Position numbers and translations under genes: made by a program. Source: Rhodoferax sp. (GTDB taxonomy: Bacteria; Pseudomonadota; Gammaproteobacteria; Burkholderiales; Burkholderiaceae_C). Taken from it: DNA of 64,000 bases. Within the stretch, counting starts at the first letter, position 1; the number at the start of each line of letters is the position of its first letter. Under the pieces are notes generated by a model. It saw only the letters and a program-made list of their open reading frames with translations. It was not told the origin of the DNA and made no database searches. This document shows, in pieces, positions 1-64,000 of the stretch. The stretch lies in assembly GCF_030697375.1 (NCBI RefSeq), contig NZ_JAUYQD010000024.1, positions 1 to 64,000 on the forward strand, given 5' to 3'.

Positions 1-126
1 GTAGCGCTCACCCAGCTCAAGCGGGAAACGAGCTTGAAGGTGGGCATCAAGAACAAGCGCAGCCGCGCGGGTTGGGACCCGGCTTATATGCAGAAGGTGC
101 TGGACCTTGGTGTGCTGGCAATTTAG
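1..126 (+). CDS. C-terminal end of an unidentified protein (partial)
   Basis: The window opens inside a gene; its last 41 codons are read in frame 1 up to a TAG stop. The visible tail is lysine/arginine-rich in the first half and ends in a hydrophobic helix-like segment (KVLDLGVLAI). I do not recognise the family from so short a piece. It points toward the convergent EamA exporter gene, leaving a 50-bp gap. Confidence 0.45.
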   Translation, partial: VALTQLKRETSLKVGIKNKRSRAGWDPAYMQKVLDLGVLAI

Positions 127-176
127 ATGCGATTGCCCTGCGCACATAGTACGCGGGCTGCAGGTCAATTTGATAC

Positions 177-1049
177 TCAATCTTTGGCGCGCGAGCCGAG
201 CAGCGCAGCGCCCACAATCATCAAGGTGGCGAGCAGCACCGCGCTGCTGGGTGTTTCCTGGCGCACCCACAGCAAGGCCAGGGTGGACAACAAGGGTGTC
301 AAAAAGGACAGCAGCCCGATGTGGCGCGCATCACCCCGCTTGAGCGCGGCATCCCACAGGTAGAACGCACCGCCCAGCGGCCCCACCCCCAAGGCGGCCA
401 GCAGCGCCCAGTCGGTGGGCGAGAGCTGCACCGGGGCCTCCAGCAGCCCGTGGCACAGCAAAGACAGTGCGCCCGACAACAAACCAAACAGCCCCAACGC
501 CGCCGTGGGAAAACCGGTGCCCGCCAATGCCAGGCGCTTGGTCTGCAGCGAATAGTTCGCCCAGATGAAGGCCGAGGCCAGGGCCAGCAGGTAACCCAGT
601 GCCACACCCCCTGCGGTGCTGCTGGCGCTGCTGTCCACCGCGCTGTTGCGGCCCAGAATGGCCAAGGCAGCCCCCGCAAAGCCGATGCCGGCGGCCAGCA
701 CATGGACGCCGCGCAGCCGCGAGCCTGGCAGGTACCACGGTGCCAGCACCACCATCAGCAGCGGCCACAGGTAGTTGACCAGGTTGACTTGGACCGCCGG
801 GGCCAGGCGCAGGCCCATGAACAGGAAAAAATGGAAGCCGAACAGGGTGAACACCCCCAGGGCCAGCGTGGCCGGTGCCAGCTTCCATAAGCGCGGCTTG
901 CGCAGAGCGGCGGGCCAGGCCAGCACGCTGCCGGTCACCAGCGCGATCCCGGTCAACAAAAAAGGCGGAACATGCTGGAGCGAAATCCCCAGGGCGGCGA
1001 GTGAGGCCCACAGCACAATGGCGGCCAGGGCAAAGAGATGGGCTTGCAT
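177..1049 (-). CDS. EamA/DMT-family exporter (YddG-like)
   Basis: A 290-residue inner-membrane protein with about ten hydrophobic segments arranged as two EamA repeats, the usual size for drug/metabolite transporters. The motif VNLVNYLWPLLMVVLAP (residues about 95-111) resembles the YddG-type aromatic amino acid/metabolite exporters. The reading frame stays open upstream to 1280, but that extension is arginine/cysteine-rich and overlaps the regulator gene, so I place the start at MQAHLF, where the first membrane helix begins. The AraC regulator lies 79 bp upstream in the same direction and may control it. The substrate is unknown. Confidence 0.85.
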   Translation of the reverse strand: MQAHLFALAAIVLWASLAALGISLQHVPPFLLTGIALVTGSVLAWPAALRKPRLWKLAPATLALGVFTLFGFHFFLFMGLRLAPAVQVNLVNYLWPLLMVVLAPWYLPGSRLRGVHVLAAGIGFAGAALAILGRNSAVDSSASSTAGGVALGYLLALASAFIWANYSLQTKRLALAGTGFPTAALGLFGLLSGALSLLCHGLLEAPVQLSPTDWALLAALGVGPLGGAFYLWDAALKRGDARHIGLLSFLTPLLSTLALLWVRQETPSSAVLLATLMIVGAALLGSRAKD

Positions 1050-1128
1050 GCCTACAAGCTTAGCCACACCGTGCGCGCGCAATGACGGTGGGATGTCGCC
1101 CAACGACGGTGGGTGGTGCCCCAAAACC

Positions 1129-1821
1129 TCAGTGCGGGCGGCCGTGCAGGCGCATCGCCGCCACCAGGGCCGAGGCAGAGCGGTAGCCGCAGCGTTGGGC
1201 CACCAGGGCTGTACCCATGCCCTGTGCCCGCAACGCGCGGGCGCGCGCCATGCGCAGGTCGCGCAGCCATTGCATAGCACTCATGCCGGTTTCCATGCGG
1301 CAGCGGCTGGCAAATTGGGTGGGGCTGAGAAACACCTCGCGGGCCAGATCGGCCACCGCCAGGGGGTGGTGCAAATGCCCCTGGGCCCAGTGCGCCAGCG
1401 CCGCCCAGTCAATGCTGCGCTGGCTGCGCGAAGGCGCGTCCGGGGGCTTGCGCCAGCAGTCCAGCAATAGCAGGGGGCCGTACTGCTGGGCCAGCGCTTG
1501 TGGCTGCGCCAGCGCCAGCTGCAGGTAGCCGGCCAAGGCCAGCGCCGAGGCTGACTGGGTCGGGTGCTCCGGGCAGGTTGCCCAGGCCGGGTGGGTGGTG
1601 TCCAGCACCAGGCAGCGCGCGCCCGACTGGGCCTCAAAATCGTGGCGTTCTCCCGGTGCGATCACGCAGCCGCCCCCCGGTGCCAGGCGTCTGCCTTTGC
1701 CTTGCACTTCCAGCTCCAGCACACCTTCCACCCCCAGCAGCACCTGGAAATGGTCGTGCGCGTGGCTGCCCGCAGACGGGCCGTAGTGGCGCAGCGACAG
1801 GGAGTCCCGGGTGCGCGGCAT
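1129..1821 (-). CDS. AraC-family transcriptional regulator with cupin sensor
   Basis: A 230-residue regulator. The N-terminal half (about 10-90) is a cupin with HAHDHFQVLLGVEG at the metal/ligand-binding strand. The C-terminal half carries the two AraC helix-turn-helix motifs (about 135-225, LAREVFLSPTQFASRCRMET followed by VAQRCGYRSASALVAAM). Cupin-AraC proteins of this length usually control the adjacent transporter or catabolic gene, and here the next gene in the same direction is the EamA exporter. The effector cannot be read from the sequence. Confidence 0.85.
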   Translation of the reverse strand: MPRTRDSLSLRHYGPSAGSHAHDHFQVLLGVEGVLELEVQGKGRRLAPGGGCVIAPGERHDFEAQSGARCLVLDTTHPAWATCPEHPTQSASALALAGYLQLALAQPQALAQQYGPLLLLDCWRKPPDAPSRSQRSIDWAALAHWAQGHLHHPLAVADLAREVFLSPTQFASRCRMETGMSAMQWLRDLRMARARALRAQGMGTALVAQRCGYRSASALVAAMRLHGRPH

Positions 1822-1838
1822 GCCTCAGGCGGGGCCTG

Positions 1839-3110
1839 CTATTTGGCCAAGAGGTTGGTGCCCGTTGCACCCACTGCGACGTAGGCCAGAGGGCCCCGGA
1901 CCACGGCCGTCAAATTGCTGGTCGTTGCATTGGGTGTTGCCTGGGTCCAGGTGGTGCCATCGGTGCTGACATAGGTCATTCCACCATCGCCTACGCTGAC
2001 AAACTGGGTGCCGTAGGCGACTGCATTCATCATGGTGTTGGCCCCCACGCCGGTCAAAGTCCGGGCGGTCCAGGTGCTGGTGTCGGTGCTGCTGAGCGCC
2101 GTGCCGTTGGCGCCCACGGCCACCAGGGTAATAGCGCTGCCGCTTGCATTGAGGCCCGACGCAATCCCGCGCAAATCGACTCCCGCATGGCCCGTATCCG
2201 TCCACACCAAGCCATCGGGGCTGGTGACGATGGTGCCGCCAGCGCCCACTGCAATCCAGCTTCCACCGTTGTAGGTACTGAAAGTGACGGCATACAAATT
2301 GCTGGTGGTGGCGCTGCTGGTGGCTCGGGTCCAGCTTACGCCATCTGCGCTGGTGACGATGGTGCCGATGTCACCCACCGCCACACTCAAATTCACACCG
2401 TTGCTGGCAATTGCACGCAGGTTATTGTTGGTGTTAGAGGTGCGTTCGGTCCAGGTCACGGCGTCGGAGCTGGTGAAAATCACGCCGCCATTGCCCACCA
2501 CTTTGTAGGTTCCCAAGTAGGACACACCGTTGAGGTTGGCGGTGGTGGGGGCTGGGGTAATGGCGGCTGGGGTAATGGCGGTCCAACTGGTTCCATTGGT
2601 GCTGGAATACAGCGCGCCGGCATTGCCCGCCGCGACATAGCTGCCACCAAGGGTCAGGCTGTTGAAATCCGGGACCGAGGCAGAGGCAGAGGTAACAGGG
2701 GTGCCCAGGGTCCAGCTGGAGCCGGCGAGTCGGGGTGTTGCGCTCACCGTAGGGGCGCCTGGCCCACCGGGGCCGCCGCCGGTTCTGCCATTGACGCTGA
2801 AAGAGTAGCTGGTGCCGTTGGTCAGGCCCGACACCACATAGGGAGAGCTCACTTTCATCAGCACAGTGCCCCCAGCAAGGCCAAACCAGTTGTGCATCGA
2901 GCTGTTGTTGGTGGGCGCCACGCTGGTGGGGGCCACATACAACCAATACTCCACGCCCGCATCCATGGTCCAAGTCACCGTGACGGTGGTTTCCCCGGCC
3001 ACTGCGGTGAGCCCCGAGGGGGCGGGTGCAGAGCTCCCCCCGCCACAGGCCACGGAAAGCACCGCGACCACCAAAGCGGCCATCCACACCCTAAAAAAAC
3101 GCAAAGACAT
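1839..3110 (-). CDS. Secreted lipoprotein, fibronectin-III-like domain plus beta-propeller-like repeats
   Basis: A 423-residue protein with a lipoprotein signal peptide: charged start, hydrophobic core and lipobox LSVAC at residues about 18-22, followed by a GGGSSAPAP linker. Residues about 32-130 resemble a fibronectin type III domain. From about 135 to the end there are six or so repeats of the type VAVG-x-GTIV-TS-DG-x-WT, as in BNR/YCF48-like propellers. It is therefore probably anchored on the outer membrane. The base composition (long GGTG/CACC runs) reflects the repeats. Its role is unknown; similar proteins are annotated only as hypothetical or cell-surface proteins. Confidence 0.7.
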   Translation of the reverse strand: MSLRFFRVWMAALVVAVLSVACGGGSSAPAPSGLTAVAGETTVTVTWTMDAGVEYWLYVAPTSVAPTNNSSMHNWFGLAGGTVLMKVSSPYVVSGLTNGTSYSFSVNGRTGGGPGGPGAPTVSATPRLAGSSWTLGTPVTSASASVPDFNSLTLGGSYVAAGNAGALYSSTNGTSWTAITPAAITPAPTTANLNGVSYLGTYKVVGNGGVIFTSSDAVTWTERTSNTNNNLRAIASNGVNLSVAVGDIGTIVTSADGVSWTRATSSATTSNLYAVTFSTYNGGSWIAVGAGGTIVTSPDGLVWTDTGHAGVDLRGIASGLNASGSAITLVAVGANGTALSSTDTSTWTARTLTGVGANTMMNAVAYGTQFVSVGDGGMTYVSTDGTTWTQATPNATTSNLTAVVRGPLAYVAVGATGTNLLAK

Positions 3111-3202
3111 ATTTGGATCCAGACAAAAAAGGGGATTTCAAATTCAATTGATTTCGTATTGCACCTAGAGTGCATTATGTCGAGCGGAAATTGCCGCGAA
3201 TT

Positions 3203-4249
3203 TCATCCTGGTTTCTGGTCGGTGGATGGGCGCTGCCACAGGTTGACGCCACCTTCCACCGCGTGCTGGTCGATGGCGGCCAGTTCTTCTGCCGAGAACT
3301 GTAGGTTTTGCAGGGCGGCCACCAGTTCGGTGATCTGTTCTGGGCGGCTGGCGCCGATCAGCGCGCTGGTGACGCGTGTATCGCGCAGCACCCAGGCGGT
3401 GGCCATCTGGGCCAGGCTTTGGCCCCGGGCCTGGGCAATCTCGTTCAGGGCGCGCACATGTTTCAAGTTGGCCTCGCTCAGGTGCTCGGTCTTCAGGGAG
3501 CCACCGCCGGGGCGGTTGATACGCGAATCGGCCGGAATGCCGTCCAGGTATTTGTTGGTGAGCAGGCCCTGGGCCAGGGCGCTGAAGGCGATGCAGCCCA
3601 TGCCGGTGTCGTCGAGCGCGCCTAGCAGGTCTTCTTCCACCCAGCGGTTCAGCAGGCTGTAGGAGGGCTGGTGGATCAGCGGGGCCACCCCCATGGCGCG
3701 CAGCAGTGCGGCCGCCTCGCAGGTCTTGGCGGCGGAGTAGCTGCTGATGCCCACGTACAGCGCCTTGCCCTGCTGCACCGCGCTGGCCAGCGCGCCACAG
3801 GTTTCTTCCAGCGGGGTGTCGGGGTCGAAGCGGTGCGAGTAGAAGATGTCCACATAGTCCAGGCCCATGCGCTTGAGGCTCTGGTCCAGGCTGGCCAGCA
3901 CGTATTTGCGCGAACCGCCGCCCTGGCCGTAGGGGCCGGGCCACATCTCCCAGCCGGCTTTGCTGGAGATGATGAGCTCATCCCGGTAGGGCTTGAAATC
4001 GCGGCGCAGGTGTTCGCCAAAGTTGGTTTCGGCGCTGCCGTGGGGCGGGCCGTAGTTGTTGGCCAGGTCGAAGTGGGTGATGCCCAGGTCGAAGGCGGTG
4101 CGCAGCATCTGGCGCTGGGTGGCCATGGGCGTGGTGTCGCCAAAGTTATGCCACAGGCCCAGCGAGATGGCGGGAAGTTTCAGGCCGCTGCGCCCACAGC
4201 TGCGGTAGGGCATGGAGTCGTAGCGGTGGGGGGCGGCGAGGTAGGGCAT
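3203..4249 (-). CDS. gpr: L-glyceraldehyde 3-phosphate reductase (YghZ-type aldo/keto reductase)
   Basis: A 348-residue NADPH-dependent aldo/keto reductase that aligns end to end, by eye, with E. coli YghZ/Gpr (also called MgrA). It shares SLGLWHNFG, FDLGITHFDLANNYGPP, SSKAGWEMWPGPYGQGGG, YVDIFYSH and LIHQPSYSLLNRW. The catalytic tetrad is visible: Asp (FDLAN), Tyr (NNYG), Lys (SKAG) and His (YSHR). The C-terminal NADPH-binding segment SALIGASRPEQ is present. The family detoxifies methylglyoxal and L-glyceraldehyde 3-phosphate. The start at MPYLAAPHRY matches the known N-terminus, so the whole protein is present. Confidence 0.92.
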   Translation of the reverse strand: MPYLAAPHRYDSMPYRSCGRSGLKLPAISLGLWHNFGDTTPMATQRQMLRTAFDLGITHFDLANNYGPPHGSAETNFGEHLRRDFKPYRDELIISSKAGWEMWPGPYGQGGGSRKYVLASLDQSLKRMGLDYVDIFYSHRFDPDTPLEETCGALASAVQQGKALYVGISSYSAAKTCEAAALLRAMGVAPLIHQPSYSLLNRWVEEDLLGALDDTGMGCIAFSALAQGLLTNKYLDGIPADSRINRPGGGSLKTEHLSEANLKHVRALNEIAQARGQSLAQMATAWVLRDTRVTSALIGASRPEQITELVAALQNLQFSAEELAAIDQHAVEGGVNLWQRPSTDQKPG

Positions 4250-4278
4250 GGGGGCGGTGGGTTGGTGTAAAAAGTGCC

Positions 4279-4312
4279 GCTAACCCTTATGGAACGTGCG
4301 CAAAAAAGCTGC
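4279..4312. repeat. Possible diverged copy of the interspersed repeat
   Basis: The segment TAACCCTTATGGAACGTGCG is followed by CAAAAAAGCTG. It shares the left arm (GGAAYGTGCGYAA and AGCT) with the repeats at 9115, 24107, 25720 and 59951 but lacks the right arm. It lies between the gpr start and the chemoreceptor stop. Confidence 0.35.
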
Positions 4313-4352
4313 GGTGGGGTCCGCAATGGTACCGGACCCGGCGGGCCTTGTG

Positions 4353-5924
4353 CTACGACCGGGCCAAGGCCAGTGGGACTGTGCCGGACGGCAGCGAGAA
4401 CACCGACACCGCCGTCACCTGCGCGCTGGCCAGGCTTTGCAGGCTGCTGGCGGCGGCCGCCATTTGTTCGACCAGGGCGGCGTTTTGCTGGGTGGTCTGG
4501 TCCATCTGCACCACCGCTTCGCCGACTTGCTGCACGCCCATGGCCTGCTCGCTGCTGGCGGCACTGATCTCGCCCACGATGTCGGTCACGCGGCGGATGG
4601 CACTGACGACTTCGGCCATGGTGGTGCCGGCCTGATCGACCAGGGCCGTGCCGTGGGCCACCCGTTCAACACTGGTGGCAATCAGGGTCTTGATCTCTTT
4701 GGCGGCATCTGCGGAGCGCCCCGCCAGCGCGCGCACCTCGCTGGCCACCACCGCAAAGCCGCGTCCCTGCTCCCCGGCCCGTGCCGCTTCCACGGCGGCG
4801 TTGAGCGCCAGGATATTGGTTTGGAAGGCGATGCCGTCGATCACACCGAGGATGTCGGCAATCTTGCGCGAGGACTCATTGATGCCCTTCATGGTCTGCA
4901 CCACCTGGCCCACCACGTCGCCCCCCCGGACGGCGACGGTGGAGGCGTTCAGGGCCAACTGGTTGGCCTGGCGGGCGCTGTCGGCGTTTTGCTTCACGGT
5001 GGCACTGAGCTGCTCCATGGAGGCGGCGGTTTCCTCCAGGGCGCTGGCCTGGGATTCGGTGCGCGACGACAGGTTGTGGTTGCCCTGGGCGATTTCGGTG
5101 CTGGCCATGGCCACCCCTTCGGAGCCCGAACGCACCGTGGCCACCACCCGCACCAGACTGGCCTGCATCTCTCCCAGGGCGGACAGCAGCAGGGCCGTCT
5201 CCAGCGGACCGCGCTCTTCAATGGTGTGGGTCAGGTTGCCGCTGGCCACGGTGCGCGCAATGTCCACGGCCTGGTTGAGCGGCGTGGTGATGGCGCGGAT
5301 GAGCAACCAGCCGATGGCCGTGCTGGCCGCCACGGACAGCGCCACGATGGCGGAAAACAGGGTGAGGGTTTGGTTGTAGCGGCTGGCGGCGCGCGCATGC
5401 TCGGCCTGGGCTTCCTGGAGCTGGATTTCCACCAGGCTCTCCAGCTCCTTGATGATGGGCATGATGGATTCGGACAATTCCTTGAACTGTTCCATCACCT
5501 TGTCGTTGTGGCCCACCTCCAGCGCACCCCGCAGCGCCTGCAACTGGGGTTGGGCCTTCTGCATCAAGGCGGTGGTGCGGTCGATGCCCTGTTTCTCCTC
5601 GGCGGTGAGCTCGGTGGCCACATAGGCCTTCCACAGCTCCGCAACCTTGGCCAGCGCATCGTTGACGCGGGGCAGCGCGACTTTGGGGTCCATCAGGCCG
5701 ACCGACACCTGGTTGGCCGTGTCCACGATGTGGGAGCTGTAGCGGTCCGTGATGGTCTTGAGCTGGCCCAGTGGAACCACCCGGTCCGCATAGATGGTGT
5801 TGACCGAGTGGTTGGTGTTTTTCACCTGCAGCAAACCGAAGCCCGCCACAAACACCAGCATGGCGAGTAGGGCCGCAAAACCCAGGATCAGCCGGGTCGA
5901 GATGCGCATACCGGTAAAGTTCAT
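4353..5924 (-). CDS. Methyl-accepting chemotaxis protein (four-helix-bundle sensor type)
   Basis: A 523-residue transmembrane chemoreceptor. Residues about 8-30 form the first membrane helix, about 35-185 a periplasmic four-helix-bundle sensor, about 188-210 the second helix, then HAMP (about 212-265) and the signalling domain with the conserved hairpin [20 protein letters not shown] chose the ATG at 5924 because an AGGAG sits seven bases upstream and MNFTGMRIS leads straight into the membrane helix; the longer open frame to 6056 overlaps the TctC gene. The C-terminus (PLALARS) lacks the xWxxF tether for CheR/CheB that the second chemoreceptor at the window end has. The ligand is unknown. Confidence 0.9.
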
Positions 5925-5952
5925 GATGGGCTCCTGTGAAAAAAAGTGGCGC

Positions 5953-6912
5953 CTAGGCCATGCCCGACAGGTACATGATGGCCCGCAGGCTGGCAAATTC
6001 GTACTCCACAAAGTCATCGAACTCGCGCCCCACCAGCGGCGCGGCGCTCCAGCCATTGCTGCTGAGCGCGTCGGTCCAGGCCTTGGTTTTGGTGGCCTTG
6101 AGCACCCATTCGGTCAGGGTGGCGCGTTGCCTCGCCGTCAAACCGGGCGCGCCATACAGGCCGCGCCAGTTGCCCAGCACCACATCGAAACCCTGCTCCT
6201 TCATGGTCGGGATGCCCAGGCCGGGAAGGCGTTTCTGGGAGGTCACGGCGATGGCGCGCATCCGGCCGGCGGCAATCTGCTCGGCAAACTCACTGTAGCC
6301 GCTGCCGCCCACCGTGACATGGCCGCCCAGAATGGCCGCCACCGCTTCGCCGCCGCCGCGAAAGGCGACGTAGTTGACCTTCTTCGGGTCCACGCCCACA
6401 TGGCGCGCCAGCATGCTGGCGGCAATGTGCTCGGTGGAGCCGCGCGAGCCGCCGCCCCAGCTGACACTGGCCGGCTCCTTGCGCAGCTGGGCCACCACGT
6501 CCTTCATGGTTCGCAGGGGCGACTGGGCCGGCACCACAAAGACGTTGTATTCATTGGTCAAGCGGGCAATCGGCGTGCAGGACTGCAGGTCCACGGGCGG
6601 CTTGTTGCCAATGATGCCCGACAGCATCACCGCCCCCATCACCATGACGCTGTGGGCGTCGTTGCGGGAGGTGTTGACAAACTGGGTCAGCCCCAACGCA
6701 CCCGCGGCACCGCCTTTGTTGTCGTAGTGCACGGTGTCGAAGGCCTTGGCCTCTAGCAGGGCTTTGCCCAGGGCTCGGCCGGTCATGTCCCAGCCGCCCG
6801 CCGGGTTGGCGGGGATCAGCATTTTGAGCGTGGTGGCCGCATGCGCCCAGGGAGGGGAGGTGGCACCAACCGCCAGGGCGCCCAGTGTTTTGAGGAATTC
6901 GTTTCGACGCAT
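5953..6912 (-). CDS. Tripartite tricarboxylate transporter substrate-binding protein (Bug/TctC)
   Basis: A 319-residue periplasmic binding protein with a twin-arginine-like/Sec leader ([17 protein letters not shown], cleavage probably after AHA at about 25). The family signature [17 protein letters not shown] and the [11 protein letters not shown] loop follow. Bug proteins bind carboxylated compounds and normally serve TctAB permeases, but no tctA or tctB lies nearby, so this is an orphan, as is common in Burkholderiales. It lies 28 bp upstream of the chemoreceptor in the same direction, so it could present a ligand to that receptor; this is inference from position only. Confidence 0.85.
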
Positions 6913-6996
6913 GGTGCAGATCCCGAGAAGAGTGCAAGGGTGCCCATGGTGTTCCTCCAGCCTGTCAAACCGCTGTCTAAATCGTTAGGGATTGCC

Positions 6997-7059
6997 CTAG
7001 TCGGGGCGTGGGCGCGTGCCCTCATGCTGCAGCAAGGCCGTCTTGCGGTCAAGCCCCCC
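6997..7059 (-). pseudogene. Relict 3' end of an ogt-like gene
   Basis: Read on the minus strand this stretch encodes GGLDRKTALLQHEGTRPRPD and a TAG stop. The first eleven or so residues match the C-terminus of the intact Ogt 1.6 kb away ([14 protein letters not shown]), and the nucleotides at 7027-7059 match 8610-8642 at most positions. The stop codon of the diguanylate cyclase gene falls inside this remnant. The cyclase gene is therefore bounded on both sides by ogt 3' sequence. Confidence 0.6.
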
Positions 7060-8560
7060 TCCGGGTCCAGGGGGATGTTGCATCGGACATCCCAGGGCGT
7101 CCTTCGCTAGGGGTTGCGCCGCCGCTCCAGTAGAACCGGGCCTTGGCCTGGAACATGGCCTGGTCGGCCGCCTGGACGGCGGCCTCGACCTCGGCCGCGG
7201 CCTTGCACGCGGCCATGCCAATCGCCATGCTCAGGTGCTGCCCGGGGTAGAACTGGTTGTTGAGTTCAACCATGGATTCGATGCGCTCCTTGAGGCCTTG
7301 CGCCAGGCGTTCATCGCTGCCGGGCAGCAGGGCAACGAATTCATCCCCGCCGACCCGCGCCACGCAATAGGGCTGGCCGGCCGTGGCGCTGGTCAGCACC
7401 TCGCCGGCACGGCGCAGCAGGGCGTCGCCAGCGGTATGGCCCTCGGCATCGTTCACACGCTTGAGGCCGTTGAGGTCGATGACCAGAAGGCTCAAAGGCC
7501 AGGGCCCCTTGCGCGAGATGCGGTTGAGCTCATCCACATAAAAAGCCCGGTTGTGCAGGCGGGTCAGCGAGTCGTGTTTGCCCAGGTACTCCAGGTAGGC
7601 CTCGGCTTTTTTGCGGGCCGTGATATCGACCAGCGACACCAGCACCAGGTCCCAGGTGGCGGCATGCTCCGGCATCACGGCAAACTGCAGGTGGATGTTG
7701 ATGCGTTCCCCCGCCAGCGAGTAGTTGATCACCTCGCGTGTTTGCACCAGATTGCCGTTCCACAGGTCGATCAGTTGCTCGGCAAACGAGGCCTGCATTT
7801 CATCGCGAAACACAAGCTCCATTTTTTCCAGCAATTCCGCGCGGTTCCGGGCGCCAAACATGTCCAGGGTTTTGCGGTTGACGTCGATGACACGGATCTT
7901 TTCCAGGCAGCGGGTCACAAACTCGGGGTGCACGCTGAGGAACACCCGAAAGTCCTGGATGCCATTGGCCCGGACCTCGTCCATCAGTTCCTTGACGCCG
8001 CTGAAATCTTCGGCCCACAGGGACACCGGCGAGTAGTCAAACAGGCCGCGTGCGTACTGCTCGCTCAAGGCCAGTTGCTGGCGTGCGTGGGTGTGCTCGG
8101 TGATGTCTTCCAGCGACACCAACACCCGGTCCCAGTGGGCCTCGTGGCCCTGCAGCACCCGCACACGGATCTGCACGTCGATGCGCCGGCCATCCAGCGC
8201 GTAATTGACGGTCTGGTTGGAAAATTCGAGCGTGCCATTCCACAAGTGCGTGAGCTCCAGCACCATGCGCTCCAGCATGTCGTCGCGAAACACCTCAGGC
8301 AAACGCGCCACCAGCTCTTGCTGGTCCTTGGCGGCAAAGACTTGCAGGGTTTTCTGGTTGACTTTCAGAACTTGGAAGCAGCTGGAGCACTGCTGCACGC
8401 GCTCGGGGGACTGGCGCAGGTGCGCCTGCAAATCCACCACGCCCTGGGCGCGCCAGGTGTCAAACAAATGTTTGAGCGCGCTGTAGTCCTCCAACCACAG
8501 GGAAATGGGGGCCGACTCGAACAGCAGTTCGAAATCCGTCTCGGCAATAGCGTGGGACAC
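7049..8560 (-). CDS. Diguanylate cyclase with two PAS-like sensor domains
   Basis: A 503-residue cytoplasmic protein. Residues about 5-150 and 165-310 are two related PAS-like modules (both contain SxSLWxEDxS near the start and a VLVSLEDIT / VLVSLVDIT end strand). Residues about 330-490 form the GGDEF domain, with an intact active site ARVGGDEFVALLPG, so c-di-GMP synthesis is expected. The RxxD product-inhibition site that normally sits five residues before GGDEF is absent. No membrane segment is visible. The C-terminal tail (SDATSPWTRRGA) is encoded partly by the relict ogt sequence, so the original stop may have been elsewhere. Confidence 0.9.
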   Translation of the reverse strand: MSHAIAETDFELLFESAPISLWLEDYSALKHLFDTWRAQGVVDLQAHLRQSPERVQQCSSCFQVLKVNQKTLQVFAAKDQQELVARLPEVFRDDMLERMVLELTHLWNGTLEFSNQTVNYALDGRRIDVQIRVRVLQGHEAHWDRVLVSLEDITEHTHARQQLALSEQYARGLFDYSPVSLWAEDFSGVKELMDEVRANGIQDFRVFLSVHPEFVTRCLEKIRVIDVNRKTLDMFGARNRAELLEKMELVFRDEMQASFAEQLIDLWNGNLVQTREVINYSLAGERINIHLQFAVMPEHAATWDLVLVSLVDITARKKAEAYLEYLGKHDSLTRLHNRAFYVDELNRISRKGPWPLSLLVIDLNGLKRVNDAEGHTAGDALLRRAGEVLTSATAGQPYCVARVGGDEFVALLPGSDERLAQGLKERIESMVELNNQFYPGQHLSMAIGMAACKAAAEVEAAVQAADQAMFQAKARFYWSGGATPSEGRPGMSDATSPWTRRGA

Positions 8561-8597
8561 GGGGGAGCCTCTCTGGTATCTGTTTATTTTTCACAGT

Positions 8598-9086
8598 TTA
8601 CCGTTCGCCCTGCAGCAGTGCCGTCTTGCGCTCCAATCCCCCGGCGTAGCCGGTCAAGGCCCCGTGGGCGCCCAGCACGCGGTGGCAGGGCACGATGATG
8701 CTCACCGGGTTGCGCCCCACCGCCGCGCCCACGGCCCGCACCGCCGAAGGCTTGCCGATGGCCGCCGCCAGCGCGCCATAACTCAGGGTCGCCCCATAGG
8801 GAATCTGCAACAGGGCATGCCAGACGCTTTGCTGGAACGCGGTGCCATGCCCCAGGTCCAGCGGCAGGTCGAAGCGGCTGCGGGTGCCGGCAAAGTAGGC
8901 GGCCAACTGGGCCTGGGCCGCTTGCAGCACCGGGTGGCTGGGGGCCGCGGGCCAGGCGCCAGGGTCTGGCTGGTGGCGCTGGCCGTCAAACCACACGCCC
9001 GCCAGTCCGATGGGGGTGGCGGCCAGCACCATGGGGCCCAGGGGGCTGTCGTAGCGGCGGTGCACCGTGGATGTGGAGTATTTCAT
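8598..9086 (-). CDS. ogt: Methylated-DNA--protein-cysteine methyltransferase
   Basis: A 162-residue suicide repair protein that transfers the methyl group from O6-methylguanine to its own cysteine. The active-site motif VPCHRVLG is at about residues 131-138, preceded by the winged helix with [18 protein letters not shown] and the arginine finger region [13 protein letters not shown]. The length is normal for Ogt. It lies between the diguanylate cyclase and the Ada-AlkA fusion, all on the minus strand, so the two repair genes form an alkylation-repair pair. Confidence 0.93.
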
Positions 9087-9114
9087 ATCATTTAGCCCTG
9101 TGGCCCCCGTGGAA

Positions 9115-9147
9115 TGTGCGTAGACAGCTATTTATTTGATAGCAAAA
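9115..9147. repeat. Interspersed palindromic repeat, copy overlapping the 3' end of the ada-alkA gene
   Basis: TGTGCGTAGACAGCTATTTA continues with TTTGATAGCAAAA. The arms GCTAT and ATAGC can pair. The copy covers the last codons of the ada-alkA fusion (residues FAIK and the stop are written in repeat sequence), so it has reshaped that protein's terminus. Related copies are at 24107-24139, 25720-25752 and 59951-59991. Confidence 0.7.
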
Positions 9148-10739
9148 GTGGCCGCTGCGGTTGCGCTGGCTTTGGCGGGCAGCATGGCCCAGGCGCGCAG
9201 CACCGCGTAGCTGCGCCAGGGCTGCCAGGCCCGGGAGGCGGCCTGCGCGGCTTGGGCCGGGCGCTTGCCGCCTTGCACGCCCAGCGCCTTGTGCAGGGCC
9301 ACGTCGCCGGACGGAAAAGCGTCGGGCCAGCGCAGCGCCCGCATGGCGATGTACTGGGCCGTCCAGTCGCCCACGCCTGGCAGAGCCTGCAAGGCGGCCA
9401 GGGTGGTCTGCAGGTCGGCCCCCGGGTGCAATGGCAGTCCCTGGTGGGCCACGGCCTGCGCCAATGCCTGAATGGCGGCCTGGCGCTGCTTGACGATGCC
9501 CAACTGGCCCAGCGCATCCCCACTGGCGCCGGCCAGCACCTCGGGCGAAGGAAAGAGCCGGTGCAGCGACGCAAACGGTGTGTCCACCGGCGCACCAAAG
9601 CGCTCCACCAGCCGCACGGCCAGGGTGCGGGCGGCGGCCACGGTGATTTGCTGGCCCAGCACGGCCCGCACCGCCAGCTCAAACCCGTCCAGCGTGCCCG
9701 GCACCCGCAGGCCGTCGCCGGTGGGGAAGTCGGCGTGCAGGACGGCATTGATGGCCCGCGGCTCGGCGTCCAGGTCCAGCATCGCCCGCACGCGGGCCAT
9801 CACCTGGGGCAGCACCTGGCCCAGCGATGTGCTGATGTGCACATCGACCCGGCCCACGGCGTTGGGGGCGGTGCTGAAGCGCGCCTCCAGCCAGCCGGTG
9901 TGCAGCGTCGGGCCCGAGCGCAGCGCCAAGGTCCGGCGCAGGCTTGGGTGCGGGTGGCCGGGTATGGCGTGCAGCGCCACCTCTTCCACCCCCGGAATCT
10001 GCCGTGTGGCGAAAAACTGCAGCATGGCGGCCACATCGTAGGGCGGGCGGTAGGCCAGTTTGACGTGAATGGTTGGGTGGGCCACGGCCCCGGAGTGGGG
10101 CTGGGGCTGGCCCTGGCGGCGCAACTGGGTGGGGTTGAGCGCATAGTGCGCGGCAAAGGCGGCGTTGAAGCGGCGCAGGCTGGCAAAGCCGCTTAAGGAC
10201 GCCACCTCGGTCACGGGCAGCGTGGTGTCGGTCAGCAACTGCTTGGCGCACAGCAGGCGCTGGGTTTGCAGGTACTGCAGCGGCGACACCCCCAGGTGCG
10301 CCTCAAAAATGCGCCGCACATGGCGCTCGCTCACGCCCAGGCGCTGGGCCAGTTGCTGCATGCTGGGCGGGGTGTCGCACCCGCTAGGGGGGTGGTCCAG
10401 CAACTGGGCGGCTTGTGCGGCCAGGATGCGGGAGGCATCTTGCATGGACCAGGCCGGGGCATCCGGGGCTTGGCCCAGGGTGGGGGCCCAGAGCGGGGTG
10501 TGCGGCGCCAGTTCGGGGCGGCAGCGCAGGCAGGGCCGGAATCCGGCCTGTTCGGCCTGCGCCGCATGGTCAAAAAAGCGGCAGTTTTCGCGCTTGGGGG
10601 TGCGCACCCGGCACACCGGTCGGCAGTAAATGCCGGTGGAGGTCACGCCGGTGAAAAAACAGCCGTCAAAGCGCGCATCCTTGGCCACCACGGCCAGGTA
10701 GCGGGCGTCGTCCGGGGGGGAGGGGGTGTGCGCAGTCAT
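9132..10739 (-). CDS. Ada-type regulator fused to DNA-3-methyladenine glycosylase II
   Basis: A 535-residue multidomain repair protein. Residues about 12-90 form the Ada zinc domain; its methyl-acceptor region reads GCFFTGVTSTGIYCRPVC, with two further Cys in PCLRCRPE. Residues about 105-195 are an AraC helix-turn-helix (LAQRLGVSERHVRRIFEAHL). Residues about 215-520 are an AlkA glycosylase with the helix-hairpin-helix LPGVGDWTAQYIAMRAL and the catalytic Asp of FPSGD. It should sense methyl phosphotriesters, activate transcription, and excise 3-methyladenine. The O6-methyltransferase domain of classical Ada is missing and is supplied by the adjacent ogt. The last residues (TFAIK) lie in an interspersed repeat. 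Confidence 0.92.
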   Translation of the reverse strand: MTAHTPSPPDDARYLAVVAKDARFDGCFFTGVTSTGIYCRPVCRVRTPKRENCRFFDHAAQAEQAGFRPCLRCRPELAPHTPLWAPTLGQAPDAPAWSMQDASRILAAQAAQLLDHPPSGCDTPPSMQQLAQRLGVSERHVRRIFEAHLGVSPLQYLQTQRLLCAKQLLTDTTLPVTEVASLSGFASLRRFNAAFAAHYALNPTQLRRQGQPQPHSGAVAHPTIHVKLAYRPPYDVAAMLQFFATRQIPGVEEVALHAIPGHPHPSLRRTLALRSGPTLHTGWLEARFSTAPNAVGRVDVHISTSLGQVLPQVMARVRAMLDLDAEPRAINAVLHADFPTGDGLRVPGTLDGFELAVRAVLGQQITVAAARTLAVRLVERFGAPVDTPFASLHRLFPSPEVLAGASGDALGQLGIVKQRQAAIQALAQAVAHQGLPLHPGADLQTTLAALQALPGVGDWTAQYIAMRALRWPDAFPSGDVALHKALGVQGGKRPAQAAQAASRAWQPWRSYAVLRAWAMLPAKASATAAATFAIK

Positions 10740-10835
10740 GGGCTGAATGCTACGCCGATGCCGGCCTTTGGCTGGCCGTTTTCGGACATGTCATTGGATG
10801 CCCGGAACCCGCTCCGCGCGGGTTGCGTTCACCTC

Positions 10836-10938
10836 ATTCCGTTTTCAGATCCATGGGAGATTAGGCGCACCGACGCAGGCAGTGCTGTAGCACGACAAGG
10901 AGGGGCAAGGACATATCGCATGGATATGGAAATGGAAT
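10836..10938 (+). repeat. 103-bp MITE-like element, copy 1
   Basis: Starts ATTCCGTTTTCAGATC and ends GATATGGAAATGGAAT, giving imperfect 16-bp terminal inverted repeats, with an internal GTGCT/AGCAC palindrome. The reverse complement of 12076-12178 is nearly identical along the whole 103 bp. Its last base is also the last base of the RHH stop codon. No open reading frame of its own is seen. Confidence 0.8.
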
Positions 10939-11138
10939 CAGTTGGCGTCTTCCGGGGAGTCGGCGGCGGCCGCCAATCCGCTGGGCACGAATTCAACGCC
11001 ATGTTCGCTCAGGTAGTCCCGGATCAGCCGCCGCACGACCTGCGAAGGCGTCAGGTCCTGGCGTGCGCACAGTGTCTCAAAGGACTTCTTCTTGGCGGGG
11101 TCGATCAGTACCGTCAGGCGTGCTGTTTTGAGTTCCAT
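10938..11138 (-). CDS. Ribbon-helix-helix (CopG/MetJ-type) small DNA-binding protein
   Basis: A 66-residue protein. The start ARLTVLIDPAKKKSFETLC gives the DNA-contacting strand and first helix, and LTPSQVVRRLIRDYL the second helix, the typical RHH core of about 45 residues. An acidic tail follows. It is divergent from the first spermidine-synthase-like gene (158 bp between starts), so it may repress itself or that gene. Its stop codon touches the end of the 103-bp repeat. No toxin partner is seen next to it. Confidence 0.75.
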   Translation of the reverse strand: MELKTARLTVLIDPAKKKSFETLCARQDLTPSQVVRRLIRDYLSEHGVEFVPSGLAAAADSPEDAN

Positions 11139-11209
11139 GGGGACTTTGTGCGAAGGGGGTTCTTATTTTAGAGGGACCGGCAACAGTGCATGGCCCGCAT
11201 GAACATGGT

Positions 11210-11224
11210 AATGACATTATCATT
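11210..11224. promoter_or_regulatory. Inverted repeat in a divergent promoter region
   Basis: AATGACATTATCATT (arms AATGA/TCATT) lies midway between the divergent RHH gene and the first spermidine-synthase-like gene, and a TGTCA follows at 11230-11234. It is a candidate operator for the RHH protein; nothing in the sequence proves the pairing. Confidence 0.35.
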
Positions 11225-11296
11225 GTATGTGTCATAGATTGGTCTACCGTGGGCATCAAGCACGTACGGTGGCCACAGCCAGAAAGACGGGAACCC

Positions 11297-12076
11297 ATGT
11301 CTGCCCAAGAAACTTCGCCCAATAAATCCCACGTCAAGCCGGTCATTTATGAAACATTGACCAGCAAGTCGCTGTTTTTCTCGACCCGCGATGTGCAAAG
11401 CCGCATGCACATCCTGAAGCCCTATGAGTTGCAGTTCGAATACACCAAAATCATGATGGGCTTCCTGCTGCACAACCCGCAGCCGCGCAGCCTGGCCATG
11501 GTCGGGCTGGGCGGTGGTTCGCTCGCCAAGTTTTGCCACCGCTTTCTCCCCCACACGGAGATCACCGTCATCGAAATCAACCCCTATGTCCTGGCCCACC
11601 GCAACGACTTTGCGGTGCCCCCGGACGACCACCGCTTCACCGTCCGGCTGGCGGACGCGGCCGATTTTGTGCGGGAAACCGAGCAAAAATTCGACGTGGT
11701 GCTGGCCGATGGATTCGACATCGACGGCCTGCCCGAGGCCTTGAGTTCACCGCAGTTTTACGACGACTGCTACCAGGTGCTGAATCCGGGTGGCATTTTT
11801 GTCGCCAACTTGCATGGGTGCAATGCGTTCATCCATGTGTTTTTGGACCGCATCCAGGCCAGTTTTCAAGGCTCGTTGCTGACGGTGAATGACCCCGGCG
11901 CCACCAACCGCCTGGCGTTTGCCGTGAAAGACGATGCGCATGCCTTGCGCGCACTGGCGGGGGTGCGTTGCCCGCCAGGGTTTGACGCGCTGGCCTGGAA
12001 AGAGCTGGTGCCCAGCCTGGCGCGTGTTTTCCTGGCTTCACGGGACTTGGCCCGCAATGGCCATGCCGCCGTGTAA
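11297..12076 (+). CDS. Spermidine-synthase-fold protein, paralogue 1
   Basis: A 259-residue protein of the spermidine synthase/SAM-binding Rossmann family. The nucleotide-binding glycine loop is MVGLGGGSLAKF, followed by EITVIEINPYVL and FDVVLADGFDIDGLP. The canonical GGGDGG loop with its catalytic aspartate is replaced by GLGGGS, so true aminopropyl transfer is doubtful. The start MSAQETSP was preferred over the upstream extension because that extension shows no family similarity. The gene ends at the edge of the second 103-bp repeat (the last A of TAA is the first base of the repeat). Two paralogues follow directly. Confidence 0.75.
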   Translation: MSAQETSPNKSHVKPVIYETLTSKSLFFSTRDVQSRMHILKPYELQFEYTKIMMGFLLHNPQPRSLAMVGLGGGSLAKFCHRFLPHTEITVIEINPYVLAHRNDFAVPPDDHRFTVRLADAADFVRETEQKFDVVLADGFDIDGLPEALSSPQFYDDCYQVLNPGGIFVANLHGCNAFIHVFLDRIQASFQGSLLTVNDPGATNRLAFAVKDDAHALRALAGVRCPPGFDALAWKELVPSLARVFLASRDLARNGHAAV

Positions 12077-12178
12077 TTCCATTTCCAGATCCATGCGATA
12101 TGTCGTTGCCCCTCCTTGTCGTGCTAAAGCACTGCCTGCGTCGGGGCGCCTCATCTCGCCTTGATCTGAAAACGGAAT
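12076..12178 (-). repeat. 103-bp MITE-like element, copy 2 (inverted)
   Basis: Inverted partner of the copy at 10836-10938, with the same length and the same two ends (ATTCCATTTCCAGATC and GATCTGAAAACGGAAT). The pair encloses the RHH gene and the first spermidine-synthase-like gene, and each copy abuts the stop codon of the gene it faces. It could act as a mobile unit, a transcription terminator, or both. Confidence 0.8.
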
Positions 12179-12207
12179 AAGCCTGGCCCCTCTACCGGAA
12201 ATCCAAG

Positions 12208-12939
12208 ATGAACACACCCCTGAATGAAGCGCCGGACACCGCCCAGACCCGGCATGTGCCGCCGTTTGTGTATGAGGAGGCGGACAGCAAATCCCTGCAC
12301 TTCGTGATCCACCAATTGCAAAGCCGCATGCGCACCAGCCGGCCCAATGAGCTGCAGGTGGACTACACCCGCTCCATGATGGGGTTTTTGCTGCTCAACC
12401 GGCACCCCCGGCACATTGTGATGGTTGGCTTGGGGGGCGGGAGCCTGGCCAAGTACTGCTACCAACATCTGCCGCAAACGCGATTTACCGCCGTAGAGAT
12501 CAACCCGCATGTGATTGCCCTGCGCAAGGAGTTCTTGATCCCTGAGGACTGCGCGCGCTTTGCGGTCGTGCAAGCCGACGGCGCGGATTTTGTCCGGGAG
12601 GCCCAGGGGAGCATAGATGTGCTGCTGGTCGATGGTTATGACCACCAGGGGCAGCCGCCCCAGCTGTGTTCACTGGCGTTCTACACGGCGTGCCGACAGG
12701 CCTTGGCGGCGCAAGGGGTTCTGGCCGTCAACCTGGACGACACCCATCCTTTGTACGAGCTGTTCGTGGCCCGCCTGGGCCAGGTGTTTGAAGGCAATAT
12801 CGCCGAAGTTGCGGTGAATACCTACGGGAATGTGATTGTTTTTGCCTCGGTGGACGTGGCGATTTCACCCCTGGGTTTGCGCAGCGACATCCAAAAACAC
12901 GGTGCCGACTGGGCGCAATGGAGTCTGCAAAATGCCTGA
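12208..12939 (+). CDS. Spermidine-synthase-fold protein, paralogue 2
   Basis: A 243-residue paralogue of the preceding gene: HQLQSRMRTSRPNELQVDYT, MVGLGGGSLAKYCYQHLP, FTAVEINPHVIALRKEF and IDVLLVDGYDHQGQPP line up segment by segment with copies 1 and 3. Like them it lacks the catalytic acidic residues of classical SpeE and is more safely called a SAM-binding spermidine-synthase-like protein. It is followed with an 8-bp overlap by copy 3, so the two are translationally coupled. Confidence 0.75.
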   Translation: MNTPLNEAPDTAQTRHVPPFVYEEADSKSLHFVIHQLQSRMRTSRPNELQVDYTRSMMGFLLLNRHPRHIVMVGLGGGSLAKYCYQHLPQTRFTAVEINPHVIALRKEFLIPEDCARFAVVQADGADFVREAQGSIDVLLVDGYDHQGQPPQLCSLAFYTACRQALAAQGVLAVNLDDTHPLYELFVARLGQVFEGNIAEVAVNTYGNVIVFASVDVAISPLGLRSDIQKHGADWAQWSLQNA

Positions 12940-13729
12940 TTTTTTGGAGGCCCTGCAGCATGCCCGCCCCTTTGTCAGTGCGGATGCCGACACGGTGTCC
13001 TTGTATTTTCACGCCAGCGAATTGCAAAGCCGCATGTCCGTGCAGCACCCCAACCGGTTGGAGGTGCCCTACACCAAAACCATGATGGGTTTTTTGCTGC
13101 TCAAGCCCCATCCGGCGCACATTCTGATGATCGGCCTGGGCGGCGGGTCCCTGGCCAAGTTTTGCTACCACCATTTGCCCAGCACCCGCATCACCGTGGT
13201 GGAGATCAATCCCCACGTCATCGCGCTGCGCCAGCGCTTTCAGGTTCCCGAGGACGGTGCGCGGTTCAGCGTGCTGTGTGCGGACGGGGCCGACTGGCTG
13301 CATGCGGCCCGGCAGAGCTTTGACGTGATCCTGGTCGATGGTTTTGATGTGCGGGGGCAACCCAGCCAGCTGAGCAGCCGCGCGTTTTACGAAGACTGCT
13401 ACCGCAGTTTGCTGCCCAAAGGGGTGATGTTGGTGAACACGGACGCCGAACACGCAGAGCACACCGTGCTGCTGCAGCGCGTGTACAAAACCTACCATGG
13501 CCATTTTGTTGAAGTGGGTGTGCCAGAGCGCAGCAACCACATTGTTTTTGCGGCCAAGGGCATGCCCATCTCTGCACGGGCCATGAGCCTGAGCTGGACG
13601 CTGGGCCACCACCCGGACGAGGTGCAAGCCCAATTGAAGACGGAATTTCAGCGTATTCTGCAGCTGCTGGATGGCCTGGAGCCGCTGGGGCGCAGGATTG
13701 ACCAACGCAATCCCCTGCACCTGCACTGA
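12932..13729 (+). CDS. Spermidine-synthase-fold protein, paralogue 3
   Basis: A 265-residue paralogue. The start MPDFLEAL overlaps the previous gene by 8 bp; the longer open frame from 12836 lies inside that gene. It shows ASELQSRMSVQHPNRLEVPY, MIGLGGGSLAKFCYHHLP, ITVVEINPHVIALRQRF and FDVILVDGFDVRGQP. It has a longer C-terminal tail (about 35 residues) than paralogues 1 and 2. By-eye similarity suggests copies 2 and 3 are closest, consistent with a recent tandem duplication. Substrate unknown. Confidence 0.75.
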   Translation: MPDFLEALQHARPFVSADADTVSLYFHASELQSRMSVQHPNRLEVPYTKTMMGFLLLKPHPAHILMIGLGGGSLAKFCYHHLPSTRITVVEINPHVIALRQRFQVPEDGARFSVLCADGADWLHAARQSFDVILVDGFDVRGQPSQLSSRAFYEDCYRSLLPKGVMLVNTDAEHAEHTVLLQRVYKTYHGHFVEVGVPERSNHIVFAAKGMPISARAMSLSWTLGHHPDEVQAQLKTEFQRILQLLDGLEPLGRRIDQRNPLHLH

Positions 13730-13785
13730 AGCGCCGTTTGGCACCGCCCTTGCCCACTGTCCCATTTTTACAGGAAGAGAAAACC

Positions 13786-14463
13786 ATGTCCCAGCCCCCC
13801 AAAGTTGCCGTGTTGCTGGCCGGATGCGGCCACCTGGATGGCGCCGAAGTGCGCGAAGCCGTGTTCACCCTGCTGGCCCTGGACCAACAGGGCGCCGCCT
13901 ACCAATGCATCGCCCCCAACGCCCCCCTGCACCATGTGGTGAACCACGTCACCGGCGAGCCGGTGGCCGGGGAGAGCCGCAACATGCTGGAAGAAAGCAG
14001 CCGCATCGCCCGCCGGGGCCAGTGCCTGGACTTGGCGCAGGCGCGGGTGCAGGACTATGACGCGCTGCTGATGCCGGGCGGCTATGGGGTGGCCAAGAAC
14101 CACTGCACCTTCGCCCTGGCCGGTGCGCAAGGCGAGGTGCGCCCCGATGTGGCGGCCTTTATTCAGGGCTTTTTTGCGGCGGGCAAGCCGGTGGGCGCCA
14201 TCTGCATCGCCCCGGCCCTGGTGGCGCTCACGCTGCAAGGCCAGCGCCACACCACGCTGACCTTGGGCAACGATGCGGGCTGCGCCAGCGCCATGGTGCA
14301 ACTGGGCCAGACCCACGCCGACACGCCCAATGCCTGCGAGGTGGTGATCGACGAGGCCAACAAGCTGGTCACCACACCCGCCTATATGTTCGACGACGCA
14401 CCGCTGCGGGAGGTGTTCACCGGCATCTCGCGCTGCGTGGCCGAGGTGCTGCGGCGGGTGTGA
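13786..14463 (+). CDS. elbB: Isoprenoid biosynthesis glyoxalase ElbB (DJ-1/PfpI superfamily)
   Basis: A 225-residue glutamine-amidotransferase-like protein. Recognisable ElbB segments are VLLAGCGHLDGAEVREAV, DALLMPGGYGVAKN and the nucleophile elbow GKPVGAICIAPAL with its Cys. The family has weak glyoxalase activity and was linked genetically to isoprenoid synthesis in E. coli. The ATG at 13786 follows an AGGAAG eight bases upstream; the extension to 13738 would remove that site. The length is normal. Confidence 0.92.
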   Translation: MSQPPKVAVLLAGCGHLDGAEVREAVFTLLALDQQGAAYQCIAPNAPLHHVVNHVTGEPVAGESRNMLEESSRIARRGQCLDLAQARVQDYDALLMPGGYGVAKNHCTFALAGAQGEVRPDVAAFIQGFFAAGKPVGAICIAPALVALTLQGQRHTTLTLGNDAGCASAMVQLGQTHADTPNACEVVIDEANKLVTTPAYMFDDAPLREVFTGISRCVAEVLRRV

Positions 14464-14481
14464 GCCACCGCCCGGCGCAGC

Positions 14482-15993
14482 TTAGCGGGGCATCAGAAAA
14501 ATGGACTTTTCCGACACATGCCCCGGTGTGTCCAGCGATTCGATTTCAAAATGCATGGCATGCGAGCCCGGTGGTGCCGCATCGGCCGGGGCCCGCAGCC
14601 GCACGGGCAGGGAGCGCTCTTCGGTGGCGGCCACGGTCACCACGTCCTCGGTGGTGATCACCAGTCCGGGCAGGCCCGAGACGGTGATTTTGTAGCGCTG
14701 GGTCGCTTCGGTGGCATTCATCACCTGCAGGCGGTACACGTTCTCCACCTTGCCGCCTGCCACCTCGCGGGCCATGACGCCCCGGTCGCGGATGACGTTG
14801 ACCTTGAACGGCGTGCGCAGCGCCAGGCTGGTCACCATGGCCAGCACGATGGTGCCCAGCACGGCGGCGTAAATCAGCACGCGCGGGCGCAGCACATGGC
14901 GCAGGGTTTGCGACTGCGTCCAGTGCTGCGCCATGGCGTTTTCCGTGCTGTAGCGGATCAGCCCCCGCGCGTAGCCCATTTTGTCCATCACCGTGTCGCA
15001 GACATCCACGCAGGCACCGCAGCCGATGCAATCGTGCTGCAGACCGTGGCGGATATCAATGCCGGTGGGGCAGACCTGCACGCACAAACTGCAGTCCACA
15101 CAGGAGCCCAGGTTCAGGCTGGCGGGGTCGGCCTGGCGTGAGCGGGTGCCCCGGGGCTCGCCGCGCTCGGTGTCATAGGTCACGATCAGGGTGTCCTTGT
15201 CGAACATGACGCTTTGGAACTGTGCATACGGGCACATGTGTTTGCAGATTTGCTCGCGCAAGAAGCCCGCATTGCCATAGGTGGCAAAGCCGTAGAACAG
15301 GGTCCAAAAGCTTTCCCACGAGCTCATGTTCAGTTGCACAAACTCCCGGCCCAGCTCCCGGATGGGGGTGAAGTAGCCCACAAACGTAAACCCGGTCCAC
15401 AGCGCCACGGCCAGCCAGGCCAGGTGTTTGGCGGTTTTGCGCAGCACCCAGTCGGTGGACAGTGGCTGCGCGTCGCGCCGCATTTGGGCGGAGCGGCTGC
15501 CCTCCATCTTGCGTTCGATCCAGAGAAAAATCTCGGTGTACACCGTTTGCGGACAGGCATAACCGCACCACAGGCGCCCGGCCACCGTGGTGAACAGAAA
15601 CAAGGACAGCGCCGCAATGATCAAAATGCCCGCGAGGTAGACAAAGTCCTGCGGGTACAACACCAGCCCAAAGATGAAGAAACGCCGCGCCCCCAAGTCG
15701 AACAAGACCGCTTGGCGCTGCCCCCATTCCAGCCAGGGCATGCCATAAAAGACCAGCTGGGTCAGGAAAACCATGCCCCAGCGCCAGTTGGCAAACAGGC
15801 CCGAGACACTGCGGGGGTAGATCTTGTCGGGTGCCGCGTACAGAACGCCCTGGGGGTCTTCACTGGCAGGCACCTGGGCGTGAGTCGGGTCGGCGTCCTG
15901 GGGGACGATGGGAATCACTGTGCGGGCTGGGGTTTTGGAGGTGTTCACGTGGGCTCTCTCTGGAGGTTGGTCATCAACCTTGACGAAGGCCAC
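14482..15993 (-). CDS. ccoG: Cytochrome c oxidase accessory protein CcoG (FixG/RdxA)
   Basis: A membrane-bound ferredoxin-like protein needed for copper loading of cbb3 oxidase. N-terminal membrane helices (about 80-200) contain RLWCGYACPQTVYTEIFLW. Two 4Fe-4S motifs follow at about 290-325 (CVDCSLCVQVCPTGID and CIGCGACVDVCDTVM), then a membrane helix and the Ig-like FixG C-terminal domain (about 385-500). Both possible starts are GTG (15993 or 15948); 15948 has GAGAGAG upstream and may be the real one, giving 488 residues. No ccoNOPQ genes are in the window. Confidence 0.92.
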   Translation of the reverse strand: MAFVKVDDQPPERAHVNTSKTPARTVIPIVPQDADPTHAQVPASEDPQGVLYAAPDKIYPRSVSGLFANWRWGMVFLTQLVFYGMPWLEWGQRQAVLFDLGARRFFIFGLVLYPQDFVYLAGILIIAALSLFLFTTVAGRLWCGYACPQTVYTEIFLWIERKMEGSRSAQMRRDAQPLSTDWVLRKTAKHLAWLAVALWTGFTFVGYFTPIRELGREFVQLNMSSWESFWTLFYGFATYGNAGFLREQICKHMCPYAQFQSVMFDKDTLIVTYDTERGEPRGTRSRQADPASLNLGSCVDCSLCVQVCPTGIDIRHGLQHDCIGCGACVDVCDTVMDKMGYARGLIRYSTENAMAQHWTQSQTLRHVLRPRVLIYAAVLGTIVLAMVTSLALRTPFKVNVIRDRGVMAREVAGGKVENVYRLQVMNATEATQRYKITVSGLPGLVITTEDVVTVAATEERSLPVRLRAPADAAPPGSHAMHFEIESLDTPGHVSEKSIFLMPR

Positions 15994-16260
15994 CCCCTCC
16001 AGCGGGCTGCAAATGTAGCACTGCGCAATGCTTTTTTGGAGAAATGGGGTCTCTTGGCCTCCGTCCTTTCGTGAAAACGCTGCTGCTTAAAGCATGCCCC
16101 AAACCCCTGTGCGGGGTGCGTATGGAGCTTTCATGCCAATAGTTCTTGTAATTCCACTATGTCTTGGTATAGGTAAGAGTGATGGCATCGGTGCGTGCCA
16201 TTGGATTTGTTTGTCAACACCGCAGGCCGATGCGCAATCGGTCTGGTCAAGGAGCATGTT

Positions 16261-16821
16261 ATGAATTTGGTGCAAGTCCCCAAGATGGTCTTTTCGTTCC
16301 ATGATGGCTGGGACGAACTGATCCAACTCCACCCCTCGGTGGCCCGCCTGTTTGCGCTGGTGGTCTTGCCGCTGTCCGTGCTGCCCCCGGCGTTGGTGTA
16401 CTACGCGGGAAGCCGTTATGGCGACGCCTTTGTACCGGGTGTCTCGCACGCGCAGTGGCATGCCGCAGCGGGCATTTTCTTTGTCGCCGAGTTGTTGACC
16501 GTGCCAATCATGGCCTGGCTCATCCACATGGCATGCCGATTGAACGATGTGGCGACCGACTACCACGCCTGCTTCACGCTGGCGGCCATTGCGCCAGCCC
16601 CGCTGTGGTTGTCGTCGCTGACCTTGCTGGTCCCCAGCCTGAGCACGGCGGTGGTGGTGGGCGGCTTGGCCCTGTGCTGCTCGATGGGACTGATTTACCA
16701 CGGTGTATATGCGCTGTTTCGCATGCGTGACAACTTCAAGGCCCTGCAAATGGCCAGTGTGGTTGCCGGTGCCGGGCTGTTGGCGTGGCTGCTGCTGATG
16801 CAAATTGTTCTGGTGCACTGA
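16261..16821 (+). CDS. Yip1-family membrane protein
   Basis: A 186-residue protein with five hydrophobic segments, FHDGWDELIQLHP at the N-terminus and the PLSVLPPALVYYAG helix typical of the bacterial YIP1/DUF1282 group. ATG 16261 is preceded by AAGGAG at the correct distance. Function unknown; probably an inner-membrane protein. It has its own upstream region (16082-16260) and is convergent with the toxin-antitoxin-like pair. Confidence 0.65.
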   Translation: MNLVQVPKMVFSFHDGWDELIQLHPSVARLFALVVLPLSVLPPALVYYAGSRYGDAFVPGVSHAQWHAAAGIFFVAELLTVPIMAWLIHMACRLNDVATDYHACFTLAAIAPAPLWLSSLTLLVPSLSTAVVVGGLALCCSMGLIYHGVYALFRMRDNFKALQMASVVAGAGLLAWLLLMQIVLVH

Positions 16822-16843
16822 GGGCGCGGCGCCCGTAGCAACC

Positions 16844-17365
16844 TCAGCCCAGTGCTGCCAGCCTTTGCAGGGTGGCCTGTTGCTCGGCATCGTCCAGGAA
16901 GGTGGTCTGGCGCACCCGTAAGCGCAGGACGGGCAGCGACACCAGATGGGCCTGCAGTCCGGCGCGCACCCAGCGTATGTCACGCGGCTCGCCGCGAGCC
17001 AGTTTGGAAATGGCCGCGTCGTTGGGCTCCAGGCAATGGGCTGTGACCGGGGGCTGGTGTAGCGGGATCAGGCGTTGCGCCCAGCCCTGCGGCAGGGTGG
17101 GCAGATGCGGTGAGACCGGATCCAGGTACACACCATGGTCGCGGTGGTACGGACTGCCTTCACCCAGCTGGGAAGATAAATCGAACACCCGTGGTGGGTC
17201 CGCCAGGGTGTAGCAGTCGGCGTCGATGGACAGGGTCATGTCCAAGGGAATGGCCTCCACCTGCGCCATGCCCAGCACCGAAAGGCTGCCGATGACCACA
17301 TAGTCACGGTGGCCGCAGAGTTGTTGCGCGGCGGCCAGCAAATGCATGAGGGTGTCCACGTTCAT
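16844..17365 (-). CDS. DUF6036-type nucleotidyltransferase-like protein (possible toxin)
   Basis: A 173-residue protein resembling the nucleotidyltransferase-fold DUF6036 group, related to AbiEii-like toxins. It shows YVVIGSLSVLG near the start, DMTLSIDADCYT, and the characteristic CLEPNDAAISKLARGEPRDIRWV near residue 120. Its start codon overlaps the stop of the Phd-like gene (ATGA), so the two are translated as a pair. The usual GS...D-x-D arrangement is only partly visible (GSLS, SIDAD), so activity is uncertain. Confidence 0.6.
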   Translation of the reverse strand: MNVDTLMHLLAAAQQLCGHRDYVVIGSLSVLGMAQVEAIPLDMTLSIDADCYTLADPPRVFDLSSQLGEGSPYHRDHGVYLDPVSPHLPTLPQGWAQRLIPLHQPPVTAHCLEPNDAAISKLARGEPRDIRWVRAGLQAHLVSLPVLRLRVRQTTFLDDAEQQATLQRLAALG

Positions 17366-17823
17366 GGCGTGTGGGGCAAGGGGCTGCTTGCTGTGAAGGG
17401 AGAGTTTTGGCGCATGGCAGGCCCCCAGCCCTCGGCATCGCCGCACATCAGGGGCGCCAGCTCCGACAAGGGCAAGGCCAGCCAATGCCGCCACTTCTGG
17501 ATGTAGTCGGCACTGCACAATTGCTGGCTTTGCCAGCGCTCCACCTCCTGCCGCGCCGACTGCAGCAAGCGCTGCTGAACTTCAGGCGGTGCGCACAGCA
17601 TATGAATAGCCAACTGCTGGTGGCGCATCAGGCGCTGCACTTCACGCTGCTGCTGCGCTTGGCGAGCCACTTGCCGGGGGTCGGGCACCCACTGCGCCGA
17701 GGCTGGCGACATCAGCACGGCAACGGTTTTTTGGTGGCGTTCTATGGCCACCGGACCCTGGGCCAACTGGCTGACAAGGGCGCCAAAATTCTGCTTGGCT
17801 TGGGAGGCGGTGACGGTATGCAT
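17362..17823 (-). CDS. Phd/YefM-type antitoxin with long C-terminal extension
   Basis: A 153-residue protein. Residues 1-45 (MHTVTASQAKQNFGALVSQL, then VAIERHQKTVAVLMSP) form the Phd/YefM DNA-binding domain. The remaining 100 residues are a glutamine- and arginine-rich helical extension with a tryptophan-containing segment (YIQKWRHWLALPLSELAP), much longer than a typical antitoxin tail. The partner is the downstream DUF6036-like gene with ATGA overlap. The upstream AT-rich sequence (17824-17860, with two AAAATTTGAA/TTTTGGACAAAAT stretches) is the likely autoregulated promoter. Confidence 0.65.
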   Translation of the reverse strand: MHTVTASQAKQNFGALVSQLAQGPVAIERHQKTVAVLMSPASAQWVPDPRQVARQAQQQREVQRLMRHQQLAIHMLCAPPEVQQRLLQSARQEVERWQSQQLCSADYIQKWRHWLALPLSELAPLMCGDAEGWGPAMRQNSPFTASSPLPHTP

Positions 17824-17974
17824 AACTTTATTTTAGACAAAATTTGAATTTTGGACAAAATAAATGGCGCCGATGCACAGGCAGGCCGTGGCGGCTTGCC
17901 GCTTGCTCGGGTAGCATCCCCGCTCCAGGTTTTGGCCTGCTCCTTTTCTTTCACCTTTTACGACGGCCCAGCCT

Positions 17975-18454
17975 TTGACCGACTTCTCCTCCAAAATCCA
18001 GGAACCCCGCTTGTGGCGCAGTGACGGCTGGACCGCCCAAGTGATCAAAAACGAAGACGACGATGGCTGGGCGGTGGCCATGACCAAAGACGGCCAGTCC
18101 GAGCCCGCCCTGGTCGGCCCCTGGACCATGGGCCGCGACAAAAAGAACCCCAAGCCGCTGGACGGCAACGCCTTCAGCACCCTGGTCAAAACCGCCACCG
18201 AATTTGTGCGCCGCAGCGAGCAGCAGTTGCACGCCTCGCTGCACCAAAGCATCACCGTCACCGCAGGCTCCGCCCGCGTGACCGTGCTGCTGGACATCGT
18301 GCCCGACGAAGACAACCCCTACGCAGTGTTGAGTGCACAAGACGATGGCGGCGAAACGCTGGCCGAGGTGCGCGTGCCGCCCTCGTTCCAGCTCAAGCGC
18401 AGCAATGCGGTGGCGTGGGTGGAGGGTGGTTTTGCGGGGGTGGGGGAGCGGTAG
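17975..18454 (+). CDS. Hypothetical protein, source of the 193-bp direct repeat
   Basis: A 159-residue soluble protein starting at a TTG codon (MTDFSSKIQEPRLWRSDGW). No family recognised. Residues about 1-90 look like a small beta-rich domain, and the C-terminal third (SITVTAGSARVTVLLDIVPD to WVEGGFAG) is repeated almost perfectly 796 bp downstream beyond the lipoprotein gene. The length and codon use look like a real gene. Confidence 0.6.
   Translation: MTDFSSKIQEPRLWRSDGWTAQVIKNEDDDGWAVAMTKDGQSEPALVGPWTMGRDKKNPKPLDGNAFSTLVKTATEFVRRSEQQLHASLHQSITVTAGSARVTVLLDIVPDEDNPYAVLSAQDDGGETLAEVRVPPSFQLKRSNAVAWVEGGFAGVGER
18244..18436 (+). repeat. 193-bp direct repeat, copy 1 (partner 19040-19232)
   Basis: The 3' part of the hypothetical gene, beginning near AGCATCACCGTCACCGCAGG, recurs at 19040-19232 at a constant offset of 796 bp with only a few mismatches. 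The two copies bracket the minus-strand lipoprotein gene. Confidence 0.85.
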
Positions 18455-18461
18455 GGTGTGT

Positions 18462-18953
18462 TTAAGGGTTTAAGTCACGCATCGCGCGATCACACACGGT
18501 GCCCATATCCCCCCACAATTCCTTGGTGACAAAGTTGACTGCTTCGACCCGCCCTTCTCCCTTTACTTTGCCGGTCAGTATGTTCTCTGTGGTGAGCGTG
18601 ATTTCCACTTGCTGACCGGCGTCGCCCACATGCGCAGGCAGCCATTTCAAAACCGAGGCGGTCTGATGGCCGTCGCGTTGTGCCAAACGCAAGGCCGGGC
18701 AATAAAAAAGCAGTGCCTCCAAGGGGCCTACGAGAAAGGCATCCTGCCCGGATGGAGCATTGGCGGGCTTGCCGGTTGAAATCGTAGAGATGTATTGAGA
18801 TTTGGAAACTTGCTTCCACTTCAAATGGGCTTGCGGGAAATAGTGCGCAACGCCAAGTTGTTGCGCATTCAACTCACCTTCCCCAAAGGGCGCCTGGGTC
18901 GCGCATCCGAAAAGAAGACATACCATTAGCACCGTTGGGGGAAATAGTTTCAT
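18462..18953 (-). CDS. Small lipoprotein of unknown function
   Basis: A 163-residue protein. MKLFPPTVLMVCLLFGCATQ gives a lipoprotein signal with lipobox LFGC, hence membrane anchoring after the signal. The mature part has no recognised domain. I chose the ATG at 18953 over 19010 because the signal peptide starts there. The gene sits in opposite orientation between the two copies of the 193-bp repeat, as if it had been captured within a duplicated locus. Confidence 0.65.
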   Translation of the reverse strand: MKLFPPTVLMVCLLFGCATQAPFGEGELNAQQLGVAHYFPQAHLKWKQVSKSQYISTISTGKPANAPSGQDAFLVGPLEALLFYCPALRLAQRDGHQTASVLKWLPAHVGDAGQQVEITLTTENILTGKVKGEGRVEAVNFVTKELWGDMGTVCDRAMRDLNP

Positions 18954-19039
18954 GGTGAGTCTTCGGGCAATTGAATTCGAATGGCTGGGCAAAAAGGGCG
19001 TCAACCTCATTCATGTTTTAGCATATCAGAGACTGATCA

Positions 19040-19241
19040 CCAGAGCATCACCGTCACCGCAGGCTCCGCCCGCGTGACCGTGCTGCTGGACATCGTGCCC
19101 GACGAAGACAACCCCTACGCCGTGTTGAGTGCGCAAGACGATGGCGGCGAAGTGCTGGCCGAGGTGCGCGTGCCGCTCTCGTTCCAGCTCAAGCGTAGCA
19201 GTGCGGTGGCGTGGGTGGAGGGTGGGTTTGCGCGCCTATGA
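19040..19241 (+). pseudogene. Truncated second copy of the 17975 hypothetical gene (3' end only)
   Basis: Encodes the last 65 or so residues of the 17975 protein (ITVTAGSARVTVLLDIVPDE and onward to VEGGFA) with small changes, but without the first 90 codons. An ATG upstream (18981) gives an 86-codon frame fused to unrelated sequence. I regard it as a relict of a tandem duplication. Confidence 0.65.
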
Positions 19242-19296
19242 CAACGCACAGACCGCGTTACCATTCAAGGCTGTCAAATTCCAAGGTGGGGTCTAC

Positions 19297-19773
19297 ATGA
19301 AGTTGATATTTGCGGGCATGTGCTTGTTGCTGTCCAGCGGACTTGTATTCGGCCAGATACCACCGGGAAGATCGTTGGGCCAGAACCTGTATTTGCCGAT
19401 CTATTCACACATCTGGCATGGTGACATGACCGACAACGGGGAGCGCGCAAAGACGCTGGTTTCGGTGACCGTCAGCATCCGGAATACGGACCCCGTGAAA
19501 TCCATCCGAATCTCTTCCGCGCAGTATTACGACACTGATGGCAAAAAGCTCAAAGAGTATGTGACATCCCCCAAGACCATTGGGCCGATGGGCACCTACG
19601 AGTTGTTTATTCCGCGAAGCGACGATACCGGGGGGTCTGGCGCCAATTTCGTGATTTCCTGGAAATCGGATAAACCGGCAAGTCCGCCCATGGTGGAGGG
19701 CATCCACGCCAATCTGCCTGTAGGCAGGGCCATTGCGTTCACGAGCTTGGCGCGTCCCATTCCAGACGAGTGA
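19297..19773 (+). CDS. DUF3124 family exported protein
   Basis: A 158-residue protein with a Sec signal peptide (MKLIFAGMCLLLSSGLVFG). The DUF3124 core follows: LYLPIYSHIWHG, VSVTVSIRNTDP, SAQYYDTDGKKLKEY and FVISWKSDK. The family is periplasmic and uncharacterised. It lies 17 bp upstream of the antiporter gene in the same direction, so the two may be co-transcribed. Confidence 0.8.
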   Translation: MKLIFAGMCLLLSSGLVFGQIPPGRSLGQNLYLPIYSHIWHGDMTDNGERAKTLVSVTVSIRNTDPVKSIRISSAQYYDTDGKKLKEYVTSPKTIGPMGTYELFIPRSDDTGGSGANFVISWKSDKPASPPMVEGIHANLPVGRAIAFTSLARPIPDE

Positions 19774-19790
19774 GCAGAGTTAAGTCCTGA

Positions 19791-21500
19791 ATGGATCACA
19801 ACGTCTCTCTGGTTACGACCATTGCAGCCGCCTTCAGTGTGGCGCTGGTCTTTGGATTCATTGCTGAGCGTAGCAAGATGCCCGCTTTGGTGGGCTACTT
19901 GATCGCGGGGACGCTCATTGGACCCGCCACACCCGGTTTTGTGGCGGACGTGCATATCGCATCCCAGTTGTCAGAGATCGGCATCATGTTGCTGATGTTT
20001 GGGGTGGGACTCCATTTTTCAGCCGATGACCTGCTGGCGGTGAGGCGTGTCGCGGTGCCCGGCGCTGCGGTGCAAATGGGCACGACCACCCTGCTGGGCC
20101 TGGTGATGGCTTTGTGGTGGGGCTGGAGCCTGGGCGGGGGACTGGTTTTGGGATTGTCCTTGGCCTGTGCCAGCACGGTGGTGCTGCTCAAATCTCTGGA
20201 AACCCGTGGCCTACTCCACACGATGCATGGGCGCATCGCCGTGGGTTGGCTGGTGGTCCAGGACCTGGCCACCGTCATGGTATTGGTGCTGCTACCACCC
20301 CTCGCGGGCGTACTGGGCGGCCCGGTGGCAGAGGTTTCCAACGCCAAGCCACTGTGGGTCACGATCGGCCAAACGCTGTTGCAGGTTTCGGCCTTTATCG
20401 CGCTCATGATGGTGGTCGGGCGTCGCGCGTTGCCATTGCTGCTATGGCATGTGGCGCGCACGGGCTCGCGGGAGTTGTTCACGTTGTCAGTGGTCGCCAC
20501 CGCCATTGGCATCGCCTACGGTGCGTCGGCCATTTTCAGTGTTTCGTTTGCGTTGGGCGCTTTTTTTGCGGGCTCCGTCATGCGCGAATCGGAGTTCAGC
20601 CACCGGGCGGCCCAGGAGTCCTTGCCCTTGCGCGATGCCTTTTCCGTGCTGTTTTTTGTCTCTGTGGGCATGATGGTGGACCCCTCCATCCTCATGAGCC
20701 AGCCCCTGCGTGTGCTGGGCGTGGTGGCCATCATCATCTTCAGCAACGCACTGGCGGCGCTGATGCTGGTCGTCGCGCTGCGCTACCCGCTCAACACCGC
20801 CTTGACGGTGGCGGCGAGCCTGGGGCAAATTGGCGAGTTCTCCATCATTCTGGCCGGCTTGGGTTTGTCGCTGGGGCTGCTGCCTTCGGAGGGCATGAGT
20901 CTGGTGCTGGCCGGTGTGCTGATCTCGATTGCACTGAACTCCTTTCTCCTGAAGGCGGTGGGGCCCTGCCAGCGCTGGCTGTTCCAACACTCCGCCTTTG
21001 CGCGGCGTCTGGAGCAACGGGAAGAACCTTATGCCGAGCTGCCCATGGATACCGAACGCAAGTACCTCGAAGGCCAGGTCGTTCTGGTGGGGTATGGCCG
21101 GGTGGGGCGCCGCATTGCCAAGGCGCTTGGTGCGCGTGGTATCCCCTATGTCGTGGCCGAGCAAAACCGGGAACGGGTGGAAGAGTTGCGAAGCCAAGGG
21201 GGTGTTGCAGTGTCTGGCAATGCCGCCGAGCCTGCCGTGTTGATCCAGGCCCACATTGCCGACGCGGCCATGTTAGTTATCGCATCGCCCGACACGTTTA
21301 ACGTCCGGCAAATGGCGCAGACGGCACGCACCCTCAATCCGCGCATTGAAATTATTGTCCGCACCCACAGCGAGGAAGAGGCTCTTTTGCTTCAAACAGA
21401 GGGAATTGGATTGGTCTTCTTCGGCGAAGAGGAGTTGGCAAGGGGCATGGCCAGCCACGTCCTGGAGCGTTTCGCACCGGTGAAAGGCGCTGAAAATTGA
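19791..21500 (+). CDS. ybaL: YbaL-type monovalent cation:proton antiporter (CPA2)
   Basis: A 569-residue inner-membrane antiporter. Twelve or so hydrophobic segments cover residues 5-385 (ERSKMPALVGYLIAGTLIGP, GWLVVQDLATVMVLVLLP). A cytoplasmic TrkA-N/KTN nucleotide-binding domain follows at about 415-530 (VVLVGYGRVGRRIAKALGAR, with the Rossmann GxGxxG). This arrangement matches KefB/KefC/YbaL proteins; the absence of a kefF/kefG partner gene and the C-terminal layout favour YbaL. It probably exchanges K+ or Na+ for protons. Confidence 0.88.
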   Translation: MDHNVSLVTTIAAAFSVALVFGFIAERSKMPALVGYLIAGTLIGPATPGFVADVHIASQLSEIGIMLLMFGVGLHFSADDLLAVRRVAVPGAAVQMGTTTLLGLVMALWWGWSLGGGLVLGLSLACASTVVLLKSLETRGLLHTMHGRIAVGWLVVQDLATVMVLVLLPPLAGVLGGPVAEVSNAKPLWVTIGQTLLQVSAFIALMMVVGRRALPLLLWHVARTGSRELFTLSVVATAIGIAYGASAIFSVSFALGAFFAGSVMRESEFSHRAAQESLPLRDAFSVLFFVSVGMMVDPSILMSQPLRVLGVVAIIIFSNALAALMLVVALRYPLNTALTVAASLGQIGEFSIILAGLGLSLGLLPSEGMSLVLAGVLISIALNSFLLKAVGPCQRWLFQHSAFARRLEQREEPYAELPMDTERKYLEGQVVLVGYGRVGRRIAKALGARGIPYVVAEQNRERVEELRSQGGVAVSGNAAEPAVLIQAHIADAAMLVIASPDTFNVRQMAQTARTLNPRIEIIVRTHSEEEALLLQTEGIGLVFFGEEELARGMASHVLERFAPVKGAEN

Positions 21501-21611
21501 GTGGGCGCAACCCGGTTCCGACAAGACGCATCGGCCAGTGCCACTTCACCCATTTCCCCTTCCGGCCAAGCCCTTTTCCGGTTATCTTTCCACGAAACTG
21601 CACATCCGCCC

Positions 21612-24065
21612 ATGCCCAATCCCGGTTCTCTCGTTGGAAAGTCTCCCTTTGTCGTACCACCCGCTTTGCGTGTGGGTGGCACGCTGGGGCGGTTTGAGCT
21701 GCGCAAGGTCCTGGGGCAGGGCGCCCAGTCCACCGTGTGGCTGGCGTTTGACCCGCGCATGGAGCGTGAAGTCGCCCTCAAAGTCATGCGCACCGGCGCC
21801 GGGCCGGACGAGCAGGCCATTGCCCAATGGCTGCAGGAAGCCCGCAGCGTCAGCCGGGTGGTGCACCCCCATATCGTCGCGGTGTACGAGGCCGACATCC
21901 ATGAGCGCTACCCCTACCTGGTGTTTGAGTACGTTGCGGGCCTGACACTGGAGCGGCTGTTGCTGCAGCGCGGCGCCTTGCCGCCGCTGGAGGCGGTGGG
22001 GCTGATGATGGATGTTCTGGACGCCATTGCCGTGGCCCATGCGGCGGGCGTGGTGCACCGCGACCTCAAACCGTCCAATGTGCTGGTGGACGCGGCGGGC
22101 CATGCCCGGGTGACCGACTTTGGCATTGCCGCGCGCATCACCGAGCGCGCCCCGGTCGGGCCGGGCCGCATCGGCGTCGGCACCGTGGGGTATATGTCGC
22201 CCGAGGCCATCCAGGGCGAAGCGCCCTCGGTCGGCATGGACATTTTTTCTGCTGGGGTGCTGCTGGCCGAATTGCTCCTGGGCAAGCCGCTGCTCCAGGA
22301 GACCGACCCGCAGCGCACCATGTACCGCGTGCTGCACGAGCAGCTGGTGTTGCCGCTGGAGACCAGCGCCGATGTGGACGACGCTTTGCGCGCCATCGTC
22401 AGGCGGGCCTTGGCCAAAGACCCGGCCCAGCGTTTTGCCAGCGCCCAGGCGTTTGGGGCCGAGCTGCAGCGCTGGGCCAAACCGGCGTCCGGCGCGGGGC
22501 AGGGCGTGCCCACCACCAATGGCACGCTGGAATTCATGCTGCGCCGCATGCGCCACAAGAGCGACTTTCCGGCCCTGTCGGACGCCGTGGTGCGCATCCA
22601 GAGCATGGCCAGCTCGGAGACCGAAAGCATCAACAGCGTCACCAACGAGATATTGAAGGACGTGGCCCTGACCCACAAGCTCTTGCGCCTGGTCAACAGC
22701 GCGCACTACGGGCGCGGGGGCAACATCAGCACGGTATCGCGGGCGGTCAGCTTGGTCGGGTTTGACGGCATCCGCAATATGGCCCTGAGCCTGGTGCTGC
22801 TGGAGCACATGCGGGACAAGGCCCACGCCGCCCAGCTCAAAGATGAATTTTTGCGCTCCCTGATGGCGGGCTCCATCGCCGGGGAGTTGTGCCCGGCGGC
22901 GCACGAGAGCGAGGAGTCCTTTATCGGCGCCATGTTCCAGAACTTGGGGCGGCTGCTGGTGGAGTTTTATTTTCCCGAAGAAGCCCGCCAGGTGCGCCAC
23001 CTGGTGCAGGCCCAACGCGATGGGCTGACCGAAGCCGCGGCCGCCATCAGTGTGCTGGGCCTGAGCCTGGAGCAGCTGGGGCTGGGGGTGGCCCGCACCT
23101 GGGGCCTGCCGCTCAGCCTGCTGCGCTGCATGCGCAAGCCCGAGGGGGCGCCGCCTAGCCGAACGCCCAAAGACCCGGATGAGCGCCTCCGCTGGATCGC
23201 ACTGGCGGCCAATGAAATTGCCGACCTGCTGCTGCAGTGCGAGCCCCAGGACCTGCATGCACGCATCACCCAGGTGGCGCGCAAATACGCCCTGGCCATG
23301 GGGGTGGGCTCCAATGACCTGCTGGCCTCCACCACGCGCGCCCGCCAAAAGCTGATCGACATGGCCCAGGCGATGGACCTCCATGTGCTGCCGGGTTCGG
23401 TGGGCGCCAAGCTGTTGCGCCTGCCGGACGCTGCTGCAGCGCAGGCCGCGCCGACCCCAGGCGTCGCCGATGCGCAGTTGCACAGTTTCGAGTTGCAGCC
23501 CACCCAGCCGGCCCCAAACACCAAGAGCGCCGCGCAGCCCAAAACCACGCGCGTGGCTGAGGTATTGACGGCGGGCATCCAGGACATCACCAGCGCCATG
23601 GTGGAGGATTTCAAGCTCAGCGATGTGCTGCGCATGATTCTGGAAACCATGTACCGCGCCCTGGAGTTTGACCTGATCGTGTTTTGCATGCGCGATGCCA
23701 AAACCGAAATGATGACCGGCCGCTTTGGCCTGGGCCAGGGGGTGGAGCCCCACGTCAAAAGCTTCAAATTCTCGCTGAAGGCGGGCGCCACGGACCTGTT
23801 TGCGGCGGTGTGCGCCAATGGCGCCGACACCATGATCAACGATGCCCGAGAGGCGCGCATCGCCCACCGCCTGCCCGAGTGGTACCGCAAAGGTATCAAC
23901 GCCCCGACCTTTTTGCTCTTGCCGCTGCAGATCAAGGGCGCCGCCTTCGGCCTGATCTACGCCGACAAAAAAGCCCTGGGCGCCCTGGAACTCAACGAAA
24001 AAGAACTCAGCCTGCTCAGAACCCTGCGCAACCAGGCGGTGATGGCGTTCAAGCAGTCGGGGTGA
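21612..24065 (+). CDS. Serine/threonine protein kinase fused to HDOD and GAF domains
   Basis: An 817-residue signalling protein. Residues about 20-285 are a Hanks-type kinase with complete motifs: VLGQGAQSTVWLAF (P-loop), VALKVM (Lys), VVHRDLKPSN (catalytic loop), VTDFGIA (DFG) and YMSPEA. Residues about 305-500 are an HDOD domain (ALTHKLLRLVNSAHYG, RAVSLVGFDGIRNMALSL). Residues about 640-810 are a GAF-like domain (LIVFCMRDAKTEMMTGRFG, LLLPLQIKGAAFGLIYADKK). No transmembrane helix is visible. HDOD and GAF domains sit in signalling proteins tied to c-di-GMP or motility, so this is probably a cytoplasmic integrator. Start chosen at MPNPGSLVG. Confidence 0.88.
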   Translation: MPNPGSLVGKSPFVVPPALRVGGTLGRFELRKVLGQGAQSTVWLAFDPRMEREVALKVMRTGAGPDEQAIAQWLQEARSVSRVVHPHIVAVYEADIHERYPYLVFEYVAGLTLERLLLQRGALPPLEAVGLMMDVLDAIAVAHAAGVVHRDLKPSNVLVDAAGHARVTDFGIAARITERAPVGPGRIGVGTVGYMSPEAIQGEAPSVGMDIFSAGVLLAELLLGKPLLQETDPQRTMYRVLHEQLVLPLETSADVDDALRAIVRRALAKDPAQRFASAQAFGAELQRWAKPASGAGQGVPTTNGTLEFMLRRMRHKSDFPALSDAVVRIQSMASSETESINSVTNEILKDVALTHKLLRLVNSAHYGRGGNISTVSRAVSLVGFDGIRNMALSLVLLEHMRDKAHAAQLKDEFLRSLMAGSIAGELCPAAHESEESFIGAMFQNLGRLLVEFYFPEEARQVRHLVQAQRDGLTEAAAAISVLGLSLEQLGLGVARTWGLPLSLLRCMRKPEGAPPSRTPKDPDERLRWIALAANEIADLLLQCEPQDLHARITQVARKYALAMGVGSNDLLASTTRARQKLIDMAQAMDLHVLPGSVGAKLLRLPDAAAAQAAPTPGVADAQLHSFELQPTQPAPNTKSAAQPKTTRVAEVLTAGIQDITSAMVEDFKLSDVLRMILETMYRALEFDLIVFCMRDAKTEMMTGRFGLGQGVEPHVKSFKFSLKAGATDLFAAVCANGADTMINDAREARIAHRLPEWYRKGINAPTFLLLPLQIKGAAFGLIYADKKALGALELNEKELSLLRTLRNQAVMAFKQSG

Positions 24066-24081
24066 GTCCGGCTTCAATACG

Positions 24082-24140
24082 AAAAGTGTCCGCAGCCTTT
24101 GCAAAATGTGCGTAGACAGCTACTAAATTGGCAGCAAAAC
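24082..24140. repeat. Interspersed palindromic repeat
   Basis: A roughly 57-bp unit: AAAAGTG-n-GCAGCC-n-GCA-n-AATGTGCG, then CAGCTACTAAATTGGCAGCA. The nearest match is 25694-25753 on the other side of the AAA ATPase gene, in the same orientation, so the ATPase gene lies between two direct copies. Confidence 0.75.
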
Positions 24141-24214
24141 ATCTGCCATGAAAGTGAAAAATGCCACCTGCTGATGCAACTGCACAGCCTGTCAGCCAGG
24201 AATGTCGAGGTGTT

Positions 24215-24249
24215 TTTACAAATCTGGAATTCAATTGCGAATTTGTAAA
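24215..24249. promoter_or_regulatory. TTTACAAAT / ATTTGTAAA inverted repeat
   Basis: Perfect 9-bp arms separated by 17 bases, about 155 bp upstream of the AAA ATPase start. There is no T-run after it, so an operator is more likely than a terminator. Confidence 0.4.
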
Positions 24250-24404
24250 CTTTGGCAAACGCCCTGGGGTGTTGTGGCGCAACCTATCGCCTGGAAGGAA
24301 TTCAATGGGGAAATGTTGCGCCGAAACCTTGGTTTTATATTGAAGTTATACAAAGTTATTATTGTTATCTATAAAATAGATAAATCAAGGTAACTTTAAT
24401 CGAT

Positions 24405-25610
24405 ATGAATCCTCTCACGAATCCATTTTCTCCCGGTGCAGGTAGTCAACCGCCGGAGCTGGCTGGGCGTGGCGAACTGTTGCACAGGGTTGAAATCCTG
24501 TTGGCGCGCATCAAAGCCGGTCGCAGTGAGCAAAGCATGTTCATGGTTGGGCTGCGCGGGGTGGGTAAAACGGTGCTGCTCAACCGGGTGCGCGAAATGG
24601 CCGAGGCACAAGGCTACCAGGCGCTTCTGATCGAAGCCCACGAAAGCAAGTCCTTGCCCTTGCTGTTGTCACCCCCATTACGCCAAACCCTGTTTGCGCT
24701 GGACCGCATGCAAAACGTAAGCCAAAAGGTTAAGCGCGGTCTGCGGGTACTGCGTAGCTTCATTGGCGCTGTCAAGGTCAAAGTGGGCGATGCTGAGTTC
24801 GGATTGGACATTGATCCCGAGACGGGTTCCGCCGACAGTGGGGACCTGGAGGCGGATTTGGCAGAGTTGTTTGTGGCCGTAGGCGAGGCCGCAGCGGACC
24901 GCGGTACCGCCGTTGCCATCATCATTGACGAGTTGCAGTACATGACCGAGACGGAAATGAGCGCGCTCATCATGGCCATTCACCGGGTTTCACAACGCAG
25001 TTTGCCCTTGGTGTTGATCGGTGCGGGTTTGCCGCAATTGGTGGGCTTGGCGGGCAAGTCCAAGTCATACGCAGAACGCTTGTTTACCTACCCCGAGGTG
25101 GGCGCGCTCTCTCTGGCCGATGCCTCATTGGCACTGCAAGGGCCGGTTGCTACGCAAGGTGTATCGTTCACCCCTGAAGCCTTGGCCGAGGTGTACCGAG
25201 TCACCCAAGGCTACCCCTACTTTTTGCAGGAATGGGGATACCAGTCCTGGAACAGGGCGGAGCATTCACCCATTGACTTCCCTTTGATTCAGCAAACCAC
25301 CGTCGCGTCCACTGCGCGCTTGGACCAAAGCTTTTTCAGGGTCCGGTTTGACCGACTTACCCCGCGGGAAAAAGACTACCTCTGCGCACTGGCTGAAATG
25401 GGTGCGGGTAATCAACGTTCGGGTGGCGTTGCGGAACGCCTTGGCGTGAAGGTGCAAACCATTGCACCGTTGCGTTCCAGCCTGATCAAAAAAGGAATGA
25501 TCTACAGCCCCGCGCACGGCGATACGGCATTCACGGTGCCCTTGTTCGACCAGTTCATGCTGCGCACGATGCCAGACGGACCACGCAAGGCATCGGCACA
25601 GATTGAATAG
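24405..25610 (+). CDS. AAA ATPase (ORC1/AAA_16-like ATP-binding protein)
   Basis: A 401-residue P-loop ATPase. Walker A GLRGVGKTVLLNRV is at about 47-60 and Walker B VAIIIDELQYM at about 170-180. A winged-helix-like C-terminal domain follows (LTPREKDYLCALAEMG, GGVAERLGVKVQTIAPLRSS). Single-gene ATPases of this type are widespread and poorly understood; some act in mobile elements or stress. It stands alone with AT-rich upstream DNA and interspersed repeats on both sides, which suggests acquisition. Confidence 0.7.
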   Translation: MNPLTNPFSPGAGSQPPELAGRGELLHRVEILLARIKAGRSEQSMFMVGLRGVGKTVLLNRVREMAEAQGYQALLIEAHESKSLPLLLSPPLRQTLFALDRMQNVSQKVKRGLRVLRSFIGAVKVKVGDAEFGLDIDPETGSADSGDLEADLAELFVAVGEAAADRGTAVAIIIDELQYMTETEMSALIMAIHRVSQRSLPLVLIGAGLPQLVGLAGKSKSYAERLFTYPEVGALSLADASLALQGPVATQGVSFTPEALAEVYRVTQGYPYFLQEWGYQSWNRAEHSPIDFPLIQQTTVASTARLDQSFFRVRFDRLTPREKDYLCALAEMGAGNQRSGGVAERLGVKVQTIAPLRSSLIKKGMIYSPAHGDTAFTVPLFDQFMLRTMPDGPRKASAQIE

Positions 25611-25693
25611 CGTCACAACTGCCAAGAGGGTGGGGCAAATGGCCCCCCCTTGCCTGACCTATTGACACAGCGGGGGGTAAAAATTCTAATGCA

Positions 25694-25753
25694 CAAAAGT
25701 GCTTGCAGCCCCCGCAGAATGTGCGCAAGCAGCTACTAAATTGGTAGCAAAAA
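25694..25753. repeat. Interspersed palindromic repeat
   Basis: Copy with core CAGCTACTAAATTGGTAGCA and left part GCAGCCCCCGCAGAATGTGC. It is nearly identical to the copy at 24082-24140 and in the same orientation. Confidence 0.75.
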
Positions 25754-25865
25754 CAATCGCTTCGACAGCGTCCTAAGCAGCTCCGCCAAATCCCCTATCG
25801 GTGATAGGTGAACCGCAAGCCTCCCTGCGGCACAATGCACAGCCAACAAACCCGTGGAGCCCGCC

Positions 25866-26564
25866 ATGCCCGATCTTTCACTCATCATTCAGGAGCCAGC
25901 CGATAGCTCCGCACAGCTGATTCTGTTGTGCCACGCCGCCGGGGCCGATGCCGCATCGCTGCTGCCCCTGGGCGAGCGGCTGCGTGAGACCTTTGCGCAG
26001 GCCACCATCGTGTCTCTGCAGGCCGATACCCCGGCCGCTACGCCCCAGGGCTTTGCGTGGTTTTCCACGGCGGGCCTGACCGACGAGAACCGTCCGCTGC
26101 GGGTGGCGCAGGCCCTACCCGCGTTGCAAATGGCCGTGCGCGATTGGCAGGAGCGCAGTGGCGTGTCGGCAGCGGCCACGGCCTTGATTGGCCTGTCGCA
26201 GGGCGCGGAAATGGTGTTAGAGGCGTGCAAGTCGCAGCCAATGCTGGCCAGCCGCGTGGTCGCCATAGGCGGACGCTTCACCACGCTGCCGGAGGCTGCG
26301 CCGGCCGTCACCACGATCCACTTTCTGCATGGCAAGCAGGACCAGCTCACTCCCTATAGCCACAGTGTGACCGCAGCCCACCATTTGCGAGACATGGGCA
26401 GCGACATCACGGCCGAGGTCGTACCCTTTGTAGGCCACGAGTTGCACCCTGACCTGATCGAACTGGCCATCACCAAGCTCAGCACCCATATCGCACAGCA
26501 TTTGTGGACAGCGGCGCAGGTGGCCGCGCCCAGCAGCGACAAGGGTCCGAATGCGTCGGACTGA
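25866..26564 (+). CDS. ypfH: Alpha/beta-hydrolase esterase (YpfH-like)
   Basis: A 232-residue serine hydrolase of the phospholipase/carboxylesterase family. The oxyanion region is LLCHAAGADAASL, the nucleophile elbow GLSQGAEM (Ser about 119), the acid FLHGKQDQLTPY, and the histidine VGHELHPDLI. The layout matches E. coli YpfH. Start MPDLSLII chosen; the upstream ATG at 25854 adds only four residues. It ends 5 bp from the stop of the convergent helicase gene. Confidence 0.85.
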   Translation: MPDLSLIIQEPADSSAQLILLCHAAGADAASLLPLGERLRETFAQATIVSLQADTPAATPQGFAWFSTAGLTDENRPLRVAQALPALQMAVRDWQERSGVSAAATALIGLSQGAEMVLEACKSQPMLASRVVAIGGRFTTLPEAAPAVTTIHFLHGKQDQLTPYSHSVTAAHHLRDMGSDITAEVVPFVGHELHPDLIELAITKLSTHIAQHLWTAAQVAAPSSDKGPNASD

Positions 26565-26569
26565 ATCGC

Positions 26570-30058
<3,489 letters not shown>

Positions 30059-30068
30059 GAAATAGGCC

Positions 30069-30115
30069 TCTAGCCCTTATAGAGATTGCGTGAGAAGCTA
30101 TTAAAAAAGGAGCAA
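30069..30115. repeat. Diverged interspersed repeat upstream of the helicase gene
   Basis: TAGCCCTTATAGAGATTGCG is followed by TGAGAAGCTATTAAAAAAGG and AGCAA. It keeps the order TAGCCC..TGCG..AGCTATtAAa..AGCAA of the better copies with several changes. It lies in what was the sequence downstream of lipA before the transposon entered. Confidence 0.45.
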
Positions 30116-30200
30116 GGAGCGCGCGTGATTTTGCGACCGTACGCCAGACGGGCGTTGATCTTTCTTACGAAACGGCCTTTTGCTCCAGGTCCCGTGGATC

Positions 30201-30205
30201 ACGCC
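30201..30205. repeat. Target-site duplication ACGCC, left copy
   Basis: ACGCC immediately precedes the TGT terminus of the transposon; the identical ACGCC follows its ACA terminus at 53572-53576. Five-base duplications are typical of Tn7-family insertion. Confidence 0.9.
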
Positions 30206-30301
30206 TGTCAACAATCAGAAGTAATTGAAACAATTGAGCTGTTTTTCATGGTTTCCATCCAAAAATTAATGAGACAAAGTGCAGAAGTTGGTGAGACTGT
30301 C
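30206..30301. repeat. Transposon left end with three TnsB-type sites
   Basis: Site L1 30213-30232 (AATCAGAAGTAATTGAAACA), L2 30261-30280 (AAAAATTAATGAGACAAAGT) and L3 30282-30301 (CAGAAGTTGGTGAGACTGTC). L1 is separated from L2 by 28 bases while L2 and L3 are adjacent. This spaced arrangement differs from the tightly packed other end. Confidence 0.8.
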
Positions 30302-30692
30302 TTGGATATCGGGTTCAGATCCGTATAACTGCTTTTATTGAGTATCTTAAAGACATATTTTTTGCAAATGGTTCTACTTGAATTCACTTACTTTTCCTTT
30401 GTGACATGTTCGAGTGCGTATAGAGTCTGTAGAGCCCCGCGGCCACCAGTCCTGTAGATATACACGTCAACTCTTCAATGCCGCGCTCTGTTTCGACATA
30501 GGGCTTGTCTTTGACCCCGCTGCTCAGCACAGGTAGGGATTTTGAATCCATTTCCATGGAAAGCATGCGTTTCACGCTTTGGCCTAAACAGACCGCAGCC
30601 AGTGATTCGAGTGCTCATTTCCAAGTCACCAAGTATGGTGTTAGGCATTTCCGCAACAGTCGGAATAGAACTTGCACCAGCATAATCAGCAT
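30302..30692. other. Non-coding stretch behind the left transposon end
   Basis: About 390 bp of lower-GC sequence between the left end and the PIN gene. Short open frames occur on both strands but none has a convincing ribosome site or recognisable product. It probably holds the promoter of the PIN gene. Confidence 0.4.
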
Positions 30693-31331
30693 ATGCCCAA
30701 AGAGTCAAAGAAAATTATTGTTGATACCAATTGCTACATTCGGCTGTATTGCTCTCCTTTAAGACCGATTTTGGGAACGGTCGTCTCTGATTACAAATTG
30801 GTCACGCTTACTGAGTTGAAGTTGGAAACGAACCTTAACTCAGATGTTATTGCGCGAAATCCATGGATGGCACATGCTGATATTCAAGCCGAGCTAGCAG
30901 CGGCATGCTTGAAATATCGTGAGCCAAAAACCTCAAAGATTAAATCTTTGCTCGGACCAATACGAAAGATGGGAGACTCCATTTTGCGTCAGTATTGTCA
31001 AGCTCAGAAAACCGAAAAAATTCGCACTCTTTCCGCCGCAGATGCTCTGGCCCTTGCTGCTGCAGATATATTCGATGCAAGTTTGGCTACCGATGAGTGG
31101 CCTATGACGCTGGCCGCTCAGACCATACTTTCGGGTGTTGAATTATTCACCAGCGTTGGGCTGCTATGCCTGATGGAGGCCGCAGGAAGTTTGACCAGGG
31201 AGCAAAGAATAGAGACAGTCCGAATTTGGTGCATGACCAGCGAACAATTACCCCGAGACTGGCAAATCGAATACAAAAAACTGTTCAAAGAAGACCCACC
31301 GAATGCTCAATCAGTCGGTCAAGTCCCATAA
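30693..31331 (+). CDS. PIN-domain ribonuclease-like protein (probable toxin)
   Basis: A 212-residue protein starting MPKESKK. The PIN fold is seen as IIVDTNCYIRLYC (first Asp), the central LTELKLE (acidic), and LSAADALALAAADIFDASLA followed by TDEWPM near residue 130-150 (last Asp cluster). PIN proteins cleave RNA and commonly serve as toxins. Its last 21 bp overlap the 3' end of the convergent XRE/ImmA gene, so the two 3' ends are interlocked. Such pairs are frequent cargo near transposon ends, where they may stabilise the element; this is inference. Confidence 0.65.
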   Translation: MPKESKKIIVDTNCYIRLYCSPLRPILGTVVSDYKLVTLTELKLETNLNSDVIARNPWMAHADIQAELAAACLKYREPKTSKIKSLLGPIRKMGDSILRQYCQAQKTEKIRTLSAADALALAAADIFDASLATDEWPMTLAAQTILSGVELFTSVGLLCLMEAAGSLTREQRIETVRIWCMTSEQLPRDWQIEYKKLFKEDPPNAQSVGQVP

Positions 31332-32447
31332 AGCGTAAGACATAGCGACGGCATCGCCCATGTTCAGATTAAAAGCTGCAGAAATGAAGGCTGGGTTGCG
31401 CCCGCCTTCGTCTCGTTGCCACCTTGCCATAGCTCGGAAGATGGGGGTACGAAACAATTGCTCACTCTTAACTATGAACTCAACTGGTGACGGCGTACTG
31501 GTCCCAAAAAGTTCTTGAGCTGCAGTCAAAGCAGTCTTGCTTGAACGTTTCCACTGTCCAAAGAACGAACCTGTTGCCAAGTCAGTTTTCTTTTCACCAG
31601 CGGCTTCAGCGACCCGGTCCGCAGCCTTAACTACAGCGACAACCGAAACTCCATAGGAACCCGCGAATCGGCTGGCAATAGAAAGAGGACTTGGTGAAAC
31701 CCGAATTTCTGCAAGAGCGTGCTTCGCCACAATATCTGGAAACAAGAGTTGCTGTGCGAACTGCTCCGCGAAAGTCTCACCTTCTTGGCCACGCAAGGCA
31801 TGTAGTGTCAGACAATGGCCAAATTCATGAGCAAGCCAATAACTGAAGTCATCAAGGCGGCAGCCCATGTTGAACAGCACCAAAGAGGCCTTCGAATCTG
31901 GCAAATAAACGCTCATAGCGTTCTCGTGTCCATCCTTATTGCCGCCCCAAAACACAGGAACCAACAGTGCTCCAAACGAGTGGAACAGGGATATCAGATG
32001 CTTATGCGTGACGGCTTCAATTGGGCTCAATCCAAGTGATACACGCGTAGCTTTTGCAGCTTTGGCGATGTAGTCTGCGTCAAGCGTCGGTAACTCCAAG
32101 TGCCTCGGCGTAAAGATCGAGTCCACACCTGTAAATGGTAGAAGTTGGCGCAAATGTCGCCCAACTTCATCGCCAGCTTCCTTTGCTGGCTCTGTCAGCG
32201 CCCGGTTGTTTCGCATGCGATATGCGATAACTGGTTCAGCAGGCCCTAGGTTATCGACCAAGAGTAGTTGATCGATGGAGACCTTCAAATTTGTTGCAAG
32301 CAGAGCAAGCTTACTTGGGCGCGGGATCGACTCTCCAGATAGCCAATTCGAAACAGCCTCTTTGCTGACGTCGCACTGACCAGCCAAGTCTTGCCCTGTC
32401 AATCCAAGCAGACGCATGGTTGATTTAATGAATTTGATGTTCAGCAT
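31311..32447 (-). CDS. XRE-family regulator with ImmA/IrrE-type metallopeptidase domain
   Basis: A 378-residue protein. Residues about 12-62 form an XRE helix-turn-helix (LTGQDLAGQCDVSKEAVSNW). Residues about 150-260 form an ImmA/IrrE zinc peptidase with the HEFGHCLTLHALRG motif and the downstream ETFAEQFAQQLLFP carrying the third zinc ligand. Proteins of this build act as antitoxins or as peptidases that destroy a repressor. It is divergent from tnsA (132 bp between starts), so it could also control the transposition genes. The convergent PIN gene overlaps its 3' end. Confidence 0.82.
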   Translation of the reverse strand: MLNIKFIKSTMRLLGLTGQDLAGQCDVSKEAVSNWLSGESIPRPSKLALLATNLKVSIDQLLLVDNLGPAEPVIAYRMRNNRALTEPAKEAGDEVGRHLRQLLPFTGVDSIFTPRHLELPTLDADYIAKAAKATRVSLGLSPIEAVTHKHLISLFHSFGALLVPVFWGGNKDGHENAMSVYLPDSKASLVLFNMGCRLDDFSYWLAHEFGHCLTLHALRGQEGETFAEQFAQQLLFPDIVAKHALAEIRVSPSPLSIASRFAGSYGVSVVAVVKAADRVAEAAGEKKTDLATGSFFGQWKRSSKTALTAAQELFGTSTPSPVEFIVKSEQLFRTPIFRAMARWQRDEGGRNPAFISAAFNLNMGDAVAMSYALWDLTD

Positions 32448-32481
32448 AGACTAGATTATTGTAGTTTGGCAAGGCAATTGA

Positions 32482-32544
32482 GTCAAGTTTTGTCAAGTTA
32501 AGACCTTGTAGGGAACCTGTCGAGTCATTTGAATTACGATTCAA
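32482..32544. promoter_or_regulatory. Candidate operators between the XRE regulator and tnsA
   Basis: Two direct GTCAAGTT boxes start 10 bp apart at 32482 and 32492. A perfect 6-bp inverted repeat TTGAATTACGATTCAA lies at 32529-32544, 35 bp before the tnsA start. The region serves both divergent genes, so it is the likely control point for transposition. Confidence 0.5.
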
Positions 32545-32579
32545 TTCTGCCAAATACTGCTTAATAAACTGACTATTAC

Positions 32580-33242
32580 ATGGCTGTTCGAAAGATCCCG
32601 AAAAACTACCTGTTCGTCACTGGCGGCTATTCCAGCCGTAAGAACGAAGAGATGGATGCCTTTGAATCATTGCTGGAGAAGGACTACCTTCTGGTGCTGG
32701 ATTTTGATGATGTTGTAGTCAAGTTTGAAGTCCAACCTGTTCGCATACCGGTTGCTGGCGTTCCCAGAGGTTACGTGCCCGATGTGTTCGTTGAATACCA
32801 CCCCGATTTGCAAACCGGTGAAATCCGAAAACCTTCATTGGTCGAGGTAAAGGCAGCCGAAGATCTGGTGCTCAATGCCGAAAAATATGCGCCCAAGTTC
32901 GCTGCGGCGCGCCAATATGCGGATGAAAGGGGTTGGGAGTTCATAACAATGGACCAAAACGATATACGCACGCCTAGGTTGGCCAACCTGAAGTTTTTGC
33001 GCGAGTACCGCAATTTCAGTCCTTCGAGTGACGATATCCAAACGGTGCAGCAACACATGGCAAACGCAAGCGGTGAAAGCTCATCGCAGCAGTTGATCAA
33101 TTCCCTGGCGCCAACGGACGATGGCAAGTTGTATTGGCTGCCGGTCATCTGGTCCATGGTTCTGACGCGACATTTGGCCTCCAATCTGGACAAACTTTTC
33201 ACAAGTGATGTGCCTCTGTGGCTGCCGGGAGTTGGCGCGTGA
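32580..33242 (+). CDS. tnsA: TnsA-like transposon endonuclease
   Basis: A 220-residue protein with the TnsA restriction-endonuclease fold. The acidic helix EEMDAFESLLEKDYL is at about 25-40, the active-site Asp in GYVPDVFVEYHPD at about 62-74, and the ExK strand PSLVEVKAAEDL at about 84-95. TnsA cuts the 5' ends of the element so that movement is cut-and-paste. A C-terminal part follows with TRHLASNLDKLFTSDVPLWL. It overlaps the tnsB GTG start by 4 bp. The presence of TnsA separates this element from TnsB-only relatives that form cointegrates. Confidence 0.85.
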   Translation: MAVRKIPKNYLFVTGGYSSRKNEEMDAFESLLEKDYLLVLDFDDVVVKFEVQPVRIPVAGVPRGYVPDVFVEYHPDLQTGEIRKPSLVEVKAAEDLVLNAEKYAPKFAAARQYADERGWEFITMDQNDIRTPRLANLKFLREYRNFSPSSDDIQTVQQHMANASGESSSQQLINSLAPTDDGKLYWLPVIWSMVLTRHLASNLDKLFTSDVPLWLPGVGA

Positions 33243-35155
33243 CGCGGCATCCGCCACCAACGCAACTGTGGATCAACAAAGGAGCCACGGTCACCAACGA
33301 GGGGCGTGACTATGTCGTCCTCAGTTTGGCGGATATCAATCTGGTGTTGGCCAGGGACACTGAGTCCGGCGAGCGTGTCCTGCTCAAGATCGGCGACCTC
33401 GGTCCGCCGCGGATAATTGGCGAGGCGCCACCAGCACCCAAACGCGAAGTTGAATTATTGGATGTCCCCGATGATTTGTGGGCGGTCGCGCAAACCCGGC
33501 GTCAAATGATTGAGCCACTGCTCGGTAGCGGTGGCAGCTATGCGCAAGCGCTTGGCGACCAGATTGCAGTCAAAGCGGGTGTGAGCCGGGCCACTGTGTA
33601 TCGATGGGTTGCCGCATTCCGCCAGACGGGGCTGTTGTCTTCGTTGTTGCCAAACACAAAGCAGCGTGGTGGCAAAGGTGGAAGCCGAATCTCACCGGAG
33701 GTGGAAACCCTCATTGCGGATGCCTTGGAAAATTTTCACGACACGGAACAGCAGCAGTCCATTGCCGAAACGGTGACGGAAATCCGCAGGCGCTGCTCCA
33801 ACGCCGGGTTGACACTTCCGGCCGTCAACACCATTCGGGCGCGGCTGGCGCGAACCGACGGACGCGAGCGCACCAGTCGCCGCTTGGGGACAGTTGCGGC
33901 GCATGACCGGCATGATCCGATAAAAGGCGTGATTCCGGATGCGGACTGGCCGCTGGCGATCGTGCAGATCGACCACACCCTGCTGCCGGTCATCATTGTG
34001 GATGACGTGCATCGCAAGTCGATCAATCGGGCATGGGTCACTTTTGCGATCGATGTATACAGCCGGGTATGCCTGGGCATGTTCCTGACCCTTGAGGCGC
34101 CGTCGGCCATGTCGGCCGGCATGTGCATTGCGCACGCCATCCTGCCCAAGGAAGCTTGGATCCGGCGACATGATCTGCCTGCAGTCGAATGGCCCTTCTG
34201 GGGCGTCATGGGTGCGTTGCACATGGACAACGCTCGCGAGTTTCGTGGCGACATGCTCAAGGCGGCGTGCAACGAATACGACATCGATATCCACCTGCGC
34301 CCGGTCAAGACGCCGCGCTACGGTGCCCACATTGAACGGCTGATGGGCACGGTCACCCAAGGCCTCAAGGCGGTCAAGGGGGCGACGTTCTCCGGGCCGG
34401 ACGAAAAAGGACAGTACGACGCTGAAGGCAATGCGTGCATGACCTTCGCCGAGATCGAGAAGTGGCTTGTTCTTTTCTTCGCCAAATACCACATCAAAAA
34501 ACACGACGGGATTGGCATGTCACCGTTGAAGAAATGGCGCGAGGGTTTGCTCGGCACCAAGAACAAGCCCGGGCGAGGCCTGCCGGCGCGGCGGCTGGAT
34601 GAAGAGGTGTTACGGATCAATTTCACGCCCTACATTGAGCGCACAATCCAAGGGTACGGGGTGGTCATCGACGACGTGCATTATTACCACGACGTGCTGC
34701 GTCCTTGGATCAATGCGCCGCATCCCGAATTCCCCAAGCACAAGCGAAAATTCCGGTTCCACCGGGATCCACGCGATATCAGTCAGTTGTACTTCTTCGA
34801 TGAAACTTCTCGGCGTTACGTCCACATTCCCTATCGGGACACCAGTCTGCCGCCGGTGAGCATCTGGGAGCTGCGCGAGGCGCATCGCAAGGGGGCCGAG
34901 CGTGGCATTGCACCGGAAAACGAAAGGGCCATCTTTGCCATCATCAATGAACAGCGTGCCCTGGAGGCCGAGGCTGCATCCAAAACGAAGACGGCGCGGC
35001 GCGAGCAGCAAAGGCGTACCGAGCACGACAAGCAGCGCGGCGACAAGGCCAAGACCATGCCGACCGTTTCACGCGCACCTGGTCCCAGCACGTCCTCACC
35101 GGCGGTGCGTGGCTACGATCCAGATGCGGTTCAACCCTTGGATGACGAATGCTAG
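33239..35155 (+). CDS. tnsB: TnsB-like DDE transposase
   Basis: A 638-residue transposase starting at a GTG that overlaps the tnsA stop (GTGA). The N-terminal helix-turn-helix reads VSRATVYRWVAAFRQTGLLS at about 115-135. The rve/DDE core spans about 230-400: Asp in AIVQIDHTLLPVIIVDD, Asp in ALHMDNAREF and Glu in YGAHIERLMGTV. A Mu-type C-terminal beta-barrel follows, and the last 60 residues are charged and flexible, as expected for the part contacting TnsC. It overlaps tnsC by 7 bp. It should bind the repeats seen at both ends and carry out strand transfer. Confidence 0.93.
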   Translation: MTRHPPPTQLWINKGATVTNEGRDYVVLSLADINLVLARDTESGERVLLKIGDLGPPRIIGEAPPAPKREVELLDVPDDLWAVAQTRRQMIEPLLGSGGSYAQALGDQIAVKAGVSRATVYRWVAAFRQTGLLSSLLPNTKQRGGKGGSRISPEVETLIADALENFHDTEQQQSIAETVTEIRRRCSNAGLTLPAVNTIRARLARTDGRERTSRRLGTVAAHDRHDPIKGVIPDADWPLAIVQIDHTLLPVIIVDDVHRKSINRAWVTFAIDVYSRVCLGMFLTLEAPSAMSAGMCIAHAILPKEAWIRRHDLPAVEWPFWGVMGALHMDNAREFRGDMLKAACNEYDIDIHLRPVKTPRYGAHIERLMGTVTQGLKAVKGATFSGPDEKGQYDAEGNACMTFAEIEKWLVLFFAKYHIKKHDGIGMSPLKKWREGLLGTKNKPGRGLPARRLDEEVLRINFTPYIERTIQGYGVVIDDVHYYHDVLRPWINAPHPEFPKHKRKFRFHRDPRDISQLYFFDETSRRYVHIPYRDTSLPPVSIWELREAHRKGAERGIAPENERAIFAIINEQRALEAEAASKTKTARREQQRRTEHDKQRGDKAKTMPTVSRAPGPSTSSPAVRGYDPDAVQPLDDEC

Positions 35156-36051
35156 ACAAGCCAACCGACTATGCGCATTTGAACGAAGCAGCCAAGGCGT
35201 TGGCGAATGCTCCTGACGCAGCGCGCATTCATTCGATCCGCGCCGGAACTTGGCTTGGTTATCCCAGGGGCAAGGAAATCCTGGTCCGCATGGAGGATCT
35301 GCTTGAGTACCCGCGCATCACGCGGATGCCCAATATGCTGCTGGTCGCGGCATCGTTCAACGGTAAGACTTCCATATTGGAGCGTTTCCTGGCTCAGCAT
35401 CCACCGGATCTCGACCCTTTGGGGGAAGCTACCATCTGCCCGGTGGTGATGGTCGAATCACCACCCAGTCCAGATGTGTCCGCGTTCTATTCGCGCATCC
35501 TGGATGCATTGATGGCCGTCTACAAGCCCAATGCGCCACCACAGGACAAGTACTCCCAGATCAAGCTGTTGTTCAAGCAGATGGGCGTGAAGATGCTGAT
35601 CATTGATGAGATCCATCATCTGATCGCAGGGGGGCTCAAGCGTCAGCAGGAATTCCGCAATGCGCTGAAGAGCCTGGGCAACGAGACCAAGATCGTGATC
35701 GTGGCCGCAGGAATCGAAGACGCTTTCAACGCCTTCAACACGGACCCTCAGATGTCCAGCCGTTTCTGTCCTGAAGAGTTGCCGCTCTGGCGGGCCGATA
35801 ACCAGTTCGGCGCGTTGTTGGCCACCCTTGAACTGCGCACGCCGCTCAGAAAACCATCCAACTTGAAAGAGCCAGCCATGATGCTGGAAATGCACACGCG
35901 CAGCGAGGGCACGCTGGGGGACCTGTGCGACCTGTTCAAGGAACTGGCTGTAGATGCCATTCGCAGCAAGGCAGAACAGATTACCCTGGAGCGGATTCGA
36001 GCTTTGCGCTGGGTGCCACCGTCCAAACGCAAGCAGTACCAGCGGATTTGA
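35149..36051 (+). CDS. tnsC: TnsC/TniB-like AAA+ transposition regulator
   Basis: A 300-residue AAA+ ATPase of the TniB type. Walker A is MLLVAASFNGKTSILERFL (about 64-82) and Walker B VKMLIIDEIHHLI (about 147-159). Sensor-like IVIVAAGIEDAF and the arginine region MSSRFCPEELPLW follow. TnsC links target selection to the transposase and polymerises on DNA. At 300 residues it is shorter than E. coli TnsC (555) and closer to TniB and CAST TnsC proteins. The stop lies 4 bp before the tniQ start. Confidence 0.92.
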   Translation: MLDKPTDYAHLNEAAKALANAPDAARIHSIRAGTWLGYPRGKEILVRMEDLLEYPRITRMPNMLLVAASFNGKTSILERFLAQHPPDLDPLGEATICPVVMVESPPSPDVSAFYSRILDALMAVYKPNAPPQDKYSQIKLLFKQMGVKMLIIDEIHHLIAGGLKRQQEFRNALKSLGNETKIVIVAAGIEDAFNAFNTDPQMSSRFCPEELPLWRADNQFGALLATLELRTPLRKPSNLKEPAMMLEMHTRSEGTLGDLCDLFKELAVDAIRSKAEQITLERIRALRWVPPSKRKQYQRI

Positions 36052-36055
36052 CGCA

Positions 36056-37075
36056 ATGAAAGGGTTCACTGCGTCGCTGTGGCCTATCCGATACAAGCCG
36101 TTTCCCGATGAACTGCTTTCATCCTGGCTGGTGCGCTTGGCACATGGCCATGGCCTGAAGGTCCAGACCTTCTGTAATCTGATCTTTGGCAATCGCAATC
36201 AAGTTTGGAATCGGGATGTTGACCGATTCGGCCCCGAATGGCTGGTCCGCGAACTCAGCGTGCGTACTGGCACGCCCATGGATGTCGCTTACGCAACGAC
36301 GCTGCGATCCTACGAGGGGCGGCTATATGCCAAGTTCAGGGCATCGGGGACCTTGCCCTGGTTGCAGACCCTGAAGGTGTACCACCGTACCCGAGAGGGC
36401 TTTGGTTTGCAGTACTGTGGGGCATGTCTGGCAGAGGACGCTACGCCGCATTTCCGCAAAGCCTGGCGGGTCTCGTTCAACACAATTTGCGTGAAGCACG
36501 ACCGCATGCTTCATGACCGCTGCCCGCAATGCGGTTGTGCGATTATGTTTCACCGGGTGGAGATGGGGCGCGGCAGCGCGTTTGATGCACTCTCGATGAC
36601 GACGGCATGCCATGCCTGTGGGTTTAATCTGTCGGAGTCACCGAGCGAGCCGATCACGTCGTATGACTTGCAGGCCTCGGCTTGGCACGCGAAATTGTGC
36701 AACTCCTTGGGGCAGAGTGCGGACCAGGCGATTGCCCAGATTGATCTGGACGCTATGCGCGTGATGCATCAATTGACCGCCATATTGCTATCACGCTACA
36801 AGACTGTCAGCTTGAGGGATCACGCCTGCCAGCAGCTTGGGATCGAGGTTCCGGTTTTGCTCTCCGGTCGTGTGTCAATTGAGACCCGACCATTGGCCGA
36901 GCGCCATCACTTGATGCAGTTGGTAGCGTGGCTTTGGGTGGATATGGAGCCGCGGCTTCATGCGGCATGGCGCAGCAGGGCGGTGCGCTACAACCATCTC
37001 TGCAAGGACTTTGAGGATCCTCCGATTTGGTATGTTCGGATCGTTGAGAAATTTTCGAACTGGAGAAATCGCTGA
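36056..37075 (+). CDS. tniQ: TniQ/TnsD-like target-selection protein
   Basis: A 339-residue zinc-binding protein. The TniQ opening is WPIRYKPFPDELLSSWLVRL (9-28). Two zinc clusters follow: YCGACLAEDATPHFRKAWRV, then CVKHDRMLHDRCPQCGCAI and CHACGFNLSE. The start MKGFTASLW is used because the longer frame lies within tnsC. It is the only TniQ gene in the element, so it is the best candidate for recognising the 3' end of lipA; it is about 170 residues shorter than Tn7 TnsD (508), so the DNA-reading C-terminal part is short. It is followed by the IS5-family insertion. Confidence 0.88.
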   Translation: MKGFTASLWPIRYKPFPDELLSSWLVRLAHGHGLKVQTFCNLIFGNRNQVWNRDVDRFGPEWLVRELSVRTGTPMDVAYATTLRSYEGRLYAKFRASGTLPWLQTLKVYHRTREGFGLQYCGACLAEDATPHFRKAWRVSFNTICVKHDRMLHDRCPQCGCAIMFHRVEMGRGSAFDALSMTTACHACGFNLSESPSEPITSYDLQASAWHAKLCNSLGQSADQAIAQIDLDAMRVMHQLTAILLSRYKTVSLRDHACQQLGIEVPVLLSGRVSIETRPLAERHHLMQLVAWLWVDMEPRLHAAWRSRAVRYNHLCKDFEDPPIWYVRIVEKFSNWRNR

Positions 37076-37128
37076 TGAGCGGCAGTGTCCCTGGAATCTT
37101 ACCAGTGTGGCTTCATAGGCCGAGAGTT

Positions 37129-37260
37129 TTGTCACGCCTTTGCTGCGCTGTATAGCGGCACAGCATCGCCAGTATCCTTGAGCCATTTCTTGTCGGTGCT
37201 TCGCGAGAGCCTTGTGCGTTTAGCCATGGCACTGCTGGAGAGTAGGTCGCGCAGTTTCAT
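37129..37260 (-). CDS. Very small open frame between tniQ and the insertion sequence
   Basis: 43 codons including stop (starts MKLRDLLSSSAMAKRTRLSR, ends YSAAKA). An AGGAG lies one base before the ATG, too close for normal initiation. The product is basic and unrecognised. It may be a remnant of a small regulator or chance. Confidence 0.2.
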
Positions 37261-37319
37261 GCTCCTGACGTTTCATGCATGTCCCCGAAACCATAACCGT
37301 GCCGGAGCGGAACGCTTAG

Positions 37320-38650
37320 CAGGCTGCTGAAATATTGGCATGCAAAGCCAGCCCTGCCTCCCGCGTGAGCGGAATTTCTCGGGACTGATTTCGTAATTTG
37401 AAACTCAGGCTCTTTTGGAGCTGATTTCCGGTTGTTTTGAGGTCGTTTTCCATCGCTTTCCTGCCTCTACGTCGTCTGCGGACGGATTTGTTCCAGGGTG
37501 CGCATACGCGTGAGGTTGTAGGCCGCCATCGTCAGCACGAATAACTGGTCAACCTTCTTCAAACCACGCACCATCACCTGGCGAATTGGACCAACGAACT
37601 TCGCCCAGCCAAATCCCTGTTCGATGAGCTTGCGCTTTTGCTGCGAGATTGCATAACCGTCGCTGCCCGCAATGTCTTGCGGCACCGCTGACTTGCGGTT
37701 GCTGGTGTTCTGGGCCACATGGGGCAGAACTTTCATTTCCGTTAACGCTTCAACGAACTCTGCTGCGTCATAGCCCTTGTCTGCGCCCAGTGTGATTTGG
37801 GCCTCCTCGTCCGCGACTTGTTTGGCGTCCGTAATCATTACTTTGGCCGCTTCACGCTCAGCGTAGCCGTCTGCTGTGGTGACCACGGCGCTGGCAATCA
37901 GACCGTGGCGGTTGTCGCTCAGTGTGTGGCCCATGTAGCGCAGTTCACTGGCCGTATTGCCTTTGCGGTACAGCCGTGCATCGGCATCGGTGGTGGATTC
38001 GTGGGTATCGTTGCTGCGGCTCTTGCCTTTGAAGTTTCCCGTGTCATCGTCGCTGCCGTCTTTGCGGGCAAAACTCTTGTGTCCGGCCCAGGCCTGAATC
38101 AGTGTGCCGTCCACGCTGAAGTGCTCGCCCGAGAGCCAATCGTTCTTGTTGGCAATAGCCAGCACTTCGTTGAAGAGCTCGATGACTGCGTCATGTTCAA
38201 TGAGGCGTTCACGGTTCTTGGTGAAGACCGTTGGAACCCAGACCGTGTCGTCCATGGACAGGCCTATGAACCAGCGAAACAATAGGTTGTATTGGGTTTG
38301 CTCCATCAGCATGCGCTCGGAGCGGACGCTGTAGAAGATTTGCAGCAGCATGGCGCGCAGTAATTTCTCTGGCGCAATGCTGGGGCGTCCACCCTTGATG
38401 TCGGCGGCGTACATGCCCGAGAGCAGTGGCTCAATGTTCTTCAAGGCTTGATTGACCATCTTGCGCACTGGGCGCAACGGATGATTCTCCGGGACGAAGT
38501 CATCCAGGCGACGCATGGTGAACAAGCTCTCGGTGAAGGTATCGGCTCCGCGCATGGTCTGGTGTTGTGGGGGGCTTGCAATATTGCTTTGTTTATAACG
38601 GCTGAGCAGGGGCAGAGGGTGACCTTGGTCCGAGGTATTTCAGCAGCCTG
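37320..38650 (-). mobile_element. IS5-family insertion sequence, complete
   Basis: A 1331-bp element with inverted ends CAGGCTGCTGAAATA at 37320-37334 and its complement TATTTCAGCAGCCTG at 38636-38650. The 4-bp duplication TTAG flanks it (37316-37319 and 38651-38654), as expected for IS5 relatives. It carries one intact transposase gene. It is nested in the Tn7-like element downstream of tniQ and interrupts no recognised gene. Confidence 0.92.
37467..38555 (-). CDS. IS5-family transposase
   Basis: A 362-residue DDE transposase. It begins MRGADTFTESLFTMRRLDDF. The DUF772-type N-terminal domain reads KLLRAMLLQIFYSVRSERML. The first catalytic Asp is in HFSVDGTLIQAWA, the second region in LGADKGYDAAEFVEAL, and the Glu in KLIEQGFGWAKFVG. 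The frame is unbroken, so the enzyme should be active. Confidence 0.93.
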   Translation of the reverse strand: MRGADTFTESLFTMRRLDDFVPENHPLRPVRKMVNQALKNIEPLLSGMYAADIKGGRPSIAPEKLLRAMLLQIFYSVRSERMLMEQTQYNLLFRWFIGLSMDDTVWVPTVFTKNRERLIEHDAVIELFNEVLAIANKNDWLSGEHFSVDGTLIQAWAGHKSFARKDGSDDDTGNFKGKSRSNDTHESTTDADARLYRKGNTASELRYMGHTLSDNRHGLIASAVVTTADGYAEREAAKVMITDAKQVADEEAQITLGADKGYDAAEFVEALTEMKVLPHVAQNTSNRKSAVPQDIAGSDGYAISQQKRKLIEQGFGWAKFVGPIRQVMVRGLKKVDQLFVLTMAAYNLTRMRTLEQIRPQTT

Positions 38651-38853
38651 TTAGGGCCGTTCGCTATAGCCAACTTGGGATGGGATTCGCGGATGCGCCA
38701 AAGTAATATTTAAGTGTGATTGAGGGGGTTGCGAATTGGCGGCACAAATAGTCGCCAGGAGATCCATCTGCATGGTGTACGAATTGAAAGAGACTTGAGG
38801 CAGTGAGCGGTTCCCACAAAAAATGAGAATGATGAATGGATCACTTTCTTTCA

Positions 38854-39948
38854 TTAGAGTGGCAAGCTAGGCCCCTTGGTGCCATCAGAAACAATGACCC
38901 CGCAGCCCCGCGTTTCAAAGAGGTCTACGCGGTAGAGTTGGGGTAGGCTGTTGCGGGTTTTGTTCAAGATCCAAGTGGCGATGCTCGCGGGGTCGCAGTC
39001 GATCAAATCTGGTATCTGATGGAGAGGCTGATGATCCAGCATTTTGAAAATCGGGTTGAAAATTTCTTTGACGTCACCGAAGTCAATCGTCCATCCCATT
39101 ACCGTGTCCAACGGCGCTGAAAGATATAGTCGCAAGGTATAGGTGTGACCATGTATCTTGCGACGTTTACTCCCCTCGGGCGCATACTTGAATTGCAGGG
39201 CGCTATCGAGCGTGAGTTCTTTCCAAATTTGATAGGACGTCCCGTCATAGTTGGCCCCGCAACTTGCAGTCTCATAAACTGTCACAGCAGACAGTTCAGG
39301 CAAAGTTGGTTTAACCCTACTCCATATCCAACTCGAAAGCATTTCGCTGGTAGGATTTTCTAGACCCGGTAGTTCGTTGAGGCAAGCATGATCCAGGTCT
39401 TTCTCAATTGGTGCCCAACAAGTGTCAAGGTGGTCATAGTCGATGCTGAGATCGCGCGTACCAATTTCGTGGTTCGCATGAATGATTACTTCAAACCCGT
39501 GACCGTGCATGTTTCCGCATTTGTGACCAGCCGAAACGTTCGGTAGTTGGTGTGCAGACTGGAACGCATACCGACGCCAAACCTGCGCATTTCCAAACAT
39601 GTCAATCTCAACTCCTTCATTCGCAGTACTCTGCACCCCAATGGTTTCCATTCCTGGGATGTAACAATGAAGATTGACCCAGCGAGCAATGTTTTCATCT
39701 GTTGGTGGTTCAATTTGTTCGTTGAGTAGTCGGTAATCAAGCTTTTTTATCTGAGCTTCCAACCTTGACTTTATGACGTCAATTTCGCCGCCGGGGTATG
39801 GGGAGAAATCTTTTGCCAGGGAGCAATGAACTGTCGCCAAAAAACTGTGGCCATGTAACCGTCGTGAACGATGGTTTTCAGGCAAAACATCAACATGCCT
39901 CGCTGCCTCAAATGGTGCAGAAGCAATAAAAGTAATCTTGTTCGTCAT
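38854..39948 (-). CDS. Triple-domain QueD/PTPS-like protein (6-carboxytetrahydropterin synthase)
   Basis: A 364-residue protein made of three consecutive QueD-like modules. The middle one (about 128-245) is complete: SAHQLPNVSAGHKCGNMHGH gives the zinc histidines and catalytic Cys, KDLDHACLNELPGLENPTSE the Asp-His, and VYETASCGANYDG the Glu. The first module (about 5-120) keeps RLHGHSF but has Ser/Arg at the Cys position and Tyr in LDYRLLNE. The third (about 247-360) keeps IHGHTYTL, LDHQPLH and ETRGCG but lacks the Cys and the first His. So only the central domain should convert dihydroneopterin triphosphate to 6-carboxytetrahydropterin, an early step to preQ0. It is divergent from the dpd-like operon. 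Confidence 0.85.
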   Translation of the reverse strand: MTNKITFIASAPFEAARHVDVLPENHRSRRLHGHSFLATVHCSLAKDFSPYPGGEIDVIKSRLEAQIKKLDYRLLNEQIEPPTDENIARWVNLHCYIPGMETIGVQSTANEGVEIDMFGNAQVWRRYAFQSAHQLPNVSAGHKCGNMHGHGFEVIIHANHEIGTRDLSIDYDHLDTCWAPIEKDLDHACLNELPGLENPTSEMLSSWIWSRVKPTLPELSAVTVYETASCGANYDGTSYQIWKELTLDSALQFKYAPEGSKRRKIHGHTYTLRLYLSAPLDTVMGWTIDFGDVKEIFNPIFKMLDHQPLHQIPDLIDCDPASIATWILNKTRNSLPQLYRVDLFETRGCGVIVSDGTKGPSLPL

Positions 39949-39982
39949 TTCAAACTTTCAGGGCTCATTGTCAAAAAATGCA

Positions 39983-39997
39983 GACAGGATTACTGTC
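39983..39997. promoter_or_regulatory. GACAG-N5-CTGTC inverted repeat upstream of the queD-like gene
   Basis: GACAGGATTACTGTC has perfect 5-bp arms and lies 35 bp before the queD-like start. A further GACAG (40020) lies 33 bp beyond. It is a candidate operator for the minus-strand gene. Confidence 0.35.
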
Positions 39998-40388
39998 ACT
40001 TCCCGGTCGAAGGGGCGACTGACAGTTCGAATGCTCCAGTCGGCGTGCTGAATCTTGTTCGATTGACTGTCCTAAGGGCATCGGAGCCTGCTGGCCGTGC
40101 CATTGCATCATTCAACTTTGCTTCCCAGAACGTTCAAACATTGCTAAGAGTCGGAAAAGGCAGCGAACAAATTAGCAGTTTTGTTAGTTTACGCCAGTGA
40201 GCAGGCAATTTGATGTGGAAGATAGCGTCGTCTGACCACGCGCCTTCTCGGATACCTGATGCGCACGTCAAATCGTCCTCCCTTGATAAAACACAAGTGC
40301 TGGCGACACACAACACAGACTTCCAGTGCTGGTTTTGGCGCACCGTAGCTCTGGAGCAACAAAAATATCAATTGACATGAGATTTAAT

Positions 40389-40451
40389 GCATTAAGCATT
40401 TACTGTCAAACGCATTAAATGCACAATACGTATTTTATAAAAACGCATTAA
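40389..40451. promoter_or_regulatory. Three GCATTAA boxes in the promoter of the modification operon
   Basis: GCATTAA occurs at 40389-40395, 40412-40418 and 40445-40451 (starts 23 and 33 bp apart). The first is part of a larger palindrome (AATGCATTAAGCATT) and the second of GCATTAAATGC. TATTTTATAA (40431-40440) between boxes two and three looks like a -10 element. The third box ends two bases before the GTG start, leaving no room for a ribosome site, so a leaderless transcript or a controlled start is likely. Confidence 0.55.
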
Positions 40452-40453
40452 TT

Positions 40454-41368
40454 GTGTTACTGATCGCCCCCTGTAGCGCTACAAAAAAATTCCCCGTACC
40501 TTCCAACTTGAGAGGCACGGACGTTCACGCGTCTAGTCTCTATGGATACGCAAGACAGTGGTTGGAGCGCATTGAAAGCGCTGACGCAGTTTGCGCGGCA
40601 AGAAATCTTTATGGCGGCGTTGGGCACAAGGCAGTGGTTAGTGCGAGCGAGTTGCATGGCGTCGAACTGATGTTTGTTTCGGCGGGTCTTGGTCTGGTTA
40701 AAGCAGATCAGAAAATACCGTCCTACGATCTGACGGTTACGCCCGGAGGCCCGGGACCGTTTGGAGTACTGGATATTCCGTACCATCCAGAACAATGGTG
40801 GGGAGCGATTCACCACCGAAGTAGCGCAAAGATGCCGCTCGCTGAAATGGTCCAAGAATACAAGGGTACGGTCGTTCTGGCGTTGCCATCCGTGTATCTA
40901 AAGATGCTCTTCGACGATCTCGATGCTGTTGATACCAAACACATTGCGAAGTTAAGAATAATAACCACTGCCAATTCCACGCTGCCAGCAAGACTGCGCG
41001 AACAATCCATTGCGTACGATGACCGCTTGAACGGTATTGCCGGAGCCAGTACTGGTGCTATGACATCGCTCGTGCAGCGAGCAGCCCTTCATTTCATTGG
41101 CAGTGTTTTGACAGATCACCGTGTTGGGGCCATCGACGCTCAGCGAAAACGGGTTGGCGCCGCTTTGTCTGCCGTAAAGACAATGGATCGACCGACAAGG
41201 AACAAGTTTGGTGACGTAGCCATTGTTCGCATGATAAAGAAAATGACGCATGAGCAGCGGTCGTCAGTTACGACCGCATTGACCACTCTGCGCCATACGA
41301 AACAAGTTGCTTGTGAGCAGAACCGTTTCAAAGGACTCTATGAGAAAGCGATGAATGCAGAAAAGTAA
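40454..41368 (+). CDS. YaaA/DUF6884-like protein, first gene of the dpd-like operon
   Basis: A 304-residue protein from a GTG start with no Shine-Dalgarno sequence. The N-terminus LLIAPCSATKKFPVPSNLRG, with a Cys after the first strand, and the segment LMFVSAGLGLVKADQKIPSY resemble the YaaA/DUF328 and DUF6884 families. Members of this group occur in 7-deazaguanine DNA-modification clusters, where such a protein (DpdC in Salmonella, as I recall it) converts preQ0 in DNA to the amide. A role in finishing the modified base is therefore plausible but unproven. It overlaps the next gene by 14 bp. Confidence 0.6.
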   Translation: MLLIAPCSATKKFPVPSNLRGTDVHASSLYGYARQWLERIESADAVCAARNLYGGVGHKAVVSASELHGVELMFVSAGLGLVKADQKIPSYDLTVTPGGPGPFGVLDIPYHPEQWWGAIHHRSSAKMPLAEMVQEYKGTVVLALPSVYLKMLFDDLDAVDTKHIAKLRIITTANSTLPARLREQSIAYDDRLNGIAGASTGAMTSLVQRAALHFIGSVLTDHRVGAIDAQRKRVGAALSAVKTMDRPTRNKFGDVAIVRMIKKMTHEQRSSVTTALTTLRHTKQVACEQNRFKGLYEKAMNAEK

Positions 41369-42497
41369 GAAGCCGACCGAGCCGGAAGTCATCCGAGTCT
41401 CGGCTATTCAATTCGAACAAGGCGACCACAAGCTATACACCTTCGCGCTGTCCGGTGGAAAGATCGCTCAAATTGCAGACTTCAGCAGACTGAAGAAAGG
41501 CGAATCGGGCGAGTTGCTCGGATTTCAACGGAAGGAAATTCAGCAGCACGTAAAGCAAATAGTCGACTACCTAAATCAAGGTGCCATGCTCTTCCCAAAT
41601 GCGATCATTCTGGCCATATCCCCAGAGCTGAAATTTGACAAGGCAAGAGGTAGTCGAGGTGCCAATGTGGAGCCATCTGGGCAACTTGGTTATCTCAACC
41701 TTCCTGTTGGTGGAAGTGAGCGCAAAGAGGCATGGATTGTGGACGGTCAGCAGCGCTCCCTGGCACTTGCTAAATCAAAGAATCCAGAATTACCGGTACC
41801 AGTCATTGCGTTCGAATCGATGAGCGTTGATATGCAGCGTCAACAGTTCATCTTGGTGAACAGAGCTAAGCCACTCTCGCAGCAACTCGTGAACGAATTG
41901 CTACCGGTAACCGATGAGACGTATTTGCCAAAAAATTTGGCCATGAATAAGGTACCTAGCAAGTTGTGTGGATTGCTGAATGAGAGCCCTAAGTCGCCGT
42001 TCTATGGGCGGATCGACCGAAAGTCGGCGAAATCAACCAGAGCGGTCGGCTTTAATGACACCGCAATCATTGCCATGATTCGCGAGCGCATTAATACGCC
42101 TCTTGGCGCGCTCGGTCACCTCAAAGGATTTCAGGGCGAGCATTCCGACTATGAGGCCATGTACAAGATTTTGGACGCATACTGGTGCGCTGTATCTGAA
42201 GTGTTTCCTGAAGCTTGGAATCTTCCGCCGTCGAAAAGCCGTCTTACCCATAGCGCCGGCATCAAAGCTATGGGGTCGCTGTTGGATCGGATTGCCAGTC
42301 GCGTTGATTTGAAGCAAGAAAGACTCAAAGCGGCATTTGTTAAAGAGTTGACCCCGATGGCGAAAGCTTGCGCGTGGACGTCTGGACGATGGCCTTACAT
42401 TCAAATGCAGTGGAATGCCATTGAACAGACTCATCGGAGCGTGCATGAACTCACGCGCGCATTGACAAGCCTCTACATGGAGGTAGCGCGCGCATGA
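41355..42497 (+). CDS. DGQHR-domain protein 1 (DndB/DpdB-like)
   Basis: A 380-residue protein with the ParB-like DGQHR core: LLGFQRKEIQQHVKQIVDYL, the signature WIVDGQQRSLALAKS (about 121-135) and QQFILVNRAKPLSQQLVNEL. The C-terminal part is helical and conserved between paralogues 1 and 2 (SRLTHSAGIKAMGSLLD; CAWTSGRWPYIQMQWN). DndB in phosphorothioation and DpdB in deazaguanine systems share this core; DpdB is needed with DpdA for base insertion. It overlaps dpdA by 4 bp (ATGA), so translation is coupled. Confidence 0.78.
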   Translation: MQKSKKPTEPEVIRVSAIQFEQGDHKLYTFALSGGKIAQIADFSRLKKGESGELLGFQRKEIQQHVKQIVDYLNQGAMLFPNAIILAISPELKFDKARGSRGANVEPSGQLGYLNLPVGGSERKEAWIVDGQQRSLALAKSKNPELPVPVIAFESMSVDMQRQQFILVNRAKPLSQQLVNELLPVTDETYLPKNLAMNKVPSKLCGLLNESPKSPFYGRIDRKSAKSTRAVGFNDTAIIAMIRERINTPLGALGHLKGFQGEHSDYEAMYKILDAYWCAVSEVFPEAWNLPPSKSRLTHSAGIKAMGSLLDRIASRVDLKQERLKAAFVKELTPMAKACAWTSGRWPYIQMQWNAIEQTHRSVHELTRALTSLYMEVARA

Positions 42498-43771
42498 AAT
42501 TCATTTTTGCCGATGCCATTGATCAGATTGACCCCGGTTTCAATTTCTTGACCGACGAGAATTCGGTTGGTCGAAAGCCATACTGGAACGATCAATACCC
42601 TCACGAGTTCTTTAAGAAGGCGCCCTATGACGGCGTGCTGATTTCAAGAGGGATCGTCGGTGATTCGTCACGCAAGGGGAAGTACTCAGACGCCCATGCG
42701 ATCAGATTTCGCCGCGAAGGCGCTAGATCGTTTCTTCGAATGAATAATGCCCTATACAAAGACATGCCGATTTACGGCGATTGTGGAGCGTTCTCGTACG
42801 TAATGGAAAAGGTTCCGCCTTACACGCCTGACAATATGGCTGGATTCTATGCAGATGGCGGATTCAATTTTGGTTGCTCTGTCGACCACATTATTTTCGG
42901 ATTTAGGCCGGAAGATAAGGGCCTCGATGGAGCTGCCCCGGAAGAGCGAGAGAGATTCGACATCACTCAACAAAACGCGCGAGACTTTCTAAAGGTTACG
43001 AAAGGCATTCCTGGTTTTACTCCAATGGGAGCGGTGCAAGGTTGGTCCCCCGAAAGCATGGGTATTGCGGCGCAAAACCTTGAGAAGATGGGATACAAGT
43101 ATTTGGCAATAGGAGGAATGGTTCCTCTGGATGCGAAGCAGGTCCATCTTGCCTTGAAAGCGATACGGAATAAGCTGAAACCAAGCACTAAATTGCATCT
43201 GCTTGGTTTTGCGAAGGCCGAGCAGATAAGCGAATTTACAGACTACGGAATAGCTAGTTTCGATTCGACGTCGCCGCTTCTTCGTGCCTTTAAAGATGCC
43301 ACCGCAAACTATTACGTGAACCGGGCGGACGGACTTCTGGATTACTACACAGCCATTCGGGTCCCCCAGGCATTGGAGAACCGGAAGCTGACCAACGCAG
43401 TTCGCGAAGGCAATCTTGATCAAGAAGAACTTGCGCAGCGAGAGTTTGCCGCCCTCAAAGTGTTGCGAGCCTTCGACATCGGGAAGGCCAGTGGTGCAGA
43501 TGCGGCCAAACATGTTCTTTCCTACCTCCGTCTCTTCTTGAGTGTCGACTATAAAACTCCGCTTGCTTTGGATAAGGCTCTAGCAAAGTCTGAGAAAAGT
43601 CTCATGAGAACGCTCGCGGCAAAACCATGGCAGTCTTGTGGATGTGAGGTATGTCGACAAGCGGGAATCGAAGTCGCCATATTCAGGACCAGCAACCGTA
43701 ACAAGCGCCGAGGTTTTCATAACCTGCACGTCTACTTCAATCATTTAAAGCGCATTACCAATGGTAGTTAA
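42494..43771 (+). CDS. dpdA: DpdA: DNA-guanine transglycosylase (TGT-like)
   Basis: A 425-residue TIM-barrel protein that starts MKFIFADAIDQIDPGFNF, as DpdA proteins do. It is related to tRNA-guanine transglycosylases: IYGDCGAFSY (Asp96) matches the guanine-pocket motif, and SFDSTSPLLRAF (Asp257) matches the nucleophile strand of TGT. The zinc site is CGCEVC (Cys382, 384, 387) with HNLHVYFNH following. The family exchanges guanine for preQ0 in DNA. It is flanked by two DGQHR genes with overlaps of 4 and 11 bp. It is not the host tgt, which has TDSGGFQ and lies outside this element. Confidence 0.88.
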   Translation: MKFIFADAIDQIDPGFNFLTDENSVGRKPYWNDQYPHEFFKKAPYDGVLISRGIVGDSSRKGKYSDAHAIRFRREGARSFLRMNNALYKDMPIYGDCGAFSYVMEKVPPYTPDNMAGFYADGGFNFGCSVDHIIFGFRPEDKGLDGAAPEERERFDITQQNARDFLKVTKGIPGFTPMGAVQGWSPESMGIAAQNLEKMGYKYLAIGGMVPLDAKQVHLALKAIRNKLKPSTKLHLLGFAKAEQISEFTDYGIASFDSTSPLLRAFKDATANYYVNRADGLLDYYTAIRVPQALENRKLTNAVREGNLDQEELAQREFAALKVLRAFDIGKASGADAAKHVLSYLRLFLSVDYKTPLALDKALAKSEKSLMRTLAAKPWQSCGCEVCRQAGIEVAIFRTSNRNKRRGFHNLHVYFNHLKRITNGS

Positions 43772-44843
43772 GAACATTCTCAAATTTGAAGCATTGGCGG
43801 CGCACCAGAGCGCCAACCACGAAGTCGTGATGATTCGTGCCAACGCTGAACAGATTAATGCAATCGCTCAAATTGAGCGCTTAGGTCGTAAGGAAGGAAA
43901 ACTCACTGGATTTCAGCGTCCTCAGATCGCCGGCCACATTACTGAAATCCGGAACTATCTTGCTAAGTCCGACGCGGTGTTGCCCAACGCCTTAGTGCTT
44001 GCCTTTGTCGATGGCGCGAAAATCATCAAAGGTAAAGGATCGGTCGTCACGCTCGAAGTCGACGTGAGTAATGGAAAGCCTGCATTGGTGGTCGATGGGC
44101 AGCAACGACTAACAGCGTTGACCCAAACTCGGCGAGATGATTTTGAAGTTTTTGTGGCTTGCCTGATTTGCAAAGACATGGATGAACTGCGGCGTCAATT
44201 CATTCTGATCAACAACACCAAACCACTTCCAAAGTCACTGATCTACGAGTTGCTTCCCTCGGTTGAAAATCTTCCGGAAAGGCTGTCCTCGCGCGCGTTG
44301 GCGGCTGCAATGACTGAGCGTCTCAATTTCGATGACGGGAGTTCACTAAAAGGAATGGTCAAGATGCAAACGAACCCGAGCGGCATTATCCGGGACACAA
44401 TTTTGCAAAAAGCGATCATGAATTCTGAGTCCGCTGGTGCTATTCAGACGTTAGCGCAACGCTCGGAAGATGTTTCTGAGCCTGTTGCGCTGATGAGCAA
44501 CTTTTACGCCGCTGTCAAGAACGTATTTGCCGATGACTGGGTTGGCCATGATCCAAAGACCTCCCGTCTGGTTCATGGGGCAGGAGTGATCGCGATGGGC
44601 TACGTCATGGACGAAATTTACACCCGCACGGGTAAATCAACGGTGGAATCTTTCGCTGAAGGTCTGCAACCGTTGGTCGGCGCAACAGCGTGGACCGCTG
44701 GGGAGTGGAATTTTGGCGCGAACGAGATTGTTCCGTGGAATCGCATTGAGTACACGCCACGACAGTATGTTCAGTTGGCAGAACATCTCGTTGGCATATT
44801 GAGGAAGTCGAGCAAGGTCAAATCCGTTGCCAGGAGCCGTTAA
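43761..44843 (+). CDS. DGQHR-domain protein 2 (DndB/DpdB-like)
   Basis: A 360-residue paralogue of the gene upstream of dpd[21 protein letters not shown], the core [16 protein letters not shown] (about 111-126), [20 protein letters not shown], and the C-terminal [20 protein letters not shown] and [11 protein letters not shown]. It overlaps dpdA by 11 bp and queC by 1 bp (TAATG). Tight coupling with dpdA makes this and paralogue 1 the likeliest DpdB-type partners, perhaps as a heterodimer; that is inference. Confidence 0.78.
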
Positions 44844-45550
44844 TGCTGTTCAACAGGGCGCTCGTATTGTTTTCCGGTGGTCAGGATTCAACCACTTGTC
44901 TGGCCTGGGCACTGGATCGATATGCGCATGTGGAAACCATTGGATTTGACTACGGGCAGAAACATCACGTTGAACTCAACGCCAGGCAGGTCGTTCTCCA
45001 ATCTATCAAAAATAAGTTTCCGGCGTGGGCTGCCCGTTTGGGCGCGGACCATATGATCGACTTGGGTGCGCTCGGAAAAATTAGCGATACCGCGCTAACG
45101 CGAGACAGCGCAATCAAGATGACTGTGGCCGGACTGCCGAATACGTTTGTTCCCGGTCGCAATTTGCTATTTCTCACTCTTGCGGCGAGTGTGGGCTATC
45201 GTCGCGACTTAAGTGTAATGGTTGGGGGAATGTGTGAAACGGACTTCTCTGGCTATCCGGATTGCCGCGACGACACCATCAAAGCGCAGCAGGTTGCGGT
45301 CTCGTTAGGCATGGGGCAACGCTTCACGTTCGAAACGCCATTGATGTGGATAGACAAAGCAGAGACTTGGGCTCTTGCTCATCGCTTGGGCGGTGACGCG
45401 CTTACCAAAATCATTCTTGAAGATTCGCACACCTGTTATCACGGCGTACGCGAACGGATGCATTCTTGGGGGTACGGGTGTGGCGAGTGCCCCGCATGTG
45501 AGTTGCGCAAGGCAGGGTATCAACGCTGGGTTGAAAGCGTTGCAGCATGA
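44843..45550 (+). CDS. queC: 7-cyano-7-deazaguanine synthase QueC
   Basis: A 235-residue ATP-dependent preQ0 synthase. The PP-loop is [18 protein letters not shown] (8-25). Family segments [31 protein letters not shown] and [15 protein letters not shown] follow. The C-terminal zinc ribbon has [11 protein letters not shown] and [16 protein letters not shown] with four Cys. It makes preQ0 from 7-carboxy-7-deazaguanine, the base DpdA would insert. The start overlaps the previous stop by one base; its stop overlaps the start of the queE remnant. Confidence 0.95.
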
Positions 45551-45735
45551 CTTACACGGTTAAGGAGATCTTTTACACGCTTCAGGGCGAAAGGGCAAAC
45601 GCTGGGCGTCCCGCCGTATTTTGCTGATTCAGTGGGTGCAACTTGTGGACTGGGCGAGAGGAAGATCGACGCACTGCTGTCTGCAAATTGGCTCGTCAGG
45701 GGAATCTGTGCCCAGAGGGAAAAGATCAAACACTA
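45547..45735 (+). pseudogene. queE: queE remnant (7-carboxy-7-deazaguanine synthase), nonsense and truncated
   Basis: The frame begins with the ATG overlapping the queC stop (ATGA) and reads [20 protein letters not shown] then RPAVFC, a TGA stop, and FSGCNLWTGREED, a clear QueE N-terminus. Three faults are visible: Gly to Arg in the conserved LQGEG, TGA where the arginine of CRFSGCN should be (CGA to TGA), and loss of similarity after TAVCK, before the third radical-SAM cysteine. The rest of the 220-residue protein is absent. The cluster must use the chromosomal queE. Confidence 0.85.
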
Positions 45736-45827
45736 CGACGGTAGCCGGTATGATAGGCCTCAAATAAGACTTGCTTCAAGATCGCATGTTTGATTTTGGA
45801 GTCAGGCCGTCAAAAAGGGGATGATGC

Positions 45828-46640
45828 TTGGCTGTTCTTTCTGAAGTGACGCGATGGGTGCCCGAAACCGACGGTGAGCGACTTTTTATGGCCGCGTACG
45901 AAATGGCCGCACCCTGCGTCCCGGTCCTGTTTGGCGGTCAGGCCTGGGTTGTTTCTCCAGAAGGTATGACTGAAGCCTGCCGATTGTCCGCCGCAATGGA
46001 AATAACGCATCGATGCCTCAACGAGGGCGTGGATCTTTACACCGCAAATCCACAAGCGTCGGTTGACCCGATGGTACACAGGCTGAGGCTCGTCATTGGC
46101 ATGTATCAGATGAATGAGGTGGCATTGCGTGTCGCACAGGTCACTCGACTCGCTTCCCTGGCCTATATAAATCGGCAACTCTCGCCGAGCCGAATAAAGC
46201 AGGTACATCAGACGGAGCGCAAGTTTTGCTGTTGGTGTGGCAATCCGACCTTAAGATCGAAAAATGCCCCGGAGAATGCTAAGGCGACTGTGGAACATTT
46301 ATGGCCCGAATTTTTAGGCGGAAATTCGGCACTGGAAAATCTTGCAATTGCATGTAGCAAATGCAATACGGCAAGGCAGCATGCGTTCACATGGGCATGG
46401 TTTTCCACACCAGCGATAAATGAAAAGTTGGACGTGAATGGCGCCGTACCGAGAGAAGTTGAATTGGCAATTGCTCTTCACAGATTAATCAAAGTAGCGA
46501 GTGGTCAATCGCCGCTGTCTACAGTTAGAACCACCCTTAAGGCTGCCATGCGACTGCTAAACGGAGCCATACCAAACCTGAATTTGCCTGCAAACAGGCG
46601 GTTCACATATTTCGAAATATTGCAAAATTCAACGGAGTAA
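45828..46640 (+). CDS. HNH endonuclease-like protein in the modification operon
   Basis: A 270-residue protein from a TTG start (AGGGG ten bases upstream). An N-terminal helical domain (1-130) has no recognised family. Residues about 133-190 carry an HNH zinc domain: FCCWCGNPT, VEHLWPEFLGGNSALENLAI and ACSKCNTARQHAF, with both Cys pairs and the His/Asn core. A DNA nuclease acting on unmodified DNA, or a nicking partner for base exchange, are both possible. It is followed after 2 bp by DGQHR protein 3. Confidence 0.7.
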   Translation: MAVLSEVTRWVPETDGERLFMAAYEMAAPCVPVLFGGQAWVVSPEGMTEACRLSAAMEITHRCLNEGVDLYTANPQASVDPMVHRLRLVIGMYQMNEVALRVAQVTRLASLAYINRQLSPSRIKQVHQTERKFCCWCGNPTLRSKNAPENAKATVEHLWPEFLGGNSALENLAIACSKCNTARQHAFTWAWFSTPAINEKLDVNGAVPREVELAIALHRLIKVASGQSPLSTVRTTLKAAMRLLNGAIPNLNLPANRRFTYFEILQNSTE

Positions 46641-46642
46641 CC

Positions 46643-47866
46643 ATGGCTACGATCAAGAAAACCACGAAAAAAGCGCCTGCCAAGAAGTCGGTGATAAAAA
46701 CCGAGAGCTATCTTGCATTGGAAAACGTACAAAGATCGGACACCAAGGATCTGCGGTTCTTTCTCTTTCATGCGTCAGCTTCGGAAATCTTTCAATGGGG
46801 TTTAATTGATCGAACGTCGCCAGAGAAGCCAAAGGCGATTCAACGAAGACTCAATAAGACCAAGGTCTTGCGAATCAAGGAATTCCTTGAGCAACCTGGA
46901 AACACGATAGCCACGTCTGTGATCGTTGTTTTTAATGACAATCAAGTGTCTTTCGTTGAAGAAGAACTGCCCGACGGGGGATGCTCTGGCTTCGGAACCT
47001 TGTCAGTCTCTTGGAAACCAAGCTCGCCGGCTGGGATCATCGTCGATGGGCAGCATCGAGTAATTGGTGCAAACAGTTTTCAACAAGAGGACATTCATCT
47101 CAATGTGATCGGAATTCTTGGTGCTGATGATGATGAAGGTGCATTTCAATTCTTGGTCATAAACAACAACAGTTCTAAAGTAAATCCGAGCCAAGTGAAA
47201 GCATTGTTTACGTCTTATAAGGAAGAAGATTTGGTCAGTCGGATGCTTGCAAGCGGGAGTACCAACATTGATTCGGAGAAGATAACCGCGTTGCGGGTCT
47301 TTGATGAAGGACCGGATAGTCCATTCAATGGACAACTGAAGTGGCAAAAGAACGCTGTCGGGTTCATCGCTCCCAATGCGTTGGAGGCGGGGCTCGGTGA
47401 GGTCCAAAATCGCAGCGCTCTGCTGGCTGTTACTGATTCGGAGCTCGATACGTTTTTGGGAATATGGGCGGCTATTCGTGCCGAGTGGGCTGCTCTTTGG
47501 CATGCCGAAACACATCTTTTGGAAAAAGCTTGCTTCCAGGTAGTAACTGCCTATATTTGTGATTCTTTGGAACAGTTCCGGACCTTTAGCGACGAAAGCG
47601 TCGACTACACAGATCCCGATGTTCTAGCCAAAGGCGTAAAACGAATTTTGAAACGGATTGAACCGAACTTTTTCGAGGTGCAGTGGGCGCGAACTGGTCT
47701 AGATACTCGCACTGGTCAAGAGTTGTTGATGATGGATTTGAAGACCATGGCCAGCAACATTAAAGGTTCGCGCCCGTGGCATAAAGGGCTAGAAACCGTA
47801 AACGTGGGTGCCGTGTCTGGCGATCAAATCAAAAAAGGAGATCGTGCAAAAAAGGTTAAGAGCTAA
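46643..47866 (+). CDS. DGQHR-domain protein 3 (DndB-like)
   Basis: A 407-residue protein with a lysine-rich N-terminus (TIKKTTKKAPAKKSVIK) suited to DNA binding. The core is GIIVDGQHRVIGANSF (about 130-145), here in the canonical DGQHR form, unlike DGQQR in paralogues 1 and 2. QFLVINNNSSKVNPSQVKAL follows. The C-terminal half differs from the other two and is closer to stand-alone DGQHR/DndB proteins. It is the last gene of the plus-strand operon, ending 35 bp from the convergent nuclease gene. Confidence 0.75.
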   Translation: MATIKKTTKKAPAKKSVIKTESYLALENVQRSDTKDLRFFLFHASASEIFQWGLIDRTSPEKPKAIQRRLNKTKVLRIKEFLEQPGNTIATSVIVVFNDNQVSFVEEELPDGGCSGFGTLSVSWKPSSPAGIIVDGQHRVIGANSFQQEDIHLNVIGILGADDDEGAFQFLVINNNSSKVNPSQVKALFTSYKEEDLVSRMLASGSTNIDSEKITALRVFDEGPDSPFNGQLKWQKNAVGFIAPNALEAGLGEVQNRSALLAVTDSELDTFLGIWAAIRAEWAALWHAETHLLEKACFQVVTAYICDSLEQFRTFSDESVDYTDPDVLAKGVKRILKRIEPNFFEVQWARTGLDTRTGQELLMMDLKTMASNIKGSRPWHKGLETVNVGAVSGDQIKKGDRAKKVKS

Positions 47867-47872
47867 TTGGAT

Positions 47873-47892
47873 GAGAAGATGCATTGCATCTC
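47873..47892. terminator. Possible bidirectional terminator between convergent operons
   Basis: GAGAAGATGCATTGCATCTC contains GATGCA/TGCATC arms around one base. It lies between the DGQHR-3 stop and the nuclease stop. No clear T-run follows on either strand, so the call is weak. Confidence 0.35.
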
Positions 47893-47901
47893 AGTATTGA
47901 C

Positions 47902-49101
47902 TCATGGAATAGGCGGTGGAGATATTTGGTAGCCGCTATCCCTGCCGTATGGTTTGGGGCAAAAATAGCGTGAGTCGCAAGCTGCGCATGTGTCAGGGTC
48001 TTGGCAAGACGGCTGCCAGGCTTGGGAAATATCTCCTCCAGAAATTTCATTCGAAATGCGCTTCTCAATATCAACCACCACGCTGTCGAAGGCAACTCCT
48101 GCTGCATGAATACTCGCAGGGGTTACCGAGATGACTCGCATGGCTCGTTGAATTCGAAACACTTCACTCAATTCGCGGCCCGCACCAGTCCCAGGCCGCG
48201 CGGTAGTCAATGTGTAATAGTCTGGGCTTCCCCGGGCTGGAAGCACATCTGTCAATGATTTGTCGACCTGCCGTCTTAGGCCAATGACATCCGTCGTGCT
48301 GGGGAGTAGTTCGTTGACGTACAGAACGATACCTGCGACTACCGGTTTTGCAGCGACCTTTCGGGCACGTAACCAGGCGTACATTTGGATTTGCCAGTCA
48401 TGCTGCTGCCAGTAATGCTGCTCCGAATGGCCAACATCCGGTCGTGATGCTCCTTTGTAGTCAACGATTACTTCGAACTCTGGTGGCAATACGATGCCTT
48501 CACTTGAGAGTTTTTGCTCTATGGCGGTGCGAATTAGATTGTCCGGAGCTACGTTGCTCAAACTGATGTTGGTAAGAACATCTGCGACGCCGGTTACTCC
48601 GTAACGTTCTGCACGCAAACTCACACTTGATGAATCGGATGGCAGCGGCCTTGAGCCGGCTAAGGGCTCTTCGGCAAACACCACAAGGGGGAAGAGATGA
48701 GGGCCAATCAGATTGATAGCCTCCGCTGCGCGCGTGTATGCGGTCATGCGCGCGTCACGGTTCCGAGGAATTTTGCCCTGAACGGCCAAAACGGCCTCGA
48801 CGCGTCGACCGATTTCACCGATGTCGTGTTCCGCAAGTCCCTTACCCGCTTCCCTGTCCTCCCATTCAATGGTTGTCGAAGGCCAAGGGAGTGGAATGCT
48901 TCGTTCCTTCCAGATCGTGTAGGCCATCTCCAGTACACCGTGAATGAACTCCCCGAACCAGAGTTGCACTGGTCGCGCTGGCGGCAACGCGCTCCCGTTT
49001 TGGTACCGATACTGAAGTCCGCATCGAAGAAAAGAGAGTAGATCTCCTGTCAGGCTGTAGTTTGGAATAGTGATGGGCAAATGCCGAGCATTGAGGGACA
49101 T
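47902..49101 (-). CDS. RecB-type PD-(D/E)XK nuclease with iron-sulphur cysteines
   Basis: A 399-residue protein. FLRCGLQYRYQNG (about 25-37) supplies the first cysteine and FGEFIHGVLEMAYTIW the helix with the active-site His/Glu. FEVIVDYKGASRPD (about 219-232) gives the DxK nuclease strand, and QHDWQIQMYAWLRARK the QxxxY motif. CQDPDTCAACDSRYFCP near the C-terminus completes a 4Fe-4S-type cluster, as in Cas4 and AddB. It ends up 7 bp downstream of the helicase gene, so the pair forms an AddAB-like nuclease-helicase, the probable restriction arm. Confidence 0.82.
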   Translation of the reverse strand: MSLNARHLPITIPNYSLTGDLLSFLRCGLQYRYQNGSALPPARPVQLWFGEFIHGVLEMAYTIWKERSIPLPWPSTTIEWEDREAGKGLAEHDIGEIGRRVEAVLAVQGKIPRNRDARMTAYTRAAEAINLIGPHLFPLVVFAEEPLAGSRPLPSDSSSVSLRAERYGVTGVADVLTNISLSNVAPDNLIRTAIEQKLSSEGIVLPPEFEVIVDYKGASRPDVGHSEQHYWQQHDWQIQMYAWLRARKVAAKPVVAGIVLYVNELLPSTTDVIGLRRQVDKSLTDVLPARGSPDYYTLTTARPGTGAGRELSEVFRIQRAMRVISVTPASIHAAGVAFDSVVVDIEKRISNEISGGDISQAWQPSCQDPDTCAACDSRYFCPKPYGRDSGYQISPPPIP

Positions 49102-49108
49102 GGGATTC

Positions 49109-51475
49109 TTAGATTAGTGTCAAAGGCATTTCTTCTGGCTGGGTCGGTGTTCCCTTTTTTAGCGGCGGGTTGTCTTTGCGCCAGGTCCAGTCTCCATCTC
49201 GTGCCCAAAAAGTAGCGACGTTTTGAACCGAAGTGTTGTACTCAATACTCTTTGTTAAACCCACGAGCAAAAGTGCAACCTGCGCTCGACTGTACGCAAC
49301 GTAATAAAGACGCATCAAGTCATCGAATGTTCGGTCAATGTCGCTTCGTGCGGTTCTGACTGAGCCAACTTCCGTGTGCGGCGCCATTGCTGACTCCATG
49401 AGGACGGTACTAGATGGTTCCCTTGGGAATCTCTTGAAAGCGTTCTTCGCGTGGTTCATCTTGAATTCAGATCCGACATCCACGATAACGAGGGGGTATT
49501 CCAAACCTTTGCTCTGGTGAATGGTCATGATGCTCAGACGATTCCGCGGAACTGCAAACAGAAGATCTTCGTTGACGTCTATGACCTTGTCTGCAATTGG
49601 CGTTAAGAGGTCGGAAACAACAACGTTACGACTCTGCAAGTCGTGGGGTACCTTGTTAAGTATGGTGAAACCATAACTCGAATAATGTGAGCCCTGAACG
49701 ACGCAGCGCATGATTGCCTCGAGATACACCTGGTGTTCAGGGTCTCGCTGGAATGCCGGAATCCAGACAATGAGTTTGTACAACAAATCAAGGAGAGGAA
49801 TGTCGTGCGGCCAAGGGCCGGTGGTTGCACGTCTATTGCGCCAACCATCGACATAGTGGCCAAGTGTCATTGATGCAGAACGTGGGGCCGGATTTAACGC
49901 GATGAAAGCCCGAGCGGCGTCACGCCATATGGGCAAATATCGCTTCGTATCTCGAGTGAGATACATCGGGGCCTCAATTGCGTCGGACGAATCCAAACAA
50001 AGCAGGACCAATCCCAAAAGTATTTGAACGTTGGCAATGTCCCTAAGGTCTTGGCCGCGCGGATTGAAAACACCGAGCCCGCTTCCTTCCAAATTTCTGC
50101 GAAGTTGAGCGGGAAGACGGTCCACTAAGCCGCCAGCGTTGTCGTCCTTGAATTCCCGGACGCTCGATGCAAGTAGCACAGCGTCGCCCAAAGCGCCACT
50201 GTTTTGATCTCTTCTCAAAACAGTGTTGGTTCCAGGGATGGCGTAACCTGAACCTTGAAATACGTCATTTAGGAGTTTGGAAAGATCGGCTGATAGATCG
50301 TCCATTGAGTCTCTAAAGAGCCCAAGAATGGGAATGCCGTAGCTCGGATTGAACGGCACTATGGCTGGTTTACCGGTGACCCGAGCTGCAACGAACTTGG
50401 GATCGTGTGTAGCAAAGTCATTGAAAAGCTTGACTATTTCCGGCGTAGAGCGATGGTTGGTTACTAGGTAAACAAGATGGCTACTTGCGCCAGCAATCGC
50501 AGTGGCAAATCGTTTTTGGAAATGTGTAAACAATTCAACCGTCGCGCCACGGAAGCGATACAGAGCTTGATCGTCATCGCCAACCACTGAAAATGAACAC
50601 TGAGCCTGGCGGACCACCTCCAGATAAATTGCCTCTTGCAGTGGATTCGTATCTTGGTATTCATCAACGAGAAGTGCTTTGATTGGAGGGATTGTTGAGT
50701 ACAAGGTGCCATTTTTTAAACCTTGATGGATTCGCTCAGCGCACAAAGAAAAATCGAACATTTGCTGCCCTTGCAGATGTGTCCGGTAGTTTGCAAGCAG
50801 TGTGGCTTGAGAGGACGGCGCTGTACCGGACCTCCCATACGAATCAAGATTCACGAGATCCTGAAGCAATCTATTGTTGACCGAAATGGAAAGGTTGCCG
50901 GCTTCGGTCTGATTTCGCGGTTGCTGCTTTTCGAAGTTGTAGCCGGCTAAATACGGATCCAAGACGGTCTGCGCTCCAGCGCGGTAACTTGGCGCAAAGA
51001 TCTTGCGTCGGTATACAAAATTTGCTGCAAACTCTTCGAGCATTACGGGTGTTGGCGACCCTACTTGACGCGTGCGGCCAAGCCATAATTGGCAAAAACT
51101 GTCGAGGGTTCCGGTCTGAATCGCATTGATGTCAAGTTCAGTGAGCCATTTCTCCCTGGATCCATCGTGTGAAGCCGCTGCAGTGAGTCGGAAGTGTTCT
51201 ACAAGAGTTAGCCCCCACCCAACAAGGCGACTAGAAAGTTCAGCGGCTGCTTTGCGGGTAAACGTTGTGATGAGGACCGACTCTGGCTCCATGCCATCGA
51301 CCAATACATGCCTTAAGGCTCGAAGTACCAGGACGGTCGTCTTTCCTGATCCAGGTCCAGCGACAATCATCAAAGCTGGATTCTGAGGATGTAAAACGCA
51401 CTCAAGCTGAGGTGGGTTCAAATTGCGTGCCAAGACCGACTTGACCGCGTCCGAAAATTCTTGAATTGTGATCAA
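49109..51475 (-). CDS. UvrD/AddA-like superfamily 1 helicase
   Basis: A 788-residue helicase with all SF1A motifs: IVAGPGSGKTTVLVLRALRH (Walker A), TFTRKAAAEL (Ia), LLVDEYQDTNPLQ (II), VVGDDDQALYRFRGA (III), TNHRSTPEIV (IV), MTIHQSKGLEYPLVIVD (V) and LYYVAYSRAQVALLLVG (VI). It has no nuclease domain of its own; the downstream RecB-type nuclease, 7 bp away, would supply it. Its place beside a DNA-base modification operon suggests degradation of unmodified invading DNA. An alternative is a repair role. Confidence 0.9.
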   Translation of the reverse strand: MITIQEFSDAVKSVLARNLNPPQLECVLHPQNPALMIVAGPGSGKTTVLVLRALRHVLVDGMEPESVLITTFTRKAAAELSSRLVGWGLTLVEHFRLTAAASHDGSREKWLTELDINAIQTGTLDSFCQLWLGRTRQVGSPTPVMLEEFAANFVYRRKIFAPSYRAGAQTVLDPYLAGYNFEKQQPRNQTEAGNLSISVNNRLLQDLVNLDSYGRSGTAPSSQATLLANYRTHLQGQQMFDFSLCAERIHQGLKNGTLYSTIPPIKALLVDEYQDTNPLQEAIYLEVVRQAQCSFSVVGDDDQALYRFRGATVELFTHFQKRFATAIAGASSHLVYLVTNHRSTPEIVKLFNDFATHDPKFVAARVTGKPAIVPFNPSYGIPILGLFRDSMDDLSADLSKLLNDVFQGSGYAIPGTNTVLRRDQNSGALGDAVLLASSVREFKDDNAGGLVDRLPAQLRRNLEGSGLGVFNPRGQDLRDIANVQILLGLVLLCLDSSDAIEAPMYLTRDTKRYLPIWRDAARAFIALNPAPRSASMTLGHYVDGWRNRRATTGPWPHDIPLLDLLYKLIVWIPAFQRDPEHQVYLEAIMRCVVQGSHYSSYGFTILNKVPHDLQSRNVVVSDLLTPIADKVIDVNEDLLFAVPRNRLSIMTIHQSKGLEYPLVIVDVGSEFKMNHAKNAFKRFPREPSSTVLMESAMAPHTEVGSVRTARSDIDRTFDDLMRLYYVAYSRAQVALLLVGLTKSIEYNTSVQNVATFWARDGDWTWRKDNPPLKKGTPTQPEEMPLTLI

Positions 51476-51487
51476 TGTTGTTCTCCC

Positions 51488-51763
51488 CTATTTTATTATC
51501 TTAGCTATAAGTTCACGACATTTGTGCGCAAACGCCGTATAAGAGTAGCGCCTATAACGCATAAATAGAACGGCTTCTTGCAAATTGCAACGTTTCGCTG
51601 CTGACGGCGATGCCGATTTTGACTGAATCATGGAGAATCCCCTGAATTCCTTTTCCATTAGCGTTTGGCGCGTTGCTAGAGTGGGACAATGATTTCCGGC
51701 AGCCAGGCCAAATCGGCGCCGGCAGTAAAACGTTGTTACAGGAAGCATTAGGAGTGTTGCCAC
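51488..51763 (-). CDS. Small hypothetical protein upstream of the helicase gene
   Basis: An open frame of 91 codons (or 47 if it begins at the internal ATG at 51631, MIQSKSASPSAAKRCN) ending 12 bp before the helicase start. The tail is rich in Arg, Lys and Tyr (FMRYRRYSYTAFAHKCRE). No family recognised and no strong ribosome site. The rest of 51476-51799 shows nothing else. Confidence 0.3.
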   Translation of the reverse strand: MATLLMLPVTTFYCRRRFGLAAGNHCPTLATRQTLMEKEFRGFSMIQSKSASPSAAKRCNLQEAVLFMRYRRYSYTAFAHKCRELIAKIIK

Positions 51764-51799
51764 AATTCGGCTGCAGCCTTAATGACTGGCCATTGACGA

Positions 51800-53488
51800 C
51801 TAAACATCAAACACCCAATGGATCAATTCCGACAAGCTAGAAGTTTCTAGATCGCTTGTGGAGCCCCGCAAGAAATCGACCGCAGCACATCGCAATGTGT
51901 CCCGAACTTCGCCAGAAGTTTCCCCAGTGGTCGTGTAGATCTTGACATGTACGGGTGACGACTCAATTGCAACCGCGCATACGTGTTCAACGTCGCGCTT
52001 GAATGCAAAAACACTGGCACGACGCATTCGAGATGTGCCATGGGTATCTACAATCATGAGTTGTGGATTTATTTCGCCATCTTCGTTTGCGAGGAGTGAT
52101 ATGGGGACAGACCATCCGTCATGTTGGCTTTCAGTCAGCAACTCAATCTCAATGTTTTGCACGGACTGCAAATCTGCAACGATTTCCCGAAGAAAAGTTG
52201 GAATGGCATCGGAGTTTATGGCATTTGTCGTCGTTACCAGGGCTAGGTCTACAGGACGTACCCTGCGTTCTGCCCCTGGTTCGCCGACCGCAGCAAAATC
52301 AACCGACTGTTGACTGGTCTGGAATGAAGCGGAACCCGATGCCGTGGATAGCGTCTTGTTTTTCCAAATGGTTTTGTGTTTGAGGTCGAGAAAACGGAGT
52401 TCTGTCTTGAATGTTTTTAGCTTGGGTGCGAGCTTATTGGATGAGTCTTGTTCGACCAGGGGTTGATCGCGTGAATCCATTGCACTGTGTTTAACCCGTT
52501 GGGGGTGTGCATCCGAGGATTCAGTAGATTGTGGCGACTTTGGTCTTAGTGCCCGCGCACCTTTCAACTCATAACGCAACGAATTGAATGGAAAGGGGTG
52601 GGCGCAAGAGCGAAGGTTATAGACTAGGAAGGTCGCTTTGAGTTGGTCACCAAATGAAAGCCATTTGCCAGAAGCCACCAAGTTGGTCCTGCCCTCAAAC
52701 GGGAACAGCGCCTGGGGATGTATTGCCTGTTGAGTCGTGGATGCCTTCAGGCAAGACACGCCAATGTGCTGGGCGGCACGCCACGCCATCGGCTCCATCG
52801 ATATACGGCCGATGTCGGCAGCAGAGGCTCCGGACATTCTTTCAGCCAACTCAATTTTCAACCGGCCTGACTTGTAGTCTAGGGATGCATTGGTGAAAAG
52901 GGTCTCCCTGATCAAGGGTGGCAGGAAGAGCTGAGAGATCAGGCTGCTGGACGATCCAAAATAAAAGCGAATGATCTCCATGCAGGGGATGATGATTCTG
53001 TGGTGACCAGGTACTTCGAGCATCACGCAGTAAGACTGCGTACATTGCATGTGCCAGGGATGCTCGGACAAGGGCAGCAGAAAACCGTCCTCATTCGGAT
53101 TCAATCCGGCTTTGATCAATGAGGTGGTGCTTTTGTCGATCTGTATATCGTCAAACTCTTCCAATTCATAGTCGGGGCGGAGCAATAGTTTGCGATCGCG
53201 CCAGATGTCGCCAATCCGCAGAAGCGGGAGCGTACCGACCGAAACCCACACGCGTCTTTGAAATTTGGGTGGGCTGGTGCATTGGGCGGACAGGAGGACG
53301 GATGAATCGATACAGAACCGTGGATCCGTCACCCGGGAAAGATGCACAAATACGGACGGTTGTTTGCGGCGAACTGTTCGATCGGGAAACGCGATATCTC
53401 CGAACCAATCAATACGCCATGCAGTTTGTCCCTCCGGAAAGGCATGGATTCTGAGGGTTTCACTGGGGGAATTGTCAGTTTTTTCCAA
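51800..53488 (-). CDS. Transposon-end protein, possibly a distant TnsE
   Basis: A 562-residue protein next to the lipA-side end of the transposon. The N-terminal TAWRIDWFGDIAF recalls the start of TnsE (WRIFVWF), and RIIIPCMEIIRFYFGSSSSL matches the TnsE element IPQLELARSLF in position and type. A low-complexity linker (about 315-355) follows, then a C-terminal alpha/beta domain (about 440-535: GWSVPISLLANEDGEINPQL, VCAVAIESSPVH) of the size of TnsE-C. The length is close to Tn7 TnsE (538). TnsE directs insertion into replicating or mobile DNA. The similarity is faint, and an unrelated cargo protein is the alternative. Confidence 0.4.
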   Translation of the reverse strand: MEKTDNSPSETLRIHAFPEGQTAWRIDWFGDIAFPDRTVRRKQPSVFVHLSRVTDPRFCIDSSVLLSAQCTSPPKFQRRVWVSVGTLPLLRIGDIWRDRKLLLRPDYELEEFDDIQIDKSTTSLIKAGLNPNEDGFLLPLSEHPWHMQCTQSYCVMLEVPGHHRIIIPCMEIIRFYFGSSSSLISQLFLPPLIRETLFTNASLDYKSGRLKIELAERMSGASAADIGRISMEPMAWRAAQHIGVSCLKASTTQQAIHPQALFPFEGRTNLVASGKWLSFGDQLKATFLVYNLRSCAHPFPFNSLRYELKGARALRPKSPQSTESSDAHPQRVKHSAMDSRDQPLVEQDSSNKLAPKLKTFKTELRFLDLKHKTIWKNKTLSTASGSASFQTSQQSVDFAAVGEPGAERRVRPVDLALVTTTNAINSDAIPTFLREIVADLQSVQNIEIELLTESQHDGWSVPISLLANEDGEINPQLMIVDTHGTSRMRRASVFAFKRDVEHVCAVAIESSPVHVKIYTTTGETSGEVRDTLRCAAVDFLRGSTSDLETSSLSELIHWVFDV

Positions 53489-53500
53489 AAAACCCCGCCA

Positions 53501-53571
53501 ATTTGTCTCGTTAACTACTGAATTTATCTCGCCAACTTCTAACTTTTCTCATTTACTTCTGATCATTCACA
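53501..53571. repeat. Transposon right end with three tightly packed TnsB-type sites
   Basis: Read on the minus strand from the terminus: R1 53544-53563 (ATCAGAAGTAAATGAGAAAA), R2 about 53522-53541 (TAGAAGTTGGCGAGATAAAT) and R3 53501-53520 (CAGTAGTTAACGAGACAAAT). The sites follow one another with a period of 21-22 bp. The dense packing resembles the right end of Tn7, which also faces its target gene. Confidence 0.85.
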
Positions 53572-54589
53572 ACGCCCCCAGCGCGTGCCCGGCCTGCTGG
53601 TCTGCGTGGTAGCTGGAGCGCACCATGGCCCCTACGGCGGCGTGTTTGAAACCCATCTCGTACGCACGCGTCTCGAACATCTTGAAGGTGTCGGGGTGCA
53701 CATAACGTTTGACGGTCAGGTGCGAAGTGCTGGGGGCCAGGTACTGGCCGATGGTCAGCATCTCGATGTTGTGGTCGCGCATGTCCTGCATGACCTGCAG
53801 CACCTCTTCATCGGTCTCGCCTAAGCCCACCATGATGCCGCTCTTGGTCGGTACATTGGGGTGCTGCGCCTTGAACTTCTTGAGCAGGTTCAGCGAGAAC
53901 TGGTAGTCGCTGCCGGGGCGGGCTTCTTTGTACAGGCGCGGCGCGGTTTCCAGGTTGTGGTTCATCACATCGGGTGGGGCGGCCGTCAAAATCTCCAGCG
54001 CGCGGTCGTCGCGGCCCCGGAAATCGGGCACCAGCACTTCAATCTGTGTGGTGGGCGAGAGTTCGCGGATGCGGCGGATGCAGTCCACAAAATGCTGGGC
54101 GCCACCGTCGCGCAAATCGTCGCGGTCCACGCTGGTGATGACCACGTATTTGAGCTTGAGCGCGGCAATGGTCTTGGCCAGGTTTTCGGGCTCGTTCACG
54201 TCCAGCGGGTCGGGGCGGCCGTGGCCCACGTCGCAAAATGGGCAGCGCCGGGTGCACTTGTCGCCCATGATCATGAAGGTGGCCGTGCCCTTGCCAAAAC
54301 ACTCGCCGATGTTGGGGCAGCTGGCTTCTTCACACACCGTCACCAACTTGTTGGCGCGCAGCGTGTCCTTGATTTCGTAAAAACGGGTGCTGGGGCTGCC
54401 GGCCTTGACGCGGATCCAGTCGGGCTTTTTCAGGATCTCGCCCTGCACCACCTTGACCGGGATGCGAGAGAGCTTGGCGGCGGCTTTTTGCTTGGCGCTG
54501 GGATCGTAGTTTTCCAGGGTCTGGGCTTCACGCACCGTGGGGTTGGCGGTGGCTTCGGTAGGGCGGGCGTCGTGGGGGGTGTGGCTCAT
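53567..54589 (-). CDS. lipA: Lipoyl synthase, C-terminus rewritten by the transposon
   Basis: A 340-residue radical-SAM enzyme that inserts sulphur into octanoyl groups. The auxiliary cluster cysteines are in [15 protein letters not shown] and the radical-SAM motif is [28 protein letters not shown] and the C-terminal [10 protein letters not shown] are typical. The start overlaps the lipB stop (ATGA). The transposon entered the stop codon: the protein now ends HALGAL with its TGA supplied by the TGTGA terminus of the element, whereas joining the two flanks gives HALGA then TGA. Function should be preserved. Confidence 0.96.
53572..53576. repeat. Target-site duplication ACGCC, right copy
   Basis: Directly follows the ACA terminus of the transposon; identical to 30201-30205. 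It lies within the last two codons of lipA. Confidence 0.9.
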
Positions 54590-55293
54590 GGCGTTAGATA
54601 AATGGCGAGCTTTTGGCTCAGGATGTCGGCGGCCTCGGCCCAACCAACGGATACCCCGATTGTAGAAAGGTCCACCGTCTGCAGCCTGACGTAGCCGCAG
54701 GGGTTGATGCGCGAGTAGGGTTCCAGGTCCATGTCCACATTGAGCGCCACCCCGTGGTAGGTGCAGTTGCGGCTGACCTTGAGGCCGAGCGCGCCGATTT
54801 TTCCCAGGCCGGTGAAGTCGGGGGTGGGCTTGGCGTCGGACCCCAGTTTCTGCGGCCGTTGTTCCAGCGGCGCATGGCCCGTGGGGTCGTCCAGCCGCAC
54901 ATAAATGCCCGGCGCATGTGCCACGCGGTGGCCGGTCACGCCAAAGTAGGCCAGGGTCTTGATCAGCGCTTCTTCAATGCGGTAGACGTATTCCTTGACG
55001 AAATAGCCCGCGCGCTTCAGGTCGATCAGCGGGTAGGCCACCACTTGCCCGGGGCCGTGGTAGGTGACCTGGCCGCCCCGGTTGGTTTGCACCACCGGGA
55101 TGTCGCCGGGCATGAAAATATGCTCCGCCTTGCCCGCCAGCCCCTGGGTGTAGACCGGTGGATGCTCACAAATCCATAGCTGGTCACGCACGTCCTGCAA
55201 GGGCTTGAGGCATCTTTGGGCAGTGAATTCCTGCATGGCGGCATAGGTGGGCTCGTAGTCCACGCGGCCGAGGTGATGGATGTCTAGGGTCAT
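54586..55293 (-). CDS. lipB: Octanoyltransferase LipB
   Basis: A 235-residue enzyme that moves octanoate from acyl carrier protein to lipoyl domains; LipA then adds sulphur. Conserved segments are [50 protein letters not shown] (active-site Lys) and [15 protein letters not shown] (active-site Cys). It overlaps lipA by 4 bp in a lipB-lipA operon. The first 60 bp of the gene have a diverged second copy at 57239-57310, upstream of the AlbA gene. Confidence 0.95.
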
Positions 55294-55501
55294 GTGAACA
55301 GGGTGTCGAGTTGAATCGAGCTAGAAAACACTGCCAGATTATCTAGGGCGGTTGGTTGGCAGGACATGCGGATGATGGGGGCATTGGGGTAAAGATCGGA
55401 TTATTTTTGAACCGACTATCCGGTGTAAGCCTTTGATTTGTCTATGTAAATCAATTTACATCGGATAATTTTTCGGATAAGTCACAGCAATTTATCGCCA
55501 A
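55294..55501. promoter_or_regulatory. lipB upstream region with a 16-bp palindrome
   Basis: Contains the perfect palindrome TGTAAATCAATTTACA (55445-55460) and several CGGATAA/TATCCG boxes (near 55400, 55421, 55462, 55474, 55504). It separates lipB from the stop of the AlbA-domain gene, so it must hold the present lipB promoter. The palindrome could also end transcription of the upstream gene. Confidence 0.45.
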
Positions 55502-57214
55502 CTATCCGATTGGCTCATTTTCGGAAATCACCCAACGGGTTGCCTTGCCAGCTCCGGTGGCGACAATCTTGACGCCATTCAGGCCGGTTGCGCGCAGTGC
55601 TGCCAGCAGGTTCTTCAACTTGATCAGTTTTTGCTCCTGAGTCAAGGAGTGGGGCAATTTGTCAAGCAACAGCGAGCGGACTTCCGCCAGCGAGACCGAT
55701 TTGAACCGCTTGATGTGCTCCAGGATAAGCGTCTTGTAGTAATGGTCGTCCAGCCCCTTGTTGCGGGTGTAGTCGGTGCGCGTGTCCGTGGCGTCTGCAA
55801 TATGGGCACAGACGAAGAAGTTGGGTTTGCGTCCTTCAATCAGCTTGGCCTTGCGCAAAACAGCCGCCTGTTCATCGGCGATGCGGTGCTTTTTCTGCAC
55901 CCGGTCCAACCAGATCACCTGCTCCAGCGGCAGGTCGGCGCGCTCCATCAGCATGCGGCTGTAGTTCTCGTCAATTTGTTGGCCATAGATGTTGAACAGC
56001 GTCTCCGCCGGAGTGGACCCCTCGTAATCAGGCAGCGGCAGGTAACGCTTGCGCTGGCTGCTCACCATGTCGCGGATGCCGTAGCCGCCCTTGTCGATCA
56101 TGCCGATGTTGTTCATGGCAACGGCCAGCCAGGGGTTGCGGTACACACTGGGCGTGCGCTCGCCAGTGAAGTAGTCCTCGGGCTTGCCGTCCACAAAGCC
56201 TCCCAGATTGCTCAAACGCAGCCGCCCCTTTGTTTCCAGCACCACAATGCGCCCCGCCTGCTCATAGTCTTGGTGCGCCAGGCAGTTGTGCAGGCCTTCC
56301 AGGACGACCTGCATGTCGTAGCGGGGCAGCTCAATCGCCAGCAATTCGGTGGCGGGAAACAGTTTGATGTTGGGATTGCGAATGTGCTGCCCCACTTCGG
56401 TAGTGGTCAGCACAAACGGGGGGCCAAAGTGCTTGGCAATACGCTCGTCGGGCACTTTCCAGGTGATCTCTGCGGTGCTGTTGGGCAGCAGCCCCACGCT
56501 CTGCGGTGTGCCCAGCAAGAGCAGGGCCGTGCGGGTAATGTTCCCATGCAAAGTGATCTTGGCCTTGTCCAGAAACTCCTCGGTGCTCCACAACGCTATT
56601 TCCGCTGCCCAGCGCTCTCGCTGGTGTTTGGCGGAAAATTTCTCGCGCGCCTTGGCAACCGCCGCAGGGTCCAGATCGGCAAGGGTGGCGCGGGGCACCG
56701 GTTCCGCACTCCAGTCCAGGCCCGCGATGAGTTCCGTCAGAATCCCGCGCAGCCGGTCCGGGCGCAGCTCCACCAGGCTGTCGCCGTCGCGCTGCCATGC
56801 TTTGTCATGGGCTTGCACGGCTTGTCGGGGCGCATGGCGTGGCACATGCACCAGCCAGATGACAGCTTTGGTGTCGCTGGCCTGCAGCGCTTCCACCCGC
56901 AACCCCATGGACGGCAGACCGGGTGTTTTGCCCAGCATGCGGTGAATGATGTTTTCCGGCGTGTAGTCCGCAAAGTCCTGTATGCCGGTGACGGCCAGCG
57001 TCTTGTCTTTCACCCCGATGACGATGCAGCCGCCCTCCATATTGGCCAGCGCAGAGACATAGGACACCAGGTCGTCGCCCTTGCGGCCGGAAATATTGGA
57101 CTTCAGGCTGGCCCATTCCTTCCACTCATGGCGCTCGTCCTCTTTGGGGAAGCGCGCTTGGATGAACGCTTGCAACTCTTGGGCAGTCATTCGGATGTTC
57201 TGGGTCATGGTCAT
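55502..57214 (-). CDS. AlbA_2/Schlafen-domain ATP-binding protein
   Basis: A protein of about 570 residues. The AlbA_2 (Schlafen-like) domain at about 10-130 shows DERHEWKEWASLKSNISGRK, LVSYVSALANMEGGCIVIGV and the PGLPSMGLRVEAL strand. A GHKL-like middle (LEGLHNCLAHQDYEQAG, RLRLSNLGGFVDG, NNIGMIDKGGYGI) is followed by a winged-helix tail. Such proteins are usually called ATP-dependent DNA helicase-like or putative transcriptional regulators; some act in defence. I start at MTMTQNIRM; the frame is open to 57394, but that extension is a relict lipB 5' end. It looks inserted between DUF493 and lipB. Confidence 0.7.
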   Translation of the reverse strand: MTMTQNIRMTAQELQAFIQARFPKEDERHEWKEWASLKSNISGRKGDDLVSYVSALANMEGGCIVIGVKDKTLAVTGIQDFADYTPENIIHRMLGKTPGLPSMGLRVEALQASDTKAVIWLVHVPRHAPRQAVQAHDKAWQRDGDSLVELRPDRLRGILTELIAGLDWSAEPVPRATLADLDPAAVAKAREKFSAKHQRERWAAEIALWSTEEFLDKAKITLHGNITRTALLLLGTPQSVGLLPNSTAEITWKVPDERIAKHFGPPFVLTTTEVGQHIRNPNIKLFPATELLAIELPRYDMQVVLEGLHNCLAHQDYEQAGRIVVLETKGRLRLSNLGGFVDGKPEDYFTGERTPSVYRNPWLAVAMNNIGMIDKGGYGIRDMVSSQRKRYLPLPDYEGSTPAETLFNIYGQQIDENYSRMLMERADLPLEQVIWLDRVQKKHRIADEQAAVLRKAKLIEGRKPNFFVCAHIADATDTRTDYTRNKGLDDHYYKTLILEHIKRFKSVSLAEVRSLLLDKLPHSLTQEQKLIKLKNLLAALRATGLNGVKIVATGAGKATRWVISENEPIG

Positions 57215-57238
57215 CGTGCTGTTACGTCGTCCGTGAGG

Positions 57239-57310
57239 GGCGTGAAATTCCTGCTTGCTGGCGTAGTTGGGATCGTAGCCCACGCGGTCTAGATTGCGGA
57301 TTTCAATGGC
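57239..57310 (-). pseudogene. Relict 5' end of lipB
   Basis: On the minus strand it encodes IEIRNLDRVGYDPNYASKQE then FHAP, which matches the LipB N-terminus [20 protein letters not shown] then FTAQ. The DNA is about three-quarters identical to 55230-55293. It is in frame with the start of the AlbA-domain gene but belongs to an older or incoming lipB copy. Confidence 0.65.
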
Positions 57311-57458
57311 AATAGTAGGTGAAACGCTGCCAGGGGTGGAGTGGGCGGTACAAACGACAGCTTGCCCTGGGACCGACTTGTATCGGGTTTTCACCTAGCC
57401 TTCAAAAATCAAAAGTGTATACAGTTTGCCAACCCCGAACCATTTTTGGAGAACAGTG

Positions 57459-58979
57459 ATGTCCCACGCCGTCCATCCGGTCGATGAACGATTACCCGCC
57501 GGCCAACTCGCCGCCCTCGGTCTGCAGCACGTCTTGGTGATGTATGCGGGGGCCATTGCCGTGCCGCTCATCGTGGGGCGCGCCCTCAAGCTCAGCCCGG
57601 AGCAGGTGGCGGCGTTGATTTCGGCGGACCTGTTTTGCTGCGGCATCGTGACCCTGATCCAGTCCCTGGGCGCGACCCAGTGGTTTGGCATCAAGTTGCC
57701 GGTGATGATGGGGGTGACCTTTGCCTCAGTCGCGCCCATGGTGGCCATGGCGGGCACCACGCCCGGGGTGGAAGGGGCGCAGCTGATCTTTGGCGCCATC
57801 ATGGGCGCGGGGGTGCTGTCCATGCTGCTGGCGCCGGTGGTCAGCCGCATGCTGCGTTTCTTTCCGCCGGTGGTGACCGGCACCATCATCACGGTGATTG
57901 GCATCAGCCTGATGCGTATTGGCATCAACTGGATTTTTGGCAACCCCTTTGGCCCCACGGCGCCCAGCATTGTCAGCCCGGAGAACGCCCGCTGGCTGGC
58001 GGAGGTGGGGTCCATGGCCAATGCTGCGGTGCTGCCCGCCGCCGGTGCCAGCGCGCCCCTGGCGGCCGTGGTGCCCGCCATCCCCAAGGGGCTGGCCCTG
58101 GTGGGCTCGGTGCCCAACCCGGCCTACGCGCCGCTGGCAGGCGTGGCGGTGGCGGCGGTGGTGCTGGTGGCGATATTGCTGATCGCCAAATTCGCCAAGG
58201 GCTTTGTCAGCAACATCTCGGTGCTGCTGGGCATTGTGCTGGGCGGGGTGGTGGCCACGGCCGCCGGCATGATGAACTTCGACAAGGTGGCCAAGGCCCA
58301 CTGGTTTGAAGTGGTGCTGCCCTTCCAGTTCGGCATGCCGGTGTTTGATCCGGTGCTGATCGTGACCATGACGCTGGTGATGGTGGTGGTCATGATCGAG
58401 TCCACCGGCATGTTCCTGGCGCTGGGCGAGATGACCGAACACCCGGTGGACCAGGCTGCTTTGTCGCGCGGCCTGCGCACCGACGGGCTGGGCACGCTGA
58501 TCGGCGGCATGTTCAACACCTTCCCCTACACCAGCTTTTCGCAGAACGTGGGGCTGGTGGGGGTGACCGGGGTGCGCAGCCGTTTTGTCTGCGTGGCCGG
58601 GGGCCTGATCCTGATCGTGCTGGGTCTGTTGCCCAAAATGGCCGCGTTGGTGGAGTCGCTGCCCACGGTGGTGCTGGGTGGGGCGGGCCTGGTGATGTTT
58701 GGCATGGTGGCGGCCACCGGCATCCGCATCCTGGCCAATGTCGATTTCAAAGGCAACCGCCACAACGCTTTCATCGTGGCGGTGACCATCGGTATGGGCA
58801 TGGTTCCGCTGATCGCCCCGAATTTCAAGCAATGGATGCCACACGGCCTGCACCCCTTGATCGAGTCGGGCATTTTGCTGGCCTCGCTGAGTGCGGTGCT
58901 GCTGAACCTGTTTTTCAACGGCGCCCAAGGCGACAGTACCCAGGCTGTGCAGGCGGCCAAGCTGGCCGACGCGCACTGA
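57459..58979 (+). CDS. Nucleobase:cation symporter-2 (xanthine/uracil permease)
   Basis: A 506-residue inner-membrane permease starting MSHAVHPVDERLPAGQLAAL. About fourteen hydrophobic segments are present. NCS2 signatures: GLQHVLVMYAGAIAVPLIVG (helix 1), LGATQWFGIKLPVMMGVTFA, MIESTGMFLALGEM (substrate-binding Glu region) and GMFNTFPYTSFSQNVGLV. This layout fits xanthine/uric acid carriers. No purine catabolism gene is adjacent. It lies in opposite orientation between DUF493 and the AlbA gene. Confidence 0.9.
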   Translation: MSHAVHPVDERLPAGQLAALGLQHVLVMYAGAIAVPLIVGRALKLSPEQVAALISADLFCCGIVTLIQSLGATQWFGIKLPVMMGVTFASVAPMVAMAGTTPGVEGAQLIFGAIMGAGVLSMLLAPVVSRMLRFFPPVVTGTIITVIGISLMRIGINWIFGNPFGPTAPSIVSPENARWLAEVGSMANAAVLPAAGASAPLAAVVPAIPKGLALVGSVPNPAYAPLAGVAVAAVVLVAILLIAKFAKGFVSNISVLLGIVLGGVVATAAGMMNFDKVAKAHWFEVVLPFQFGMPVFDPVLIVTMTLVMVVVMIESTGMFLALGEMTEHPVDQAALSRGLRTDGLGTLIGGMFNTFPYTSFSQNVGLVGVTGVRSRFVCVAGGLILIVLGLLPKMAALVESLPTVVLGGAGLVMFGMVAATGIRILANVDFKGNRHNAFIVAVTIGMGMVPLIAPNFKQWMPHGLHPLIESGILLASLSAVLLNLFFNGAQGDSTQAVQAAKLADAH

Positions 58980-58994
58980 GCTGCGGCTGGCTTT

Positions 58995-59321
58995 TTACAG
59001 CACCACTTTGACCATGGGATGGGTGGACAGCGTGCGGTACAGCTCGTCGAGCTGTTCGCGGCTGGTGGCGGTGATGGTGATGGTGACACCCAGGTACTTG
59101 CCGCCTTTGCTCTCGCGCAGCTCGATGGTGCTGGCGTCAAAGCCGGGGTCAAACGCGTGGGCGATGACGGAAATGGCGTGCACCAATCCCTCCACCTTCA
59201 GGCCCATGACCTTGATGGGGAAGAGGGAGGGGTATTCGATGAGCGATTCCTGGCGGGGGACGCCCGGCGCAGGGGGGCTTGGTGGTGTGGGGGGGGTAGA
59301 CACGGCGGATGGGGGTTTCAA
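58995..59321 (-). CDS. DUF493 family protein (YbeD-like)
   Basis: A 108-residue protein: a proline-rich lead of about 25 residues, then SLIEYPSLFPIKVMGLKVEG and GKYLGVTITITATSREQLDE, the ferredoxin-like ACT-type fold of YbeD. The gene is usually found just before lipB in proteobacteria and is thought to be linked to lipoate metabolism. Here 3.7 kb of foreign-looking genes separate it from lipB. It starts 23 bp after the transaminase stop. Confidence 0.85.
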   Translation of the reverse strand: MKPPSAVSTPPTPPSPPAPGVPRQESLIEYPSLFPIKVMGLKVEGLVHAISVIAHAFDPGFDASTIELRESKGGKYLGVTITITATSREQLDELYRTLSTHPMVKVVL

Positions 59322-59344
59322 TAAAGCGGGGACAAACAGGCGGC

Positions 59345-60223
59345 TTATGGCGCCTTGGCGCGCTGGTAGCCGTCGTACAGGCTTTGGTAGATGGGGCCGG
59401 GTGCGCCGTTTCCAACCGGCTGCCCGTCCAGGGTGGTGATGGCCAGCACCTCTTTGGTGGCGGACGACAGCAGCAATTCGTCGGCCTGCCGCACTTCCTC
59501 CAGGGAGATGCGGCGCAATTCGAAGGGAATGCCCTGGGCGCGGCAGAGGTCTTCAATCAGCCCGTAGCGCACGCCTTCCAGCGCCAGATGGTCCTTGGGT
59601 GCGCCCAGCACTTTACCGTCTTTCACCACCCAGACGTTGCTGGCCGAGGCTTCGCTCAAATAGCCGTGGCGGAACATCACGGTTTCCACCGCGCCCGCGT
59701 CAAAGCTGATCTGACGGGCAAACACCGAACCCAGCAGGCTGGTGCTTTTGATGTGGGCTTTTTCCCAGCGGAAGTCGTCGGCGGTGACACAGGCCACACC
59801 CAGGGCGCGCTGCGCGGGTGTAGGCAGCTTCATGGCATTGGCCATGGCAAACACGGTGGGCGTGATGTCGTCGGGCATCACATGGTCACGCATGGCCACG
59901 CCGCGGGTGATCTGGATGTAGATCAGTTGATCGGTGTTTTCGGCCTTCTGGCCCGTGGATAGTGCGTAAGCAGCTATCAATTTGGTAGCAATTGCTTTCC
60001 ACTCGTCGTGGGTGTGGGGCTGGCGGATGCGGGTGGCGGCCAGGCTGCGGTCCAGCCGCGCCATGTGCTGCGCGAAGCAAAACAGGCGTCCGCCATAGAC
60101 CGGCACCACCTCGTACACGCCGTCGCCAAAGACAAAGCCGCGGTCCATGACGCTGATCTTGGCGTCGGGCAGCGCGGTGTAGTCGCCATTGAGGTAGCAG
60201 GGGAGTCGGGGCAGGGTGTGCAT
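59345..60223 (-). CDS. D-amino acid transaminase (class IV aminotransferase), with in-frame repeat
   Basis: A 292-residue PLP enzyme. It begins LPCYLNGDYTALPDAKISVM, with the family motif DRGFVFGDGVYEVVPVYGG. The PLP lysine lies in EKAHIKSTSLLGSVFARQ; the cofactor phosphate site is YLSEASASNVWVV. Residues 78-91 (IATKLIAAYALSTG) are encoded by a copy of the interspersed repeat at 59951-59991, in frame and without a stop. The long frame to 60547 overlaps the kinase gene and is rejected. It converts D-alanine/D-glutamate or related keto acids. Confidence 0.9.
   Translation of the reverse strand: MHTLPRLPCYLNGDYTALPDAKISVMDRGFVFGDGVYEVVPVYGGRLFCFAQHMARLDRSLAATRIRQPHTHDEWKAIATKLIAAYALSTGQKAENTDQLIYIQITRGVAMRDHVMPDDITPTVFAMANAMKLPTPAQRALGVACVTADDFRWEKAHIKSTSLLGSVFARQISFDAGAVETVMFRHGYLSEASASNVWVVKDGKVLGAPKDHLALEGVRYGLIEDLCRAQGIPFELRRISLEEVRQADELLLSSATKEVLAITTLDGQPVGNGAPGPIYQSLYDGYQRAKAP
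59951..59991. repeat. Interspersed palindromic repeat inside the transaminase gene
   Basis: GCCCGTGGATAGTGCGTAAG is followed by CAGCTATCAATTTGGTAGCA and A. This is one of the best copies in the window and matches 9115-9147 and 25720-25752 in all main blocks. It is read through as about fourteen amino acids. Confidence 0.8.
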
Positions 60224-60230
60224 GGGCGGA

Positions 60231-61562
60231 TTATCGCAGCCGCTGCCGGGGCGCAACCAGCGGCACCGTGACGCAAAAATGGGTTCCCTGCCCCTCCAGG
60301 CTGCTGACCTCCACCCGCCCGCCCAGCAGATCACGCACCTGGGTGTAGACGATGTACAGCCCCAAGCCGGAGCCCCCCTGGCCGAATTTGGTGGTGTAGA
60401 AGGGCTCGAAAATATGGGGCAGCTGGTCGGCGGCGATGCCCTTGCCGTCGTCGCTGAAGGTGAGCTCCAGGGTGGCCTCGTCGCGCAGGGCGGTGCGCAG
60501 GCGCATGGCGCCGGTGTCGCGTCCGGCAAAGGCGTGCAGGAGTGCATTGCCTACAAAATCACTCAGCACCTGGCTGATGGCGCCGGGGTAGCTGTCCATC
60601 TCAATGCGGTGGTCGAGCTCCATGGTCAGGTGGTAAGGCGTGCCCTGCAGCTTGGGTGCCAGGAAGGACAGGGTGCCAGAGACCACGTCCGCCAATTGGA
60701 AGCGGTGGCGCTCTTCGCTGCCCCCATCGACGGCGACTTGCTTGAAATGCCCGATGCGCTCGGCTGCGCGGGTCAGATTGCGCTCCAACAAATCGCTGAT
60801 GTCGGTGGAGTTTTGCAAAAACTGGTCGAGCGCCTTGCGCCCGAGTTGGCCGCTGGCAAACTGGGTCTGGATGGTGTGCGCCTCGTGCGCCAGCGCGGTG
60901 GCGGCGGTCAAGGCGGTGCCAATGGGGGTGTTGAGCTCGTGGGCGATGCCCGCGACGAGCGAGCCCAGCCCGGCGAGTTGCGCGGTGCGCACCAGCTCGA
61001 TTTGCGTGGTTCGCAGGTCGTCCAGGGTCTTGGACAGGCTGGTGTTGGCCTGGGCCAGGTCCGCCGTGCGTTCTTTGACGCGGGACTCCAGGTGTTGGTT
61101 GAGCTCGCCCAGTGCATTTTTGGCGGCGGTCAGGTCATGCACCTGCGCCAGCAGGCGCTTGGTCAGGTCGTTGTAGTCATGGCGCGTCAGCTGCAGCTGG
61201 CGTTCGGTCCGTTCGGCCTTGGTGTCCACCGCAAACAGTTTCTGGGTGGCCAGGTCTGCTATGGCGATGGCGGCCAGCCAGCCCGGGGCCAGCGCGGCGG
61301 CCACCGCCACCTGGGTGATGTCCAACTGCACATGCCACAACACCGGCGAAATTTGCGCCAACTGCATGCTTGGCCCCAGCGTCAGGGCGATGCCCTGCAT
61401 GCGTGCGGCGTAATCCGGCACCACGGCGCCCAGGGTCGCCAGGTCCGGCACCAGTACCACCACCGGCCCGGACAGCAGATGCCGCTTGCTCAGGTGCACC
61501 CGGGTGAAGCCGTCCGGCGCGGGCGCCAGGGTGGTCAGCATGTGCAGGGGGCTAGTGGCCAT
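60231..61562 (-). CDS. Sensor histidine kinase
   Basis: A 443-residue soluble kinase. Residues 1-120 have no recognised sensor; about 125-205 are a coiled coil (RHDYNDLTKRLLAQVHDL). The H-box is GIAHELNTPIGTALTAA (about 215), N-box QVLSDFVGNALLHAF, G1 FSDDGKGIAADQLP, F-box FEPFYTTKFGQGG and G2 GSGLGLYIVYTQV. No membrane helix or receiver is seen. It overlaps the FIST gene by 11 bp, so it probably receives the FIST signal. Confidence 0.88.
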   Translation of the reverse strand: MATSPLHMLTTLAPAPDGFTRVHLSKRHLLSGPVVVLVPDLATLGAVVPDYAARMQGIALTLGPSMQLAQISPVLWHVQLDITQVAVAAALAPGWLAAIAIADLATQKLFAVDTKAERTERQLQLTRHDYNDLTKRLLAQVHDLTAAKNALGELNQHLESRVKERTADLAQANTSLSKTLDDLRTTQIELVRTAQLAGLGSLVAGIAHELNTPIGTALTAATALAHEAHTIQTQFASGQLGRKALDQFLQNSTDISDLLERNLTRAAERIGHFKQVAVDGGSEERHRFQLADVVSGTLSFLAPKLQGTPYHLTMELDHRIEMDSYPGAISQVLSDFVGNALLHAFAGRDTGAMRLRTALRDEATLELTFSDDGKGIAADQLPHIFEPFYTTKFGQGGSGLGLYIVYTQVRDLLGGRVEVSSLEGQGTHFCVTVPLVAPRQRLR

Positions 61563-62721
61563 CGCTCTTGCCCAACAACAGCAGGACGTAGGTCATGTTG
61601 TGGAACAAGTTGCGTGTGTAGGCGCCCTGGTGGTACAGGGGGCCGATTTCCCCCAAGGATGGAAAACCGGCAATGGGCAGGGTGCCGCCAAAGGCGGATT
61701 CGACCATGCCAACCTCAAAGGCAATTTCCCCGCCCAGAAGCCATTTGCGTCCCGCGCAACTGATGATCAAGGCCGCGCTGGGCAGAAAGCCCGAGGCGGC
61801 GGCGCAGGTGGCGATGGTGTGCACTTCCGCGATCAGGTCTTCGGGTTTGGCCAGGCAGACCTGGACGATGTCGCCGTTCTGAATCCCGCCGTGCAGGGTC
61901 AGGCCCCCGGTATCCGACTGCGAGTTGTAGGCAATCGCCCGCAACTTCTTTTCGCCGCTCTGGCCTGCGTTCAGAATGGTCAGCGCCACCGAGCCCTGGT
62001 CGGAGCGCAAAAAGGGTTTCCCGGTTTCACGCTCAATAAACGAGGCCGCGTCCACACCGCCGATGCGACTGACGAGTCTGCCCTGGGCCTCGTCCACGGC
62101 GCAGGGCGTACCGACCGCCGCAATGGAGTTGCCGATATGGACCTGAAAGGACAGTGGGCCGTCCACGGCCAGCATGACCACACAGTCTTGCACCATGGCG
62201 CGATTGGCAAACAGGCGGCAGTGTTCCATTTTGTCGTTGTCGTCGGCGGCCATGCCACCAATGACCGGCACGTCGATTTCGTCGCGCACCACCGTCTCGA
62301 TCCGGCTGGCGTCGGTGTTGAAGTCCGAGAGCAAAAAGTAGAACGCGGGTTTGCGGCCCTCCAGCGGCACGGCCAGTTGGGCCACGGCACGCCGCACCGC
62401 CCCTTCCGGGTCTGTGCCCACCTGGTCACCGGTGGCCACATGCCATTGCACCTGGCCTGCGGAGCACATACCCAGCGCGCTGGCGCCAACCTCGCTGGTG
62501 CGCGCCAGCTCGTGCACGCCGTCGCCGCTGGCGCCGATGACACGGACCGCCGGGTTGTCCAGCCCGTCATGGAGCCCCTCCATGAACTCGGTCCAGTCCT
62601 TGTAATGGACGGTGGCAAACAGGAAAACGACTTCGGGCTGGATCTCGGACAAGGACTGTCCGAGGAACAAGGCGGCCCGGTAGGGGTCCACGATGGTGGT
62701 GCTGACAGACTTGGTCCGCAT
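61552..62721 (-). CDS. FIST-domain sensory protein
   Basis: A 389-residue protein with the FIST-N (about 25-220; VRVIGASGDGVHELARTSEV, VPVIGGMAADDNDK) and FIST-C (about 230-370; GGIQNGDIVQVCLAKPEDLI, FLPSAALIISCAGRKWLLG) domains. The family binds small ligands, probably amino acids, and feeds kinases or chemoreceptors. The ATG at 62721 has AGGAG six bases upstream and is preferred over the TTG at 62727. It stands between a chemoreceptor gene and a histidine kinase gene, all in one direction. Confidence 0.88.
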   Translation of the reverse strand: MRTKSVSTTIVDPYRAALFLGQSLSEIQPEVVFLFATVHYKDWTEFMEGLHDGLDNPAVRVIGASGDGVHELARTSEVGASALGMCSAGQVQWHVATGDQVGTDPEGAVRRAVAQLAVPLEGRKPAFYFLLSDFNTDASRIETVVRDEIDVPVIGGMAADDNDKMEHCRLFANRAMVQDCVVMLAVDGPLSFQVHIGNSIAAVGTPCAVDEAQGRLVSRIGGVDAASFIERETGKPFLRSDQGSVALTILNAGQSGEKKLRAIAYNSQSDTGGLTLHGGIQNGDIVQVCLAKPEDLIAEVHTIATCAAASGFLPSAALIISCAGRKWLLGGEIAFEVGMVESAFGGTLPIAGFPSLGEIGPLYHQGAYTRNLFHNMTYVLLLLGKSDGH

Positions 62722-62771
62722 GGTCAACTCCTTTGACGAATCCCGACGGTCGGGATGGACAGCGCGCCTGT

Positions 62772-64000
62772 TTAAAAGCTCTCCCAGCTTTCCTCTGTGT
62801 TCGCTTTCGCTTTGGCCTTGGGGGGCGGGCTGGGTGACTTGACCGGTGCGGACAGGGCCCGCGGCTTACCCGCGAGGGCTGGTTTTTTCGCGGTGGAAAC
62901 GTAGGGTTTGGGGGGGCGAGAGGCTAACGTGGGCGGGGCGCGGTAGCTGCTGTGTTGTGCCATGGCGATGGCATGGCCTTGCGACAGTTTGAACACGGCC
63001 ACAGTGCCCACCAGGTCATGCGCCTGCGATTTCAGGCCACTGGCTGCGGCAGCCATCTGCTCGACCAAGGCGGCATTTTGCTGGGTAGTTTGGTCCATCT
63101 GGGACACTGCCTCGCCGACCTGGGCCACGCCCAGGCTCTGCTCATTGCTGGCGGCGCTGATTTCGCCCATGATGTCGGTGACCCGGCGGATGCTGTTGAC
63201 CACTTCGGTCATGGTGACACCGGCTTGGTCCACCAGTGTGCTGCCGTGCTCCACCCGCTCCACGCTGGCGTTGATCAGGCTTTTGATTTCCTTGGCGGCC
63301 TCGGCCGAACGGCCAGCCAGACTGCGCACCTCGGAGGCAACCACCGCAAAGCCCCGGCCCTGTTCGCCCGCACGCGCCGCTTCCACGGCGGCGTTCAGCG
63401 CCAGGATGTTGGTCTGGAAGGCAATGCCGTCGATCACCTGGATGATGTCGGAAATCTTGCGCGAGGACTCGTTGATGCCTTTCATGGTCTCCACGACCTG
63501 TCCGACCACTTCACCGCCCTTGATGGCCACGGTGCTGGCATTCATGGCCAGTTGGTTGGCTTGGCGCGCACTGTCCGCGTTTTGTTTGACGGTGGAGCTC
63601 AGTTCTTCCATGGATGCGGCGGTTTCTTCCAGCGCGCTGGCCTGTTGTTCGGTGCGTGCCGACAGATCGTGGTTGCCCTGGGCAATTTCGGCGCTGGCGG
63701 CGGCGACGCCTTCAGAGCCACTGCGAACATTGGTGACCACTTTGGTCAGGCTGTCTTGCATGGACTTGAGCTGGGCCATCAGGCTGGCGCTGTCGCCCGG
63801 TTTCAGCACCACGGCGGTACTGAGGTCGCCCGCGCCTACGCTTTGCGCGAGGCTGGCGGCTTCATTGGGCTCTGCCCCCAGTTGACCGGTGATGGTGCGC
63901 ACCGTGACAAAGCCAAACAGCCCGGCAAACAGCACGCCCCCAAGAATGGAGAGGAGGGAGACGAATTTGATCGTGGCATAGCGGGACGCTGCATCGGTAA
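62772..64000 (-). CDS. Methyl-accepting chemotaxis protein (partial, 5' end outside window)
   Basis: About 409 C-terminal residues. At the edge a membrane helix is visible ([20 protein letters not shown]), then a HAMP-like linker and the signalling domain with [20 protein letters not shown]. The tail is long, proline/lysine-rich and ends ESWESF, fitting the xWxxF pentapeptide that tethers CheR and CheB. The GTG at 63935 is not the start; the frame continues through 64000. Its neighbours are FIST and the kinase. Confidence 0.92.

Follow-up and report, generated by a model that had tools for sequence, protein, structure and literature searches.

The transposon

The window, which is the whole stretch of DNA that was analyzed, comprises 64,000 nucleotides from Rhodoferax sp. 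(assembly GCF_030697375.1, contig NZ_JAUYQD010000024.1, positions 1-64,000 of the forward strand). It contains a Tn7-like transposon inserted at the stop codon of lipA, with the following features.

30201..30205, target-site duplication, left copy, 5 bp, ACGCC
30206..53571, Tn7-like transposon, 23,366 bp, defined by terminal inverted repeats and target-site duplication
30216..30297, + strand, left-end repeats, likely TnsB sites (starts 30216, 30260, 30282)
32580..33242, + strand, TnsA endonuclease (Pfam Tn7_TnsA-like_N, 5.9e-13)
33218..35155, + strand, TnsB-type transposase (Pfam Mu-transpos_C, 4.1e-6)
35149..36051, + strand, TnsC/TniB ATPase (Pfam TniB, 2.5e-64)
36056..37075, + strand, TniQ targeting protein (Pfam TniQ, 1.4e-27; scanned as 35954-37075, the ORF being open from 35954)
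53507..53560, - strand, right-end repeats, likely TnsB sites (53507, 53528, 53548)
53572..53576, target-site duplication, right copy, 5 bp, ACGCC

All of the components expected of a Tn7-like element are thus present, namely TnsA, TnsB, TnsC/TniB, TniQ, terminal repeats, and a 5-bp duplication. The ends are 19-bp terminal inverted repeats that are identical at 16 of 19 positions and begin with TGT. The GC content per kb is 0.45-0.59 within the transposon versus more than 0.60 in 33 of the 40 flanking kb. Across the whole window, the end-repeat pattern has 43 matches versus 30 expected, and thus the assignment of these repeats rests on their location at both transposon ends. Given the target-site duplication and the terminal repeats, the dpd genes described below are transposon cargo, as the first-pass annotation had proposed. 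Tn7 carriage as a trait common to the relatives was considered and found to be unsupported: a TnsB match was observed in three of nine genomes searched, this one included, but not in those that carry L042-L044, the three nuclease loci most closely related to that of the window. The Sphingomonas genome provided one remote match and one 31-bit partial match, and the Mesorhizobium genome two pieces.

The predicted writing cassette

The cassette is arranged in the order DpdC-DpdB-DpdA-DpdB-QueC, with a triple-domain QueD in the same transposon.

38854..39948, - strand, triple-PTPS QueD (Pfam PTPS, 9.3e-56, three stretches)
40454..41368, + strand, DpdC, DUF6884-like (PADLOC DpdC, E 1.2e-66)
41355..42497, + strand, DpdB-1, DGQQR (NF041060, 391 bits, cut-off 300)
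42494..43771, + strand, DpdA, DNA-guanine transglycosylase (NF041059, 517 bits, cut-off 200)
43761..44843, + strand, DpdB-2, DGQQR (NF041060, 364 bits, cut-off 300)
44843..45550, + strand, QueC, preQ0 synthase (Pfam QueC, 6.3e-65)
45547..45699, + strand, queE remnant, the first 51 residues only, followed by a stop

Every gene named in the first-pass annotation was found in place and in an open frame, and its proposal of a dpd writing arm is borne out by the curated DpdA and DpdB models, both exceeded, and by the PADLOC match for DpdC. Three assignments could be refined. Of the three DGQHR proteins it listed, two are DpdB and only the third differs (63.5 bits against NF041060, cut-off 300). The YaaA/DUF6884-like gene encodes DpdC, which reaches 20.2 bits with Pfam DUF6884, below the Pfam cut-off of 30. 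The QueD-type enzyme carries three PTPS stretches in one protein. DpdA matches a solved DNA-guanine transglycosylase (PDB 7ui4, E 9e-86) and retains the motifs DCGAF, FDSTSP, and CxCxxC..H. The duplicated dpdB is a layout common among the alphaproteobacterial relatives.

For the preQ0 supply, QueD, QueE, and QueC are all accounted for: QueC and QueD are encoded in the element, and a complete queE (G000:C1:108041-108670) and a second QueD gene lie on contig C1 of the same genome. In the triple QueD, the cysteine of the HKCGNMHGH motif is kept in domain 2 and replaced by serine in domain 1. A role for this protein as a dpd-specific base reader was rejected. It belongs to an ordinary family: among 300 genomes from the order, this one included, 41 carry a relative at E 1e-60, and only three of the 41 (G000, G015, and G102) contain a DpdA over the cut-off. 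A protein search returned 2678 relatives, of which the best 120 were listed.

The HNH and DGQHR3 genes

The first of two sets of putative cutting genes follows the cassette.

45828..46640, + strand, HNH nuclease (Pfam HNH_5, 9.7e-7)
46643..47866, + strand, DGQHR3, the third DGQHR protein, predicted ParB/sulfiredoxin fold

The HNH motif reads C134xxC..EH157..N..CxxCN. DGQHR3 has, in its predicted fold, the ParB/sulfiredoxin-type DGQ-R domain of DndI, SspE, and GmrSD. The combination of DUF262 and DUF1524 in a single protein was not found; the two functions reside in separate genes, for which Pfam gives DndB and HNH_5/HNH. A sequence profile of DGQHR3 yielded no match in the PDB, and a second structural search placed SspE and the GmrSD-type BrxU among its matches at low rank. 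HNH+DGQHR pairs were found again at dpd loci and adjoining dndBCDE. Five plasmid records matched the HNH protein, none with 80% coverage. A Providencia DGQHR protein was rejected as a further case, its neighbor having no HNH motif.

The helicase and nuclease genes

The second set is located downstream on the opposite strand.

47902..49101, - strand, AddB-like PD-(D/E)XK nuclease (Pfam PDDEXK_1, 4e-8)
49109..51475, - strand, UvrD-type SF1A helicase (Pfam UvrD-helicase, 4.4e-43)

The nuclease contains four conserved cysteines, Cys 27, Cys 372, Cys 375, and Cys 381. His 54, Asp 174, Asp 214, Lys 216, Gln 237, Tyr 241, and three of the cysteines are retained in all 84 rows of the alignment, and Cys 381 in 83. 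AddB was the best Foldseek match (5.2e-6), but with a TM-score of 0.36, and a sequence profile against the PDB gave only chance-level matches, to ribosomal L26. As judged from the Foldseek match and the conserved residues, the protein is an AddB-type nuclease whose four cysteines are putative cluster ligands. The helicase displays a Walker A motif (GSGKT), DEYQD, and the later motifs; Pfam found no nuclease domain within it, and its score against the AddA equivalog TIGR02785 is 128.9 bits, below the cut-off of 707.65.

It could be argued that the modified base merely shields host or transposon DNA from other restriction enzymes and that the nucleases are decaying passengers. Only a remnant is left of the queE in the cassette, and phage DNA is described as protected by 7-deazaguanine bases (PMC6884629). 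Every motif looked for in the helicase, the PD-(D/E)XK nuclease, and the HNH protein is intact, however, and the frames are open, such that we regard this explanation as very improbable.

Association of the helicase-nuclease pair with DpdA

A first genome scan with DpdA as the sole query gave 35 pattern matches and no relatives. Genome searches with the nuclease identified 156 relatives, of which the best 80, those most similar to the window nuclease, were kept as loci. In 74 of these 80, the helicase gene lies directly upstream of the nuclease gene and in the same orientation. Omitted were the second nuclease copy of L075, absent from the tree, and the second, dpd-adjacent pair of Bradyrhizobium macuxiense (L128), absent from the 80.

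Forty-five of the 80 loci fall outside a Methanobacteriaceae-type clade. In 37 of the 45, DpdA was detected in the fetched stretch by tblastn with 12 references at E 1e-5 (34 of the 37 at 190 bits or more; the curated cut-off was applied only to L045), and in six more it is encoded elsewhere in the genome. The base rate of DpdA over the cut-off is 3/300 and 2/369 genomes with the own genome included in both, or 2/299 and 1/368 without it. In 21 of the 37 loci, the pair has a DpdA/TGT-family gene no more than 200 bp away. In some phyla, a DUF6884-DpdA gene is directly joined to the pair, and three-gene DpdA-helicase-nuclease clusters occur, for example at L045. The search for the same gene set in other genomes that the first-pass annotation had suggested thus shows that the occurrence of the helicase-nuclease pair follows that of DpdA in many phyla.

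That annotation had also held that homologous clusters in which DpdA and the nuclease-helicase genes fail to co-occur would speak against it, and such clusters exist in part. The pair is kept in 35 Methanobacteriaceae-type loci among the best 80 of 156, with no DpdA within the fetched stretch; this group was first defined by record title and missing DpdA and afterwards proved to be one clade by a quick tree method. Whole-genome checks of four of the 35 gave DpdA matches below the cut-off. Among 72,556 plasmid records, the nuclease was found in three, all of which encode a full-length DpdA, whereas 14 of the 17 records with a full-length DpdA have no close nuclease relative.

Transposons and islands are known to gather defense genes, and the cutting genes might accordingly be independent defense genes that became chance cargo of one transposon. 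The HNH+DGQHR module, which also adjoins dnd and was present in only 11 of 109 sequences scanned, fits this view. The association of the pair with DpdA in 3/3 plasmid and 37/45 genome loci, against a base rate of about 1% or less, argues otherwise, as do the 21 loci with a DpdA/TGT-family gene close to the pair and the tree of nuclease loci, on which eight label changes suffice versus a shuffled mean of 28.3. Independent assembly is therefore considered quite unlikely.

Absence of dpdD-K from the window

In agreement with the first-pass annotation, which recognized none of the classical restriction genes, no tblastn match to dpdD-K was found in the window when eight Enterobacter proteins (DpdE incomplete, DpdI named from its operon position) served as queries at E 1e-3, or at E 1e-6 with Paenibacillus and A. 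vitis references added. The YprA-type DpdJ likewise gave no tblastn match in the window, with DpdJ sequences as the sole YprA query. Among the 45 loci outside the Methanobacteriaceae-type group, four showed a clear dpdD-K match and two more a weak one; two of the 35 Methanobacteriaceae-type loci showed a weak DpdJ match of 47 bits. dpdD-K-type matches occur in 10 of the 17 DpdA plasmids and in none of the three with a close helicase-nuclease pair. Note that matches to helicases in these counts may be generic.

These distributions bear on another explanation, in which the pair is a maintenance factor: in cells with 7-deazaguanine in their DNA, it would mend breaks or stalled DpdA-DNA intermediates and leave foreign DNA unrestricted. 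The closest solved structure is that of AddAB, a repair enzyme; the dependence is one-way, the pair occurring mostly with DpdA and DpdA often without the pair; and in Methanobacteriaceae the pair genes are chromosomal and retained. Repair would, however, be expected wherever DpdA acts, which is at odds with the 14 DpdA plasmids noted above, and the pair is found mostly where dpdD-K is missing. The nuclease is absent from all 50,697 phage records, but this carries little weight: phage DpdA is too remote for such a search, which detects DpdA in only one of them. We consider a maintenance role unlikely.

Proposed function

The explanation that we favor, and consider likely, is that the Tn7-like transposon carries a dpd cassette, predicted to place a 7-deazaguanine base in the DNA of its own host cell, for which the AddAB-like pair and the HNH+DGQHR pair serve as restriction arms. 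In this scheme, preQ0 would be produced by the QueD and QueC of the element together with the chromosomal QueE. DpdA and the DpdB proteins would exchange guanine for preQ0 at chosen sites, and DpdC would convert the preQ0 base to the amide, dADG. Unmarked DNA would be attacked in two ways. By analogy with DndI and SspE, the putative NTPase DGQHR3 may sense the mark and control an HNH nickase, and the UvrD-type helicase may feed DNA to the AddB-like nuclease, leading to its degradation.

The best reading of the sequences is that an AddAB-like restriction arm could replace dpdD-K in a dpd system. That relatives of the pair lie next to a DpdA gene in many phyla suggests that 7-deazaguanine immunity can be armed in a second way, which may have been overlooked. 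The first-pass annotation had described the system as a minimal, differently armed variant. It is not minimal, given the canonical DpdC and two dpdB genes and the smaller three-gene clusters elsewhere. It is differently armed insofar as the helicase-nuclease and HNH+DGQHR genes stand in place of dpdD-K in the window, although they form two separable modules rather than one cutting arm.

A bolder version has 7-deazaguanine acting as a chemical Chi: the pair would degrade any DNA that it can enter until it encounters a DpdA mark, and DpdA plus two genes would constitute a complete immunity system. We hold this to be improbable. If true, it would define a second class of dpd immunity, one that spans phyla, to which this transposon adds an SspE/DndI-like HNH+DGQHR nickase that would open unmarked DNA to entry.

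In its account of dpd restriction, a 2025 review (PMC12707154) states that eight associated genes lower transformation and that activity tied to the 7-deazaguanine mark was not further explored. With a two-gene arm instead of the classical eight-gene arm, three or four proteins would suffice to test the restriction question. If the favored explanation is right, dpd writing cassettes exchange whole effector modules, the HNH+DGQHR module is common to dpd, which marks bases, and dnd, which marks the backbone with sulfur, and Tn7-like transposons can move dpd immunity.

Comparison with known systems

Dpd of Salmonella Montevideo, as outlined in PMC11888242 (dpdA-C for synthesis, dpdD-K for restriction), likewise has DpdA, DpdB, DpdC, and preQ0 genes on one mobile island. 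Here, in contrast, there are two DpdB proteins, the island is a Tn7-like transposon, and the helicase-nuclease and HNH+DGQHR genes are present with dpdD-K undetected in the window. Islands lacking dpdD-K are already in print: those from GATOR-GC contain dpdA-B, some also dpdC, HNH genes lie close to some of them, and several dpdB copies are on record. That account, in its description of these islands, mentions no UvrD/PD-(D/E)XK pair and does not suggest what might stand in for the restriction arm (PMC11888242). A published description of such an arm was not found in a literature search that fell short of several key dpd papers.

The pair resembles AddAB in combining an SF1A helicase with an AddB-like four-cysteine nuclease. 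It differs in the length of the nuclease (399 residues versus ~1150 for AddB chains) and in the absence of a helicase-borne nuclease domain.

DndI and SspE are described as phosphorothioate-sensing nickases (PMC11662687, PMC9646914). In these and in GmrSD (PMC4619093) a DGQ-R domain works with an HNH nuclease, for DndI and SspE alongside a DNA-modification operon. The module described here differs in being split between two genes, in having a DndB-type DGQHR domain rather than DUF262 and HNH_5 rather than DUF1524, and in that sensing is putative.

Finally, BRIGADE of haloarchaea is also a 7-deazaguanine cluster, and its PLD nuclease is described as occasionally swapped for a PD-(D/E)XK enzyme; YprA-like helicases define it (PMC12458937), whereas the helicase here is of the UvrD type. 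One locus in our set, that of Halobaculum (L040), may itself be a BRIGADE system.

The dpd genes and predicted preQ0 synthesis

The features of the window considered here are as follows.

38854-39948, QueD
45547-45699, queE remnant
45828-46640, forward strand, HNH nuclease
46643-47866, forward strand, third DGQHR protein
47902-49101, reverse strand, AddB-like PD-(D/E)XK nuclease
49109-51475, reverse strand, UvrD-type helicase

The writing arm is encoded by a compact forward-strand run of DpdC, DpdB, DpdA, a second DpdB, and QueC. DpdA scores 517 bits on model NF041059 (cut-off 200), and the two DpdB proteins score 391 and 364 bits on NF041060 (cut-off 300). Residues 1-419 of DpdA align with the known structure 7ui4 of a DNA-guanine transglycosylase (E 9e-86), and the DCGAF, FDSTSP, and CxCxxC..H motifs, which have catalytic and zinc roles in the TGT enzymes, are retained. 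The gene described in the first-pass annotation as YaaA/DUF6884-like is indeed present, and its product is now identified as DpdC on the basis of the PADLOC model (E 1.2e-66). GATOR-GC likewise treats DUF6884 as dpdC (PMC11888242), whereas a different paper names DpdC DUF328 (PMC12839542).

QueD contains three PTPS stretches, with the HKC...HGH motif kept in the middle domain only. Such triple-PTPS relatives are common in the order, and one of them (P0153) is additionally fused to a QueC domain. The queE remnant, located between QueC and the HNH gene, covers the first 51 residues and contains one stop; in a related locus, L043, this position is occupied by queE and queD. A complete queE and another queD are found on contig C1 of the same genome.

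The helicase-nuclease pair

The 399-residue nuclease displays the PD-(D/E)XK residues His 54, Asp 174, Asp 214, Lys 216, Gln 237, and Tyr 241, along with Cys 27, Cys 372, Cys 375, and Cys 381. All are invariant in 84 aligned rows except for Cys 381, which is a serine in one. In AddB and Cas4, a set of four cysteines like these coordinates an iron-sulfur cluster. The predicted model has a mean pLDDT of 82.9, with residues 373-387 below 50. Its best Foldseek match is AddB (5.2e-6), followed by the Argonaute-associated Cas4-like ACE1 (1.6e-5), both modest with TM-scores by query length of 0.36-0.42 and rmsd values of 7-12. The helicase, at 788 residues, contains the SF1A motifs searched for, and no nuclease domain was detected in it with Pfam.

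Linkage of the pair to DpdA

A scan of one genome per species, covering 84,980 species, yielded 156 relatives of the nuclease, of which the best 80 were retained with up to 10 kb fetched on each side. In 74 of these 80 loci, the helicase gene immediately precedes that of the nuclease. A search for the gene set in other genomes had been proposed in the first-pass annotation; of the 80 loci, 35 belong to a Methanobacteriaceae-type clade in which the fetched stretch lacks DpdA, and of the 45 outside this clade, 37 have DpdA in that stretch by tblastn. The DpdA score is at least 190 bits in 34 of the 37, and weaker or cut off in L092, L111, and L112. For six of the remaining eight loci (L047, L050, L053, L054, L083, and L095), DpdA over the cut-off is present elsewhere in the genome; for L058 and L102, which come from draft genomes and lie on short contigs or stretches, it was found neither at the locus nor elsewhere. 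The 37 loci represent 12 named phyla (one archaeal) together with three of unassigned phylum, and in 21 of them the pair has a gene of the DpdA/TGT family no more than 200 bp away. The order DpdA-helicase-nuclease, in one direction, is seen in Planctomycetota, Poribacteria, Chloroflexota, and others.

Otherwise, DpdA over the cut-off is rare. In the order it occurs in 3 of 300 genomes, and in the class in 2 of 369 (the transposon's own genome and G015, another genome of the order, being counted in both); the nuclease occurs in one of the 369, namely the transposon's own genome. Among 72,556 plasmid records the nuclease was found in three, from Bradyrhizobium 41S5, Rhizobium WYJ-E13, and Picosynechococcus PCC 73109, all of which carry a full-length DpdA and the helicase; the cyanobacterial case of linkage comes from this set. 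The nuclease was absent from 50,697 phage records, which decide little because the same search detected DpdA in only one. That record, MT835580 (34181-35446), encodes the single bacterial-type DpdA, with 52.5% identity.

In a nuclease tree built by a quick method and carrying a long-branch warning, a branch supported at SH-aLRT 100 separates 44 rows, of which 37 have DpdA in the locus, from the rest. The other 40 rows comprise the 35 Methanobacteriaceae-type sequences as one clade, four with DpdA in the locus, and one without.

Probable exchange of restriction arms

The absence of dpdD-K noted in the first pass holds within the window: tblastn gave zero matches with the Enterobacter proteins at E 1e-3, and supplementary references from Paenibacillus and A. 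vitis likewise gave none at 1e-6. G015 contains similar DpdC-B-A-B genes with matches to DpdD, K, J, H, and F, so that comparable writing genes are combined with different arms.

The pair might be an exchangeable effector or a general repair factor. Among the 45 loci outside the Methanobacteriaceae type (from the best 80 of 156 relatives), a clear dpdD-K match was observed in four (L063, L071, L072, and L083) and a weak one in two (L092 and L111). All 17 plasmid records with DpdA at 80% coverage or more were examined: ten have dpdD-K-type matches, three have the close pair without such matches, and four have neither. One of the ten, Scytonema L033, also encodes a remote relative of the pair. 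Because the pair mostly occurs without dpdD-K in these loci and plasmids, the evidence, within the limited flanks seen and with the co-occurring cases noted, favors the exchangeable effector over the repair factor.

Published work already describes dpd islands without dpdD-K, additional dpdB copies, and HNH neighbors (PMC11888242). In BRIGADE, PD-(D/E)XK substitutes are noted in haloarchaea with YprA-type helicases (PMC12458937), whereas the helicase of the transposon's pair is UvrD-type. A UvrD/AddB-like pair serving as a dpd arm was not encountered in the literature searched, which covers the central dpd papers incompletely.

A scheme in keeping with the observed genes, motifs, transposon, and linkage may be proposed. 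Judging from the protein families, QueD, the chromosomal QueE, and QueC would synthesize preQ0, DpdA-DpdB would insert it into DNA, and DpdC would convert the inserted base. From gene context, the HNH and DGQHR proteins would form a mark-controlled nickase, and the helicase-nuclease pair would be the degrading arm, in some phyla probably able to act alone.

The Tn7-like transposon

The host genome consists of 5.78 Mb in 115 contigs. The complete transposon extends from 30206 to 53571, with termini TGTCAACAATCAGAAGTAA and TGTGAATGATCAGAAGTAA (16/19 identity), ACGCC on either flank, and AGAAGTnnnTGAG-type repeats at both ends. It encodes TnsA, a TnsB-type transposase, TniB/TnsC, and TniQ. The GC content per kb is 0.45-0.59 within the element versus more than 0.60 in 33 of 40 kb outside. 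Insertion occurred at the lipA stop codon (53567-53576): the gene ends GCG TGA with the flanks joined and GCG TTG TGA when occupied, the final bases, and with them the new stop, being supplied by the element. For this TniQ, lipA may serve as the attachment site.

At the right end, a 562-residue protein (51800-53488) without a match in Pfam, PADLOC, or NCBIfam is possibly a transposition or cargo gene product. At the left end (30672-32447), a 219-residue protein, unmatched in Pfam and NCBIfam, and an HTH protein weakly matching ImmA-like proteins are encoded on opposite strands and may constitute a toxin-antitoxin-like pair.

Related loci

The related loci include the following.

L045 5818-11167 and loci like it, DUF6884-DpdA fusion, helicase, and nuclease as a run of three genes
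L077-L080, L082, L084-L090, L093, L094, L096-L101, L103, L105-L110, L113, L114, L116-L121, Methanobacteriaceae-type loci

The L045 DpdA scores 346 bits on NF041059, and the DUF6884 domain at its N terminus scores 32.7 bits (cut-off 30). With this domain fused to DpdA, writing, conversion, and cutting could be covered by three genes. The Methanobacteriaceae-type loci retain the full nuclease active site, nearly all have the helicase, and many share chromosomal neighbors.

A two-gene module encoding a hypothetical protein (weak PycTM-like match) and a HAD hydrolase is found in dpd loci (L042 19526-21197, L067 18457-20119, and others), recurring in 9 and 10 of the best 80, with zero tblastn matches in the window. 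In a Providencia plasmid (L130 9959-11829), a DGQHR gene lies between umuD and umuC; its partner lacks the HNH motif, and dpd or dnd genes are not among the annotations of the stretch. In a Pseudomonas plasmid (L041 11178-13089), the HNH and DGQHR pair immediately adjoins dndBCDE. Finally, HerA-like ATPase genes lie in a run with DpdA, helicase, and nuclease in L059 (2141-5769) and L046 (5726-7552), and in L059 the neighbor of the ATPase scores just below the NurA cut-off.
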